DNA from: Morinoia aosen | Lineage: Eukaryota; Arthropoda; Malacostraca; Amphipoda; Talitridae | Length of the DNA stretch: 64,000 nucleotides | Direction of reading: 5' to 3' | Assembly: GCA_030386875.1 (NCBI GenBank) | Contig: CM059559.1 | Location: 68,958,392-69,022,391 of the forward strand | Shown: one piece after another, positions 1 to 64,000 of the stretch | How positions within the stretch are numbered: position 1 is the first letter of the stretch | How the letters are laid out: each line of letters opens with the position of its first letter | The notes under the pieces: generated by a model | Told to the model about the DNA's origin: nothing | Databases searched by the model: none | Seen by the model: only the letters and a program-made list of their open reading frames with translations | Program-made: the position numbers and the translations under genes

Positions 1-31
1 ATATACAGGGAATCTATTATGGATGTAAATT

Positions 32-288
32 TTTATTATATTTTCAATAGTTAACTTGTTTTTCGCACTGTTCCATTTGATTTTTAATGGAGGTTTTTAT
101 TATATTTTGTGCTTGGATTTATTTTTCTCATTCACCCTTCTCAACTCAGCAACAATGATTTATTATATTTTCAAAAGTTAACTTGTTTTTTGCACTGTTT
201 CATTTGATTTTTAATGGAGGTTTTTATTATATTTTGTGCTTGGATTTATTTTTCTCATTCACCCTTCTCAACTCAGCAACAATGAGTC
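32..288. repeat. Two-copy tandem repeat, ~127-130 bp unit
   Basis: Two adjacent head-to-tail units (32-158 and 159-288) share TTAACTTGTTTTT, CACTGTT(C/T)CATTTG and the closing CTCAACTCAGCAACAATGA with only a few substitutions. Each unit also contains the short phrase TTTTTATTATATTTT twice, so there is a sub-repeat. No coding potential was seen. It is either a local segmental duplication or the edge of a longer satellite starting left of the window. Confidence 0.85.
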
Positions 289-628
289 CCTTGGTCGGGA
301 TGATACCCTCTGCTTAACTCATTTTTATAACATGAATTAAGTTAGTAATACCATTGCTTATTTGTGATTTAATTAATTCTTGCCTATTTTATAAGGCATT
401 ACGTTTCCTATCCTCATTTAAAACTTACTTTAAATTTATTAGAATAAAACAAATAAGCTATGGGGGGACTGAGAGCCATTCTCAGTTTATTATTTTTAAA
501 AAATGTATTCATAGATGTTCTTGTGTAACAGCTTTTCATTCCTCCCTAACTTCGAGAGCGTTTCTAATTGACGGTGAAACTGCAGGCTATACGAGCGTCA
601 ACCATGCAAGGTAATGTAATGCATTGTA
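289..628. other. No recognisable gene
   Basis: AT-rich sequence. The only open frame (86 codons, 354-614) has no recognisable domain and a codon make-up like its surroundings, so I do not call it a gene. Confidence 0.5.
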
Positions 629-780
629 TTAGTAGTAGTAGAGTAGTAGTAGTAGAGTAGAAGTAGTAGTAGTAGTAGTAGTAGTATAGTAATAGTAGTA
701 GCGTCAGCAGCAAGCCCTCTACTACTACTACTACTACTTCTACTACTACTACTAGTGTGACTACTACTACTAGTAGTGAA
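629..780. repeat. AGT/ACT triplet microsatellite arranged as an inverted repeat
   Basis: About 85 bp of imperfect (AGT)n is followed, after a ~25 bp non-repeat centre (GCGTCAGCAGCAAGCCCTC), by about 60 bp of imperfect (ACT)n, the reverse complement of the first arm. The whole block can fold into one long hairpin. Confidence 0.9.
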
Positions 781-810
781 ATGCTACGGTCAATAACCGT
801 AGAGTTCTAA

Positions 811-985
811 ATGAGACACCAGTTAAAAGTGCCTCAAACTGATGCCTTAGCGTCTCATCGATGAGACACTGGAGCGTCTTTAATGAGACACTGGAACGTC
901 TCTGAATCGGGTCTGGAGACACTGGCATGCCTCCAAATCTCAAGTGTCTCTTTAATGAAGCACCTTCGTGACTCGGTTTTGGGAC
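811..985. repeat. Degenerate repeats of a GAGACACTGG-type motif
   Basis: Short imperfect copies of ATGAGACACTGGAGCGTCT recur at about 811, 861, 883 and 912, spaced about 22-30 bp, with inverse versions (AGCGTCTCATCGATGAGAC is self-complementary around 850-867). No gene is associated. Confidence 0.65.
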
Positions 986-1490
986 AAGACGTCAGAGGCA
1001 CCTGGGTGCTTCAAAATAGGGCCATTATTTATTTCAGTGTGTAGTCCATTTGTGCAAGACAGGTGTTTGTTGATGTATACATACAAGACTGATAAAGATA
1101 TGGTACTTTGTTCATCGAAAACTGAGCTTGTAATCTGCGTTGCGCTGGATTGCGTCTCTGTAACAAGTTGTGATCGTCATAATCGCGATGAAGCATTTTA
1201 ATGAATAATTCAATGATTGCTGTTCATTTGGATTGCAAAGTTAAAAGGTTAAGCTTATTAATATGCCAAGCTTCATTATACTGAATTTTCTCAAAATATT
1301 CTTGCATTTTTAAAATTTAAGCAGTTGAACTCGTTCAACTATCTACCCCATTTTATGGCCACCCTCCCTTAAAAGATTATGAGTCATATTCGAGAAACTA
1401 GGTCATGTTGTATATAATGAGATTGTAGATTTCTCAGTATATTTTGAATTATCTAATAACTCTCAGAACTGTATGCTGAATAAACTAATA
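986..1490. other. No recognisable gene
   Basis: AT-rich. The 77-codon frame at 968-1201 shows no domain. Nothing further can be supported. Confidence 0.4.
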
Positions 1491-1532
1491 TTCCTGGGAT
1501 TCCTGGGATGTAGTTCGGGCCTTCAAGGCCCG
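1491..1532 (-). promoter_or_regulatory. LINE 3' hairpin and short tandem tail
   Basis: CGGGCCTTCAAGGCCCG (1516-1532) is a perfect 8 bp stem with a 1 nt loop. Outside it the minus strand reads two copies of CCCAGGAAT. In CR1/L2-group elements such a stem plus a short repeat tail is the RT recognition site. That role is inferred from family knowledge. Confidence 0.7.
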
Positions 1533-1569
1533 GGCCATGCTGATGCACCGCCCTCAGAAGACGACTCGT

Positions 1570-3727
1570 CTACATTTCCTGCACTCGCAGATGCGCCAAC
1601 TGCTGAAGAAGGCTGTTCCCCTCCGCGGGCTGGTAGTAGTGCGGCATCGTAGGCTGATCAGGAACCGCCGCCAGGAACTTGTCCAGCTTCAACTTGAACG
1701 CACCCAGTTCCCCATGGAACTCTCTCAGTTCAACTGGGAGGCAGTTAAAGAGTCTCGGTCCGACAACAGAGAAGGACCTCTCGTGGCGTGTCCTCACGCT
1801 GGCCAAGGCCCTGTTGCTGAACGCGGGACGACGCACAGCCTACCCAGTCGGGGATGCATTCTCGTCCTCAACGCCAGGTCCCGGTCCACAAAGTTCGGCA
1901 CTAATCCCTCCATCATCTTCCAGGTACAGATTATTATGTACCGCTCTCGTCGTCGCTGCAGGGAGTACAGCGACAGCCTCTGGAGCCTCTCCCAGTAATT
2001 TAGCTGCTCCAGCCCAAAAATCTTTGACGTAAACGTCCTCTGGATCGCTTCGATCTTCTGGATTTCTCCCGTCGCAATAGGGCTCTACAGCTGGCAGCAG
2101 TACTCGGCTAGAGGTAGGATCAGTGCCCTATATAGGGTCAACATGGCCGCCGCTTCCCGGGTCCGGAACGTCCTGAGGACCCAACCGAGTACCGCTCGAC
2201 ACTTTTTGGATACCGTGTCTATGTGCTTGGCAAATCTTCCTCCGTCCTCAACGACCACGCCCAAGTCTCTTATCGACGAACTCCTCTCAATAACCACCCC
2301 ACCAGCAGTTGTGTATAGGAATGATTCATCCGGATGGTGGCCGCACCGACGGAGTTCAAATTTGCTCTCATTGAAACACATATTGCCCATTCATAGACTG
2401 CCCATTTATAGATTTTTTCTAGGTCCCGCTGTAGTGCCTCACAGTCCTGCTTGCTAGCCACCTCTTTAAAAACTCTCGTATCATCCGCAAAGGATGATGC
2501 GCAGGAGTGGAGCAGTCCGGCATCAATATCAGCAACATGGACTAGGAACAAGAGTGGTCCGAGCACCGATCCCTGGGGTACTCCACTAATCACTCGTGAT
2601 TCGGCCGAACGACACCCATCCACGGTCACCACCTGCTTTCTGCCGGTTAGGAAGCACCTAATCCAACTCAATAAGTTACCACCAACACCGGCACCTCTCA
2701 GCTTTCTAAGTAGGATCCCATGGTCCACTTTATCGAAGGCCTTGGCAAAGTCCAGATATACTGCATCCATCGCGTGGCCACGACCAAGGGCCTCCGTGGT
2801 ATGCCGTTGGTGCTCAAGTAACTGCGACAAGCAGGACCGTCCTCTTCTAAAGCCGTGCTGGCTCGGATTAAACAGGTCGGCGTCCTCCAGATATCCTACC
2901 AGCCTCTTCACCACTATCTTCTCAAAGATTTTTATAATGTGGGAGGTGAGCGTGATCGGTCTATAGTTCCGAGGTAGGTGCTTCTCGCCGCCTTTATATA
3001 CTGGGGTTATAACTCCCAACTTGAGTTTGGAAGGTATTACCCCCGCACTCAGTGATGCCCTCCAGAGCAGGGACAGAGGCCGGCTGATAGCAGCCCTGCA
3101 ATTTCGCAAGAGGACAGAGGGGACACAGTTTGGACCCGGCGCCGACGAGGCTGAGAGCTCACCAATGCTCACCTCAACGTCTCGCATACCGAACTCGAGA
3201 TCCACTAGGTTGGTCGGTGCTGTACCAGGCCATTCGTCCGGGCCCCAGCCGGCATCGTTTTCTCCGAATTTTGGCCTACTAAACACCGCCTCGTACTGGG
3301 CTGCCAGGGCACGCATCACAGTGCACTTCTCCTCAGGGGTGCATACACTCCGTCCATCGACTCGAAATGGTCCAACAGTCGACTTGGTGTGAAGTTTTCC
3401 CCTGGCGTACGAGTAGAAGTACTTTGGGTTATGTTTGATAGCAGATACAGCTCTATCCTCCCCGGACCTTGCCTCCTCCTCGTGCGATGCCTGGAGCTGC
3501 CTCTCGATTTCGGCCACCCTCTCAAGGACGCCTTCCCTGGCGGTCCCCGAGAGCGCCGACGTCGTAACTCTCTTAAGCAACTTTGTGCGCTTCCTCATCA
3601 ACACCTTGCGGTCTCTAGGTATTGGATTTATTGTCTTAGTTCTTCGTGCTGGGGCATATCTTGGGCAGACTGCAGATAGGACAGCAATGATGTCATCATA
3701 CATCTCATCGGGGGTGCGTCCAGCCAT
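1570..3727 (-). pseudogene. LINE reverse transcriptase (broken)
   Basis: RNA-templated DNA polymerase of the LINE. The main frame (3727 down to 2270) opens with a linker region, then the RT fingers and palm: YRPITLTSHIIK, the first catalytic motif YLDFAKAFDKVDH, the SGVPQGSVLGPLLF loop, and the second catalytic motif FADDTRVF. Near 2395 the frame shifts, and the thumb/C-terminal part continues in the frame ending at 2085 (SSIRDLGVVVED). A stop there interrupts the tail, which continues as NYWERLQRLSLYSLQRRRE around 2000-1930. A further shift leads to the last segment (1836-1570, ending in FSVVGPRLFNCLPVE), a C-terminal motif typical of CR1/Jockey proteins. With at least two frameshifts and one stop it is inactive. 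An in-frame TGA also lies upstream of the first ATG, within sequence that still reads like RT linker. Confidence 0.88.
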
Positions 3728-3831
3728 ACGTGCTACCCAATCGATGTCTCACAGTGCATCCGATAAGCCCACCCAGTCCACGCGAGCGCTCATAAAGTTG
3801 AGAGAGTCGAGCGATCCCTTTGATGCTCTTT

Positions 3832-4529
3832 GAACCCGGATGCCTTTGATGCTCTTAATATGTATAAGTTTATCCTGTGTTTGGCAACCATGAATCAATT
3901 TAAACTAGGCCTAGCTCTGTTGATTGTGCCTCATGTTGCCAAAGTTACATGGCCATGAAGCAGTATTATATATACAGATACTTGTGGGTTGTCTATAACC
4001 ATTTGTTCAGGGAAAAAGTTTTCTTAAGAGAAAATTTAAAAAATTGAATTGTTATATGAATATTGAATTGATGTTCTTGACTGTATGAATGGATTTTTCA
4101 TGTGAGAAGGCGTCCTTGTTGAATAATATTCATTTCTAATGCAATTTATCTTCTTAACATGTATATGAGACCTTCATTTTCAGTTCATGGAAGGTCCTAG
4201 AGATTCATTTTGGAGTGAAAGAAAACAAAAATTTTATATGATAAAAAATAATCCCAGTTTAATAATCTACCCTAACTTAATTTATCCTCAAGATCAGAAG
4301 GAAACCATAAATTAAAATTGGTGACAGATAACACACAATACCTATTTGCATTATTGTGCATGCTTCAGCTGGTGAACTTGCTTAGGAAGTAAACAAATGT
4401 AAAAAAGCTGATCATTATAAGTATTTTATTAGCTAAAGCACCATTTAAGCTGACGTTCTAGTTAGCGTGATACTATTACTTACCATGTATACAGTTTGCT
4501 ATTAGTCCTATGCATGTTCCATTAAGAGG
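3832..4529. other. No recognisable gene
   Basis: AT-rich sequence between the LINE and the first SINE-like copy. No open frame of note, no repeat shared with the rest of the window. Confidence 0.45.
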
Positions 4530-4860
4530 TCATATTTAGCGCTCCTAGGGGGGACTACGTGAGGGCCTGAGCTAAAGGTTAGGTAGGCTTCCTTTTGTTG
4601 AAATAGAATAGGTTTTTATTTCGTTACTGACCATCTTTTTTTCGGTTCACTGCTGTCCTGTTTTTCAGCACCTACTTCTTTCTTCTTCAACTTTGATCTT
4701 GTTTCGTGAACTTCTTTCTCATCTTACTGTTTCTGTGCCCTTTCTGCATAGATTCCTCATTCTCTTATCTCCATACTAAATGGTGTCTTCCTCCTTTCTC
4801 TCTTCGACACGCTCTTTTTTGTAGCGGTTAGAGAGTCTTAAACTAACTTATAATCTAATT
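4530..4860 (+). repeat. SINE-like repeat copy 1, 5'-truncated
   Basis: Shares with the copies at 7279-7643 and 15808-16168 the order GCGCTCC..AGGGGGACTA, GAGCTAAAGGTTAGGTAGGC, GGTTCACTGCTGTCCTG, TTCTTCAACTTTGATCTTG, CTCCATACTAAATGGTG and a terminal CTAA-rich tail. It lacks the family's first ~35 bp, containing GATACAATTATTGTATC. Confidence 0.85.
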
Positions 4861-4870
4861 TAATCCACTG

Positions 4871-5120
4871 TTGAGCTGTTTTTCAGCACCTACTACTTTC
4901 TTCTTTAACTTTCATCATGCTTTATGGGCATATTTCTCAACCTATTGGTTCTATTCCCCTTTCTTCTTCAACTTTTTCTTGTTTCATGAACTTCTTTCTT
5001 AGCTTCCTGTTTCTCTGCACCTTGAGCATAGATTCCGCGTTCCTTCAACTCCATACTAAATGGTGCCTTCCTCCTTCCTCTCTTAGAACATCTTTGTCGT
5101 GCAATTAAGGGAGGCTAAAA
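4871..5120 (+). repeat. SINE-like repeat copy 2, partial and rearranged
   Basis: Begins inside the family at TTTTTCAGCACCTACTACTTTC and runs to the GGGAGGCTAAAA end, with an internal duplication of the TTCTTCAACTTT segment. It lies directly behind copy 1, either as a tandem duplication or a second insertion. The 63-codon frame at 4917-5108 is a by-product. Confidence 0.75.
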
Positions 5121-5217
5121 TTTTCTTATATAATAATTATATAATAATAATTCACCCTCTTTTGGAACTGAAAGCAAACCTTAATGCAAACAATAGTGTA
5201 TTCAAACAAAGAAAAAT

Positions 5218-8086
5218 GTTCATGTAAAAAGGGTTTGTTGCTCTCAATGAAGTTGACCTCAGTGAAGGAGACTCTGTCATGTATGTGCCCATCTTAGAAT
5301 ATCTTAAAGTTCTTTCAAAGCATGCAGATGTTCAGATGTTTGCAACCACATGATGGGAGAACCAATCCCGACTAAGGGATACATCAATAGCTTTAAAGAG
5401 AGTAATTGGTGTGTATCAAGTCTTTTCCCCTCAGCTAAGAATTGCCTTTATATGCAGCTATGTATAGATGATTTCTAGACAATTAATGCCATGGGAACTG
5501 CCACAAAAGAAAATAAAATTTGTGCCCTTTACTGGGTACCTGGCAACATCTCTGCTCATCTCCGAAGCAAATTATTTGCCATTCAAATTCTCTGTTCGAC
5601 AAAAAGCCCCAACATGAAAAAAATATGGTTTTTACACTATCCTGCAAAAGTTTATTGAAGATATGAGAATTCGAGAAAGTCATGCAATATCGTGCATACA
5701 TCATCATGGAAGTTTCACTTTGTTGGAACTATTTCCATGCTTATCAGTGATAATATGGCAGCTCATCAAATTGGAGGTTTTGTGGACAGTTTTTCTTCAC
5801 TTTGCATCTGCAGATTCTGCACAGCCACTAAAGAAAAGCTCAGAGAAAGTTTTTTGGGTGATCACTTTGAAAAAAGAACCATTCTCAGTTACAATGAAAT
5901 GGTGGCAATTCGAAAAAATTCAGATGGAATCAAAATTTACTCTGGTCTAAATGCGCTGGACCAATTTCATGTATGTTGGGGATCACCCTCTGACATTGCT
6001 CATGATTTATTTGAAGGATTTTGCATTGACCTCTTGAAAGCTACATTGCTCCATTGTCGTCTTTCAAAATACTTTGACCTAAAATTTCTAAATGATTAAA
6101 TTTGCAACTTTCCTTGTTCAAGGAGACAAATGAACCTACTTCAATTGGGAAAGATCAAACCAGAAATTTGACAATTAAACAAGCTGCTGCTCATATGTTA
6201 AGTTCGGTTAGAATGCTTCCATTGTTTGTTGATGGAAAAATTCCAGAAAGTGATCTTTACTAGAAATGCTATCTTGACTTCTAAGAAGTTTTAGAATCCA
6301 TTTTACCCCCATCACTCAATGTTGGGCAAATTCTACATATGGGTACACTAATTTCTGAATTTCTTCAGGAATTTTTTCTTTAAATCCTGAATTATCAGTC
6401 AAACCCAAAGCTCACTATCTTGTTCACTATGCTAGTCAATATCTAACATTTGGTTCCCTACTAAACCAACATTGAGATTTGAAGGAAAACATGCTTCCCT
6501 GAAGTCAAATATTTTGAGGACTAAAAACTACAGAAATCCATGCAAGACAATTGCACTCCATCAGCTGTTCATGCAGTGTTTGCACATGTGTGAGGATTAT
6601 CTTCAAGCTGGAAGGCTTCAGGCCGACCTGCTGGATTGTCTTCATAACAAGATAATTAAATTTACTTTGTAAGTTTATCTCATGAGACTCGAAATAGCTA
6701 AAATGGTTATGAATGATTTGCTATTTGAGCCTAGGTCTTTTTGGTATAAGGTATAGTAATGTCATTTACTAACTATTCATGTCTGTTGCAGTTACCCATC
6801 TTCGAGCAACTATGATGGAGTGGCCACAGCACTCCTAGTGAAGTATCCATATTTACAACAGTGTATTAGCTTCGGTGATGCTAAGGTTAGTGGCCGACAG
6901 TTGATATTTAGTCATATCCAAAGAAAAATGAGCATTTTTTCTATTTTTCAATAGATTCCTCATCTTTCACAATTTGAGTATCATATATGCAGTGTAAGAG
7001 CGCGAAACTGATATATGATGTATGAGTAAATTGTTTGCAATCTAATTAGTGCTTCAAAATTCTAGGAAATCTGGAATGTAAGGATGTCCACAAAAGCACG
7101 AAATACTAGACAAAGAAGAGACAGTTCAGTGTCGTGTGTAGTGGCAAAACGTAAAAAGAGGAGGCAGCACGCAGCTAAGGAGAATGCAAGCAATCGTAAG
7201 CTTTCAAAAAATGTTCCTGCTTTTGGAATTGTGAACTATTTGCCTGAGCAATTACCAACCAAAGATGATGTGTCCATTTCCCTCAGGGGGATACAATTAT
7301 TGTATCTATGGGAACTAGCGCTCTCTGAGGGACAATGTCAGGGCCCGAGCTGAGAGTTAGGTAGGCCTTCTTTTTTGTTGAAATAAAATGTTTTTGTTTT
7401 ATTAAGGACCACCTTTTTTCGATTCACTGCTGTCCTGTTCTTCATCACCTACTACTTTCCTCTTCAACTTTGGTCTTGTTTCATGATCTGCTTTCACAAC
7501 TTAGTGTTGCTATGCCTTTCTGCTTAGGTTCCGCGTTCCCTTAACTCCATACTGAATGGCGCTTTCCTCCTTCCTCTTTTTGGATCGCATTTATTGCTGT
7601 GTAGGGGGGCTAAAACTAACGACTAATTGAATCGAAACTAATTGATGTGTTCATTGCGCGACACCAGAGTGGAATGATTATGGAAATACAGAAAGTTTTC
7701 CCAAATCACAAAAAATGATGAAGCCATGCGCTTGACTTTCTCTCATCGAAGAAACCTCATCATTAATGAGACTGCTATTGTTGCATTCATTAAAGAATTG
7801 TATCCTGTTCTCTTCGGTTTCAATCAGGTAGAAACTTGAAGTTGAATGATCATAATAAAGTATGTTTCAATATATGTGTTCAAAAACAATTCAATTTATT
7901 CAAGCTATCATTGCAATAACTTAACCACGAATTTCAGATCTGTTTTGAGTTCAACCGTTTGACGGAACAAGACATTGCCACACTTCTCCAGAACAGTATG
8001 TTGGAGTACTGGCAACCCACTCTCCAAATGCGTAAATGCATGTGCCACACTGCCCTCCTGAGCTACCACCTGCAGTATTTGAAGGT
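5218..8086 (+). pseudogene. Multi-exon transposon-type gene (SAMD3-like C-terminal half), broken
   Basis: Remains of a long invertebrate protein family usually found in many copies and linked to DNA transposons. The 5' exon (5218-6667) has at least six stops and frameshifts but still reads NMAAHQIGGFVDSFSSLCIC, then CRFC, a SDIAHDLFEGFC block and RFEGKHASLKSNILRTKNYR. These resemble the 'DNLGLHSI..ESFS..CRFC' and 'RFE.KH..FK' blocks of that family. Later exons: 6792-6886 (YPSSSNYDGVATALLVKYPY, preceded by a CAG acceptor), 7068-7278 (WNVRMSTKARNTRQRR, then PAFGIVNYLPEQLP), 7644-7830 (LTFSHRRNLIINE, ending CAG/GTA) and about 7935-8086 (EFNRLTEQD). The last blocks match the layout of SAMD3-like proteins. 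A SINE-like element cuts the 7068-7830 exon. Family assignment is from remembered motif order and the catalytic chemistry is unknown to me. It is not functional. Confidence 0.6.
7279..7643 (+). mobile_element. SINE-like repeat copy 3, full length with target duplication
   Basis: A 365 bp element starting TCCCTCAGGGGGATACAATT and ending in a CTAATTGAATCG-type tail. It is flanked by a 12 bp direct repeat with one mismatch (GATGTGTCCATT at 7267-7278, GATGTGTTCATT at 7644-7655). Removing one repeat and the element restores the reading register of the interrupted exon. Duplication length fits LINE-driven target-primed insertion. I could not find a tRNA, 5S or 7SL head, so 'SINE-like' describes behaviour, not origin. 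Confidence 0.85.
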
Positions 8087-8204
8087 ACTTCGAGTAATTT
8101 GTGTTATATGGTAAGACGTGGAATGATTGTCCGCAAATGAACAAGTGCAAGTGAGTGTGTTTTACAGATCGAGTGGGTTAGCTTCAGTGATGCTTGCTGA
8201 CCTT

Positions 8205-9690
8205 GTGATTGATTGTACATGCATGGTATGGGGAGAGAAATCAATGTAAGTTTCAGATTGAGGTAAACGCTTGAAGGATATACGGGGCAGTGTCTTTGGT
8301 GTAAAGCCATTACTGTTTGTGCATGACACTGCATTGGTTGCTAAGTTGGAAGTTAGGTTGTGCAGATTGGTACAAAAGTTAAGACTTGTTTGGCAGAAGG
8401 AGGTTGAGACCGCATGTGGGAAGAATAATGTTACGAGGTGTTCAAGAGATGGAAATGTTAGTAAAATGAATTTAGCATTAAATCATGATTTAAAAAGTAA
8501 TTATAGAAACCTTGAGTCTTGTATATGTGCGTATAGCGATGTAGAGCAAGTGCAAGCATGAGCTGACAAAAAGATTAAGAGCGTCAAGAGGTCTGAAATA
8601 TGTGGAGGAAATGAAAGCTTATGCAAAAGTGTACAGTGGTAGTTGTAACAAAAGTGAGGTTACATTTACTTTGTTACATGGAGCTGAGATTTGGTGTATG
8701 AGATTAGCTATAACAGAATAATTGACTGTATATCAGATGAGATGTCTGAAAAGTATAGCAGTAGTGACTCTGGGAGGTAGAGTAAGAACTGAAGTGGAGA
8801 GAGTTGTGTTGGAAAGAAGCTGTCAAGAAGAGCAGACTGTTCTCTATTAGGATAGTTTTCAACTTTTTTGTTATGAAAAAATGAGGAGCATCTAAGTGAA
8901 TTAGGTAATGTAACCACATACTGTAATGCTGCCATTATGCTGGAGAAATAGGGTAAATTGGTTATCAGCTCTTAGGTACATTTGTGCAGGAAAAAGTAAA
9001 ACTAAGTTAGATAGCTGGATAAAGCTTTCAGATTGAGATTTTATAATACTAAGCATGGTAGTGGGGTGAAAATTGGCAAACTAACATGTCAGTAACAACA
9101 AACCAAACCGAGCCATTAATATATGAGATGATTTCTATTACTGAGGATTTTGAGTCATCATTTCCAAATGTTAGAACAACATCTCGTCCCTCATATGTTA
9201 ATCCTTGGTAAATCACTGACTTATGCTGCTGTTACTGAAGGAATACCTCATGCAACATTGAAGACGAGTTCACTCACAGTCTCATCCATGCCAATAATAT
9301 TCACTTCTCTGAATGAAGATAGCCAAGTTTGGGATGATAAAACGGAGTTTAAACATTGTTTCGTGACGAATTTGACTATAGAAGAAATAAATTGAAATGG
9401 CTTGAAGAGTGGTAAATGGGAATAGCTTGCGAGTGTGATTTGAACGCAACCAGAAGAGTAGAGTGAGTGTTGGGAGCGGTGTGGGCGACATCTTATGTAT
9501 TGTGGGTGGTCGCCAGTGTTAGTCAGGACATTCGCACTCCACACCATGGGGCAGGAGTAGGTTTTGTGTGCGCAGGCCCCACAACTGAGGTAAAGCTCGG
9601 AGGGTAAGCTTGGCTAATGGTGAGCAGAGGAGCGTTAGCGCTTACCCTTTAGTTGCCGCTCTTGACTGAAGGAAAGAGGCTATTGTAAAA
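8205..9690 (+). mobile_element. Degenerate RTE-like LINE fragment
   Basis: At 8271-8561 the plus strand reads LLFVHDTALVAKLEVRLCRL, a decayed second catalytic motif (normally F.DD) followed by the helix seen in RTE-like reverse transcriptases, then SKMNLALN. In another frame at 8620-8830 it reads LLHGAEIWCMR and MRCLKSI, matching the thumb 'ALYGAETW...MKCLR' block. The catalytic FADD has become FVHD, and several frameshifts and stops are present. The stretch 9420-9690 (ending in GAAAGAGGCTA and TAATAATT) looks like an element 3' end but has no firm boundary. The 81-codon frame at 9150-9395 is not recognised. Confidence 0.65.
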
Positions 9691-11225
9691 TTTCAGATGT
9701 TAATAATTCACGCGTATGATAATTAGGATAATTATCAGGGATAGTTATCATTCATTAATTTTGTCGGCAGAAAGTATGGTCTGCAGTGCCCGTCTTCAAG
9801 TGCCCAGTCTAATGAAGGAATCTGTAAGCTTTACCTATACCCCACAAGTAACTTACAATGAATTTTTAATGTGATGTCTCAGTGCTTGATGTTCTGAAGT
9901 AAGAGAAACTGAGATCAAAATTACGAAGTTATCTATTGCTGTAATTCTTTGGGGTTTGTTAGGAATTACATCACTAATTCTTTTGGGTTGCTTCATCACT
10001 GTAATTTTTTTGGGTTTGTTTTCTTTGATAAATTTTGTCTCATAATGGAATTGGATCTATTTATTTTAATGTAAGTGAAGTTTTTTCTAATATTCTACTG
10101 GTAAGAGTCTCCATTTAAATGATTTTTGATTTTCATTAAATTTTGGTCAGTTGTCAGGAGAAGCTTTTATTTGTAAATGACGAGTGTAGAAATTAGGACA
10201 ATGAGATCATGAATATTGGTTTACTAATGGGTGTGTACTGAACACTGTTATTACATGTACTCTACATGTCAGGGGAATACTATTTTCCATTCTTCCAGGT
10301 CCCATGCAATTTGATGTACGCAAACCTGCAGTAACTACGTTTTTTTCATTATTAGATATACTTCTTGCTTACTACAAATGTTAGCACAAATTATTCGTAC
10401 ATGCACAAAATACTTAGACTGTATCTGTTCATAATGATGAAGCATATATAATTTATGGGAGTTTATGAATTGAATTCTCGTTCTAACCCTCTGCTAAATG
10501 CGTTCCACTAACCAAGTGGTATTAATTCCTCGGCTGGCGATGACTCAATTCTTGCCTCTCAAAAATATATGAATTGATTAATATATATTTCGTATAATAT
10601 ACCGTAACTTGCAGTAACTAAGGCTCTCTCAATCAATGTGTTTAATTGAAGTAGCTCTCATGCAAAAATTAGTGAATAACACTGCACTAGACTATTTATT
10701 TCCAGAATTGTGCTGTGAGAGGTGCTGTCTACTACATTCAAAGGTTTTTCATTCTCTAATGAAACGCATGAAAGCCTCCAGTTTTGAAGCATGATGATAC
10801 TTCTTGTCGATATGCCTTGATGAATTCGTTTTCTTCATGAGCAGTTACCTTCATACTAAAAGTGTAACCAATAGTTCATGCCACAAGATTTTATAAAATT
10901 CGGTTCATGTTCAAAATAAAAATTGCCTTCTATCTGTTATGTACATAATAATTCAAGTTGTTGGTCAAGACATGCGCTTGTTAGAAAGCTAAAATTGTAT
11001 ACTCGCACGTATTTCCTCAAACCCATGTTGAGCAATTTTCGGCATTAATTCAGGAACCTAGTTCTGGATTACACGAAGCACCGAATACTAAGGAATAAGT
11101 GGAGTAAATTGCATAGTTTATTTTCCAGATGATGTAGATGTCTTTGGCCTGAAGGTATTTATTTTTTTAACTTGGGTTGGCTCATGATCGTTTTTATGGA
11201 AGTGTTCTTAAGACATTCGTTATTT
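9691..11225. other. No recognisable gene
   Basis: AT-rich. A phrase of the type AATTCTTTTGGGTTTGTT recurs three times between 9945 and 10022. Around 10480-10555 the minus strand reads somewhat like a worn tRNA-derived SINE, too weak to call. Nothing else is supported. Confidence 0.4.
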
Positions 11226-11228
11226 CCA

Positions 11229-12060
11229 GGAAGAGACTGGATCTGCTTCTACGCTTCACTTCAGTGACCCTGCCGACCGATCAACTTACTCTGTGGAGCT
11301 GATCGTCATTCGTGCTGCACTCCGCATGATTGAGGAGTGGCTTGCTTCGGGTTTTTACGTGTTGTTCTCCGATTCCAAAGCTGTTCTCCAGTCACTGAGG
11401 TCCTACAACTCCACACATCTATTTCTGGAATAATGTCAAGCCTGATGCGACTTGCAGGCTCCCCAAAACTTCTATCTCTATTCTGGGTACCTGGCTATGT
11501 TGAAGTTGTGGTAGTTCTGGCTTCGCGGTCGCGGAATTATATGACAGGGCTGCGCGACTCCCGATTCCACCAGTCTAACCAACGAAAAAACACGGGTGTA
11601 GCGCTGCTATCTTTTTTCTATGCACTCAAAATTCCATCCGACCTTACTGACCTATCTCGGGAGCATCCAAGGCTCGACTCAGCCTACAAGCTCCAGGAAC
11701 GTCCCAGGCTTCGGTACAGTCACTGTTCAACAGGTTTACCCAAATCACACCTAAGTACAAATTGCGACCGAACTTCCCTCGACAACTGGCACCAGTTCCT
11801 AGTAATTTTCAGACCCGATCTTGTGGCGCTATTCCCAAGCCAGCCTTCATGGAAAACAACAAAAAGGTGAACTTACGTTTATTGGTATCCACACTCAGGA
11901 TATTACACTTTAAAACATACCGCTTACGATAAAACCGGTCGGCATGGCTACGTTACGTGCAACTATACAATCCTGCTCTGTACATTGGCGACTACCTTAT
12001 GGCGGAGTCTTCTAGCACAGGACGTTAGACTTTATTAACTTGTCCTTGCTCAGACCCACC
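11229..12060 (+). pseudogene. LINE RNase H domain remnant (I/R1/Jockey-type)
   Basis: The plus strand reads YSVELIVIRAALRMIEEW followed by YVLFSDSKAVLQSLRSYN. These are the E (helix) and D (DSKAVLQ) catalytic blocks of the RNase H domain found at the C terminus of I-, R1- and some Jockey-clade LINE proteins. A stop follows at 11431. The next block reappears in another frame as SLFWVPGYVEV, the worn form of the FWVPGHVGV signature. The 177-codon frame at 11337-11870 mixes these. Downstream, decayed sequence at 11930-12060 may be the remaining C terminus. No RT domain lies upstream, so this is a 5'-truncated, dead copy. Confidence 0.75.
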
Positions 12061-12323
12061 ATATCACGCACAACGTAGTCACCGACGAAAGTATACACGG
12101 AGGAGTACAAAGATAACCAAGCCGACCTCTACAGGCTCCAAAAACTAACTCTCCTAATCTATCTTCAGCAACCCTCCACATGCTCTCGCTATTGCGCATA
12201 ACAGGTTGAGCGTGGATGTTACTTTCCAGAGTATACAAAAACGCAACTAATGATAAAACTTCACAATAGTAGCACACTACTATAAAGTACGTGACAACAA
12301 GCAGGCAGACGAGTTTGCGCGAA
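12061..12323. other. Probable LINE 3' remainder, no gene
   Basis: No motif is recognisable. The following MITE inserted into this sequence, as its duplicated flank GTACTGCAAC shows. Confidence 0.35.
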
Positions 12324-12333
12324 GTACTGCAAC

Positions 12334-12768
12334 AAGGAGCTTTAATGGAATGGAGGCGGCATCAGCGCTCTAAAGTGAAGCTAATTTTCGGTAGCTGTAG
12401 GGTAAACGGGCACACACATGGAGATGGGGCTCAGTGTAAGTCAGACACTCAGCGTGGTAGGGCGCCGCTTATCCACGCTGCGGTCAAGGACGAGTTTTTT
12501 CAATTTGAGTTTCTTTATCATTCAGCGAGGACGCAATTGAAATATATGCCTAAGAAAAAAACGTTTAGCACAGAGTAGCGCAAGTCTGCCATTTAACAGT
12601 GCGGTCTTCAGTCGCTGATAATGAAGGTGGTACTACCCCTCCACTGCAAAACCACCTCCACACTGGGACCCAATGCCGGGTGGGCGGGGCTTGGGTCGGC
12701 AAAAGTGGCTTCACGCGCTTGACTGGTAAAAGATAGCGATGCCGCCTCCATTCCATTAAAGATCCTTG
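12334..12768. mobile_element. MITE with ~30 bp TIRs and a perfect 10 bp target duplication
   Basis: The left end AAGGAGCTTTAATGGAATGG and the reverse complement of the right end match over about 30 bp through GAGGCGGCATC, with one difference (GAG/GAT). The 435 bp element is flanked on both sides by GTACTGCAAC (12324-12333 and 12769-12778). A 9-11 bp duplication is characteristic of Mutator-like (MULE) elements, so I infer a non-autonomous MULE. The interior has no transposase. Confidence 0.87.
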
Positions 12769-12827
12769 TACTGCAACCTCTACTGCTGACCCAACAAATA
12801 CCAGAGCACTCGCCTGAGATTACTACC

Positions 12828-13834
12828 CTATAATTAAGGGAATCGAACGATTTTTCCGATGAAATCTATGAAAAATAAAAAAATACTTCCTGAGGGAAAT
12901 GAGCTCGCGGGCATTCACAGCATGTTTATAACATTTGAATAGACAGTTATAGCCCAATTTTTTTAAAATATACCCATAACCCCCCCCCCCCCCCCCTCAA
13001 AAATTTTTTTAACTTTAAATTTCTCAGCCAATATTGAACGTTTTTTTGAAAGACAAACGTTTTTTTGTTAGATTCACAATGCAAATATCTACCAAATGTA
13101 TGATTTGTGTTTTGGATTTTCTAAAAAATATATATATACCTATTTGAACATAAAAAACAATAATTCTATTTATATGGACAATAAAAAATTTAAGATTGAA
13201 ATTTTCATAAAAACAAATCATACGTTTTATAGTACTCACATTGATCTCTACGATGCAAAAAAGATCTTCTTTATGAGTGAAAAACTGTAGGAGAAATTAA
13301 AAAACCTAAAAAAAAAACTTTTGATGAGGAATAAGCGTTCCAGTTTTTAATCATTTCTCCAACAGTTTTTTTACTTATGGAGGAGATCTTTCTTACATCG
13401 TAAAGATCAAGGTGAGTACTATAAACCTGCTTAGTTTTTTATTGATAAGTTAATTAGAATTTTTTTACTGAAATGTGAAGTAATGATTAACTAAAAGTTC
13501 ATCTATTTTTTTTTTAAATTGAAAAAATTCCTAAATTTTTTTTGAAGCAAAACCAATCACATGGACCTATCCTTGGTAGATATTTGCATTGTGAATCTAA
13601 CAAAAAAACTAATCGTCTCTATGTACAATATTAGCTGAGAAATTTTTTTTTTAGAAATTTCCCTCTAGACGGGGGTATGGGCAAATTAAAAAATTATTAG
13701 GGCTCTGAACATCCATTCGAATGTTCTAAACATGTTGTGAATACCTCCAAGCTTATTTCGCTCCTGACGCTCTCGCAATATTTTTTTATTAATTTTCGAC
13801 GTTTTTTACACAAAATCGTTCGATTCCCCTATAG
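12828..13834. mobile_element. Foldback element with ~0.48 kb inverted arms
   Basis: Left arm 12828-13305 and right arm 13343-13834 are inverted copies around a ~37 bp centre. Matching landmarks include GGGAATCGAACGATTTT at the outer ends, AACATGTTT/AACATG near 12920 and 13730, TTGTTAGATTCACAATGCAA (13066-13085 against 13586-13605), TAGTACTCAC with GATCTCTACGATG (about 13229 against 13412), and TAGGAGAAAT against ATTTCTCC at the core. The left arm includes an 18 bp poly-C run (12980-12997) that the right arm has mostly lost. No ORF of interest. Confidence 0.88.
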
Positions 13835-14109
13835 CTGCAGTAACTCAACTTTGGCAGTGGCGTGGCAGTGGGAAAACACCCAAGACAACAAGTTGCGCAG
13901 GATTAAGCGAAGCATTTCCAAAAAACTGAAACTTTTTTCTATTGGACTTACGTCAATGAAAGTTTTCAGACTACTAGATCTCCACATTTGTAGCAACTTT
14001 TGTTTAAGAAAAATTTTTCCTCAGGGCATAGAAAATAAATTATTCCTTGAAATAAAAAAAATAAAAAAATTTTGTTCATTATAACTCCGAAGTTTACAAA
14101 GCTAGTGGT
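13835..14109. other. No recognisable gene
   Basis: AT-rich. The open frame 13737-14084 overlaps the foldback end and has no domain. Confidence 0.4.
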
Positions 14110-14162
14110 GAAGCCCACAGTGGTATAGTTGGACTCCGAAGCCCACAGTGGTATAGTTGGAC
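14110..14162. repeat. 25 bp tandem duplication
   Basis: GAAGCCCACAGTGGTATAGT plus TGGAC occurs at 14110-14134 and, identical, at 14138-14162, separated by TCC. Confidence 0.9.
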
Positions 14163-14685
14163 GTGAAAATTGCTAGTACTCTTTTCGCTCGTATCAATTA
14201 TTTTAATCGTGAATTAAAAAATTGAAGGTGTTTAGGCGTTCCAGAAAGTATCTAATCACTATTGAAATAAAAAATCTTGTGATAGGACACGTTTTGATTA
14301 CTCACAGGCATATGAAGCCCGTAATAATATGTACATGTCACCTGGTTCGGGTCCCAAAGCTCGCAATGAACATATGCTAACAAATTCTCATCATAAAGCA
14401 TGCACACTGTGTGAAGCTGGGCTAGGTGAAATCTTTCACGGTATGACATCCCATTAAGTAGATACGAAACTTAATACATGGTACAAAGTGTCAAGAAAGT
14501 GCTCGACCAACGTCGCCTGCATCGTTGTGAAGGGAATGATTCAGTAAATGTAATTTCACAACTCGCAATAAAATTTACGTTATAATATTGAAATATCAGG
14601 ACCCTTCACACTTGATTAAGGGCTTATTTTACTTATCTCGTCGTTCTATATTGCAATCTCAAACCTCGATCGGTACCTTGTCATG
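14163..14685. other. No recognisable gene
   Basis: No open frame, repeat or RNA gene recognised. Confidence 0.4.
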
Positions 14686-14905
14686 CCTCAGGCGGACATT
14701 ATTATTGAACGAAGTGGCACTCCCAAGGGCAGAATGTAATTGCTCGAGATAGAGGTAGGTAGGCGTTCAATTTGCTGAATAATACGTGTTGGCTAAGGAC
14801 TAAATTTTCTCGGTTCACAACTGTCCTTTCCTTCAGCACCTACTGGTTTCTTCCTGAATTTTAATCTTGCTCGGTGAACTTCTTTTCTTACAAGGAATTT
14901 TCATT
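14686..14905 (+). repeat. SINE-like repeat copy 4, strongly diverged
   Basis: The family order is still visible: GCCTCAGGCGGACATTATTATTG, ACTCCCAAGGGCAG, GAGGTAGGTAGGC, GGTTCACAACTGTCCT, TTCAGCACCTACT, TCTTGCTCGGTGAACTTC. The 3' third is lost or replaced. Divergence exceeds that of the copies at 7.3 and 15.8 kb, so this is an older insertion. Confidence 0.7.
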
Positions 14906-15387
14906 AGCAAGTTGTCTTCTGCGGGAATACACATGTGCGTTGAATCTCCTTGCACATGTCCATTGTTGATGGTTTCTTGTTATTCCTCTCATGGGAATAC
15001 CGTGGTTATGATTGAGAAGGCTTAATATTCGATTAAAATATATGTATACTCATTTACGTTATCTTACAGATGGACCTGAATCTCGCGAAACTGGGGTGGA
15101 GATACTCGCGCATTCCCCTACCATCGGCTTCTTCAGTGATAACGCACCAACTTGCGACTCTGGAAATATTACCGATACAGTGCAAGGTGGGCTAACGAAT
15201 GTAATTTCTCATTCAAAAATTAATCCTTGATGATAAAACTTTTAGAAGGGTGACATAATTATTTACTATTCTGTCGCAGCATGAATGAACGCGAAAAGGC
15301 GAAGTTAATTTCGTTCAAGAGAACGCATAGTTCTGTACATGTTATCATGCTTATAGTATAAAAACGTAATTAGTGAGGATTAATAAT
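14906..15387. other. No recognisable gene
   Basis: The 72-codon frame at 15012-15230 has no recognisable domain. AT-rich flank of the hAT-like element. Confidence 0.4.
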
Positions 15388-16776
15388 TAATGATGTACCC
15401 ATACACATTTTTTTTGCCGCACCGATACTTATTTTTTGGCTCTACCGTTATCGACACTTATACTATTATATCAAAACTAAACCATTATGAGCCCTACATG
15501 GGTGTTACGATGAAATTATTTACTAATACATCTAATAATATTACAATGTAAAAAAAGTTTTCGATTAGGAATAATAAAACTGGTCTTGCTATGTTGACTA
15601 TATTGTTGAAAAAAAGCCAATCCATTCGATAGATAAGTGTTTCCAATCTTATTGCAACGCAATGTAGACTAGCTATAATAGCAACTGGTTCCAAAGGTGC
15701 ACCAAAACAATAATTTTTCCATAAAGGGTTATCATTTTTGTGTCTTTCACATCAAAATACATACTTTGTCGAAAAGAAAACGAAGATCCCTAACACGCAA
15801 CCAACTACCCCTCAGGGGGATACAATTATTGTATCTATGCGAATTAGCGCTCCCAGGGGGACAATGTGAGGGCCCGAGCTGAGAGTTAGGTAGGCCTTCT
15901 TTTTGTTGAAATAAAATGTTTTTGTTATGTTAAGGACCACCTTTTTTCGGTTCACTGCTGTCCTGTTCTTCAGCTCCTACTACTTTCTTCTTCAACTTTG
16001 ATCTTGTTTCATGATCTTCTTTCCCAACTTACTGTTTCTATGCCTCTCTGCGTAGATTCCGCGTTTCCTTGACTCCATACTAAATGGTGCCTTCCTCCTT
16101 CCTCTCGTGGGATCGCAATTGTTGCTGGGGAGGGAGGCTAAAACTAACGACTATAATCGACTAATCGACGCAACCAACTATAAGATTGTTCGTGAACAAG
16201 AAAAATGCAAGATTCGTAATTTATTATAATTTACATGCTAAATCATAATAAAATTATTAGCTTCGCAGTATTTGACGTTTTACAAGCAAAATTAAAATAG
16301 AATTTTCAGCTTTTTCTATATTAAATTTACAATAACTTTGATCTGCTCCTTTAACTTCATTTAATTTGTTTAATTTTTGTTAGCCTGTCACATTCTTGAA
16401 GAAATGGAATTTGGGTCAAACTATATAGGTTTTAGATGTAAAAGTATAATAATTTTATGTCGCTACTGTGTTCAATTATTCATGCTACATAGCTTTCACC
16501 TACTGACCGCACGTGACTCATCGAGAATTCAAAGTAGTAAATACATTAAGCGGGCCTGATTAAATGCTGTTATTCAACAGTTAGCCAACTAATTTATTAG
16601 GTATGAATCGGCTCTTTGTCTGATTATACTTTTACTTTAATGATTTATAACCTTCATTTTTATGATAAAATACGTATTATTTGAAAGTATCGGTAAAGTT
16701 CCAGCCGGATTTTGCCGATATCGATACCAGTAAAAATGACCGATACTACCGGTACCGAAACATCGGTAAATCACTA
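15388..16776. mobile_element. hAT-like non-autonomous element, interrupted by a SINE-like copy
   Basis: The left end TAATGATGTACC and the inverted right end TAGTGATTTACC form short TIRs. The flanks 15380-15387 (TTAATAAT) and 16777-16784 (TTATTAAT) are an 8 bp duplication with one mismatch, the hAT-typical length. Subterminal CCGATAC / ACCGGTACCG-type motifs lie near both ends. Without the SINE-like insertion it is about 1.0 kb. The interior matches, in reverse orientation, 63506-64000 (for example ATTCCTAATCGAAAACTTT and GCAACCAACTATAAGATTGT), showing a dispersed family. A minus-strand frame (15494-15694) is partly preserved in both copies but is not recognised. Confidence 0.75.
15808..16168 (+). 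mobile_element. SINE-like repeat copy 5, full length with perfect 12 bp duplication
   Basis: Starts CCCCTCAGGGGGATACAATT and ends GACTATAATCGACTAATCGA. It is bracketed by CGCAACCAACTA at 15796-15807 and 16169-16180. The uninterrupted target is visible in the sister hAT-like copy near 63,700 (minus strand reads CGCAACCAACTATAAGATTG), which directly proves the insertion. Internal landmarks: GATACAATTATTGTATC (a palindrome), GAGGGCCCGAGC, TTCACTGCTGTCCTG, GGGAGGGAGGCTAAAACTAA. Confidence 0.93.
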
Positions 16777-16784
16777 TTATTAAT

Positions 16785-17089
16785 CAACTATTATTCAAAT
16801 GGTACTTGCAAATTGTGAAGCTCTTTTTAACACAGGAATAAATGAATTAGGAAAAAAAACTTTACTTAATTTAAATAGGACAGTTCTGAAAATATAATAA
16901 TAAATTCACAGTACACCTGCAATTGGGCGGAATTCTTTCATGCGTTTAGAAAAAACGATTGCCTAGCCAACTTGCTAATAACTTTCGGAATCAAGACCCA
17001 TTCTTCGTGATTCCAAGGGTGACTCCTCCCAACGAACCTATTATACATGAGATTCGAGAAACGGTGTTTCAAACTTGACAAGAGGATAC
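16785..17089. other. No recognisable gene
   Basis: AT-rich spacer between the hAT-like element and the next SINE-like fragment. Confidence 0.4.
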
Positions 17090-17196
17090 AACTTGTGCAT
17101 GTATGATAAGTATTGCTCCACGGAGATAATGTCAGGCCCCTAGCTGAACATTAGGTAGACGTTCAATTTGTTCATATGACATTTTTTGTTTCATAA
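17090..17196 (+). repeat. SINE-like repeat copy 6, left part (split by Harbinger)
   Basis: Reads GCTCCACGGAGATAATGTCA, then GGCCCCTAGCTGAACATTAG and GTAGACGTTCAATTTGTTC, the family's first third, up to TTTCATAA, where the 6 kb element begins. It resumes at 23272. Confidence 0.8.
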
Positions 17197-19335
17197 AGGC
17201 CCGTCCACACTATCAATCTTTCGCCCGAAGTTCGTGTTTTTCGGCAGTCGGCGAACACGAACACAGCTGAAAAGTTCGCAGATTTCGGTGTGTTTGTGTT
17301 TTCCATCGTGTTGGAAAACACGAACACGAACTTTCCATCAAACAGCGAACACACGCTTGTTTATGTCTTGTGAAAGGTGGTTCTGCTGCGAGTGAATTAT
17401 TCGTTTTTTTCCTATTTTATCGATTTAATTATGTTTTTGGTTCAAATTTAGTTAATTGTAGGGTGGCACGGACATTTACTTACCAAAATGAACTTCGTTA
17501 CCTGGTTATTTCATTTTATTCAGATATGGCTGAGTATGCAAGTAGGTTTGGATTCAATTGATGTGAATGTATTTGAAATGTTACCTCTCTGAAATGGAAC
17601 TGAACATGCATAAAATTATCAAAGTTTAGTGATTTTGACATTTAAATATAATTTTGGATATATTTCATTACTATTTCAACAATGATAGCTACTAATATGA
17701 TGATAAAATTGCCCCAAAAATTCATTTGCACAATATGTTGCCTTTATATAGGTCCTATTGCATTTCTTGGTAAAAAATTTTCATTTTATTGAAATACTAA
17801 ATTTCCCTCATAGCCTGTTGCTTACACTAGAATCAAGTACCCAGATTAGAAATGGTATTATAAAGAATTATCAGGGAGAAATATTCAATCTTTTACAAAC
17901 TTATAGGTATAGCTGTAGTTTTAAATAAGCATAATTGCAACTTATTTTAAAAATTTACCTGTCCTGTTGACCCAATTAGTTGGTAAAAAGGTATAGCTGT
18001 ATGTAGAGTCATTTACAAGTATGTTTAGAGTTTAAATATTTTATGGAAAAGCATTAGTTAGAAAACTCTTCTCATTTATGATTCTCTTTGCATTTTTAAA
18101 AACTGCATCCTGGGAATTGTTAGGCTTATAATAATTTTAACTGCTTCTGCTTGTTGATCCAAAAGTGAATTGCTTTAATTTAAGCCTTTTCCAAAATTAT
18201 GATAATAGCTAATTCTATTTGAATCTGACTTAACATCCTTTGCTTTGGGTAATGTATTGTTTTTATTTGTTATATCATGAATGTGTGTCTATTGGAAGTT
18301 GGATAAATCAGCTGTTCTAAACCATTATGTCTCAAATTTAATTCAAAAGATTTCTGTTATCTATCTACAAAAATAAATTGATCCAACATGCCATTCTTAA
18401 TCATAAAGTGTATGAAATAGTATAAGCATCAATTACCATTATATTGAATTGATGCATGTTTGTGCACACTTTGTTGTAACAGTAATAATTAACATTTAGG
18501 GCTGTTTCTTAACTGTCAAGTGTCATAGGCACAGTCTGTGAAATTAAACCAAATGTTTTATCCCTTTTTGTATATTTTTCAGATTGTTTTCAAAGATTTG
18601 GCTATTTTCATAAAAGATGTTTGTGTGAGAAACAATTATAGAAATTTTCTTTAAATGAAACTTAAGGCAGTTTTCTCGCCTCTGTAGTGCTTCTGAGCAT
18701 TCTTTGAGCAGTGGTGACTCAATGTCATTAGGTGTCTCTACTATGGAACTGCAGAGCTGGGTCTTCAGAATCTTCAACAATGGTTAGTATTTCATTGCAT
18801 TATAAAATATTCCTTCCTAACTTCATTCATGACTATTGAGGTTAGTGAGATTAGTATGTGTGAAAGCATAATTTATATAATATAGTCCATACGTATTTCG
18901 TTTTCATGGCATACAACAAGAAAAAATGAGGAGTACAAACGTGTGAACCAAAATAAATTTTTCCATTTATTTCTGAACTAAAATTTTGGTACTTCAACAG
19001 GCCAGCCTGCTATTCAGGTTGTGAATTGGATATGTTTTTCTTAATCAATATTATTTGTTACAAATACTATTGGAAATGATAATCAACTTTTAACATCCTG
19101 TGACAGTTCCAGTGCTATAGCTTTGACAGAATTCTGGCTGTGTCACATCTCTCCACAAAAACTACTTTGATGAGCTTCATCTATGGATGATTGAAATTTT
19201 ACAAAATTAAATTTAATTTGCTCCAGCGTGTTATTATAATATACCAAGTTGTTCATAATTATTTTGAGTTTCTGTAATTTTTAGAAAGCCACCTATGGTT
19301 AATAAGCTAATTATTTTCTTTTCTTCCATCAGGTT

Positions 19336-19692
19336 GAGATGCCCGTGGCCACCCAAATCCTTCAGTCCATTGCCACCCAAGAAACAATTGAAACCATTGA
19401 AGACTATCTAAGGGCCTTTCTCGAATTGGTTACCTTCCCTACAGGTCGTTACAAAGGCCCTGCTTTCAAGTTCAAGCACCTCTGGATCCCTACCACCATC
19501 ACTATGGTCCTTTTCTCCGGTGGTCATTGCACAAACCCTGTGTACATGTTTGTTCTCAATGATCCCTACTTTATTCCTCTCTTTGGAACACCGTTGTTGT
19601 GGTTAAGGAGGCTCAAAGTAACATATGTTCTGTTCATTGGTAATAAAAATAGTGTAAGATATGGGGAACAACAAACTTGCGATCAAAGCTGA
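19336..19692 (+). CDS. Unidentified 117-codon ORF inside the Harbinger element
   Basis: Preceded by a good splice acceptor (TTTTCTTCCATCAG at about 19318-19331), the frame reads MPVATQILQSIATQETIETI and RYKGPAFKFKHLWIPTT, with balanced amino-acid use unlike random AT-rich frames nearby (many P, T, G, codon third-position C). It could be an exon of a captured host gene or of the element's second protein. The quality drops after about codon 95 (LFIGNKNSV...), where a GGTAATAAAA donor-like site lies. I do not recognise the family. Confidence 0.35.
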   Translation, partial: EMPVATQILQSIATQETIETIEDYLRAFLELVTFPTGRYKGPAFKFKHLWIPTTITMVLFSGGHCTNPVYMFVLNDPYFIPLFGTPLLWLRRLKVTYVLFIGNKNSVRYGEQQTCDQS

Positions 19693-21154
19693 AATAAACA
19701 ATTAAAAACTTATGAAAAACGTTTGAAATAGTTCGGAAATTAATTCTTTATTGGTGAATTAATTTTAAATAGCACTGCATTTTGTTTAATCACAGTTTTT
19801 TGTCAATGGATGATTAAATATTCAAGATCTAAGCATACAACAAGTCATCTGTGCAAATTTTTTTAACCTTTCAAGGTATCTCTATAACTTGTTTCTGGTG
19901 CCTCAACTTTTGACTTACCGGTTTAATTCATGCTGTAATTTTCATTGTAAATATTGAATAAAATAAATCCACTCGCTTACTCTTTAAGAACACCTGTTCT
20001 GGGTTCACTGTTATCCTTATGTTAATCAGTTTCATGAAAATGCATTCTTTAACTAACATGGTTTTAGGTAATGAACGTACAAAATTGTATTCAGAACATG
20101 TTTATTATCTTCTTGGGAACTGATCGATGTCCTGCACGTTTGGGATAATACGCAAAAATATTCAACTGTTTTTTCCCCTCGCTTGCATACAGTACTACAT
20201 GATTTTATGAAATTAAGTGATTAAGTATGCACCCTTTATGGGTAGGTGTCGGTTTTTTGAATCCCAGCGCCATGCAGTGATTTCTCTCCGTTGGGAAAGG
20301 AGAGAACTCAGATACACCCTACCCAGGTGTCGGAAATGGGTACAGACTTAACCAGGTAACAGTCATTTTATCCTGATGTTAATCATAAAGTATTTGAAAA
20401 ACTAATGTGCATGACGATATGATGGCCGGTGGAGGAAAGTATTTAGACACCAGTGCATTATAATTTGATAGTATTGCAAAGCCATGAATCATTTACACCA
20501 GTAGCGCAAATGCCTCTCGCCAGTCGTGGAAAACCAAACCAGGAAGGTTTGGCAGCGCAGGACAGGACCACGGCTGGCCCACGAGCACAAACGAATAGGA
20601 GGGTCGAGCTCGGGCTGTGAACAAACATTAACGTCAAACAAGGTCCCAAGGAAGTGAATAATTTCAACCGGAGAGAGTTAAGTTTATAATTCAAGAAATG
20701 CAATAATTTAGCTGTTCATAAATTAAAACATTGGTGATATTATAGCAGCATTTACTTTGCAAAATACCTTTTAGATTGAACCATAGCTTCCATAAATCAA
20801 AAGATTATTGCAATAATTATAGGACTTTGAATACCAGAAAATGTTTAAAATGATAATTCTTGGCATACTAGCATGTGTACATAAAACCTAATCCCTTCTC
20901 ATCATTGAAGACCCCAAACTTCAATCCAACCAACACAGAAATTATGGAAAGGGATGGAATGGAGGATTAACATTTTTGATGGGAAATTCTCAAAAAAATG
21001 TCGACCGAACCCAGCACTACATGTTACTGCGACCCACCTCAAAAGCGAACTCGTTCTGAAGTCTCTGGTGCTGCTGCAGTCATCCACATGAAGTTCACGG
21101 GGACGCTATTTGTGCAATGCCAATGTAGGTAGTTGAGGCGGTCCATAGTTCATA

Positions 21155-21370
21155 ATGGCTCTAGGACGCAGCAGCAGTCTAGCCTCCACAGATGAAAGCG
21201 GCACGGCTGCACCACATCGCGGAGCAGCACAGTTGCAGCGCCCACCGCTGCCGCCAGCCCAAGGAGCTCTCTCTTCTCACTCCATCATAGTGATGCTAAA
21301 GTGGCATGCAATCTCTAGAGAAGAGTTCATGAAATTCAAGAAGTTTTATGGGATGTTTCACTTCAGGTAG
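21155..21370 (+). other. Small GC-rich open frame, not recognised
   Basis: A 71-codon frame rich in S, A, P and R (MALGRSSSLASTDESGTAAP) lies in the GC-rich patch of the Harbinger element. Harbingers often carry a second Myb/MADF-like gene, but no such motif is visible. Low confidence that it is coding. Confidence 0.2.
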
Positions 21371-21977
21371 AAATCATTGGCTGCTGATTCCGACTCTGCT
21401 TGCGCTTGCGGAGTCTGTAAATGAGTACAACAAAGGGAATTACAGATGGAAGTCCACCGCAACATTTTTAATGGTTTATGCGTTATCGTTTCATGAGATG
21501 TGAGCAATAATACTGGAAGAAAACAGTGGTTATATAGATTCCCCTAGATATCACACAATATACATTTTGCTCATGCACCTGAAAATTCACAAATAATGGA
21601 ACTAGTTTGGGTTCAAAGTAGTTCCAATTGTAGTAGGTTACAATCAATTACAAAAACAATTGAAATATTTATATATACTTTGCACACCACTACTTTTTTG
21701 TGCGAGAGTTCATCAATTCAAGTAGCACCCCAAGACCAGACATTGTAGCAAAAACATAGTGTTCAGCTCTGCTATTGTACCAAGTCAATACCGTATTTAT
21801 GAGGATACGTGAGTCACTTAACTCATTTCATTACCATCCATATTTTAAGGGATGCTAACCTACTCCAAATTTCTTAATGGTTTCAATATTCCAGAAAAAT
21901 TTGTTTTCTATTTGAAGAACATTACAATACTCATTGCAAAGTAATATTTGAACCCATCACTGTAATGGGATGCATAC

Positions 21978-22103
21978 CTTCATGTTCTCGTCCTTAAGTA
22001 GAGTATTGATGGCCTCACAAGTTTCAGGTATGATAGAGAGCGACTGCTTTGACATTCTTGTCAAATACTGTAGAGAAGCGCATGAATCACCCGTGCCAGC
22101 CAC
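21978..22103 (-). pseudogene. PIF/Harbinger transposase exon (isolated)
   Basis: A 126 bp, 42-codon open segment on the minus strand has a clean acceptor (TTTTTTACAG just above 22103) and donor (AAG/GTATGC just below 21978). It reads VAGTGDSCASLQYLTRMSK, then SLSIIPETCEAI and LLKDENMK. The 'ATGDS..SL.Y..R.S..T...I...CEAI' pattern lies just N-terminal to the DDE nuclease of PIF/Harbinger (HARBI1-like) transposases. The following exon with the GAMDGKH motif was searched for by eye and not found, so the enzyme is not intact. Confidence 0.72.
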
Positions 22104-23271
22104 CTGTAAAAAATAATTCATAGGTGAGGAAAACATAAAAATGATTATGTACCAGCATGAAAATTTGTGAAATATAATTGTTATGAGGTCCTGAATGGGA
22201 GCAAATTATTTATAACCAACATGAGCTGTCTAACAATAATTCAGAATCATTATTATACTTTTTTTATATACGTATTATATTTTATGCACGGATTATATTT
22301 TTATACACAAATTATATACATGGATAACTTACATTCCACAGTCATACTTTTCATGAAATATGTAAGTGAACAGGTGCTGACATAAATGATAATGAACTAA
22401 AAAAAAACATGGTCCTTAACAAGCAAAAAAAATTTCAATATAAAGATGGCCTGCTTGACATTCAGCTTTGTTGTAGTAGTTATAAGTAGTTATAAGAGAT
22501 CTAGGTGTTAACAATGTTCTCAGAAAAATGTCACAGAAAAGCATACAAAAATATATTGTGCAATAGTAGAAATACATTCTGGTGTGCTTGACTGAGCAAT
22601 GGATGGTTCAAAAATGTGCACAGAAAGTATGGATACTGCACATACATAATTTAAGACACTAATAAAATGCATAAGCTAATCTTCAAATTTTTCAATTAAA
22701 CTGTTGGCTTAATTAAACAGAAAAATGTTAAATAACTTTGGTAAATTACTTCAAATATTGTAACAATATTTTATGACAAAATGAAAAACATGATCATTTT
22801 TCACCTCTTATAGAAAATTTAGGTCACAAAAAGTGAAAAAAAACATTCTATAGGCAGATTAGGAGTATATTTTAAAGTTTTAAGCTCAAGTACAAAAATT
22901 TAAACTTCATGAAGAGCATTGAAAAAGATCAAGGACATCAGCTGATCCCATCTTACCACTGTAACACTGATAGTATTCGAAATATTCTCATAATACATCA
23001 GCGATTCCTAATATTTTCTGTTCACACACGCCCACACAGATAAATCATGGTTACTAACTCTCAAGAAATTAAATTTACCAATTACACGCATCAATTAACT
23101 AAAACTTACTTGCGAAGCAGTATTGTTTGTTTACATGTTGCTCGCGAACAACTTCTGTCGGCTGAAAGCGTATAGTCTGGACGTCTGGACACGATTCGGA
23201 AAAGTTTGTGTTTTTGTTCGCGTTTTGGTGTGTTCGTGATTGATGAAGAGTTTGATAGTGTAGACGGGCCT

Positions 23272-23425
23272 TGAGGCAATCGTATTTGTTCACTGTTTTC
23301 CATCTTTTCAGTACCTACTACTTACGTTTTTTTCTTTTCATGTTATTTTCCCGGTCTTCCTGCTCATGTACCGGAACACAATTGTGTATAGATTCCTCGT
23401 TTAGGTGTCTATCGTTTGTGGTTCT
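23272..23425 (+). repeat. SINE-like repeat copy 6, right part
   Basis: Continues copy 6 after the Harbinger element: TTGTTCACTGTTTTCCATC, TTCAGTACCTACTACTTAC, and the CATAGATTCC-like stretch TATAGATTCCTCGTTTAG. It fades out before the family's 3' tail. Confidence 0.72.
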
Positions 23426-24048
23426 TCTATAAATTCTTTCCAACATGTAGTCAAAATGCACAAATATATCACCTGAGCTTGAAAAAGTGCACATTATTTT
23501 CATTTGAATAGTGCGAAAAAGTTTTGATCTCCTTTCATGGCACTATAGACACTGGTTTGATGTATGAACAAGAGGTAGTCTGGCTTCTGGTAATGGTTTT
23601 GATCTAAAAATGGAGACATTTTTAGTAGAGCAATACAGAGGGTCTACCATTTTTTGCTGTGTGCATGGGCCAAGAATTCATATCAGATATTTCACTACGG
23701 TGGAAATCTCATCAGTACACATTGTGAATGTGCAAACATGATGCTAACAATCAGGAGAAAAAGGAAATAGGATATACGACCGGCTAAAATTAATTTTACC
23801 GTCAACATAGTCTGTTCGAGTTCTTTCAGTTCATTGGACGTAAACATTTACAGACCTGAATGTGAGCAGTGACCACACAAATGTTTGGGAATGATTAGTA
23901 TATGTCTTGGCTGCAAATGGTGAACATTTCAAATTTTTCCTCTTCACCACTTTCCAATCAACACATATGTTTGAGTTTATAAATTATCTAGTGTTACCGT
24001 GTATAGAACGATATTTATTGACAGGACTTATATATCCTAACGTTTTAC
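23426..24048. other. No recognisable gene; probable upstream part of the next element
   Basis: AT-rich. A pyrimidine tract with acceptor (CCTAACGTTTTACAG) at about 24036-24050 precedes the transposase pseudogene, so this may hold its first intron or exon. No TIR found. Confidence 0.35.
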
Positions 24049-24115
24049 AGGTGCCAAAATTTGTCCTGAAAATACCAAGTCTTTACCAGTCCTACCGTTC
24101 TCGTCCATTGGAGGA

Positions 24116-25801
24116 TTGGGACTCGCCGAAGGAAACCCCAGGCCCACTTGTTCTATCCCTGCCAAAATGTTTACTCAAGGTGCCAGGAAAGCTGCACGAC
24201 AGCGTGGAAAGGGATATTTCACAGTGAAAGGAAAGTATGTAGAAGAAAAAAATTCGCGCATCACATGTGTGTCTGTAGGTATAAAAATTGTAATGCCGTA
24301 TCTGAAGATGAAAGAAAAACTATCCACGAAAAATTCTGGGCCAGTTGTAACTGGCAGGTGCAGAGCACTTTCATCTGTCAAACTGTTAGCACAACCAAAA
24401 CGAACTTCAGTGAAAGAATCCCGAGTAAAGCACTGCAGAAGTTACTTCCTGGGTGACAAGAAAGTGTGCAAGTTGGTGTACCTGAAAACATTAGGCATCT
24501 CAAGTGGAAGAGTTAATTACTGCCTCAACACAAAAAGCAAGAACGGCTGTACCTCACCAGATAAAAGAGGGCGTCAAAGTGCTCCCAACAAAACACCTGA
24601 GTACAAGGTTGAAGAAGTGAAGAAGTTCCTCAACTCTCTTCCTAAATTTTAGTCACACTACTCGCAAAGTGACAGAAAGTACTTTCACCCTGATTTAACT
24701 TCCACAAAATTGTACGAAATGTACTGTGAAAGGGTGACACTTAGCATGTATGTAAGCAAAAAAATATTCCTGCGAGCATTCAAAAAGTATAACGTGTCAA
24801 TTTATTTGCCTAAAGCTGACACATGTAAAACATATGACTCGTTGAATATCAAGATAAGGGCTGCAGAAGACCACAGTGAGCGATTACTACTAGAAGCTCA
24901 GAGGACAGCTCATCATGAGCGGGCCGAACAGGCAAGAGCTGCTCTCACGCATGCAACCAACACTTCAAAAAACAAAAAGGATGTTCTAGTTTTCACATTC
25001 GACTTGCAAAAGACCCAACCTCTTCCGCATCTAACAACCTCAGAAGCATTTTACAAGCGTCAGCTCTGGCTTTATAACTTGGGGATAAATACCCGACATG
25101 ATAACAAGGGCCACATGTGCGTATGGTTAGAAAATGAAGGCAAACGAGGTGCAAACGAAATTTGCTCGAGCATTCTGGCGTTCCTAGACTCTCAAAATTT
25201 ATCAGGCGTCGAAACTGTGAAAACATTCAGCGATTGTTGTGGGGGTCAGAATAGGAACAAAACTATGATCTCCTTCATGATATGGGCTTGCCAGAAGTTC
25301 AACTTCAAAAGTTGGGAACATCGATTTATGGAATCTGGTCATTCGTATCTCCCCAATGATACAGATTTTGGCAAAATTGAAAAACGAAAAAATAAATATG
25401 GACCAATATACTGCAAAAGTACTTATAAGGATCTAATAAAGGAGGCACAGCCTAACTCTCAATTTAATGTCATAGAAATGTCTGGTAAATTTAAGCAAGT
25501 GAACTGCTTGGCACAACAGAGAAAATTTGTGAAAATGAATGCTTCTGGGGAATCTTTCAATTTCCTCAAGCTGAACTGGTACAAAGTTTCCAAAGAAAAC
25601 ATTGTTCATTTCCGACAAACCGATGGAAATGGTAGCATTCAGTGTATCGAATTCCCATCTCTTGTCGATGCCATTAATACCGACCTGAATCCCGCGCCTC
25701 GCTCAGTTAAAATAAGTAAGGAGAAATATAATGACTTGATTTCATTGTTACAGTTCGTCCCCGAAGTTTATCACAAGTTCTACACAGACCTAGAATGCTG
25801 A
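24116..25801 (+). pseudogene. Sola/DUF7869-type transposase, frame-disrupted
   Basis: A long invertebrate transposase-type protein. The N terminus reads ARKAARQRGKGYFTVKGKYV. The frame then moves by one base and continues as CRYKNCNAVSEDERKTIHEKF (24270-24340), and moves back to give CKLVYLKTLGISSGRVNY at about 24470, so two shifts roughly compensate. A TAG at 24650-24652 interrupts an otherwise continuous frame. The second part (24653-25801) is open to a natural end, with FTFDLQKTQ, FSDCCGGQNRNKTM and ESGHSYLPNDTDFG. These D-containing blocks match the 'CGGQNKN' family annotated as DUF7869 and, I believe, used by Sola transposons. That superfamily link is from memory and unverified. Codon quality is good, so decay is recent. 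TIRs were not located. Confidence 0.75.
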
Positions 25802-26750
25802 AATTTGTATGTAAAAATTCTTCTTTATTGTTATCGGTCTAACAAATATTTTTCGTGAGCCCAATTTTTATTCCAATAGGCTTCAGAGGTCTTGTGTATG
25901 CCATTGTACATTGATAGTGAAGTAATGTAGGCATTTTTGTGACGCTTCTCTGCAAGATGATGATCATTTATAACTTTAAGCACGTAGTATATGTATTTAG
26001 CATGTGTGTAGTGTCTATTTGTTGGCTCAAACTGACAGTTAAATTTCACTGTCAGCACTCACTCCAACTGCATGGCAGCGAGTGGTAATGAGATTTCTCT
26101 ATACGATGATATGTTATGTTTGGGCTCACTTGTGGTAGAAGGCATTTTTGATGATATCGGTATACACAGCAATTAAATCTTGCTTGTGATCCAAAAATTC
26201 CGTAGATAAAATGTTAGACACCTGGCTGGAAAGTCGATTTCTGTGACTCGGAATTAATGTGATTACGGTATGAACATGCTTTGACTATTGTTGCGTAGTG
26301 GTTCTCTTTGACGAACAAGACCAAATGTAATATACATTAACTCTTCATTGATAATTTTACGTCAGTGCGACTGGTAACTGATATTTTTGTCATGACTTTG
26401 GTGGATTCATTTGGTCTCGATGAAACGTTGGTCATTGATATTTCTTAAGCTGCCACAATTGTAACATTAAAGGAAGAGAAAATAGTTCTATGACAAATTA
26501 AACGACAGCTATTTTTCTAATGTGTTATGACCAAACATACGGATGTGTGATTTTTAACCCTAATGGTAGATGTTATTTCATCTTAAAATTTTGGTGTTTG
26601 TGTATCGTAAGTTAGTAATGAAGTCCTTGCACAGACTCACTTTGATTAAAACATTTCGGAGTCTATGTTTTATTCGCCTATGCAGAATTAGATTAGATAA
26701 CTTCGTATATTACTCCTACGCTTTATATTACTAATGCGTGCTGGGATGTG
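25802..26750. other. No recognisable gene
   Basis: Downstream flank of the transposase pseudogene and left flank of Gypsy-A. No ORF, no repeat seen elsewhere in the window. Confidence 0.4.
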
Positions 26751-26754
26751 CTAT

Positions 26755-26960
26755 TGTGCAGTCATCTATCTGGGTATTAGTGCTAAACAGAGGTGATATA
26801 AGCCGATCATGTCGAGGCATAGCTGCTCACTCCTGTTTTGCTTCCCTTGCTGATAACATCTAGCGGATCACTCCTGTCCTGCCGTCCATACTAATAACAT
26901 CTACCAATAAATCGTCCCAGCCTTCACTCCGAGTTTACTTCCACCTGCGTAGGACGCACA
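26755..26960 (+). repeat. Gypsy-A 5' LTR
   Basis: 206 bp, TGTGCAGTCATC...GGACGCACA, with TG/CA ends. A TATA-like GATATAAGCC lies about 40 bp in (26795-26804) and AATAAA at 26906-26911, so U3-R-U5 is very compact. The partner at 39748-39953 differs at two C/T positions. Confidence 0.96.
26795..26804 (+). promoter_or_regulatory. TATA-like promoter motif in the Gypsy-A LTR
   Basis: GATATAAGCC about 41 bp from the LTR start. Gypsy-B has CTATATAAGC at about the same distance from its LTR start (54561-54568 on the plus view), although the LTRs are otherwise little alike, which supports a promoter role. Confidence 0.55.
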
Positions 26961-26964
26961 TATT

Positions 26965-26982
26965 TGGTGGCCAGTATGGGGA
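26965..26982 (+). promoter_or_regulatory. Primer binding site
   Basis: TGGTGGCCAGTATGGGGA begins 4 nt after the 5' LTR. The first 13 bases, TGGTGGCCAGTAT, are identical in Gypsy-B (minus strand from 54431). The TGG start is complementary to a tRNA CCA end. The tRNA species is not identified. Confidence 0.75.
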
Positions 26983-28368
26983 ACTTAACCCACATTCGTG
27001 AACTCATAAGTGTTACAGTGGATTTCAAGTGTTCTTTATTAACATCCTTCGAACAGTATAAAAATCCCGATGTGTTCCGGCGAAAACAACCAGCTCTGGC
27101 AGCCTCAAGAAACGGTTATTGTGTTTGGAATCATCGTATCTAAAGAATTGTTGACGGAAGCTTACTGTAAATTTACAGTATATCTTAATTTAGACTCACC
27201 TTTGCGTACAAAAATTTTGGTCTACGAGTGTGAAGACGACGCCATCGAATTAGTATTTGAAGTCAAGATTGCAGCATTCCCAGCGTCAACCATTGAGTGA
27301 ATTCTACATCTACAATTCTACAAGAAGTGAATCTACATCTACAAGTGCTAAAAACAAATTAATTGTGTTGAGATAAATTACTACGAATAACAGTAGCAGT
27401 AATTTGCATCAGTACCAGTAGCAGTGCAGTGCACCAATAACTGAACGAGTGAAGTGACACATACTTTCATTTAGAATTAAAAATTCTTAAACGTGGTGCA
27501 CTATATCTTCGTGTAAAAAGAAGTATCATCTTGCTGTACCAGTCGACATCATTGCTGTACCTGCATTGACTGTTCCCCCACCCATCTTGCCTGCCACGAC
27601 GAAGTGAGCTGCTGTTGTCTTCTTGTCTCAGATAAGTCTTTAGGAAAAAGCATTTTCTGTAACTAGATGCAAGCGGTATCGTTCTCTGAGCAGAGCATTC
27701 TTTTTGTTGCAAATATTGCTGCGGACGTCTTGTGCCGTACCCACTTCCTGTGTAGCTTTTCAGTCAGTCAGTTTGAGTCTGTACTCGGTGGACGACAGAT
27801 CTGCGTCAGTCAAGATCGGATTAGCAGTTTACCCCATTTTTACCTTCAAATTACCATTGTAAGTTTCGAATTTTGCAGTAATTGAGTAATAGTGTTAGTG
27901 AAAGTGTCATGAACACTTTGATTTAAATTTTTGAAGCTTTATTTTGATATAAATTCACGTTTTTTTCGCTCTGGAGCAGCGATATTATTTTTTCTGAGCT
28001 ATCTCGTGAGCTGAAGCTGTCACGTTGCGCTGCGCGATCTTATTGTTGCTCAGGCAGAAGTTTTATTGTGGTGCTAAAATTTTAATTTTCAGGATTCGTG
28101 CCGCTAATCCTTGTTTTTCATTGAGAGTACTAGTGATAAAGATTATTATTGCTGATTGATTATTATTGCTGGTTTATTAACGTGCGTAATTAATTGGGTT
28201 CAGTGTGTATTAATTAATTTTTGTGTGTATTTCATTGCATTTCGGTGTGTATTATCGTTTACGGAGTACGATATTGATTTTTGAGTGCATTTTAAGTCAT
28301 TTGGTATTGAATTTCTGAATTTTAGTGGTATAGGGAAATTTTGGATGGTTGATTAGGACATAAAATTA
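26983..28368 (+). other. Gypsy-A untranslated leader (1.4 kb)
   Basis: Long AT-rich leader with many ATGs. It contains a three-codon in-frame minigene (ATGGTTGATTAG, 28345-28356) directly before the gag frame. The flanking TTTGGATG is also present at the equivalent place in Gypsy-B. Confidence 0.6.
27070..27300 (+). CDS. Small leader ORF (76 codons), unknown
   Basis: First sizeable ORF of the genomic RNA, starting about 110 nt after the LTR, with composition that looks protein-like (MCSGENNQLWQPQETVIVFG; YLNLDSPLRTKILVYECEDD). The Gypsy-B leader has a different 66-codon frame at 54127-54327 with no visible similarity, so conservation is not shown. It may be chance. Confidence 0.25.
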   Translation: MCSGENNQLWQPQETVIVFGIIVSKELLTEAYCKFTVYLNLDSPLRTKILVYECEDDAIELVFEVKIAAFPASTIE

Positions 28369-29823
28369 TTGTCTGATTATTTCGACAGTGATGAAGAGGT
28401 AGTTCGTACAGAGGCTACTGTAACTAGATCAGGACGTATTAGCACTCCTAGAGTAACAAGTATTTACCAAGTACCAACCATGACGACACCACAAACAGCT
28501 GTAGCAGGTCCTAGCGTTAATGCTAGTGTTAGTACTGCCCAACTTGCGCGTGATATTGCCGCTAACATGCAGGTACCCACTGGAGGAACAATTTTGACGA
28601 ATGCGGAGCTTCCGACGTTCCGAGGTAGACGTAGACTTAATGATTCTGAGTTTCTAGAAAATAAAAGCTTTAGTACCCATATACAAAACCTAAAGGCATA
28701 CATGAGTTTGTTGCCTGATGCCACTAGTGATGAACGTCGGAAGGAATTTCTGGTTCGCTCAGCTAACAAACAAGTAGGAGATTTCAACAGCGTGGTCACG
28801 AAACTAGTTAATGCTGACCTTAATTACTCATTCGATCAGGTGGTTAAGATCCTTGAGGATATTTACATTGCGCGGGGAGAAAAAAGTATCCATGCACTGG
28901 CTTGCGACCTGAACGAGTTGCAATTAGTTAAAAATCATGCCCTGGCGGCACAGATCGTCAATGCCTTTTCTAAAATTAGAAAGCTAACTGAGAGTATCCT
29001 TAATTCAAATGCTTTAGGTTGGCAGAGAACTGCATATTTCCAAGCCTGCGCAACGCAAGCAGAGTTAAAAAAATTCGTAGGCGATAGTATTTCGTACAGT
29101 CTCGCGTTGGCAATCTTAGGTCCACTCCTTGATGAGTCGTTCGCTAGAAAAATATTTGAAAGTCAATTTGTAACAGCAGAGGACCTGTTAGCGAAGTTAA
29201 TTTCAGCGGTGCGCAGTCAGTCCGAGTCTAAAAAGATTCTCGCGCAAAAGTACCAAGTCAGGCAAGAAAGTGAAGCTTATGTAGGTGAAGTTACCGGTGA
29301 ATTTGATGAGAGTTTTGATGAGACAGAACTAAGTCCGCAAAGTGAGGTTTTCTACGGCAGTTTAGGTGGTTATCGTAGAAATTTTCGGTCAGGCGCACGT
29401 AGAATTATGCCTAGGCCGTGGATCGCACGAAGTACTCGAACAAGATGTAGAGATTTTAACAGTTATGTAGGAGACAGAGGAATTGGGAGTTTGGAGTGCA
29501 ACGTGATGAAAACAGATGGTTCTGTTCAGTTTTCGGGAAATTCTGAAATTTCAGGAGGAAATTCAGGAACGAAAAAACCGCCAGGATTACCATATTGTAA
29601 TTCATGTTCGATGACAGGGCCCTTTGAATGCAGATCTCAAAGGGGTCAATTTCCGCGTGGGTGTTTCGCTTGCGGCAATACAACTCACGTTGTAAAAAAT
29701 TGTAGAGCGTCAGGTACGGAGATTAGGAATTACAGAGCGTATCTGCGCGGTAGAGGTAACTCAAACCGGGGTAGAAGTGAAGTCCATTGGGCAGAGAGTG
29801 AGTCAAGTAGTTTTTTAAGCTAG
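28369..29823 (+). CDS. gag: Gag polyprotein (no in-frame ATG at its natural start)
   Basis: Structural protein forming the particle and binding RNA. The 484-codon frame opens at TTG (LSDYFDSDEE). The residues before the first internal ATG (28480) are conserved in Gypsy-B, where the same codon is ACG, so translation must begin upstream of 28480 or by non-AUG initiation. The central part is helical capsid-like sequence (FLVRSANKQVGDFNSVVTKL; KSIHALACDLNEL), also conserved in Gypsy-B. A conserved YVGDR.IGS.ECN block precedes a CCHC zinc knuckle, CFACGNTTHVVKNC (29662-29703), in an R/G-rich tail. The stop at 29821 follows a slippery heptamer by 4 nt. Confidence 0.88.
   Translation: MSDYFDSDEEVVRTEATVTRSGRISTPRVTSIYQVPTMTTPQTAVAGPSVNASVSTAQLARDIAANMQVPTGGTILTNAELPTFRGRRRLNDSEFLENKSFSTHIQNLKAYMSLLPDATSDERRKEFLVRSANKQVGDFNSVVTKLVNADLNYSFDQVVKILEDIYIARGEKSIHALACDLNELQLVKNHALAAQIVNAFSKIRKLTESILNSNALGWQRTAYFQACATQAELKKFVGDSISYSLALAILGPLLDESFARKIFESQFVTAEDLLAKLISAVRSQSESKKILAQKYQVRQESEAYVGEVTGEFDESFDETELSPQSEVFYGSLGGYRRNFRSGARRIMPRPWIARSTRTRCRDFNSYVGDRGIGSLECNVMKTDGSVQFSGNSEISGGNSGTKKPPGLPYCNSCSMTGPFECRSQRGQFPRGCFACGNTTHVVKNCRASGTEIRNYRAYLRGRGNSNRGRSEVHWAESESSSFLS
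29811..29823 (+). promoter_or_regulatory. -1 ribosomal frameshift site T TTT TTA
   Basis: In the gag frame the sequence reads agT TTT TTA AGC TAG. A -1 slip on T TTT TTA enters the pol frame, which is open from 29811 (the preceding TAG at 29808 closes it upstream). It is the same heptamer type used by HIV-1 gag-pol. Gypsy-B has gaT TTT TTA GTG AAC TAG at the same place (50391-50406, minus). Confidence 0.87.
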
Positions 29824-30560
29824 ATGGAGGAAGAAAGGGAGAGTTAAAGCAGATTGAGCCCGAGGTAATTAGCGGTACCAAACTCGTTAAACTGGAGACC
29901 GTCGTAATCCCAGATACCACCGAAATAACCAAATCGTATGTTGACCCTGTGGTTAATTTTAAAAATAGATATAGTTTATTACAAGAAGAAGAGCTTGAAA
30001 ATGACCATTATCAAGGCAAAACGGTGGAATCATATTTTTCTGTGTCCGTTGTAAAGAATGTTGATAAAAATTCTGGATTAGTGTCATTCAAAGAGTGCAA
30101 CAAGCCGACAATCATTATTCAAAATAACGATCAGTATCTGAATGCCTTGCTTGACAGTGGATCGGAGAGGTGCCTTATCAGTTACAGACAGATTAAAAAT
30201 TTGAGTGATGAAGTCAAGCCGAGTAAATTAAAAGTCAAGGGAATAAGCGGAAAGAGCGACGTGACCGGTGAAGTAGAATTATCCATTAAAATCCCGGGCA
30301 CCAGTAAAGTAATTAAAACAAGTGCACTTATCGTCCGTGAAGCTAAATTTAACTATGATTTAATTCTAGGTCGTGACGTCTTAAAAGACGCAGTCATTAA
30401 CTTCAGAGAGAAGGAACTTCTTTGGAATAATGTTGCAATTCCTTTTCAAGATTTAAATGTGGAACCTTTGTTAAGCAGAGAATTTGTAATGCGAAGAATA
30501 GTGAATAGTGATTGTCTATTATCAGAGATTGCGGTCGCTAGAAAGACCAAGAGGCAATTA

Positions 30561-30715
30561 AAAAATGATGACTGCAGCAGGAAAAATGATGACTGCGGCA
30601 GAAACAATGCTGACTGCAGGAGAAAAAATGCTGACTGCGGGACAATGAGAGCTGCGGTAGCTCAGAGACAGACCATGAGAGCTGCGGTAGCTCAGGCACA
30701 GACAATGAGAACAAA
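30561..30715 (+). repeat. Two in-frame minisatellites within pol
   Basis: Four 21 bp units (30561-30644) encode variants of KNDDCSR. They are followed by two and a fraction 30 bp units (30642-30715) encoding TMRAAVAQRQ. Unit lengths are multiples of three, so pol stays open. Gypsy-B lacks both arrays at the same point. Confidence 0.9.
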
Positions 30716-32508
30716 ACAATTAATTGTTCATTGTAATCAGGCTGAAGTACCTGGTAATTCGCTTAACGTTGTTTATGGCTTCATTAGGAAACCAATTGTA
30801 GGAGAATATATGGTTCTCAAAAGATGTCTTGAGAATGGTGCTTTCGTAGCTGACTCAATTGTGCACGTAAATGAAGACGGTGTGGTACCGGTAATGGTTC
30901 TAAATGCTAATGAGGAGACGTTGTACTTCTCTGAGAACACGATGCTATGCAACGTGGAATTGCTAAAATCTGATGATATTGAGAGCGAAGTATATTTGAC
31001 GAGCGTGGAAACAGCGCTCAGAGATGCAGCTGACGTTGAAGTAAATTTTGTTGCGGGGTCAGATACGATGGAAGTTAAATCGACATGTGGTGGAAAGGAT
31101 GCCATTGTTGATAGGAAACTTTGTTCGGAAGCTGATACTCGTGGCAGAGGTGTAATTTCTGTTGATATTGTTGATAATAAGAAGTCAGAATCGAATGGAG
31201 AAGTGGGAGTAATTAATGCAGAAGTAAATGTAGGTTTAATGCAAGGAGGTTTGATAAGTGGAGAAAGTGGAGAAAAGGCGTTAAGACGTGACTTGACAGA
31301 CAAAGACGTTTCATGCAATGAGAAAGACGTGCAATTACCTTTAATTGAATTGTTGAATAAGTACCGCGATGTAGTAACACTCGAAGGAGAAAAAATAGGA
31401 GTTACCAATATTTTAAAGCATCAAATTCAGTTGAAGCCAGATGCTCCAGTATTAAATTTAGTTCCCTATCGCATACCCCACAAGTACCAAGAGGAGGTAA
31501 TGCGGATAACTAATGATATGCTAGATCAGGGTATTATTGAAGAGTCCAACTCTGCCTATAACTTTCCTGTGATTGTAGTTAAAAAAAAATCGGGAGATTT
31601 GCGTCCCGTAATCGATTTCAGAGCTTTAAATACGGTACTTATTAAACAATCATACCCCCTCCCACGTATAGACGACATTTTAGCTACTTTAGGAAATAAC
31701 GCGTGGTTCTCTAACATTGACCTTCGCAGTGCTTTCCATCAGATTGAGTTAGAAAAAGAAAGTAGAAAGTATACGGCATTTAGTGTCAATTACCGTAAGT
31801 ATCAGTTCTGTAGGGTACCGTTCGGACTCTCTACGAGCCCGGGAATATTTCAAAAACTCATGATATCAGCGCTTTCACCCATTTTGGGGAAAGTCGCGTT
31901 TGTATTTCTTGATGATATATTGGTATTTTCTAAAAATAAAATTCAACATTTAATGGATTTAGAAAGCGTTCTTAAAATGCTTAGATCCGGAAATTTATCC
32001 TTGAAGCTTGAGAAATGTAATTTCTTCAAGCAAGAAATAGAATATCTTTGCCATATCATAGCCGCAGATGGAATTAAATGTAAATATTCGCAAAAATTGC
32101 AAGATTGCCGAGCGCCAGTCAATGTTAAAGAATTACAACAGTTTTTAGGGTTGGCTAACTATTTTCGGAATTTCCTACCTAATTTTGCTGAAATAGCAAG
32201 TTCTTTGTATCATCTTTTGAGGAAAAATGTTACTTATACATGGACAGACGAGTGTCAAAGAAGTTTTGAGTATTTGAAATCTTTATTGACGTCAGACAGA
32301 GTTTTAAGACATCCAGACTATACTAAGGACTTCCATGTGTTCACGGATGCTTCCAATTCAGGAATAGGTGCTGTATTAACCCCCGAGAACCCACGATAAC
32401 GAATTTTTGGCCAATGTCGATAATACTTCATAATTTACTTACATTTAGTCCCAGTGTGGCGCATATAAAGTTAGAATCTGAAAATGTTATTTTTCATGGC
32501 AGTTACAG

Positions 32509-32532
32509 GCCGCCCACCTGAGTGGGCGCTGG
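32509..32532 (+). repeat. piggyBac internal inverted repeat, left copy
   Basis: 24 bp, begins GCCGCCCACCTGAGTGG. It is the exact reverse complement of the copy near 34870-34893, and itself contains the palindrome CCCACCTGAGTGGG. Confidence 0.85.
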
Positions 32533-32889
32533 GCATTAGAGGAGTCTTTCAGTCATTTGGATGCAGGTGCATACTTGTGCCACTCATGCAACCATTACTG
32601 CATTTCAATGTGTGTATATTATATCAATTACATTTTCCCTTATGTTAAATTAAACAAACCATTATTTTATACAAATTTAATAGAAAACCAGAAAAAAGAT
32701 ATAGCTGGTCTTGTGTATAATGAATCAATTACCCAATATCAAAATATTTCTAGAAATTGTGCGATAAAGAAAATGTAAAACATAGTTCCACTTATTACGG
32801 ATGAATGTTGAAAAGACCTGCATTTTTACATAGATCAACATTCTATTACTTTGGACGACATTCAAGTAGTGTGATACTGGAGCCAACAC

Positions 32890-34648
32890 TCAATATGGAG
32901 AGCGCACATCACACTTGGTACACTTGGGGCGAACATTCTTCTTACATACACCACATCGTCGCTGTGTTGGTCCCATTACCACATTGTGGTTCATACCATC
33001 ATATCTTCCTGTTGTGCTGATATGACGTGGGACATCGCTCTTAGTCAGGCTAGCTGAGGGAACTAGCAAGCTAGAAACAATTTATTGGGTAAATTCCAGT
33101 TGAGTCATTGGCCTGATTTTCCTAAAGTACACCCAACCATTTACAACTGTTGCATTGAGCAGGAACCGAAAGATTGGATAATACCATACGCGTTTGCGAA
33201 AAGCAACTCTATACTTTGCTCTGAACTGGTCAAACAAATCGACGCCACCCATACCGTTGTTGTAGTGCTGTATGATCTTTGGCTGGGGCACACTTACAAC
33301 TTTCTTGTGTTTGGCAGACCAACGATTACAGCTGCCCAGCGCCAGAGCACTGTCCATGTTGTTTGTCCCAACAATGACGTCACTGTTATCTTGCCAGTGA
33401 ACTACAGTAAGATTTTTCTCCTCCTCGACGAAGACTTCAGACTCACCTCTCTGCACCTTGGAATAATTCGTGAGAGGCATGCCACGAACTTTGTCTTTTC
33501 TGATTGTTCCGGTGAGGTATATTTTTGAAGTTTTGAACTTTTCCAGAAGTGGCAGCGTAGTGAAGTAGTTGTCAACAAAGCCATTGCTTTCTAATGGTAC
33601 AAATTTTAGAGCCATGTTCGACACTACAGTCTCGCCAACACCCATACCTTCTTCTTTGCCGGTGCCCTTCCCTTCATACAAAATGAATTTTATCAGAGCG
33701 CCTTCACGTGAACACAAGCACCAGAACTTATAGCCAAAACGGACCGGCTTCCCACGAATAAACTGTTTCAGACTATGGCGACCATAATAGGGTTCCATAG
33801 CCTCATCTATGGCCTAAATCTTGGGAAGAGGTTCAGCCATCTTAGCGAAAACTTAATTGAAATGGTTCACCAGAGGTCTCATTTTGAATAGACGGTCAGT
33901 AGTGTCAATGGCTGTATTGTCAACAAAGTGTAAGCTTGCCATAATTTGTTCATACCTGTTTCTAGACATGCCGCACTCAGCCACAGCCACGTTTTTTGTA
34001 TCTGATTTTGTTGACCAGAATAAGCGATGATTTGGCACTGTTACATAACCAGAGAGAATTAGAACGCCCAAAAAATGGTACATCTCTTTATTCTTCAGAA
34101 ACAGTTCTTTTCCAAATTTCTGTAGGTGATAGTTATTTGATTCCAATACAATCAATTCAATTATGTCTTTCCAAAAGTTTTTGAAAACATCTATGGGATC
34201 ACTTTTTTCGGTTTTCCATTCATTTACTACAAAGGGGAGATGATTGTCTTTGTGAACTGCTTCATCTGTCTTGCGGAATTGTTTTTTTACCCAGCTGAAT
34301 GAACGTTTCTCCATTTTTCTCTTCTTCGTGGCTTTTTGAGATGTTCTAGCTTTCTTTGTATCATAGCCTAGTAGACTGGATTCATCAGTTCCATTGATTC
34401 CTTCATCCATTTCATGTCGCTCTCCTGACTTAGTATTTACTGTGATATTGGCGGGCCTGGCAAGCATCCGGTTTCCCAAAAGATTTACATTTTCTTCCAC
34501 AAAAACATCGTCGTTAATTATTTCATCTACATCTGAGTCTCCTTCTTCCATTGGTGGCTCAAGAGCAATGTCGTAACTGACAGCATCATCTTCTTCGTCC
34601 GACAAAGTGTAAAGGTAGGATACAGCATCTTCTACATTCTTGAAGGGT
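32890..34648 (-). pseudogene. piggyBac transposase (DDD), four stops
   Basis: Cut-and-paste transposase. Reading 5' to 3' on the minus strand: an acceptor-like TTTTTCACCAG at about 34650; an acidic N terminus with DAVSYLYTLSDEEDD (the TTG at 34605 is an internal Leu, not the start); then LFWSTKSDTKNVAVAECGMS and MRPLVNHFN. In-frame stops follow at about 33853 and 33817. The catalytic core is AIDEAMEPYYGRH, SNGFVDNYFTTLPLLEKF and NGMGGVDLFDQFRAKYR, so the three aspartates are present. A third stop lies at 33082, then a Cys-rich tail, RRCGVCKKNVRPKCTKCDV, the cross-brace zinc finger of piggyBac proteins, ended early by a TGA (32890). The first exon was not located. The codons are otherwise well kept. 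Confidence 0.9.
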
Positions 34649-35271
34649 CTGGTGAAAAATTCGCAAAGTTAGAATTTTGATTATCATATATATCCAATAC
34701 GTGAGAGAAAAATGTGTCATTTGCGAGAATGATAATGTCTGATGTACAATTTTCTATACCTATACACAACTTAGAAGCTCCACAGACACATAAATTAAAA
34801 TTAGTTACCACAAACTAGAAACATGTGGCGGGCGAGAAAGCGTCAATATTCTTCACAGTGACTGCGTCCGGCCAGCGCCCACTCAGGTGGGCGGCCATGT
34901 TCATTCATCAATAAATTCTTCACTATCACTGCGATTGCACTGAAAATCACACATTCGTTCCACTAATATCTTCTTAATATACTTCTAAGTTATTTTTTTA
35001 ATACATAAAATACTTAGTGAGATTTTGCTATCAACATACCTATTGGGGGCCATGTTTGAGAATCAGCTGAAAGCAAATCCGTATCCACACCTCTCAACGA
35101 GTCGTTGCTAAACGAAGGCAACGTCTGAAGTTGTACAAGTAAAGAAGAGTTTTCTATCTTTCATTTGTAACAAAGAAAATTTATTTCGGTCAATAACTGA
35201 GGTAGATACAGAGTTTTAAAAATATGCAATTTTCTGCCCACCTCAGTGGGCGATGGGTTCTCGTGGGTTAA

Positions 35272-37054
35272 TGCAAGCGGATGATTCTAGCGACAAAATT
35301 TTGAGACCTGTTGCTTATTACAGTAAAAATTTAAATTCTAGTCAACGTAGATATTCCACTACGAAGAAAGAGTTCTTCGCTATTAATTGTGCTTTAAATA
35401 CTTTAAGTATCTAATAACGGGATATACGGTGCGTGTCTATACAGACCACCGTCCCTTGGCACCCTTGTTTAACAAGAAATTACCTGAGGACACCAACATG
35501 GCCCGCTGGTGCTTAAATGTTCACTCTTTCAGTCCTATTGTAAAATACCTCCCTGGGAGAGAGAACGTTGTGGCTGATTATCTAAGCCGTTTACCAGTTG
35601 ATAATGATAAATTAAATCTTAAAGAATTAAATGATTGTGAGGATTTGCAAGTCGCAAATGAATCGGAAGTATGCATTGCAGAGACACGTGCGCGCAAGCG
35701 ACAGACGCATGCACGCATACCGCCAGACGAGGTGGATGACCTGCCGGTTAGAGACAGCGACGATGCAGACGTACCCAAGCTGATTAGCTGCGTACCAACT
35801 GAAGATGAAATATCTTGGACGATTAAAGAATTTATTGACGAGCAGAATAACGACGCATTTTGTATAGATATTAAGAATGCTTTATTGCATGACAGTATTT
35901 CGACAATAGCTGATTTACATAAATTTTTAATTTTGAATGATATTCTTTATAGACGTAGAGAGATTGATAATAGACCTAGTACAATTTTGACAGCGGTCGT
36001 TCCTAATTCTCTAATGAGTAAAGCTGTTTTAGCAATACATAGTATGTACCATACCGAATACAAACATACTTTATTCAAGTTTAAGTTAAAATATTGGAAT
36101 GGATTAGAGAAAACTTTTGTGCGAAAATTTGTTACCGATTGCGAAGTTTGCAAAATTATTAAGGCAAGACCTTCAGTACCAATTAAAATTTTGACAGCAC
36201 CGATAGCTAAAGAACCGTACGAAGTTGTTTCAATTGATCTACTTGAACCTCTTAAAGTAACTGATAACGGAAACAAGTATATTCTTGTAGTTATTGACTT
36301 GTTTTCACGATTTTGTCGTTTGTACGCAATATCAGATCGACGTACAGAAACAGTTATTGCTTGCTTAAGTAGTTGTTTCTCGCTTTTAGGTTTTCCAAAG
36401 ACGCTCATATCAGATAATGCTTTGGAGTTTAGGTCAGTGGCATTAAAACAGTTTGCAAACTTACACGCCATTGCGAAAAAGGAGGTTTTGGCTTATAGCC
36501 CACACTCTAATGCGATCGTCGAGCGCAATAACAGAAAAATAACTGATCTTTTGAAATTATATGTAAATACACTTGTTCAAACCGAGTGGGATCAATTATT
36601 GGAAGTAGTAGAAAATGCCTTGAATAATTCCGTAAATTCTACGATAGGCGAAACGCCAAGCTACATTATGTTCCAACGTGACACATGTGCCTACTACCAA
36701 GCTGATAAAATGGATTCATTAATTTACAGTTTTGATGAAGAACTAGATTTAGTAAATCTTAGAGCTAGAGAAGCCGTTAGAACAGTAGAAAACGTAAGAA
36801 ATTTGATCATTAACAATACAACTGAGAGAAATCTCTATAGAAATCTCAGGCGGCGAAACAAGGATATTAAAGTAGGTGATCGTGTTTTATTAAAGAATCA
36901 CGGGAGGACCCATAAACTTGAATTAACATGGATAGGTCCAGCTATTGTCCAAAAGGTTGAGCGTAATTACGCTGATATCAAGGTTGGATCAAAAATTATT
37001 CGAAGTAATCTTAACCATTTGTTACCACTCAAAAAGGTAAAAACTGTGAGTTAA
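35272..37054 (+). pseudogene. pol: Pol, second part: RNase H and integrase, one frameshift
   Basis: After the TTAA, RNase H continues (KILRPVAYYSKNLNSSQ). Near 35390 a single-base shift moves the frame; from there YFKYLITGYTVRVYTDHRPL and VKYLPGRENVVADYLSRLP are open to the end. The integrase has a zinc-binding region (H..H then CEVCKI), then the DDE core: VSIDLLEPLK with D, LISDNALEF with D, and SPHSNAIVERNNRKITD with E. A C-terminal GPY/F-like module (LTWIGPAIVQKVERNYADI) typical of Ty3/gypsy integrases ends the frame at 37054. Gypsy-B reads through the 35390 position in one frame (PKAFKYLI), so the shift is copy-specific. Confidence 0.92.
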
Positions 37055-37786
37055 AGAGATAATTCATCAGGCTATATGACGTGTTAACCAGTCGACGAGT
37101 AACGAATTAACTATTTACTGTGTTACTGCGTTTTACCGTAGTTTTATTTTTTTTATCGTTGGTTTATCCGTTTATCAATAATGTTAAGGAGTATAATCAT
37201 AATTTTAGGAGTTCTTTGCTATTTGCAATATGTTTTGCGTTCATATTAATCTCATTAATAACTGTGTTGTTTTTTGGTTAAGTAATAATTACATTTTTGT
37301 TCCCAAGTAAATTGAGGTAAAGTTAGGTTATTTACCCCAGACGCTATTTACACTGAGGAATTTGTATTGTCTCGTTTTGTTGTCGCTAAGACGTTTCATT
37401 TAATTTTTTCTCGAATTCACTCAGACATTCGTATTGCTTAATTAACAAATTTAATCGTGAACGTTTGAGCAAGCAGCGAACTGATTCGCTGAGCTTGTAA
37501 ATTTGGCTGAGAGATGCGCAACTGCGATCTCGCCGAGCTATTTTTATCTGATCCGGTATGTAGCTGTTCTAGAATGTCGAGATCTGGAATGTTCGAATAT
37601 CAAGCGTAGATTTAAATTAAATTCATGAGACAGGTGGCTGGTCACCTGACACTTTTTTTTTGTTGTTACGATCAGCGTTTATATTTTGTATGCGAGAGTT
37701 ATCGTGGTTCAATGACTTTACTTTTGTCATGCAACCGAGACTGATACCAAATTGTATGTGTATTTATTTCATTTAGAATAACGGCC
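37055..37786 (+). other. Intergenic region between pol and ORF3
   Basis: No ORF. The AT-rich, pyrimidine-rich run into TGTTTGTATCTGTTCATTTCAG (to 37818) looks like a splice acceptor, suggesting ORF3 is expressed from a spliced RNA. Confidence 0.5.
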
Positions 37787-37796
37787 ATGCTAATCT

Positions 37797-37818
37797 TGTT
37801 TGTATCTGTTCATTTCAG
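37797..37818 (+). promoter_or_regulatory. Putative splice acceptor for a subgenomic ORF3 RNA
   Basis: A pyrimidine-rich tract ends in CAG immediately before GATGGG. Gypsy-B has TTTCTGTTCCTTTTGCAG/GAT at the corresponding position (minus, about 45335-45352). Gypsy env genes are made from spliced RNA, so this position is meaningful. Confidence 0.65.
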
Positions 37819-37819
37819 G

Positions 37820-38107
37820 ATGGGAAACGCGCAAAGCAACATCGACGTAGAAACCCTTGTTGCGGCGTTATCGACGCACTCGACGACTATCAACGAAGAG
37901 TGGATCAACGAAAATTCTAGAATGGAGCTGTTGCCTGATAAGGTGACTGATGTCATCATAATGTTCCTAATACTAATAACCATGGGGATGGGAACAATAC
38001 TCTACCACGTTAAAAAAGAGGTAAAGGTGCTTGCGCGGATGCAGCGAGAGGATTTTTCCAGGATGTCCAGGGGAAGGCCCCCACGAATCCTCCAGCAGGA
38101 GCAGTAA
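37820..38107 (+). CDS. ORF3: small N-myristoylation-type single-pass membrane protein
   Basis: 95 residues in the env position. The start at 37820 is chosen because the ATG lies one base after the acceptor and begins the segment conserved with Gypsy-B (MGNAQSNIDVETLV against MCNAVSTVDVDTLV). MGNAQS fits the N-myristoylation pattern. About 46 polar residues lead to ELLPDKVTDV, a hydrophobic segment (IIMFLILITMGMGTIL), then a basic stretch (HVKKEVKVLARMQR) and an R-rich tail. Gypsy-B keeps the LLPD.V.DI, membrane segment and KK positions despite being old. It is far too short for a normal gypsy envelope. Function unknown: a membrane anchor, a viroporin-like protein or a small fusion protein are possibilities only. 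Confidence 0.72.
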   Translation: MGNAQSNIDVETLVAALSTHSTTINEEWINENSRMELLPDKVTDVIIMFLILITMGMGTILYHVKKEVKVLARMQREDFSRMSRGRPPRILQQEQ

Positions 38108-39733
38108 TCCTCAACGTCGCGCGCGATGTGGTGATAATAAATTTACCTCACGTAGGACGTCCCCGAGATGCAGGACGTCAGAACCGTCCCCGTAACCCTG
38201 TGGGTGCGCGACGCGTCTAAAGTGTTTAAATTCTAATTTTAGGTTGAAAATAAAATTCATTGAAACGAGAAAAGTTGAAAAATTTAGGAAAAGTTTTTAT
38301 TCGAAGTGTTAGATTTTTAGTTTTGAAATCTGGCGCGCTGTGTTGAAACATAATGCGGAAACGCAAGAAAAAAACGTTCAGTGTTATTCTAAATTTAATG
38401 TGTTTTTTTGCTTTAATATTTTTCTTTTGTATTGACGTGTTATTTTGATGTTTAGGTATCAAGATTTTATTGAGCAAATTGAGTATTATTATTATTGTTA
38501 AGAGTTTTTTTTTAATAATGTGTTTCGAATTCGTAGTTATTATATTTTTTTTTCTGTGATGGTTTTAATCCGAGGTTCTTGCGAAAATTCTTGCGTATGT
38601 TTGGAAATGTGTTTTACATGTTTTGATTTATAGAAATCAAAATTTTTTATAGTAACTTAATTTTCCGATATTTAATGCAAATGGTTAGTTGAATTGACGT
38701 TTTTTTGGATAAGATGGCGTTTTACTCCATATTGAATCCTTTCGACATCGTGCAGTGAATTAACGAAGCAGACATCGTGCAGTGAATTACTTGATGCACG
38801 GTAAGTGTGTTGCTATGCTTTTTTGCGTGTTTTACTCGCTTTGCTTATTTTGCTTTTTATATGTTAAGTTTCTATGACAATATGCAATAATTTTCTGTGT
38901 TGCGATCATGCTAAACCTTGGTTTATGTTTAATACTTGTTGTGGTTTGATTGCGGTAATAAACTAAGTTTTAAAAAAGGTGTTTGAAAAAAAGGGGTTAC
39001 ATTTTTTTTTGAATGCGGTGTTCTACATTTATTGATGTTTCGGTCCATTAATTTGGTTTTCAATGATTCTAAACATGTGTTTAAATTTATAGTGTTTTTG
39101 CGTTTAAATTTACCATGTGGATAACCTAACCTGATTGGCAGGGGGTAAGTTAGTAAAAGCATTTTTCTTTTAGCACGTGGTTTTACTATGCTTAGTTTAG
39201 AACTTTGGTTCTAGCTTAGTTTTGTGGTTAATTAGTCAAGTGTTAACGTGTTAGTTTTCTAGTTGCGTTTACCTAACCGTTTTTTTTTTGGTAATGTAAC
39301 AGTTATCTTGCGTTTTTGAGTTAAGGTTATTTAACCGTAGTGTATCGAGCGTTTTATTTTTAAAGCAAGTATGCGCAATATTGTTCGCGGAGCCATACTT
39401 TGTTTTGCTTGTTCTTTTCTGTATTATAATAACGTTTGGCTGGTGCGATTAAACATTTGATTAATAATTTTTTTTTGCTATTATGAATGTTGTAAGAGTA
39501 AACGTAATTTGATTTTTGAGATTTACGAAGAACGATTCGTAAAGATGCCTTCATATCATATGGTTCTTTAAAGCTTGATATTTGTTTTATTTTGCAGTAA
39601 ATTAATTGATATTTTATTAAGCTTTGAGGAAAACTTGTGAATTAATTGTTTTGAGTATGTTTAACTGGGGCAATTAGTTCAATTAATTTTGCATTTAATT
39701 GAGTTTCATTTTGAAGTGTAGCTTTAACTCGCG
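38108..39733 (+). other. Gypsy-A long 3' non-coding region
   Basis: About 1.6 kb of AT-rich sequence without ORFs, between ORF3 and the PPT. A repeated phrase, GACATCGTGCAGTGAATTA, occurs at about 38747 and 38770. Gypsy-B has a non-coding stretch of nearly the same length in the same place. Confidence 0.8.
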
Positions 39734-39747
39734 TTGGGGGGGAGTTA
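39734..39747 (+). promoter_or_regulatory. Polypurine tract
   Basis: TTGGGGGGGAGTTA directly precedes the 3' LTR, the plus-strand priming site of LTR elements. Confidence 0.8.
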
Positions 39748-39953
39748 TGTGCAGTCATCTATCTGGGTATTAGTGCTAAACAGAGGTGATATAAGCCGAT
39801 CATGTCGAGGCATAGCTGCTCACTCCTGTTTTGCTTCCCTTGCTGATAACATCTAGCGGATCACTCTTGTCCTGCCGTCCATACTAATAACATCTACCAA
39901 TAAATCGTCCCAGCCTTCACTTCGAGTTTACTTCCACCTGCGTAGGACGCACA
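39748..39953 (+). repeat. Gypsy-A 3' LTR
   Basis: 206 bp. Identical to the 5' LTR except two C/T differences (CACTCTTGTCC and CACTTCGAG). Followed by the CTAT duplication (39954-39957). Confidence 0.96.
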
Positions 39954-39957
39954 CTAT

Positions 39958-41600
39958 AGGCCACAAATGATTCTAAAGGCCACAAATAATTCCACTTACA
40001 AACGAAGAAGATATTGTAGATGAATATCGAGGCAAAATGCCAGATGTCTAAATTCCTATAGGATAAACTTTTCGACACTTATTATCACAGGGATAGCGGA
40101 CAGCATGATACTCATGCTGTCACCCTCAAGGAAAGGACACTGCACTGAAACAAAATTAAACTTTGGTAAAATTTACGTGACTAAAATACTAGATTAGAAA
40201 TATATACGCATTAGGGCGTTTGGCTTAAGCGGAAATCCTAAGAAAATGAAATACAAACCTGAAAGTTCGCCTTGGTATTTCAGAGCAATGGAAGTTACGA
40301 GAAATGATTCCGCTACTAGTTTTTAACTGGCATGAGCTAGGACTTAGAACAGTTTAAAGTTCTGTGACATCGTAGGGCAAGGCAAGAGAAACTCTCACGA
40401 GCATGATAAATGGAACTATTAAAAGGAGTCACTGAACTGAAACTTTTACTCGTGTACTTATTTTAAACCCCAGTTCTTCACATAGCATTTTGAACGAAGA
40501 TCTGTGTTCCCAAAGATATGTCAAATGTTACGAATTATACTGAATGAGCAGTACGAGTAGTGAACTACGGATAAGTTAGTGTTATGCTACGTAAAATGGT
40601 ACGAAAAATAACTCGCTTAGTGTTCAATTAGTAAATTGATTTTTGATTCACAATCCTAACAGTCCGCACAGTTATTAATTTACAGATAACATAAACGCAA
40701 TCGGCACAATTGCCGTTATTGAGTGTAATATCAGAGCAAGCACAATTATTTTTTCGAAATAAAACGTTTCTAATTTCTAAATGAAACACACACTGCAGCA
40801 TGAGCTAGTAGAAATAATTTGATAGTGTGATAAAGAATCAGTTAATGAAGAAAAATATTATTACAACGAGCCTCTGGACAGAATACATACACACCAAATT
40901 TACCTCAACCAATAGTATCATATCCAGAAATGAGCGTTGAAATGGAAAATTAGAAGCACTGAATTACACAGCTTCAAGAATATCGTTAGCCATTGAACAC
41001 GAATAAATGTTTGTTTGAATTAAAATTCTCCATCACATGCGAATAATTTTAGTAACTCTAACAAGCGTTTTTTGCAAAGCAAAGAAAATTGTTATAGCTG
41101 AAAATGAGAAATTCTGGTGGAATATAAATTTAGAACTAAAACCGAAGATGACGCAATGGAAAATGGGAGGAGCTTAGAGTACTTGAACCACCAATAGCAG
41201 AGCAGCTTTCAAAAAGTTTTAGGGAGTGCTTCACTGGTGTCTAGTCGCGTAAAAATGACGTTGAATGCAACTCGCTTAGAACCGATGAAATCGCCCAGAC
41301 TAGAGTAGCCTACTAATGCATCCATCAATGACTTTCGCTGTGACACTATCGTACTCGACTTCAGTCCACTAGTCTAGATCATATTTTTCGAGGGAAAAAA
41401 TGCAATTTGACCACTAAACCTTTCCACCCTTCAATTCTTACTTGCATGCTCAGTGCAATTAAGTCCTTCGTTTATCTTCAGGCTAATGAAAGGGCAATAA
41501 TAAGCAAAATTAACTTATTTAGAAATACATCCATTAAAACCACATCTATCCCAATCTGTACTCACAGCGCTATATGGCTGGGGGTATTTCTGCTGTTTTA
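39958..41600. other. No recognisable gene
   Basis: AT-rich sequence between Gypsy-A and the next repeat block. The 67-codon frame at 41407-41610 has no domain. A short internal repeat TAGGCCACAAAT/AAAGGCCACAAAT lies at 39957-39985. Confidence 0.4.
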
Positions 41601-41619
41601 TCCGACATGATTACATTTT

Positions 41620-42835
41620 TCTGTTAATAGGGATATTTTCCGGAACTGCCTTATGGGGAACATCCCGAGCCAAATTGGGCCCCGGCGGCTCCCCCCCCCT
41701 GAAATTTTTTTTTTGTTGAAAAAGGATCCTTAGGGGATGGGTTATTGTGCCATGAAATGTTATGGCCCTACGGACACTAGAACCCCCCCCCCCCAGGGGG
41801 GTGAAAAGGGGACCGAAAATGGTGATTTTTGAGCCCAATTCTTTTTGGTTGAATTAGGATCCTTAGGGGATGGGTGTATGTGCCATGAAATTTTATGGAA
41901 TATGAGTTAGTTAGAAATGTTTCAAGGATTCTAAAACTGGTTTTGGTTTTGTTCTACCATCGAAACTCGATGACAAGTCTCGTTTTGAAATATTCAAGAA
42001 AAATATACCGAAATACTCTTTTTTCGTCAAAAAAATAAAAACTAAGGCATAAATCGAAAAAGTGACACGAGTAAAAAAGGTTTCCTTTCACAAAATACAT
42101 ATACTGGCCAATTTTCAAACAAATCAGACGGAAAAAATTGATAAAGTCTCATGGTGATTACTGAAATAAAATGTATTATTATTATTTACTCATAAGTACG
42201 ATATTTCTTAGATCTTTACTTGAAATTCACAAGAAAAATGCTGCTCATTGTTCGTACATCGAAATAGATCATGGAAACTGCATTCATGTACAAAAAATTT
42301 TCGTTATATTCAAATTCAATAGACATAGTTCGTTTTTGGGATCGTTTTGGGAAATTTTCCTTTTTTACCATTCAAAACGCTACTTCTCCTCGAGTTTTGA
42401 TGCTAGAAAAAATCCAAAGACCGTTTTAGAATCCTTGGAACATTTCTAACAAACTAAAATTCGGCTTTTTTTCAAATTCGAATTCTTTGAAGAAATATAT
42501 AGCTCTAAACCCAAAAAATTGTTGCTGATTTTTGAAATTTCAAAAAATGTTGAAAAAATAGAAAAACTTCGAATTAGAAAAAAAGCCGAATTTTAGTTTG
42601 TTAGAAATGTTCCAATGGTTCTAAAACTGTCTTTGTTTTTGTTCTGGCATCAAAACTGAAGGAGGAGTAGCAATCTGAAATATCAATAAAAATATACCAA
42701 AAAACACATTTTTCGTCAAAAAAAAGGCCTGAATCGAAAAAATGACACGAGTAAAAAAGATTTACTTTCACAAAAGACATATAGTGGCAAATTTTCAAAC
42801 GAATTGGACGAAAAAAGGCAAGATCTCCGGATATT
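41620..42835. repeat. Complex direct and inverted repeat block (foldback-like)
   Basis: Three related units. Units at about 41905-42150 and 42595-42830 are direct copies (TAGAAATGTT.CAA.G.TTCTAAAACTG, TTTTTCGTCAAAAAAA, GACACGAGTAAAAAAG). The unit at about 42350-42475 is inverted. A 46 bp inverted pair with one mismatch (42437-42482 against 42568-42613, containing AAACTAAAATTCGGC) makes a hairpin with an ~85 bp loop. Further left, GGATCCTTAGGGGATGGGT is duplicated (41725, 41861), with two poly-C runs. No duplicated target site found. Confidence 0.75.
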
Positions 42836-42949
42836 CCTCTTAAAGTAGCTCGAGCAATTCCAGGTCATAAGAAAATAACGAAAAATTTTGTTTTTAATTA
42901 TAGATAAATTTCAACAATGTGTGTAGAGCGTTAAATCTTTGAGTGCGCA

Positions 42950-43258
42950 ATGGACTCCAAAATAGATAAATTTCTTTCTACCTTTCGTGTGTTATCTCAT
43001 CAGTTGGGCTTTCGGAGGAATTGCTCAAATTTCTGACGACCTTAACATGTTCTGCGATTCAATTTATTCTCGTTTAAGCAAAAAGGAATAGGTTATTTCG
43101 GTGTTTCTTGACTTCTCGATGGCTTTTGATACCATCAATCATAATATCCTTGTGAAAAAACTTGAAGCCCTAGGGTCCCGCTCTAATATTCTACACTGGT
43201 TACAGTCGGAAAATTCGTTGTGGGGCTCCACCGGGCTTTATTCTGGGGACTCTAGTTT
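42950..43258 (+). pseudogene. LINE reverse transcriptase fragment, left half (split by Gypsy-B)
   Basis: Reads QLGFRRNCSNF, then SVFLDFSMAFDTINHNILVK (first RT catalytic motif, D of FLDF) and the G.P.G.ILG loop at 43215-43250. Gypsy-B enters immediately after GACTCTAGTTT. The second half, with the FADD motif, continues at 54620. One shift upstream of 43080 shows prior decay. Jockey/CR1-type by wording. Confidence 0.83.
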
Positions 43259-43437
43259 TATGCGGACCGATGAAACGCTGGAGGTCTTCTTGGGGGTACA
43301 CTTTATTGGTCCGTAGCAGGTGTGGTACAGGCGAGGGACGTGAACGATTGATCGATTGAGCATAGAGAAAACACACTCATCGTTTATATAGCCTATGAGG
43401 CGCGCAGAGTAGGGACGAGAGTAAGCGCGCATGCACA
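43259..43437 (-). repeat. Gypsy-B 3' LTR
   Basis: Plus-strand view runs TATGCGGACCGATG...GCGCATGCACA. Pairs with 54437-54615. The altered first bases (TATG for TGTG) are decay. Confidence 0.92.
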
Positions 43438-43453
43438 TTCCTCCCCCTCCCAA
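43438..43453 (-). promoter_or_regulatory. Gypsy-B polypurine tract
   Basis: The minus strand reads TTGGGAGGGGGAGGAA directly before the 3' LTR TGTGCATGC. Confidence 0.85.
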
Positions 43454-45029
43454 ATATTAGGGACTCAAATCACAATTTTCGAAAGAAAAAATAATATTCG
43501 GGCGAGAGAAAAAAAAATACTAACTCCAAGCAAATTACCAAAATGACCTCCTCTCCGCCTTTATTGCGTTTTAAACTCAAACAAATCAATTTTTATTGAA
43601 CCTAGTAAGATTACCTTGTCCAAGACTATTTATAACATTCGACAACACAAGCAAGAAGAACGAGGGCGGCTCAAGCGAAAAAAAATGCCCTGTCATTCAA
43701 AATGTAAAAGTACTCGGTACCAGCTCTTCGAACTAGACAAACTAAGTTCGTACTAGACAAACAACGCAAGTAGACACATGGTTTAAAAACATTTGTTATT
43801 ACTCGCCAAGAAATTTATTACCAATCTTGTCGTCCAAATTGCACTGGAAGCCACAGAGTAATATTAGTAACCGCTAAAAAAGTAAAACGCCAATTCGGAA
43901 CAACTACAGAAATATAAACTCAAAAATACACCATAATAATAACAATACGCAAAACTTCTCAACACATCAGCGACCTGTATTCGCAATAATTTTTCGTTTC
44001 TTTTACGTTGAATTTTACGGGTAGAAGACGAAAAAACAATAAATTATTCAATAACATGGTAAAAATTGCATTCAAAAATTTAGCGCAAAATATAGCGAAC
44101 CAAATTCAAATTCGCAAAATATAGCGAACCGTGTAAAATGTTATCACCACAATTACACGCAGTGGATGGCGGAAAGCAAAACACATTTCAAGTGTTTAAC
44201 TCTTCCGGTTACACCAACTTACAACCATGGTTACACAAAAAGCGCAAAGAAAAACGATTAATAGGTATTACTAAAAAGTAACAAACAAAACGACATGGAA
44301 TAAAGCACCAGCTGCTACCACCGGTCAGCACTAGCGCCAAGCTCACCATACAACCACAATGGCAGCACAACGAGAAAGGTAGGTTGAAAAAACGCCAAAT
44401 ATTCTTTTCAGTAAACACCAATGGTAAACATCAATTCAGTAAAACCAATTAAAAAAACAATTTCTAATAATTTCTCAAAAATTCCGCAAAGGGACACTCA
44501 CGAGTCGCAAAAATTCTTGAATTACAAACAAATGAAACACCAGTCAATCACTTGCTTAAAATCGAATTCGCAGCATAGTGAACCTCTTTACACACACAAA
44601 TTTTCCGGTCTGCACATCGTTGCTTGACGTTTGTGAAGTTGCGCATAAACACCATATTATAGATGAAAAGCATAAGATTATAGTAGCGGTTAAGTAGACT
44701 TACTGCTAAGCAAAACACAATTTCCTTAGTAGAGCAATCACGGAATTTCATTAATAATCTAAATTATCATCTCGCGGACAACGAAAAGTGAGCGATATTT
44801 AATATTTATTCCCAATGAAACTAACGGCCATCAGAGCAAAAGATCCTGTAAATTTTTAACAAACGATAGAAAAATTACACTCCCGTGCTTAAGCCACAGG
44901 AACAACTACCCAAAGGCATCTGCTGCACACTTGTTGGGGAGCATGCGCGTTTGGAACGTCAGGTCCTCCTTGAACCAAGCCGTTGCACATGTACTATCAC
45001 ATCACCGCCGACTGTTGTGTTCGTTACAC
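43454..45029 (-). other. Gypsy-B long 3' non-coding region
   Basis: About 1.58 kb between the PPT and ORF3 without a convincing frame, matching in length and position the 1.63 kb of Gypsy-A. Short repeats such as GCAAAATATAGCGAACC (about 44087 and 44115) occur. Confidence 0.75.
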
Positions 45030-45318
45030 CTACACCTCCCCGGTGTTGTTGTATTTTGGCGGCCTCAGCGTACCCCGACGGAGCTGAAAATCCTCGGCCC
45101 GGTTCCGTTCGGCGAGAACTTCTGCACTCTTCTTGACGTAATACATCAGGTCAGCCAGCCCCATCAGTGCGATGATCAACAGCATCACGAGAATATCAGA
45201 CACTTGGTCGGGTAGCAAATCCAGTCTTGAATTTGCCTGCAGCCAGTCCTGATTAATTTCGCTCTTGTGCTTCTGACACAAGCGTGTCCACATCCACGGT
45301 CGACACAGCATTGCACAT
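45030..45318 (-). pseudogene. Gypsy-B ORF3 (one frameshift)
   Basis: Homologue of Gypsy-A ORF3. The ATG at 45318-45316 begins MCNAVSTVDVDTLV, aligned to MGNAQSNIDVETLV, so the myristoylated Gly is a Cys here. A shift near 45260 then leads to the conserved NQDWLQANSRLDLLPDQV, a hydrophobic segment (SDILVMLLIIALMGLADLM) and YYVKKSAEVLAERNRAEDF. Just upstream is CCTTTTGCAG/GAT, the same acceptor as in Gypsy-A. Conservation in position, start, membrane segment and flanking charges between elements with unrelated LTRs argues that ORF3 is a genuine gene of the lineage. Confidence 0.75.
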
Positions 45319-46170
45319 CTCGAGCTTGCGTATCCTGCAAAAGGAACAGAAACAGAACCGATTAGCATGACCAAAAAACAATTATAAAATAGGCATAATT
45401 TTAATAACCCTAACCAACCATACTAACCTAACACACAAGCATAAAAGCGTGAGCAAAGTGAACTGTAGCTTGATAAAGTACAGTCGAAATGAAACAAAAG
45501 TTTTATCCAACGAAATTACACAAGATATTAACTAGTGTTCTCGTAGGCAAGATAAGTTTTTTAAGTAAGAGCTGCGTTCAGACTTCCGTTTGGGTAATTT
45601 ACATTCACTGTAAAAATTTAAGTTATTTGAGTGACGATAAAACATTCCAACCAGAAGTAAAAAGAAAAATTTTAATTTCGCTGTAGCGCCATGATCGACC
45701 GTCTCACGAGATGAGCTGCAATGTCAGCGATTGCATTTAGCAACCGGGGAATTCGCTCACCATTTAATTTGATAATTCAGCAAGAACGCCCAAGCGAATG
45801 CACGCCTAGAGTTGCATTTGCACAGCACAATACCAACCAAAAAAAGCGAATTGCAAAGATTAGTAAAGACATGTTTAGAGACATCTTCAGCGATACATAT
45901 ACATTTCTTTTAACCTCGCGATTAAAGTACAATACTTAACCTAATTCAACCTAATAGGCGCAGCTAAAAGGGTTGTACAACAACTGAAATTAAAGCATAC
46001 GGGTTATGATGAATGCTGTAAAGCAAGTTACACAAATATTACGTTGATAGAGCAAATAACATAGCAAAAATTCTTAACCTATAAGGAAAACGCTAAATTG
46101 AGTAATACAGTTACCATTTACAGCAAATCGTCATAAATGAAAGTCGCAAGTGCATTAAAAATGGAGAACT

Positions 46171-49100
46171 TATTTAACTCTCCGTAAAGGTAAAACGTGA
46201 TTCATGTTGCTTTTGTGGACTTTGGAACCAATCTTAATTTTGACCCATTTACGCTTGGCTTTCAGGACTACACCCGGCCCTAGCCAAGCTAGCTCTAGCT
46301 TATCCTTCTATGCGTGATTCCTTAAAAGGACTCGGTCACCCACAATGATGTTCTTGTCCTTACGCTTAATGTTTCGGTAAAGGTTCCTTTCGATAGTGTT
46401 ATTCAAAATCAGGTTCCTAATATTTTCTACAGTACGAGCTGCCTCTTTGCTTCGAAAATTGACCAAATCTATCTCTTCATCATAACTGTAGGTTACGGTG
46501 TTGAAACTTTCACTTTGGAAATATGGACACGTGTCCCTGTTAAATACTACGTAACACGGAGTATCCCCTAAAGTAGAATTTAGTGCATTGTTCAATGCAT
46601 TTTCAACGACCTCAAAGCACTGATCCCGCTCTGCATGAGGTAATGAATTGACATATAGTTTTAATAAAACAGTGATTTTTTGTTGTTCCTTTCATCAATA
46701 GCGTTCGAATGAGGACTAAAAGCCAGAACTTTTTTTTATCGATTGCATTTATATTGACAAATTGCTTTACTGCTACCGATTTAAATTCTAGTACATTTTC
46801 AGAGATTAAAGGTTTCGGATATCCGAAAATGCTAAAACAATTTCCTAAACATGAAATTACTGTGTCCGTACGACGGATAGATGTCGCGTACAGTTTGCAA
46901 TACCTGGAAAAAAAATCTATAATTACCAATATATATTTATTACCACTATCGGTAACTTTTAGGGGACAAAGATAGTCCATTGAAACAACTTCAAAAGGTT
47001 CTTTCGCTATAGGAGCCATCAAAATTTTAATGGGCACAGAAGGTCGCGCTTTAAGCAGTTTACAAGCTTCACAATTTCGTACGAATTTCCTCACAATCGT
47101 TTTCTCCAAATTATTGAAATATTTAAGTATGAAAAGCATCGGTATGGTACATCGAATGTATGGCTAAAATTGCCTTCTCCATTAGGGAAGCTGGCACCAC
47201 TGCGGTTAATATGGTCCTTGGTCGTGTGTCAATCCGTCGCCGTCGGTACAATATGTCATTTAGAATTAAGTAACTCTGTAAGTCAGGTATTGTTGACGCA
47301 CTACCATGAAGTAGCGCTTCTCTAACCTCAATACAAAATGTGTCTTGTTTTTTTTCGTCAATAGTCTCAAATAGTCCATGAGATTTTTTTCCTCTTTCGA
47401 TACGTAATCAATCAATTTTGGCATCTCGTTGCCTGTCAAGACAGCGTCGGTGTGTTCTCTCAGCATCGACGAGTCATTGACCGTCTGTCTAGACAGTCTT
47501 TTTTTTAATTTGTGACCGAGTCTCTGCGATGCACGCTTCTGATTCAGATTCATTGCGCAGTGCTTCACAGCTCTAAAGTTCTTTAATTGTTAAATGATTA
47601 TCACTTATGGGTAGTCTGCTTAAATAATCAGCTACAATATTTTGCCTGCCAGGTAGGTATTTAACTATAGGATCGTATGAATGAACGTTTATATACGACC
47701 TTGCCATTGCCGTGTCCTCTGGGAGTTTCCTAATAAACAGAGGGGTCAATGGTTTGTGATCCGTGTAAACACGGATACGATTTCCAATAATTAAATATTT
47801 GAAAGCTTTAGGAGCTGAATACAGAACAATAAACTCATTTTTTGGGGTTCTGTAGCGTTTTTGTCTAGAATTTAAACTTTTACTAAAATAAGCTACAGGA
47901 CGCCTTACTTTATCACTTGAATCTTCGGCCTGCATCACAACTGCTCCGATCCCAAAATTAGATGCGTCAGTAAATATGTAAAAGTCTTTCGTGTAGTCGG
48001 GATGTCTTAAACCGTGTCAGATGTCTGCGTAGATTTTAATATAGTCAAAACTTTTTTGGCATTCTTCGCCCCAATCAAAAACAACATCTTTCCTTAAAAG
48101 CCTGTACAAGGGATAGGCACATTCAGCGAAATTAGGCAAAAAATTTCTAAAATAGTTTGTTAAACCTAAGAACTGCTGCAACTCTTCCACATTAATGGGA
48201 GCCCTACAGCTCTGACGTTTCTCCGAACTCTTGCACCTTATACCATCCGCAGCAATAATATGCCCCAGATATTCAATTTATTTTTTAAAGAAATGACATT
48301 TTTCAAGTTTTATTGACAAATTCCAAGACCGAAGCATCTTATGGACACTTCCAATGTCAGACAGATGTTGGGTTTTAGTCTTTGAATATACTAAAATATC
48401 GTCCAGAAAGACGAAGCACAATCGTCCGAGTATAGGTGTGAGAACAGAGGTCATCACCCTCAGGAACACGCTCGGACTAGAACTCAACCCAAACGGAATG
48501 CGCCGGAACTGGAATTTCCGACACCCTACACTAAAAGCTGTAAATTTCCCACTCTCTTGGTCTAATTCGACCTGATGGAATGCGGAACGCAAATCCAAAG
48601 TTGAAAAGAGTGCGTTACCTCCTAATGTCGACAGTATTTCATCGATTCTGGGTATAGGATAAGATTCTTTCACCACAATCTTATTAAGAGACCTGAAATC
48701 GATTACAGGTCTGAGCTCCCCGTTTTTCTTCTTAACTACAATTACGGGGAAATTATAGTCAGACATGGAACTTTCAATTATTCCCTGTGAGTGCATATCA
48801 TTAGTGACTTTTGCTAATTCCTCCTGATATTTATGAGGTATTCAATATGGGGTTATATTCAGGACTGGTGCACCCGGTTTTAACTGTATCCGGTGCTACA
48901 TAACATTAGTAACTCCAATTGTTTCCCCTTCTAGCGTAATTACATCATGGAACTGATTTAATAAATTAACCAAAGGTAACTGCATGTCATCTTCGTGGCA
49001 GAAATGTCATCGTTCGTTAAAGGACGACGTACGTCCTGTTGTACACTACTACTCACACTTTCTATTTGTGCATTAATTCCTAGTACCTCACTACTAGAAA

Positions 49101-50406
49101 GAACTCGATCTCCGTCGCGTTCGTCAGACTCCAACTCAAGTATTTCCCTGGCTATGGTCTTAATTCCACCACTATCCGAGACTACTTGCATTATATCCGA
49201 CTTAGCGTCAGAGCTTCTCTCAACGTTATTAGCGTCACCGAGATATATCAACGCTAGTGAGATATATCTTACTTTCAATCTCATCAGCTGCAATTAATTC
49301 CAAATTGCACAACATTGTATTTTCGCTGAAATGAATCGCGTCAGCTTGAACATTTAGCATCATTACTTGCACTACATCGTCTTCCTCGACGTGTACGATT
49401 GACTCTGCTAACAATGCTCCATTATCAAAACCTCTTTTCAAAACCAAATACTCGCCTTCTTAACAAAGCCGTAAACTACTTGCATTGAATTACCCGGTAC
49501 ATCGACTGTAGTGCAATGAACTACTAGAGGCGATCTCTTTTTTCTGATCTCTGGCCTTGGCTACGATGCCGCTCGCTCAAGCACGATTTTTTGCATCTTT
49601 TCTTCTCTGCAGTCACTATTTCTCAACGCGCGGTAACTGCCTCTGTTGCTCTTCTCGGCAACTATTACATCAGATAGTAAACAGACACTGTTTACAATAC
49701 TCTTATACATAGCTTCTCTACTTATTGCTGGTTCAACTTTTAATTCTTTAAAAGGCACACCAACCCCCTCCCATTCGAGAGATCCTTCTTTAAAATTGAT
49801 TATGGCATTATTCAGCACATCTCTTCCTAAAATCAAATCATAATTAAATTTTGCATCTCTAACGATAAAACACTAGTCTTAAGTACTCTGTTAGTAGCAG
49901 GAATTGAGATAGTTAAATCGACTTCTCCACTGACATTACTTTTACTATTAATTCATTTGACGCTCAGACAACTAGGCTTTAATTTCTCATTCAGGCACTT
50001 AATTTGCTTTTAACTAATGAGGCATTTCTCAGAGCCGCTATCTAGTAGCGCGCTCAAATACTGATCATTTCTGCTAAAAATTATAGTAGGTTTTCTTGCC
50101 TTACGAACAGCAACTAATCCGGCGCCTTTTTTCCTAAAGTTTCCCGTTACAACACTAGTGGAGAAATGAGCTTCAACTGCTTTGTTCTGTTGAACTATCA
50201 TCCGCAAGCTCTTCGTACTGCAATAAATCATATCTATTTCCACATTTGAAGAACGGGTCAATGAATGATTCAAAATTAATAGTCTCGGACGTATCTGGAA
50301 TCTCGACCACAGCTTAAGGATTTACGAGAGTGCTGATCTGACTCTCGGGCACAATCTCGTTCTCACCAGTACCTGTCACTGCACGTCCTACTAGTTCACT
50401 AAAAAA
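46171..50406 (-). pseudogene. pol: Gypsy-B pol (many breaks)
   Basis: In order on the minus strand: protease with LLDSGSEKCLIS (about 50045) and MILGRDVL (49836); RT with NFPVIVVKKKNGELRPVID, FRRIPFGLSSSPSVF and catalytic FVFLDDILVYS (about 48400); RNase H with VYTDHKPLTPLF and VKYLPGRQNIVADYL (47640); integrase with CEACKL (47075), FGYPKPLISENVLEF (46790) and a worn C-terminal part up to a TAA at 46171-46173. The second integrase catalytic Asp reads SEN instead of SDN. At least eight stops or shifts break it. It lacks the minisatellite arrays of Gypsy-A between protease and RT. Confidence 0.9.
50391..50406 (-). promoter_or_regulatory. Gypsy-B -1 frameshift heptamer
   Basis: The minus strand reads gaT TTT TTA GTG AAC TAG, the same heptamer in the same phase and one codon further from the gag stop than in Gypsy-A. 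Confidence 0.85.
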
Positions 50407-51163
50407 TCCCGAGAATCTGGCTCGGAATCTGCAAAATGCACCACATGCCTACCACGTGATTGATTATTACCACCCATATTAGCATGTAACTGCGTAAATA
50501 CGCTTTGTAGTTTTTCACCTCATTTTCTGATGCTCTACAATTCCTCACAAAGTGTTGACCTCCACAAGCGAAACACGCCGGCCCGGCATATCCTCTCGTT
50601 TTCCTCTGGCCTCTTTGAGGTCTACAATCAAAGTGACCTATCATGTCGCATATGAATTGCAGAAAGGAAACCCTCTCTTTCTAGCTGCAAAGTGCACTGG
50701 GGCCTGATTTGAACTGCTCTCTGTCCGCAAAGTATTACATTCCACGGAACCTATTCTCCTATCTCCAACATAGCCACTAAATTCCCTCGCTCTTCCACGA
50801 GGATTTCTTAGCCAAGGTCGGGGAGTCCTACGCCCCGGGAAACGACCCCTATGGTAATTTCCGTAATTTCCGTAAAAGACTTCACTTTCCTGAAGGGATT
50901 CCTGCACTTCAACGTTTTCCTCTGGACCATCAGTCACATCTACTAAATAGCTTTCTTTATCGTACCGCATCGGGTACTGAGCCGCTAAGATTTTCTTTGT
51001 CTCGGATTGACTCCTAACTGTAGCTACCAATCGTGCCAACAACTCTTCCGAAGTACTGAACTGACAATCGAAGATTTTTTTCCGGGGAGAACTCGTCTAA
51101 CAAGGGCGCTAGCACCGTTATTGCTAAGCTGAACACAATGCTATCACCTTCAAAACGTTTTAA

Positions 51164-52696
51164 GGACACCGTCTGGGTAAAAAAGGCCGTTATTTATGGA
51201 TGGATTTCTCTGAAACTTCCACAGTAGGTGTGAAATGATGCATAGATCATTTGTTATTTCGACGAAATTTTTGTATCTGCACTTCTTTTTTTTGAAAAAT
51301 ATGATAAAATAGGGGGTTTTGTAAAGTCTATCTCCTTCTACAATTTTGAAGTTACAGAACCAAAACTTCGTTTTTAGATTGCTTATATGTCTATATAACC
51401 ATACGCAATAGGGAATTTCGAAAACTTCTTTTTGTGGATTTCGGAAATTAAAAAAAATTGACTTTTTCTTTATTTTTTTTTTCATGTCGTGTAATTTTCA
51501 AAGTAATAAATGTATTCAAAAATTCCATTGCGCATCGATACTCCTTGCTAAGCCCCATCGAATGGTATATAAACCATTCATGTAGCTCTAAAATTGTGGG
51601 AGAAGATACATTTGAGAAACCAATTGTCAAGTTTCCAGAAAAACGTGTTTTTTCCCAAAAAAAATTGTTTTTCTTTTTATCTTTTGAATTACAGGCTTTT
51701 CTACAATAAGCTCTTGAGCGTTTGTAGCTCTTTTCAAGCCCTTTCGATTGATATAATTTACATTGCTGTAGCTCCGTAACTCTGAGAAAAAATATACAAC
51801 AAGAGATAATAGGTTTAATTCTTGAAAACAATAAATTTTTTTAATTTTTCATTTTTTTTTCGACCATAATAGTTTTTTTTGTCAAGTCAACTCCTGTTTT
51901 TTATAACTCTTTTCAAGCCCTTTCGATTGGTGTGCTCGCCATAGCTGTAGCTATGATACTGCAGCTGTCATCGAGCTATGAATGAAAGCTGCGGTATCAT
52001 AGATACGGCAGAACAGCTAAATTCTGAAATTGTCAAAAATTACAAAAAAATATTTACTCAGCGTTAGAAGGTTTCGTTTGAATAATGGAAGCACTTTGAG
52101 TAGCCCAATAACGAACTATAATGCCGTCCCCGCAGAGAAACACGCTCAATTGACCCCCAATAATGTGGGGGGAGGATTCAAGGTCACTCCACCCCCATCG
52201 TTTTCCCCCCCTCTGGTGGGCGCACTATTCTGAGTAGACGTAAACTGAAAGTACCAATGGAAGCGCAAGAAAATTCTCTATTAGATGCATATATAAACAG
52301 AAAATCAACACATATCCCGATTTCTATCAAGACGGTCTCCTGCTGCGTTATCATAGATACGGCAGAACAGCTAAATTCTGAAATTGTCAAAATTTTATAA
52401 AAAATAGCTATTCAGCGCTAGAATGTTTCGTTTGAATAATGAAAGCATTTTGAGTAGCCCATGAACGAATTATATTGCCATTGCCGCAGAGAAACACGCT
52501 CAATTTACCCCCAATAATGAGGAGGGTGAGGGGTCAAGGTCACGCCACCCCCATCGCTTTCCCCCCCTCTGGTGGGCGCACTATTCGGAGTAGACGTAAG
52601 CGGAAAGTACCAATGGAAGCGCAAGAAAATCCTCTATAAGATGTATATTAAAACAGAAAATCAAACCAATTCCTGATTTCTACCCAGACGGTGTCC
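51164..52696 (-). mobile_element. TTAA-flanked MITE/foldback, copy 1 (in Gypsy-B gag)
   Basis: Both ends read GGACACCGTCTGGGTA inward, flanked by TTAA on both sides. The interrupted gag reads continuously when element and one TTAA are removed. TTAA duplication suggests piggyBac or Kolobok mobilisation; the TIR does not start CCC, so the superfamily is open. The interior has monomers with CAAGCCCTTTCGATTG (51737, 51912), an ATAGCTGTAGCTATG palindrome, and a ~345 bp tandem duplication (about 51998-52344 and 52345-52680). No transposase. Confidence 0.87.
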
Positions 52697-53401
52697 TTAA
52701 CTGAGGCTGATCTGTAAAGGCCTGAAAGAATGGATGACGCTCCCAAGATATTGAAGCGGAATTCAAAAATTGATCCGACAATTTACGTATTTTAGCGGCG
52801 AAAGCAGTTACCAACTGGGCTGCCAACTCATCGTTACGCACTAACTGTTACTGATTCAGATCGCAAGCCAACGCGCGGATCGACTTTTCACCCTTCAACA
52901 CATAAATATCGTCCAAAATTTTGATTACTTCCTCGAAAGTATACTGCAGATTGGAATTCACTAATTTTGTTACAATTGAGTTGAAATCTTCTACTCGTTT
53001 ATTGGCAGACCTAACAAGGAGTTCTTTCTTACTAGCATCCGACGTGACGTCTGGCAAAAGCGACATATAGGCCCTTAGGTTAGCAACATGAGTTGGCCAA
53101 CTCTTATTTGCAAGGAATTCCGGATCCTCCTTCCTTCTCCCTTCTCCTCCCTCTAAAAGTTGGGATCTCTGCATTGGAAAGAATGGTTCCTGCCCTAGGC
53201 ATATTCGCGGCAATTTCGCGCCAATAGCGTCCTGTCTGTAGCGCTAATACTCGGCCCAGTGGCCCCAACTCCTGTTGCATCAGTGATCGCTGTAATACTC
53301 TGAGGATTTACGAGAGTAAATCTAGGCACACTAACTCTGCCGCTACTTGTTTTAATCGTAGCAGAACCAATGAATTCCTCAGAATCGGAAGACTCAGACG
53401 T

Positions 53402-54423
53402 ATGGTTTTTCCTTTAGCAGTGATATTTACATCCAAATTTACACATCTTATCACCATAAATATACATTAGGTAAGAAAACCTAAATTTTACATACTTCTA
53501 ATAACCGCAAGAGCACAAAAATTTTATACGCTCACCATCAGTAAAAATGACAACAATAATGCAACACTAACTTAAAGAAGCCGTCCCAGCCTGCAAACAT
53601 TTGGTAATCCCATAAACTGTTAAACAGCGACCTACACTGCAACAAAGCTCAGACAAACGTCTCTCAGTGAAACAAAGCTGTGCGGCCTCGGCCGATGTAA
53701 AAAACAAGCTGCAAAAAACAACTCTCTCGCTAAGCTGCAACACTGGTGCGCAAAAAAAATGAGCTGCAAAAAATAGACTGCGAAAAAGAACTACTCACTG
53801 CCTCTGCCCGCACTGCCACTGCGACTGCAACTCGAGTAAAGCACAAATGAAATTTACTCCTTTTAATCTTTACTTAACTCAAAACGTCGAACTGGAGGAT
53901 GTGAAAGCGCTCGACGCCACTGTAAGACCGCCAATGATGGCGCAGAAGTAAATTCCGGGCTTACGTTGTTGTTATCACTTATGTAGTTTAGGTAACACTT
54001 TTATAGTTATAGTTTGTAGTTATCACTTTTAGTTCGTTGAATTAGCACAGGCCACCCGTCGTGGAGACTGGTCCTCCAAAGCTTATTTCCAACACGATTT
54101 CTAGGTCGTCACCGGCGTCAAAAATGTTAACTCATGTGCGGAATGGAGAGCTCGTTTCTATCCATGCTGACAATTTCGCCTAGGATTCCAACAACGCCGA
54201 GAATGGAATCTTGAATCCTAGGACAATAACCGATGGGAGTATCTGCCAGATACGGTTGTCGTTGCTGCTGCCGGTCATCGATGAGACTTCGTAACTTCTT
54301 CAGAATTCTCCTATTATTGCACTGCACATCTTCTGAATTGGAACACCTTCAAACTTCTTTACTTGTTGATAACTTCTCGGTCTTAAAACGTATTCACACA
54401 GCATCGTGAATTCATATTATACT
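53402..54423 (-). other. Gypsy-B untranslated leader
   Basis: About 1.0 kb between PBS and gag, AT-rich, with short repeats such as AGTTATCACTTTTAG. A 66-codon frame (54327-54127) is not similar to the Gypsy-A leader ORF. Confidence 0.6.
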
Positions 54424-54436
54424 GGCCACCACTTGA

Positions 54437-54615
54437 TGTGCGGGCCAATGAAACGCACGATGTATTTTTAGGGGTACACTGTATTGGCCCGAAGCAGGTG
54501 TGGTACAGGCGAGGTACGTGAACGATTGATCGATTGAGCATAGAGAAAACATGCTCATCGCTTATATAGCCTCTGAGGCGCGCAGGGTAGGGACGAGAGT
54601 AAGCCCGCATGCACA
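54437..54615 (-). repeat. Gypsy-B 5' LTR
   Basis: The minus strand starts TGTGCATGCGGGC and ends CCGCACA, with CTATATAAGC about 45 bp in. The PBS TGGTGGCCAGTAT follows after 5 nt, from 54431. Confidence 0.93.
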
Positions 54616-55135
54616 GTTTTTCTGAATTACATTAATGTCGTGTGCAATGTTAGCAAAAATCGGAATTTGATTTACTTTGCGGATGACACAACTGTGTTGG
54701 CTACGGGTCCGGAACCAGGACCATTGCGTGAACTAGTAGGCCGCGAACATATGGAGATTGATAGATGGTCGTACTGTAATAGATTATCCTTGATCATTGA
54801 TAGAACCTCATACCTGGTATTTTCAAATAGGGAAAAGAGCATGGTTCGTCGAATTTGTGTTCGTGATGTGGTAATAGCGTTTTCTATTGAATGTAAATTC
54901 TTACGAGTAGTTCTCGATAACAGAATTTACTGTGTACACCATTTCTCAAAGGTTGGTCATGAGATAAGCCGATCTATTGGCTTACTGCGCAAACTCTAGC
55001 AAATTGTGTTGCCTCGTGTTTTGAGGATGTTGTACTTCTTATGGGTGTATCCACACTTGGTGCATAGCGTTGTTGTGTGGGGTTGTTCGAGTCAGACCCA
55101 GATGTATAAGCTCCGACGGTTACAATAGCGAGCAA
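54616..55135 (+). pseudogene. LINE reverse transcriptase fragment, right half
   Basis: Continues the fragment at 42950-43258: FLNYINVVCNVSKNRNLIYF then ADDTTVLATG (second RT catalytic motif), a long open stretch, LGR/SIGLLRKL, then VVVWGCSSQTQMYKLRRLQ. It ends where the second MITE copy begins (55136). The frame joins the left half exactly when Gypsy-B and one GTTT are removed. Confidence 0.85.
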
Positions 55136-55138
55136 TTA

Positions 55139-56296
55139 GGTTCTGTCTGGTTAGAAATCAGGAATTTGTTTGATTTTCTGTCTTTATGTGCATCTTATAG
55201 AGGATTTTCTTGCGCTACCATTTGTACATTCCGCTTATGTCCACTCCGAATGGTACGCCCACCAGAGGGGGGAAAGCGATGGGGGGGCGTGACCTTGAAC
55301 CCTCCCCCTTCTCATTATTGGGGGTCAATTGAGCGTGTTTCTCTGCGGGAATGGCATTATAGTTCGTTCATGGGCAAAGTGCTTCCATTATTCAAACGAA
55401 ACATTCTAACGCTGAGTAAATATTTTTTTAGAAGTTTCGACAATTTCAGAATTTAGCTGTTCGGCCGTACCTAAGATACCGCAGCTTTCATTCATAGCTC
55501 GATGACAGCTGCAGTGTCATAGCTACAGCTATGGCGAGCACACCAATCCAAAGGGCTTGAAATGAGCTATAAAACAAAGGAGTTGACTTGAAAAAAACGT
55601 ATTTTGGTCGAAATAAAATGAAAAAATAAAAAAATGGTTGTTTTGAAGAGTTACATGAATTGTCTTTTGTTGTATATTTTTTCACAGAGTTACAGAGCAA
55701 CAGCAATGTTAATTATATCAATCGAAAGAGCTTGAAAATAGCTACAAACGCTCAAGAGTTCATTGTAGAAAATCCTGTAGTTCAAAACATAAAAAGACAA
55801 ACATTTTTTTGTGAAAAAACACGTTTTTTCGGTAACTTGATAATTGGTTTCTCAAATGTATCTTCTTTCACAATATTAGAGCTAAAAGAATGGTTAATAT
55901 ACCATTCGATAGGGCTTAGCAAGGTGTATCCATAAGCAATAGCATTTTTTGATACATTTGTTATTTTGAAAATTACACCACATGAAAAAAAATTCAAAAA
56001 AGGTCATTTTTTTAGTTCCCAATATCCACCAGAAGAAGTAATCGAAATTCCCTATTGCTTATGGTTATATAGACATATAAGCAATCTAAAAACGAAGTAC
56101 TGGTTCCGTAACTTCAAAATTGTAGAAGAAGATAGATTTAAAAAAAAACTATTATATCATATTTTTCAAAAAAAAGCGCAGATACAAAAATTTTGTCGAA
56201 ATAACAAATGATCTTTGCATCATTTCAGACCTAGTGTGAAAATTTCAGAGAAATCCATCCTAAATAACGGACTTTTCTTTTACCCGGGCGGCCTCC
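55139..56296 (+). mobile_element. TTAA-flanked MITE/foldback, copy 2
   Basis: Same family as 51164-52696, in opposite orientation. The left end is worn (TTAGGTTCTGTCTGGTTAG), the right end is CCGGGCGGCCTCC followed by TTAA (56297-56300). It contains one copy of the ~345 bp module that is duplicated in copy 1, plus CAATCCAAAGGGCTTGAAA monomers and TCATAGCTACAGCTATG. About 1.16 kb. Confidence 0.8.
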
Positions 56297-56300
56297 TTAA

Positions 56301-57081
56301 GTGTGAATGTATTGTAAGATCCAAAGCTTCCAGTGCAATATTGTACACCCCGTGAGGCGAGGCACGTGCAGCCGGAAGCGATTTTTTAACCTATAATCCA
56401 TGGACGGCCAGCCGCGATTCGAATCTGGTTCTGAGGCGGTAAACGGCCGTTAGGTAGGGCGGAACAACGGCGATTCGCGTGCAGTTTTGTGTCCGAAAAA
56501 GTGGTCATTTGACCATTAAACCGCGCGTAATACAACTAAAAAACGCCTAGGAACCGACGCGTACCCACCGGCGAAACGTCCTTGATTTTCAATTGGGTAG
56601 TACCAAGCATCGCTTTATCGAATTTGCAAACGAACATGAATTTCCGCTGGAAAAAAAGCTACTACGCAAACCTCTGTCTTAGACAAAGAAAAGATTGCAC
56701 CGAGTTTAGGAATCCGATGAAGAGGTTTCTCAACAGTGAATGGGGACATCGAATAGCGCTGCCATCAGGATACTGTTGGTTAGTAAAGCCAATCGAATGA
56801 AAGCACTCCAATCTGCAAAAAATCACAAAAACTGGATCGTAGAGGAATGAAAACACGTCTTATTACATAGTAGGTGAATCTAGGTTCACCTTGTTTCAGT
56901 AAGATATAAGAGTTGGAGTGAGACCGGAAACCCACGAAGCTTTGACTTCTTCATGCATTACTCATACAGTATAGGTTTCGGGGACAGTGTTATGATCTTA
57001 GGATACTCCAGATGACCAGAATTTAGTTCGGCAACCTTGTACACAAAGAAAATACAATCTCAGCATTATTTGATCAACACA
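56301..57081. other. No recognisable gene; GC-richer patch 56340-56580
   Basis: The patch contains ATGGACGGCCAGCCGCGATT. A similar phrase, ATGGACGGCCATCTGG, occurs near 60792. No ORF or RNA gene recognised. Confidence 0.4.
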
Positions 57082-58808
57082 CCCAGGTAGCAAGAAATTA
57101 TTAGGCCAATATTGGGTTGATAATTATTTATTGACCTGATATTGGAATCTTGGATTACAATAATAGGCTAGTAACAAGACAATATCGAAAAAGATATATA
57201 TATTTTAGATATCAACTTGTTATTGGGACAATGTAGTAAATAGTTTTATATATAATATTAAACTAACAGTGTATATATATATGTTCTATATTCATATAAG
57301 TGGAAACCATCTCATAATAATTAAAAATGTCGCAATTTAATGAAATTTGTTAAAATATAAATTGTTATTGCCCAAATATTGGGTTGATATTGTACGCAAA
57401 TAATACGGAGTAATTTGTTTAAAATGCAGCAATAAAGTTAATGAATAGTTATTGCAGTCATTAATGAGTGCAGATATATTTGACCGATATCAAGAAATGC
57501 GAATACGTTACGATAATATGTATATTCAGAATTACTGTAATCACAGGTTCACAGTTCTTATTTTTTCAGTCGTCCAATGGGTTTCGAAGGTCTAATTTTT
57601 TCAAAAAAATATGCTAAAATCATTTATCATATGTTACTATAGCAATAAATGTCTATATATTGAATTAAGATGATATAAAGTCATTTATATAGATGATATA
57701 AATGACTTTATTTCGTAACGAAGGTATTGAGTAGGTCTATTCCTACCATATAACCTATTTTGCATGCATCATCATTCTTTGAGTAAAGCGCTCTCGTGCA
57801 ATGTTTCAATCACGCATATATATGCAGCTTAGATGAACGTATATATGTTGCTTAGTACAGGTTGCCCAACCACTGGTACGTACGTGCAACACAAAATTTG
57901 GACTACGATGCCAAAGAGGTTTGTAATCATGGATTTTAGATAAATTTTGAATGCAGTTTAATTCATAGTCTTGTAGGTGCGTAGGTATGTGCATCGGATA
58001 ACATAGTTTTCAGAATTATATATATTTCTTGTCTTTGAACCCTTTTGAATATTGATGCCATATTAGAAATTAATTATTGAGCCAAAGTGTTGTTTAAGGA
58101 AACATCTCAATATCAAGTCAATAGTGACACAGTAATTAGCTGATACTGGGTTCAAAATAAATTATTATTGGGACAATATATTCTACCAATATCCACTTGA
58201 TGTCAGAAAATAAGTATGGAGCCTGTAGTACCCTACCTTAGTTACTCCTCAAACTCAGTTCTAGTCCATTTATGTTCAGTAATATTAATATGTCAAAATG
58301 TAAAATCATCTGAAAAAAAGTGCTAAAATCTGCTTAGCGTATCAACAATATCAGCTGCAGTAGAAGTACGAGTAAATGAATGAGGTCGCTGCTTCACTCG
58401 CCACAAGCGGAACTCTATTGCAAAAGTACCAACAACTCCTGTCTTCACTGGCCAATAATATTCTAAGGAACACCTCAATATCAAGTCCATAGTGACACAA
58501 TAAAAACCTAATATTGGGTCAGTGAAATTATCATTATCGGGGCCATATGTTTTACAAATATCAACCTATCAGGAATTGAGTATTAAGCCAATGTTAGTGT
58601 AGGAAACACTTCATTATCAAGTCAATATTGACACAATAATTAGTTGATATTGGGTTGATGATAATATTGTTATTGGGCCAATATATTTTTCTAATATCAA
58701 CCAAATTTTCCAAAATAAGGTATTGTCCCAATGTTCAGATTGAATATCCAGTCAATATTGAGACTGTATATTGGCTCAATATTAGGTCAATAAATTTTGC
58801 TACCTGGG
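57082..58808. mobile_element. Non-autonomous element with CCCAGGTAGCAA ends, full length
   Basis: The left end CCCAGGTAGCAAGAAATTAT and the inverted right end CCCAGGTAGCAAAATTTATT are TIRs. Within it, phrases of the form (C/G)AATATTGGG(T/C)(T/C)(A/G)AT and their complements recur at both ends. Three ~130-150 bp degenerate units with GACACA(A/G)TAA and ATCAAGTC lie at about 58070, 58455 and 58600. No coding frame. I could not define the target duplication. Confidence 0.78.
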
Positions 58809-61287
58809 GAGGTGACCAAGTAGGCACATCAATGGATATTATTTTACTGGTGGTTGCGATGCTTTTTATGACTACATTGCTTGCATACACTTGTCTGTTT
58901 CTGTGTAAGATCGGTTCAGTTATTATGAAAGATCATTTTATCATATGGAATGACCTTCAAATTCGCATAATTTAAACTCTACCGAATATTACGGACTGAA
59001 CTGAAGAGGGAAGAACGAGCCTCAGCAACTCTTTTTCATGGTTGGAAGAAGACTTTCCACGTTCACTCATACTTTGAATTAATATTCGTTTTAATGTATT
59101 ACAAAATCATGCTAAATCCATGCCTAATACAATGAAAGCTACAGTCATTGTGAAATTCGGTTAAACAAACAATTTATCTTGACCGTTTTATTATGTCCAC
59201 GTTTCTCCGGGGCGCGCCAAACTTTTTAGCCAGAAAGCCTATAACGTGCAAAGGGCTAATGATACATCTATTTATTGAGTATTGAGCCCATGTACAAATC
59301 TTATTCACTGAATGCTGTTAATGTGTAATTTTAATTTATAATTTAATTTTTGTAGGTATGTAGCAGAATGGTAAATGAGTAAAACTGTCGTGATTTCAGT
59401 TGATTTGATTTGTAACAAAAAACTGTAATCTGTTTCATTAGTTTGACGACTATATTATTCGTATAGTTGTGAAAATCAGTCTAAAATTGGGAGTGCTAAA
59501 ACGGGCTAGCATCAAATTTTCATGCGTAAGCATCAGAAAATTGAAGTCAAGGCAGAACACATTAAATGTTTTCAGTTTTTATTTGCATGTTTATCCCAAT
59601 AATATACAACGTTTTTAGAAGCAGCTTGATTGAAATCATTGAGATGGATTGATGTAGTTTAAAAGCAACAAATGGTATTTGTGTAGATTATAAATTAACA
59701 TTTTGTGCGTTAGTTAGAGCATATCATTGTTCAGTTTTTATAAGGTTTAACAATTTTTTCTATTGACAGTAGTTATGAACATCATGTAGAAAGTTCTTTG
59801 CAGTACTATTTGCGAATGCATACCGCGCGTGCTTTCAATGCATCATTATTTTCATTAGCTTTTCTCTACAAATTACAGCCGCTATCAAAATATTATTCCA
59901 AACTTTGACGTAAAATGACCTTGAAGAAAAAGTTTTGAGAGTCAGTTTGCAGGACTTGTTTCCTGAACGACTTTGCAATCCCTGCTAAATTTAACGAAAA
60001 AAAGGACAAAATGAAAATGAGTTACAGACCACTGAAAGATTAATCTAGCTTCTCTTCACAGCACAGGAGAGAACTAAAGCTCTCACAGTACTGCGAGTTT
60101 ATTACAGGGCTCTGTAGTTTAATATGTATGGCTTCAGCAATACTCAGGGCGATTGAGTTGTTGAAAGAATGATTGATTCCAGATTGTTATTATGACTTCA
60201 AATGTTGAAACGATCATAGGATGACCCCTGCTCTGATGATGACGAATACTTTTTGAGGTTTGTCTTGGTCCCTTGTTTTTTTGGGGTTTATTCGTTGCGT
60301 ATCCAATATCAATAGCTCTTCAGCTAGCCCATGTGCAATCGAAGGGGTTCACAGCTTCACTTACTCCTTAAAAATTAATTCATTTGAATGAGATGGAACG
60401 TATGAGAAAGCTAACATGGTTCAGAGGCAATAGCTTTTTCATGAGGTTGGGCTGAAGGTGTTACTTTAAGATTGATATTTAATAGTTTACAGTTATTTGT
60501 CCAGGATGAAAGGTTAAAAACTAGAATAGAATCCGTATCATTCGAACTCGATAAAAAATTCATTCGGAGTACTTAACCCTATTGAAAATCGAGGACGGTG
60601 CACCGGTGGAATATGGTCGACAGGGCTTATTATCCGCGATTTTTTTTGTCATTCGGCCATCCGACCGATAAAACAACGGTACACCGCCCAATTTACGAGC
60701 ATGTTATGATTGGCACTACCATCCGTGGCCTCCCGTCCATACACCGTCTTTAATTCGCGGCATCTAGTAGCGATTCGAGGTTGACTTGGCCATGGACGGC
60801 CATCTGGCTCAAAATCGCTGATCCCGTGTTTTTCTGACACTTGTTTCTCATGCCCTCTACCATTCAATAATTACTGCTATGCATTTGTGGTTAATTCTCA
60901 ATTGCATAAATTAATCCTTATCTCAGATCGTCAGTAGCTGCAGCAATTGGTTCTAAATGTGCACCCAAACCAAATACGGTAAATATGACTCATGCTAATA
61001 TTTTACTTCCCGTTTTAAAATATGATCAACTCTATGGTCGAGTGAAAGTGCATCAAATTGCCGAGGTGTATTGTGGAACGTTTCAATTATATTTAACTTG
61101 TTGGGATGTAAATGCACAGGCGTAGCCAAATACATTTCAACAATATCATAAAATTATTATTTATGTAACGGAGGTGAATACTGTATTTCATGCTGTGATT
61201 ATACATGATGGGGTTCAACAATACATGGAGAAATATTAATTCTAAACACTTCAACTGTTTGTCGTTTCATTTAAAATGATAAACATA
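58809..61287. other. No recognisable gene
   Basis: AT-rich, with a GC-richer patch at 60580-60850 (CCATGGACGGCCATC, GCCTCCCGTCCATACACCG) that may be an old repeat shared with 56340-56580. The 72-codon minus frame there is not recognised. Confidence 0.4.
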
Positions 61288-62075
61288 CCCAGGTAGCAAG
61301 GAATTATTAGGTCAATATTGGGTTGATACATATTTATTGACCTGATATTGGAATCTTGGTTTACAATAATAGGCTAATAGTAAGACAATATCCAAAAAAG
61401 ATATATTTATTTATTATATCAACTTGTTATTGGGACAATGTGGTAAATAGTTTTATTTCTAATAATGAACTAACAGTGTATATATCTATGTACGATATTC
61501 CCATAAGTGGAAACTATCTCGTATGAATTAAGAATATCGTAATTTAATAAAATTTGTATAAATATAAATTATCATTGCCCAAACATTGGGTTGATATCGT
61601 ACTCCAAGAAAACGGAGTAATTTGCATAAAATGTACCAATTAAGTTAATGAATAGTTATTTCAGTCATTAATGAGTGCAGATATATATGACAGATATCAA
61701 GAAATATGAATACATTACAATAATATGTATATTCAGAATTACTGTATTCGCAGGTTCACAGTTCTAGTTTTTTAAGTCGTTCAATGAGTTTCGAAGGTCT
61801 AGTTTTTACAAAAAAATGCTAATATCGTTTGTCATATGTTACTAAAGCAATAAATGTCTATATGTATATTGAATTAAGAGGATATAAAGTCATTTATATA
61901 GATGATATAAATGACATAATTTCGTAATAATGGTATTGAGTAGGCCTATTCCTACCATATAACCCATTTGGCATGCATCATTCTTTGAGTAAAGCGGTTT
62001 CGTGCAATTTTTCAAGCACGCATATACAGTATCTGCTGCTCAGATGAACGTAGCGTATGTGGTTGTTTAGTCTGA
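61288..62075 (+). repeat. Truncated left half of the CCCAGGTAGCAA element
   Basis: Matches 57082-57850 in the same direction (AGGTAGCAAGGAATTATTAG, TTATTGGGACAATGTGGTAA, GCATGCATCATTCTTTGAGT), then stops at about 62075 without the right half. Confidence 0.85.
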
Positions 62076-63432
62076 TTTCACAATCCGGTATTGACATCAA
62101 TCAACTGAAAAAGATCACAAATTATAGTTTTATTCAGCAAAAATAATTCAGTTGTGTAAAAAACCTATTTAAATTTTCAAAAACACATATTAAACTATTT
62201 TTGAGGAGTAATTTTAACGACAAATCGATCTATTGCTAATGCAGCCCTTGAGTCGGACGTCTTGTGTGCGATACGTTAAGCTCGGCCGCAGCCACGGTGC
62301 AGCTTGAGTCAGGCCACTCAGGCGTGCATCGCGGTAGTTTGAATTTTGTGACTGTCTGAACTGAAGTAGTTGCTGTGCTCTTCATGTTTAGGACATTCAT
62401 TGCTTAGCTATCAACAGCAAGAGGGCAGTTAATGTGAATTTGAATACATTTAAGTAACTGAAGCAAACGTGTTACCATTTTTTTGTTTCATTAGGTTTTG
62501 AACAACTATATTTTGAAACGGAAACGTTTCCTGCGTTTAAAATTTAACCGAACTACGCGTAGATAAACAGCCTCCATACTCCTAACACACAGAGTAGTCA
62601 TAATTTGTGGTACAACTCATTGTAATTCAGTTGTTCGTGAATTAATGGTCCCTAGAAATCTACATTAAGCATTCGTCATATTCGAGTTACTGAGCAGTGA
62701 AGGGCATGAATAATAGACGTGACAAACCTTGTTCTAAACGGATTGATGACAATGGTGACCTGACACGATTGGTACAATTGCAAGTGTGGGAATCATTGAA
62801 GAATTTATTTTTTCCAATTATTGATGTAAATGAAGTTATAAATATCGTTTATCAAGACATGGAAAATATTTGTGAAACGATTTTTTTTACAACATGACAA
62901 AAGTTTTACAAGGGTGACAAAAAAAAGTAGTATTTGCTTGGAAGGGTTCTCATTTAAAGTGTATTTTATTGAAAGTTTTCAATTTTACAATGTGTGTAAA
63001 TAACTGAAATAGTGATAGCTTTTTGAGTGATGCAGTGTGATCTCAGCGCACAAATGTGAGTTCTGACTATTACATTATTTGAGAAAACTTCAATATTATT
63101 TCTTTAATTTTCTTATTTCATTAGCTAATTGATGCAAGTTTTTTCAATTCTTACAAATTTTTTGATATAATAGTTTTATGTATTAGACATATGTATTCTT
63201 AATTGTTGATGATAAGTGATATTAATGTGTTTTTAACTATTATTCTCTATATTTTTAATAGTACTTCTATTTTCTTTTTTATTGTCCAGAACAGCTGATT
63301 AACGGTTTATTCATTAAAATACTGCGCAAATACTACAGAAATGAAAAAGAATTAAAAGGTCTTTCACAAAATTGTGAAGGAAAGATATACATCCAAGCTA
63401 GCAGAAACACTATTCAATGACTCACAACATTG
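62076..63432. other. No recognisable gene
   Basis: AT-rich. The 66-codon frame at 62697-62897 has no domain. Nothing supported. Confidence 0.4.
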
Positions 63433-63505
63433 TCATCATTCCTCCCTTTGGAACGTTTTTGCTGTGTGGTTAGGGCTGCCTAAGCTAACTTATAATCTAA
63501 TTGTT
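63433..63505 (+). repeat. SINE-like repeat copy 7, 3' end only
   Basis: Reads ATCATTCCTCCCTTTGGAAC, GGTTAGGGCTGCCTAAGCTA and ACTTATAATCTAATTG, the family's last ~70 bp and tail. 5' truncated, as LINE-mobilised copies often are. Confidence 0.7.
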
Positions 63506-64000
63506 GAAAGCGCATTTTAAAGTTTTTATAAATTAAACATAAAAATAACTGAAAATTCTATTTTAATTGAGCTTGTAGGTCGTAAAATATTACAAAGCTA
63601 ATTATTTTATTTCAATTTAGCATGCAAATCGCCGTTCATCACAAATCTTGCATTTTTCTTCTATTTTAAGATGTTTGAAAAAAATCACGAACAATCTTAT
63701 AGTTGGTTGCGTGTTAGCGCATCTCTCCGGTTTCGGATCCTATCGAATTTTAATGTTTTCATTTCGTCAAAGTATGTATTTTGGTGTGAAAAACATGAAA
63801 ATGATAACCATATTGCGGAGAAATGATTTTTTCGGTCTACTTTTGAAAACATTTGCTATTACAACTAGTCTATATTACTTTGCAATACGGTTTGAAACAT
63901 CTATTGCAAGGATTTCGTTTTGTTATTTTATTGCAACAATATAGTTAACAAAGCAAGAGCAGTTCTATTATTCCTAATCGAAAACTTTATTGTTAATATT
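63506..64000. mobile_element. Second copy of the hAT-like element, cut by the window end
   Basis: Reverse complement of 15500-16330 without the SINE-like insertion. Examples: AAAATTCTATTTTAATTGAG, GCATGCAAAT, the empty target TAGTTGGTTGCG, and ATTCCTAATCGAAAACTTT near the end. The frame 63648-63944 corresponds partly to the minus frame at 15494-15694. Continues beyond 64000. Confidence 0.8.

Follow-up and report, generated by a model that had tools for sequence, protein, structure and literature searches.

We analyzed a 64,000-nucleotide stretch of the genome of the talitrid amphipod Morinoia aosen (the window), and its sequence identifies ORF3, a short reading frame located behind pol, as the evident third gene of a large group of gypsy elements that lack env. 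That ORF3 is a real gene can be regarded as practically certain, and the pattern of its variation among genomic copies points to strong purifying selection. The evidence comes from two diverged elements of the window, Gypsy-A and Gypsy-B, and from their relatives elsewhere in the host genome.

Structure of Gypsy-A and Gypsy-B

Gypsy-A is located on the plus strand between two 206 bp LTRs (TG...CA) at positions 26755–26960 (5' LTR) and 39748–39953 (3' LTR). The LTRs differ at two of 206 positions, and a 4-bp target duplication, CTAT, is found directly before the first of them and directly after the second; therefore, Gypsy-A is a young insertion. Its gag frame (28369–29823, plus strand) contains a CCHC zinc knuckle near the end, recognized by eye, and did not match any Pfam family. 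The pol gene is represented by two plus-strand parts, one encoding the protease, the reverse transcriptase and the start of RNase H (29949–32399; RVP, RVT_1 and RT_RNaseH_2) and the other the end of RNase H and the integrase (35387–37054; RT_RNaseH and rve above the cut-off, Integrase_H2C2 below it). Between 32399 and 35387 it is split by the insertion of a piggyBac-like DNA transposon (32399–35240, ends approximate, strand unassigned), in which DDE_Tnp_1_7 was detected on the minus strand at 33853–34605. Since the gag frame of the window copy starts without an ATG and pol is split as well, this copy is not intact. The six nearest relatives found for its pol have an identity of 36–52%. It should be mentioned that the piggyBac-like transposase is itself spread over two frames. 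Another pair of adjoining ORFs, at 24116–25801, is possibly part of a DNA transposon; the second of them has a below-cut-off similarity to DUF7869.

Gypsy-A is an env-less LTR element with the short ORF3 in sense orientation. ORF3 (37820–38107, plus strand) starts with MGNAQS, 765 nt past the pol stop at 37054, and is 1.6 kb away from the 3' LTR; as proposed in the initial annotation, it is open over 95 codons. Besides ORF3, the interval between pol and the 3' LTR contains no ATG-started sense ORF of at least 45 codons.

Gypsy-B, on the minus strand, is an older and broken element. Its LTRs (5' LTR at 54439–54615; 3' LTR, about 177 bp, at 43261–43437) are 90% identical to each other, and its gag and pol pieces have 65–73% identity with those of Gypsy-A in a DNA alignment. 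The initial annotation considered the LTRs of the two elements unrelated, and indeed only a 16-nt match is common to both. It also described an ORF of about 95 codons in Gypsy-B, which we did not find: the corresponding 289 nt (45030–45318, minus strand) are a frameshifted remnant with a stop 21 codons from the ATG and the remainder in the next frame. The second codon of this remnant encodes Cys, so that it lacks the Gly2 required for myristoylation. Nevertheless, the proposed alignment of the two ORF3s is right in substance, the readable part of the Gypsy-B frame being 41% identical to that of Gypsy-A, and the acceptor context noted before both is present, as TTCATTTCAG|G after TGCTAAT in Gypsy-A and as TGCTAATCGGTTCTGTTTCTGTTCCTTTTGCAG|G on the minus strand in Gypsy-B. 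Thus, the earlier view of a real ORF3 in the same arrangement in both elements stands, with an open frame in Gypsy-A only. The frameshift in Gypsy-B, a leader ORF, a splice donor site and the crustacean host were added by the present work.

The Gypsy-A/Gypsy-B ORF3 pair (window positions 37820–45318) has a second occurrence on its contig at a distance of about 25 Mb (C4:43903901–43911330), where each ORF3 is 100% identical to its counterpart and the spacing is 7196 versus 7213 nt. This is either a segmental duplication or an assembly duplicate.

Copies of ORF3 in the host genome and selection acting on them

To find other copies we searched the host assembly (1.99 Gb, 29 contigs). The ORF3 of Gypsy-A served as the first query. 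Scoring was confined to the best 150 of 2922 first-look candidates; each of them matched, at 72–100% identity, and 148 were free of stops. The readable part of the Gypsy-B ORF3 was used in the same way, and the best 150 of 2950 candidates had an identity of 49–100%, with 129 stop-free by our own count. No place common to the two lists was noticed by eye. In total, 65 places from the A-type list and 20 from the B-type list were fetched.

The position of ORF3 proved to be constant in the fetched A-type loci: in 62 of 65 it is preceded by a pol gene in sense orientation, the matched part of which ends about 700–775 nt before the ORF3 ATG. The frame is whole from ATG to stop in 63 of these 65 loci. 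Among the B-type pieces an in-frame ATG was found in 18 of 20 (an ATG followed by GG being preferred where present), and 16 of the 18 frames start with MG, the other two with MT or MV; one frame (L083) is cut short by a stop and one (L084) by the end of the piece.

After exclusion of the two broken frames (L054 and L055), the 63 whole frames yielded 56 distinct coding sequences. In every dS class their dN/dS is 0.04–0.15; the classes comprise 936 of 1540 pairs, the other 604 lying outside the dS limits as identical, without synonymous change or saturated. A ratio of 0.064 was obtained when 26 non-overlapping pairs were summed. Of 99 columns, 49, 26 and 88 are variable at the first, second and third codon positions, respectively, and only synonymous changes occur in codons 1–7 (MGNAQSN). 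For the 46 loci with both ORF3 and the pol C-terminus, dN/dS of 0.06–0.08 was obtained for ORF3 versus 0.07–0.19 for pol (581 of 1035 pairs, 454 being outside the dS limits), i.e., ORF3 is in the same range as the end of pol or below it.

The initial annotation held that ORF3 is a third gene in the env position, conserved over diverged families, and named dN/dS across copies among the checks. Values this far below 1, the 148 stop-free copies and the almost constant presence of pol upstream agree with both statements.

One copy (L098) contains a 739-codon open frame that at first sight fuses pol with ORF3. We rejected this fusion as an internal deletion that joined the integrase to a point upstream of the acceptor; the acceptor is still present between the deletion joint and ORF3.

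Splice signals

The ORF3 of Gypsy-A is preceded by a predicted 3' splice site (37788–37819, plus strand) composed of TGCTAAT, a pyrimidine tract and CAG|G. The initial annotation had placed ORF3 behind a splice acceptor, and the A-type copies agree with this: of 64 loci (L055 was left out of this count), 63 have a pyrimidine-rich tract followed by YAG|G in the 40 nt preceding the ATG, versus 49 of 3200 random positions drawn from the same regions. The TGCTAAT motif, which is branch-point-like and would serve well as a branch point, is located within 80 nt before the ATG in 61 of 65 loci versus 11 of 3250 random 80-mers. In 15 A-type copies the conservation of the acceptor stretch is 0.85–0.92 versus 0.74–0.89 in the 700-nt spacer; since much of the spacer is conserved alike, the value for the acceptor may reflect kinship of these copies.

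The B-type pieces are less uniform. The strict TGCTAAT...YAGG arrangement was revealed in nine of 20, including L085, whose AG is altered, and several others have tgcagg about 35 nt before the ATG; in two pieces (L095 and L102) no pyrimidine-rich acceptor adjoins the ATG. Gypsy-B itself has an acceptor, and GTGAGT is located at 53798 on its minus strand.

A predicted splice donor, GTAAGT, was found in the leader of Gypsy-A at 27859–27864 on the plus strand (cut at 27858|27859) from the aligned copies. The alignment included Gypsy-A and 14 of 17 fetched leader pieces (L066, L067 and L080 were dropped because of no or split match), and the donor is GTAAGT in 13 of these 15 copies, GTAAGA in one and GTACGT in one. 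A weight-matrix scan of the leaders revealed no shared donor site, as the last exon nucleotide is not a G; it was the alignment that showed the conserved GTAAGT. Thus, the acceptor located after pol could be used together with the conserved donor of the 5' leader, and the predicted intron of Gypsy-A is 27859–37818. From the TGCTAAT/pyrimidine tract/YAG acceptor and the conserved GTAAGT of the leader, we therefore consider it very probable that ORF3 is expressed by splicing.

A search of the host genome for a spliced retrocopy, with the predicted junction of one subfamily, gave no exact match. The one place with two mismatches coincides in part with an ORF3 locus of our lists, and by its sequence it appears to be an unspliced copy in which the acceptor is altered.

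A conserved leader ORF upstream of gag

The leader of Gypsy-A contains an ORF of 76 codons (27070–27300, plus strand) that precedes both gag and the splice donor. Of 15 copies, 13 have this ORF open, and with the two others (L072 and L074) dropped its dN/dS is 0.106 in frame (43 of 78 pairs, 35 being outside the dS limits). For the other two frames, where a slightly laxer limit was applied, the values are 1.02 (75 pairs) and 2.38 (74 pairs). A remnant with two in-frame stops is present in Gypsy-B (54060–54269, minus strand); in tblastn against the window it has 31–32% identity, with E values of 1e-8 and 7e-11. These data point to a second conserved small gene in both element lineages. No match to it was found in Pfam or PDB, and a single-sequence model is strand-rich with a low confidence of 59. 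Because the leader ORF lies on the same leader, gag and ORF3 would be reached by leaky scanning or reinitiation.

Two small frames in the slot behind pol

Since the ORF3 lists had been selected by ORF3 itself, elements were also sampled by the end of pol. From the best 150 of 4109 places we took 20, namely rows 2 to 13 and eight picked by hand; the latter were fixed before their flanks were seen, and a 531-bp flank piece was read for each. None of the 20 is in the ORF3-A list, so this sample leans against ORF3-A-like copies.

A recognizable ORF3 was found in 11 of the 20 elements, always open and with an MG start, seven of the 11 being nearly alike; the initial annotation had proposed to check whether most family members lack the ORF, and in this sample the majority carry it. 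The remaining nine places (L105, L106, L107, L110, L112, L113, L116, L119 and L122) contain, behind the same acceptor of TGCTAA and a pyrimidine tract, sequence of another small frame, which does not start with MG. One hydrophobic segment followed by basic residues is encoded in eight of the nine, L122 having lost the segment by deletion. By our own reading, the frame is whole and unshifted from the ATG in four (L105, L112, L113 and L119), and the membrane part of L112 weakly matches ORF3 (E 8e-4). For this second type of frame, pN/pS is 0.20 and 0.29 in two close comparisons, versus 1.19–2.75 in the other frames; in two distant comparisons it is 0.74 and 0.76, and frame +1 is lower (0.42 and 0.46), so that a coding nature is supported by the close comparisons only. 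We regard it as a candidate second cassette.

Exchange between the two frames is suggested by three of these places (L105–L107), in which the pol end is 98% identical to that of Gypsy-A over 84 residues, yet the other small frame is present. In addition, eight of 1035 pairs are close in pol (synonymous difference <0.15) and far apart in ORF3 (>0.45), and two of 1035 show the reverse. Judging by these comparisons, cassette exchange does occur; it is not the rule, because ORF3 and pol divergence are otherwise correlated (r 0.81). The slot behind pol would thus behave as an exchangeable cassette.

Architecture of the ORF3 protein and search for relatives

All 41 distinct A-type proteins have the same main features. 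They start with MGxxxS/T, an N-myristoylation motif, and contain a single hydrophobic segment with a peak at residues 42–60 or 44–62 in a Kyte-Doolittle scan, followed directly by Tyr at position 61, 62 or 64; the net charge is -3 to -5 before the segment and +3 to +5 after it. About 41–44 residues precede the segment. In the protein of Gypsy-A the membrane segment comprises about residues 42–61 and is followed by Tyr62, KK and a basic tail. Its 11-residue windows with a moment above 0.5 are all within residues 59–81, with none before the segment. An AlphaFold model based on a two-sequence alignment contains helices at 10–32 and 40–84 (mean pLDDT 68.5, and 88 over residues 41–60). In an alignment of 16 diverse ORF3s of 95–109 aa, hand-chosen among those with an MG start, V10, L13, L17, D40, D44, M55 and R86 are invariant.

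No relative of ORF3 was revealed beyond the host genome in proteins, viral contigs, PDB or Pfam. Among 5.8 billion proteins there was no candidate sharing three words with the Gypsy-A ORF3; nothing was confirmed in viral contigs scanned with this ORF3, the 16 ORF3s and pol, or in bacterial and archaeal genomes scanned with pol only. The sole PDB profile match (8tno, E 0.39) is at chance level. Pfam gave no envelope match for the 16 ORF3s; Chordopox_A13L (E 0.00045) and INTS7_N (E 0.0061) each matched one of the 16 only and were treated as chance resemblances of short sequences.

Comparison with known systems

The closest published design is found in insects. Voichek et al. (2025, PMC11952523) reported that MDG1 elements, which lack env, pass from somatic cells into the oocyte, and the sORF2 of 412, Stalker2 and mdg1 is described there as a small single-pass, FAST-like protein found with capsids at invading protrusions. 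The same report lists 105 sORF2/FAST-like proteins from 29 organisms (Diptera, Lepidoptera and Coleoptera) and a small gene after pol in seven of 22 lepidopteran consensus sequences. According to its authors, no splicing of MDG1 transcripts was observed, sORF2 did not produce fusion in standard cell assays, and a genetic test is hampered by the multi-copy, single-transcript gene layout (PMC11952523, 2025 preprint). The Drosophila result is also mentioned in a 2026 paper on pistolvirus FAST proteins (PMC12945298), and FAST families are without mutual similarity (PMC11952523; PMC12945298).

ORF3 and sORF2 have in common the MGxxxS/T start, a single membrane segment with Tyr directly after it and a juxtamembrane basic stretch, and both are carried by env-less gypsy-type elements with a second small ORF upstream of gag. 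They are similar in size (95–109 aa in 16 ORF3 copies, 63–107 aa in sORF2; PMC11952523), and the location of ORF3 after pol is that of the seven lepidopteran cases. By its sequence features ORF3 fits the description of sORF2 except for a longer ectodomain, of about 41–44 residues versus about 30 in sORF2. The sORF2 ectodomain also has an amphipathic motif; in the corresponding part of the Gypsy-A protein a helix is modelled at 10–32, and no 11-residue window has a moment above 0.5. Other differences are the host, a malacostracan crustacean versus the three insect orders reported; the donor and acceptor signals of the ORF3 elements versus the unspliced MDG1 transcripts; the occurrence of ORF3 as a recognizable sequence family at hundreds of places in one genome, unlike the sORF2 set; and the sharing of its slot by two unlike frames. 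Because the above searches revealed no sequence relative of ORF3 outside the host genome, its tie to sORF2 is one of design and not of shown descent. The leader ORF resembles the sORF1 of MDG1 as a small conserved frame upstream of gag; it has 76 codons versus about 110, and its low-confidence model is strand-rich while sORF1 is predicted as helix-turn-helix.

The reovirus FAST proteins (p10, p13, p14 and p15) are, like ORF3, small and single-pass, some of them myristoylated, with a basic patch adjacent to the membrane. The difference is that the carrier here is a retroelement, and the likeness is architectural; none of the PDB or Pfam matches of ORF3 was a FAST protein, and no viral contig matched. 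Errantivirus env is expressed by splicing. ORF3 shares with gypsy/errantivirus env the position after pol and the probable expression by splicing, but env has several hundred residues whereas ORF3 has 95 aa and no envelope domain recognized by Pfam.

The FAST comparison has already appeared in print with regard to insect elements (PMC11952523) and so is not as new as the initial annotation supposed. New here are the crustacean host, the splice signals, the cassette exchange and the leader ORF.

Possible function of ORF3

It can be hypothesized that ORF3 is translated from a spliced subgenomic mRNA, like retroviral env. The protein would carry an N-myristoyl group on Gly2 and span the membrane a single time; its N-terminal part of about 40 residues, acidic and helix-forming, would be exposed outside, and the basic amphipathic tail would face the cell interior. 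In the expressing cell it would gather at the plasma membrane and help to join this membrane to that of a neighbour, for example a somatic cell to the oocyte, so that capsids could pass into the neighbour cell without an envelope. By analogy with MDG1 sORF2 and reovirus FAST proteins, we think that ORF3 probably serves such cell-to-cell passage.

The small size, single segment, basic tail and myristoylation motif would equally fit a protein whose action is limited to the producing cell, either a viroporin or a myristoylated Gag anchor involved in assembly or release without any joining of cells, and neither selection nor the splice signals can tell the two functions apart. Still, a slot behind pol occupied by two unlike small membrane frames resembles env and not an assembly factor, and sORF2, the closest published design, is found at invading protrusions (PMC11952523); activity confined to the producing cell is thus rather unlikely. 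If ORF3 were a regulatory accessory controlling, e.g., export or the choice between spliced and unspliced RNA, it would supply the help that retroelements with splice sites require, as exemplified by CERV of the nematode element Cer1 (PMC10309623). The conserved leader ORF would be an equally good candidate for this role, and the membrane segment together with the N-terminal glycine in 41 of 41 A-type proteins indicates a membrane and not a nuclear site, which makes a regulatory role of ORF3 quite improbable.

There is little to recommend the idea that an envelope gene was once present and that ORF3 is what is left of its membrane anchor, retained solely by descent. The env position and the env-type acceptor upstream would be explained in this way, but ORF3 has its own conserved start and is under selection as an independent gene, at the dN/dS given above, and none of the 16 members has an envelope match in Pfam; we consider this origin very improbable. 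That the frame arose by chance within a 3' untranslated region has next to no probability and was rejected, as 148 of 150 copies are stop-free, dN/dS is far below 1 and ORF3 is open in 11 of 20 elements sampled by pol.

Returning to cell-to-cell passage, we tentatively suggest, with somewhat more doubt than confidence, that the crustacean env-less gypsy elements represent a second, spliced branch of FAST-armed retroelements, in which a fusogen-like cassette in the env slot is swapped between families and the leader ORF replaces sORF1. If so, direct passage of capsids from cell to cell would be general in gypsy elements of Pancrustacea and not confined to the MDG1 group of flies and related insect elements. 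The one report that we found to tie small membrane proteins of retroelements to such passage is PMC11952523, whose main text makes no mention of crustaceans; beyond it, no literature on crustacean cases or on spliced small membrane proteins behind pol was found. ORF3 provides a recognizable gene family in another arthropod class with its own predicted spliced mRNA, and, once splicing is confirmed, junction-specific RNAi could silence the fusogen candidate with the gag-pol RNA untouched. With dissimilar proteins replacing one another in a single slot, as env genes do among retroviruses, the origin of envelope-free infectivity would also become accessible to comparison.

Observations on the assembly

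Many of the listed copies of ORF3 and of pol are located on contig C26 (24 Mb, the smallest chromosome-sized contig seen), which may be a repeat-rich or sex-linked chromosome. On contig C27, at 55–72 Mb, several cytochrome-oxidase genes are open in the standard code, and this stretch looks like bacterial sequence joined to the assembly. Contig C28 contains two mitochondrial COI copies 18.4 kb apart. A mitochondrial COI fetched from the assembly has 98% identity with that of Platorchestia sp., a talitrid amphipod, and no more than 92% with any other among the best 120 proteins listed of 7999 scored, which identifies the host as a beach- or land-hopper. In one fetched piece (L104) the mitochondrial genes, named by eye, are in the order ND2-ND3-COI, which differs from the usual arthropod order.
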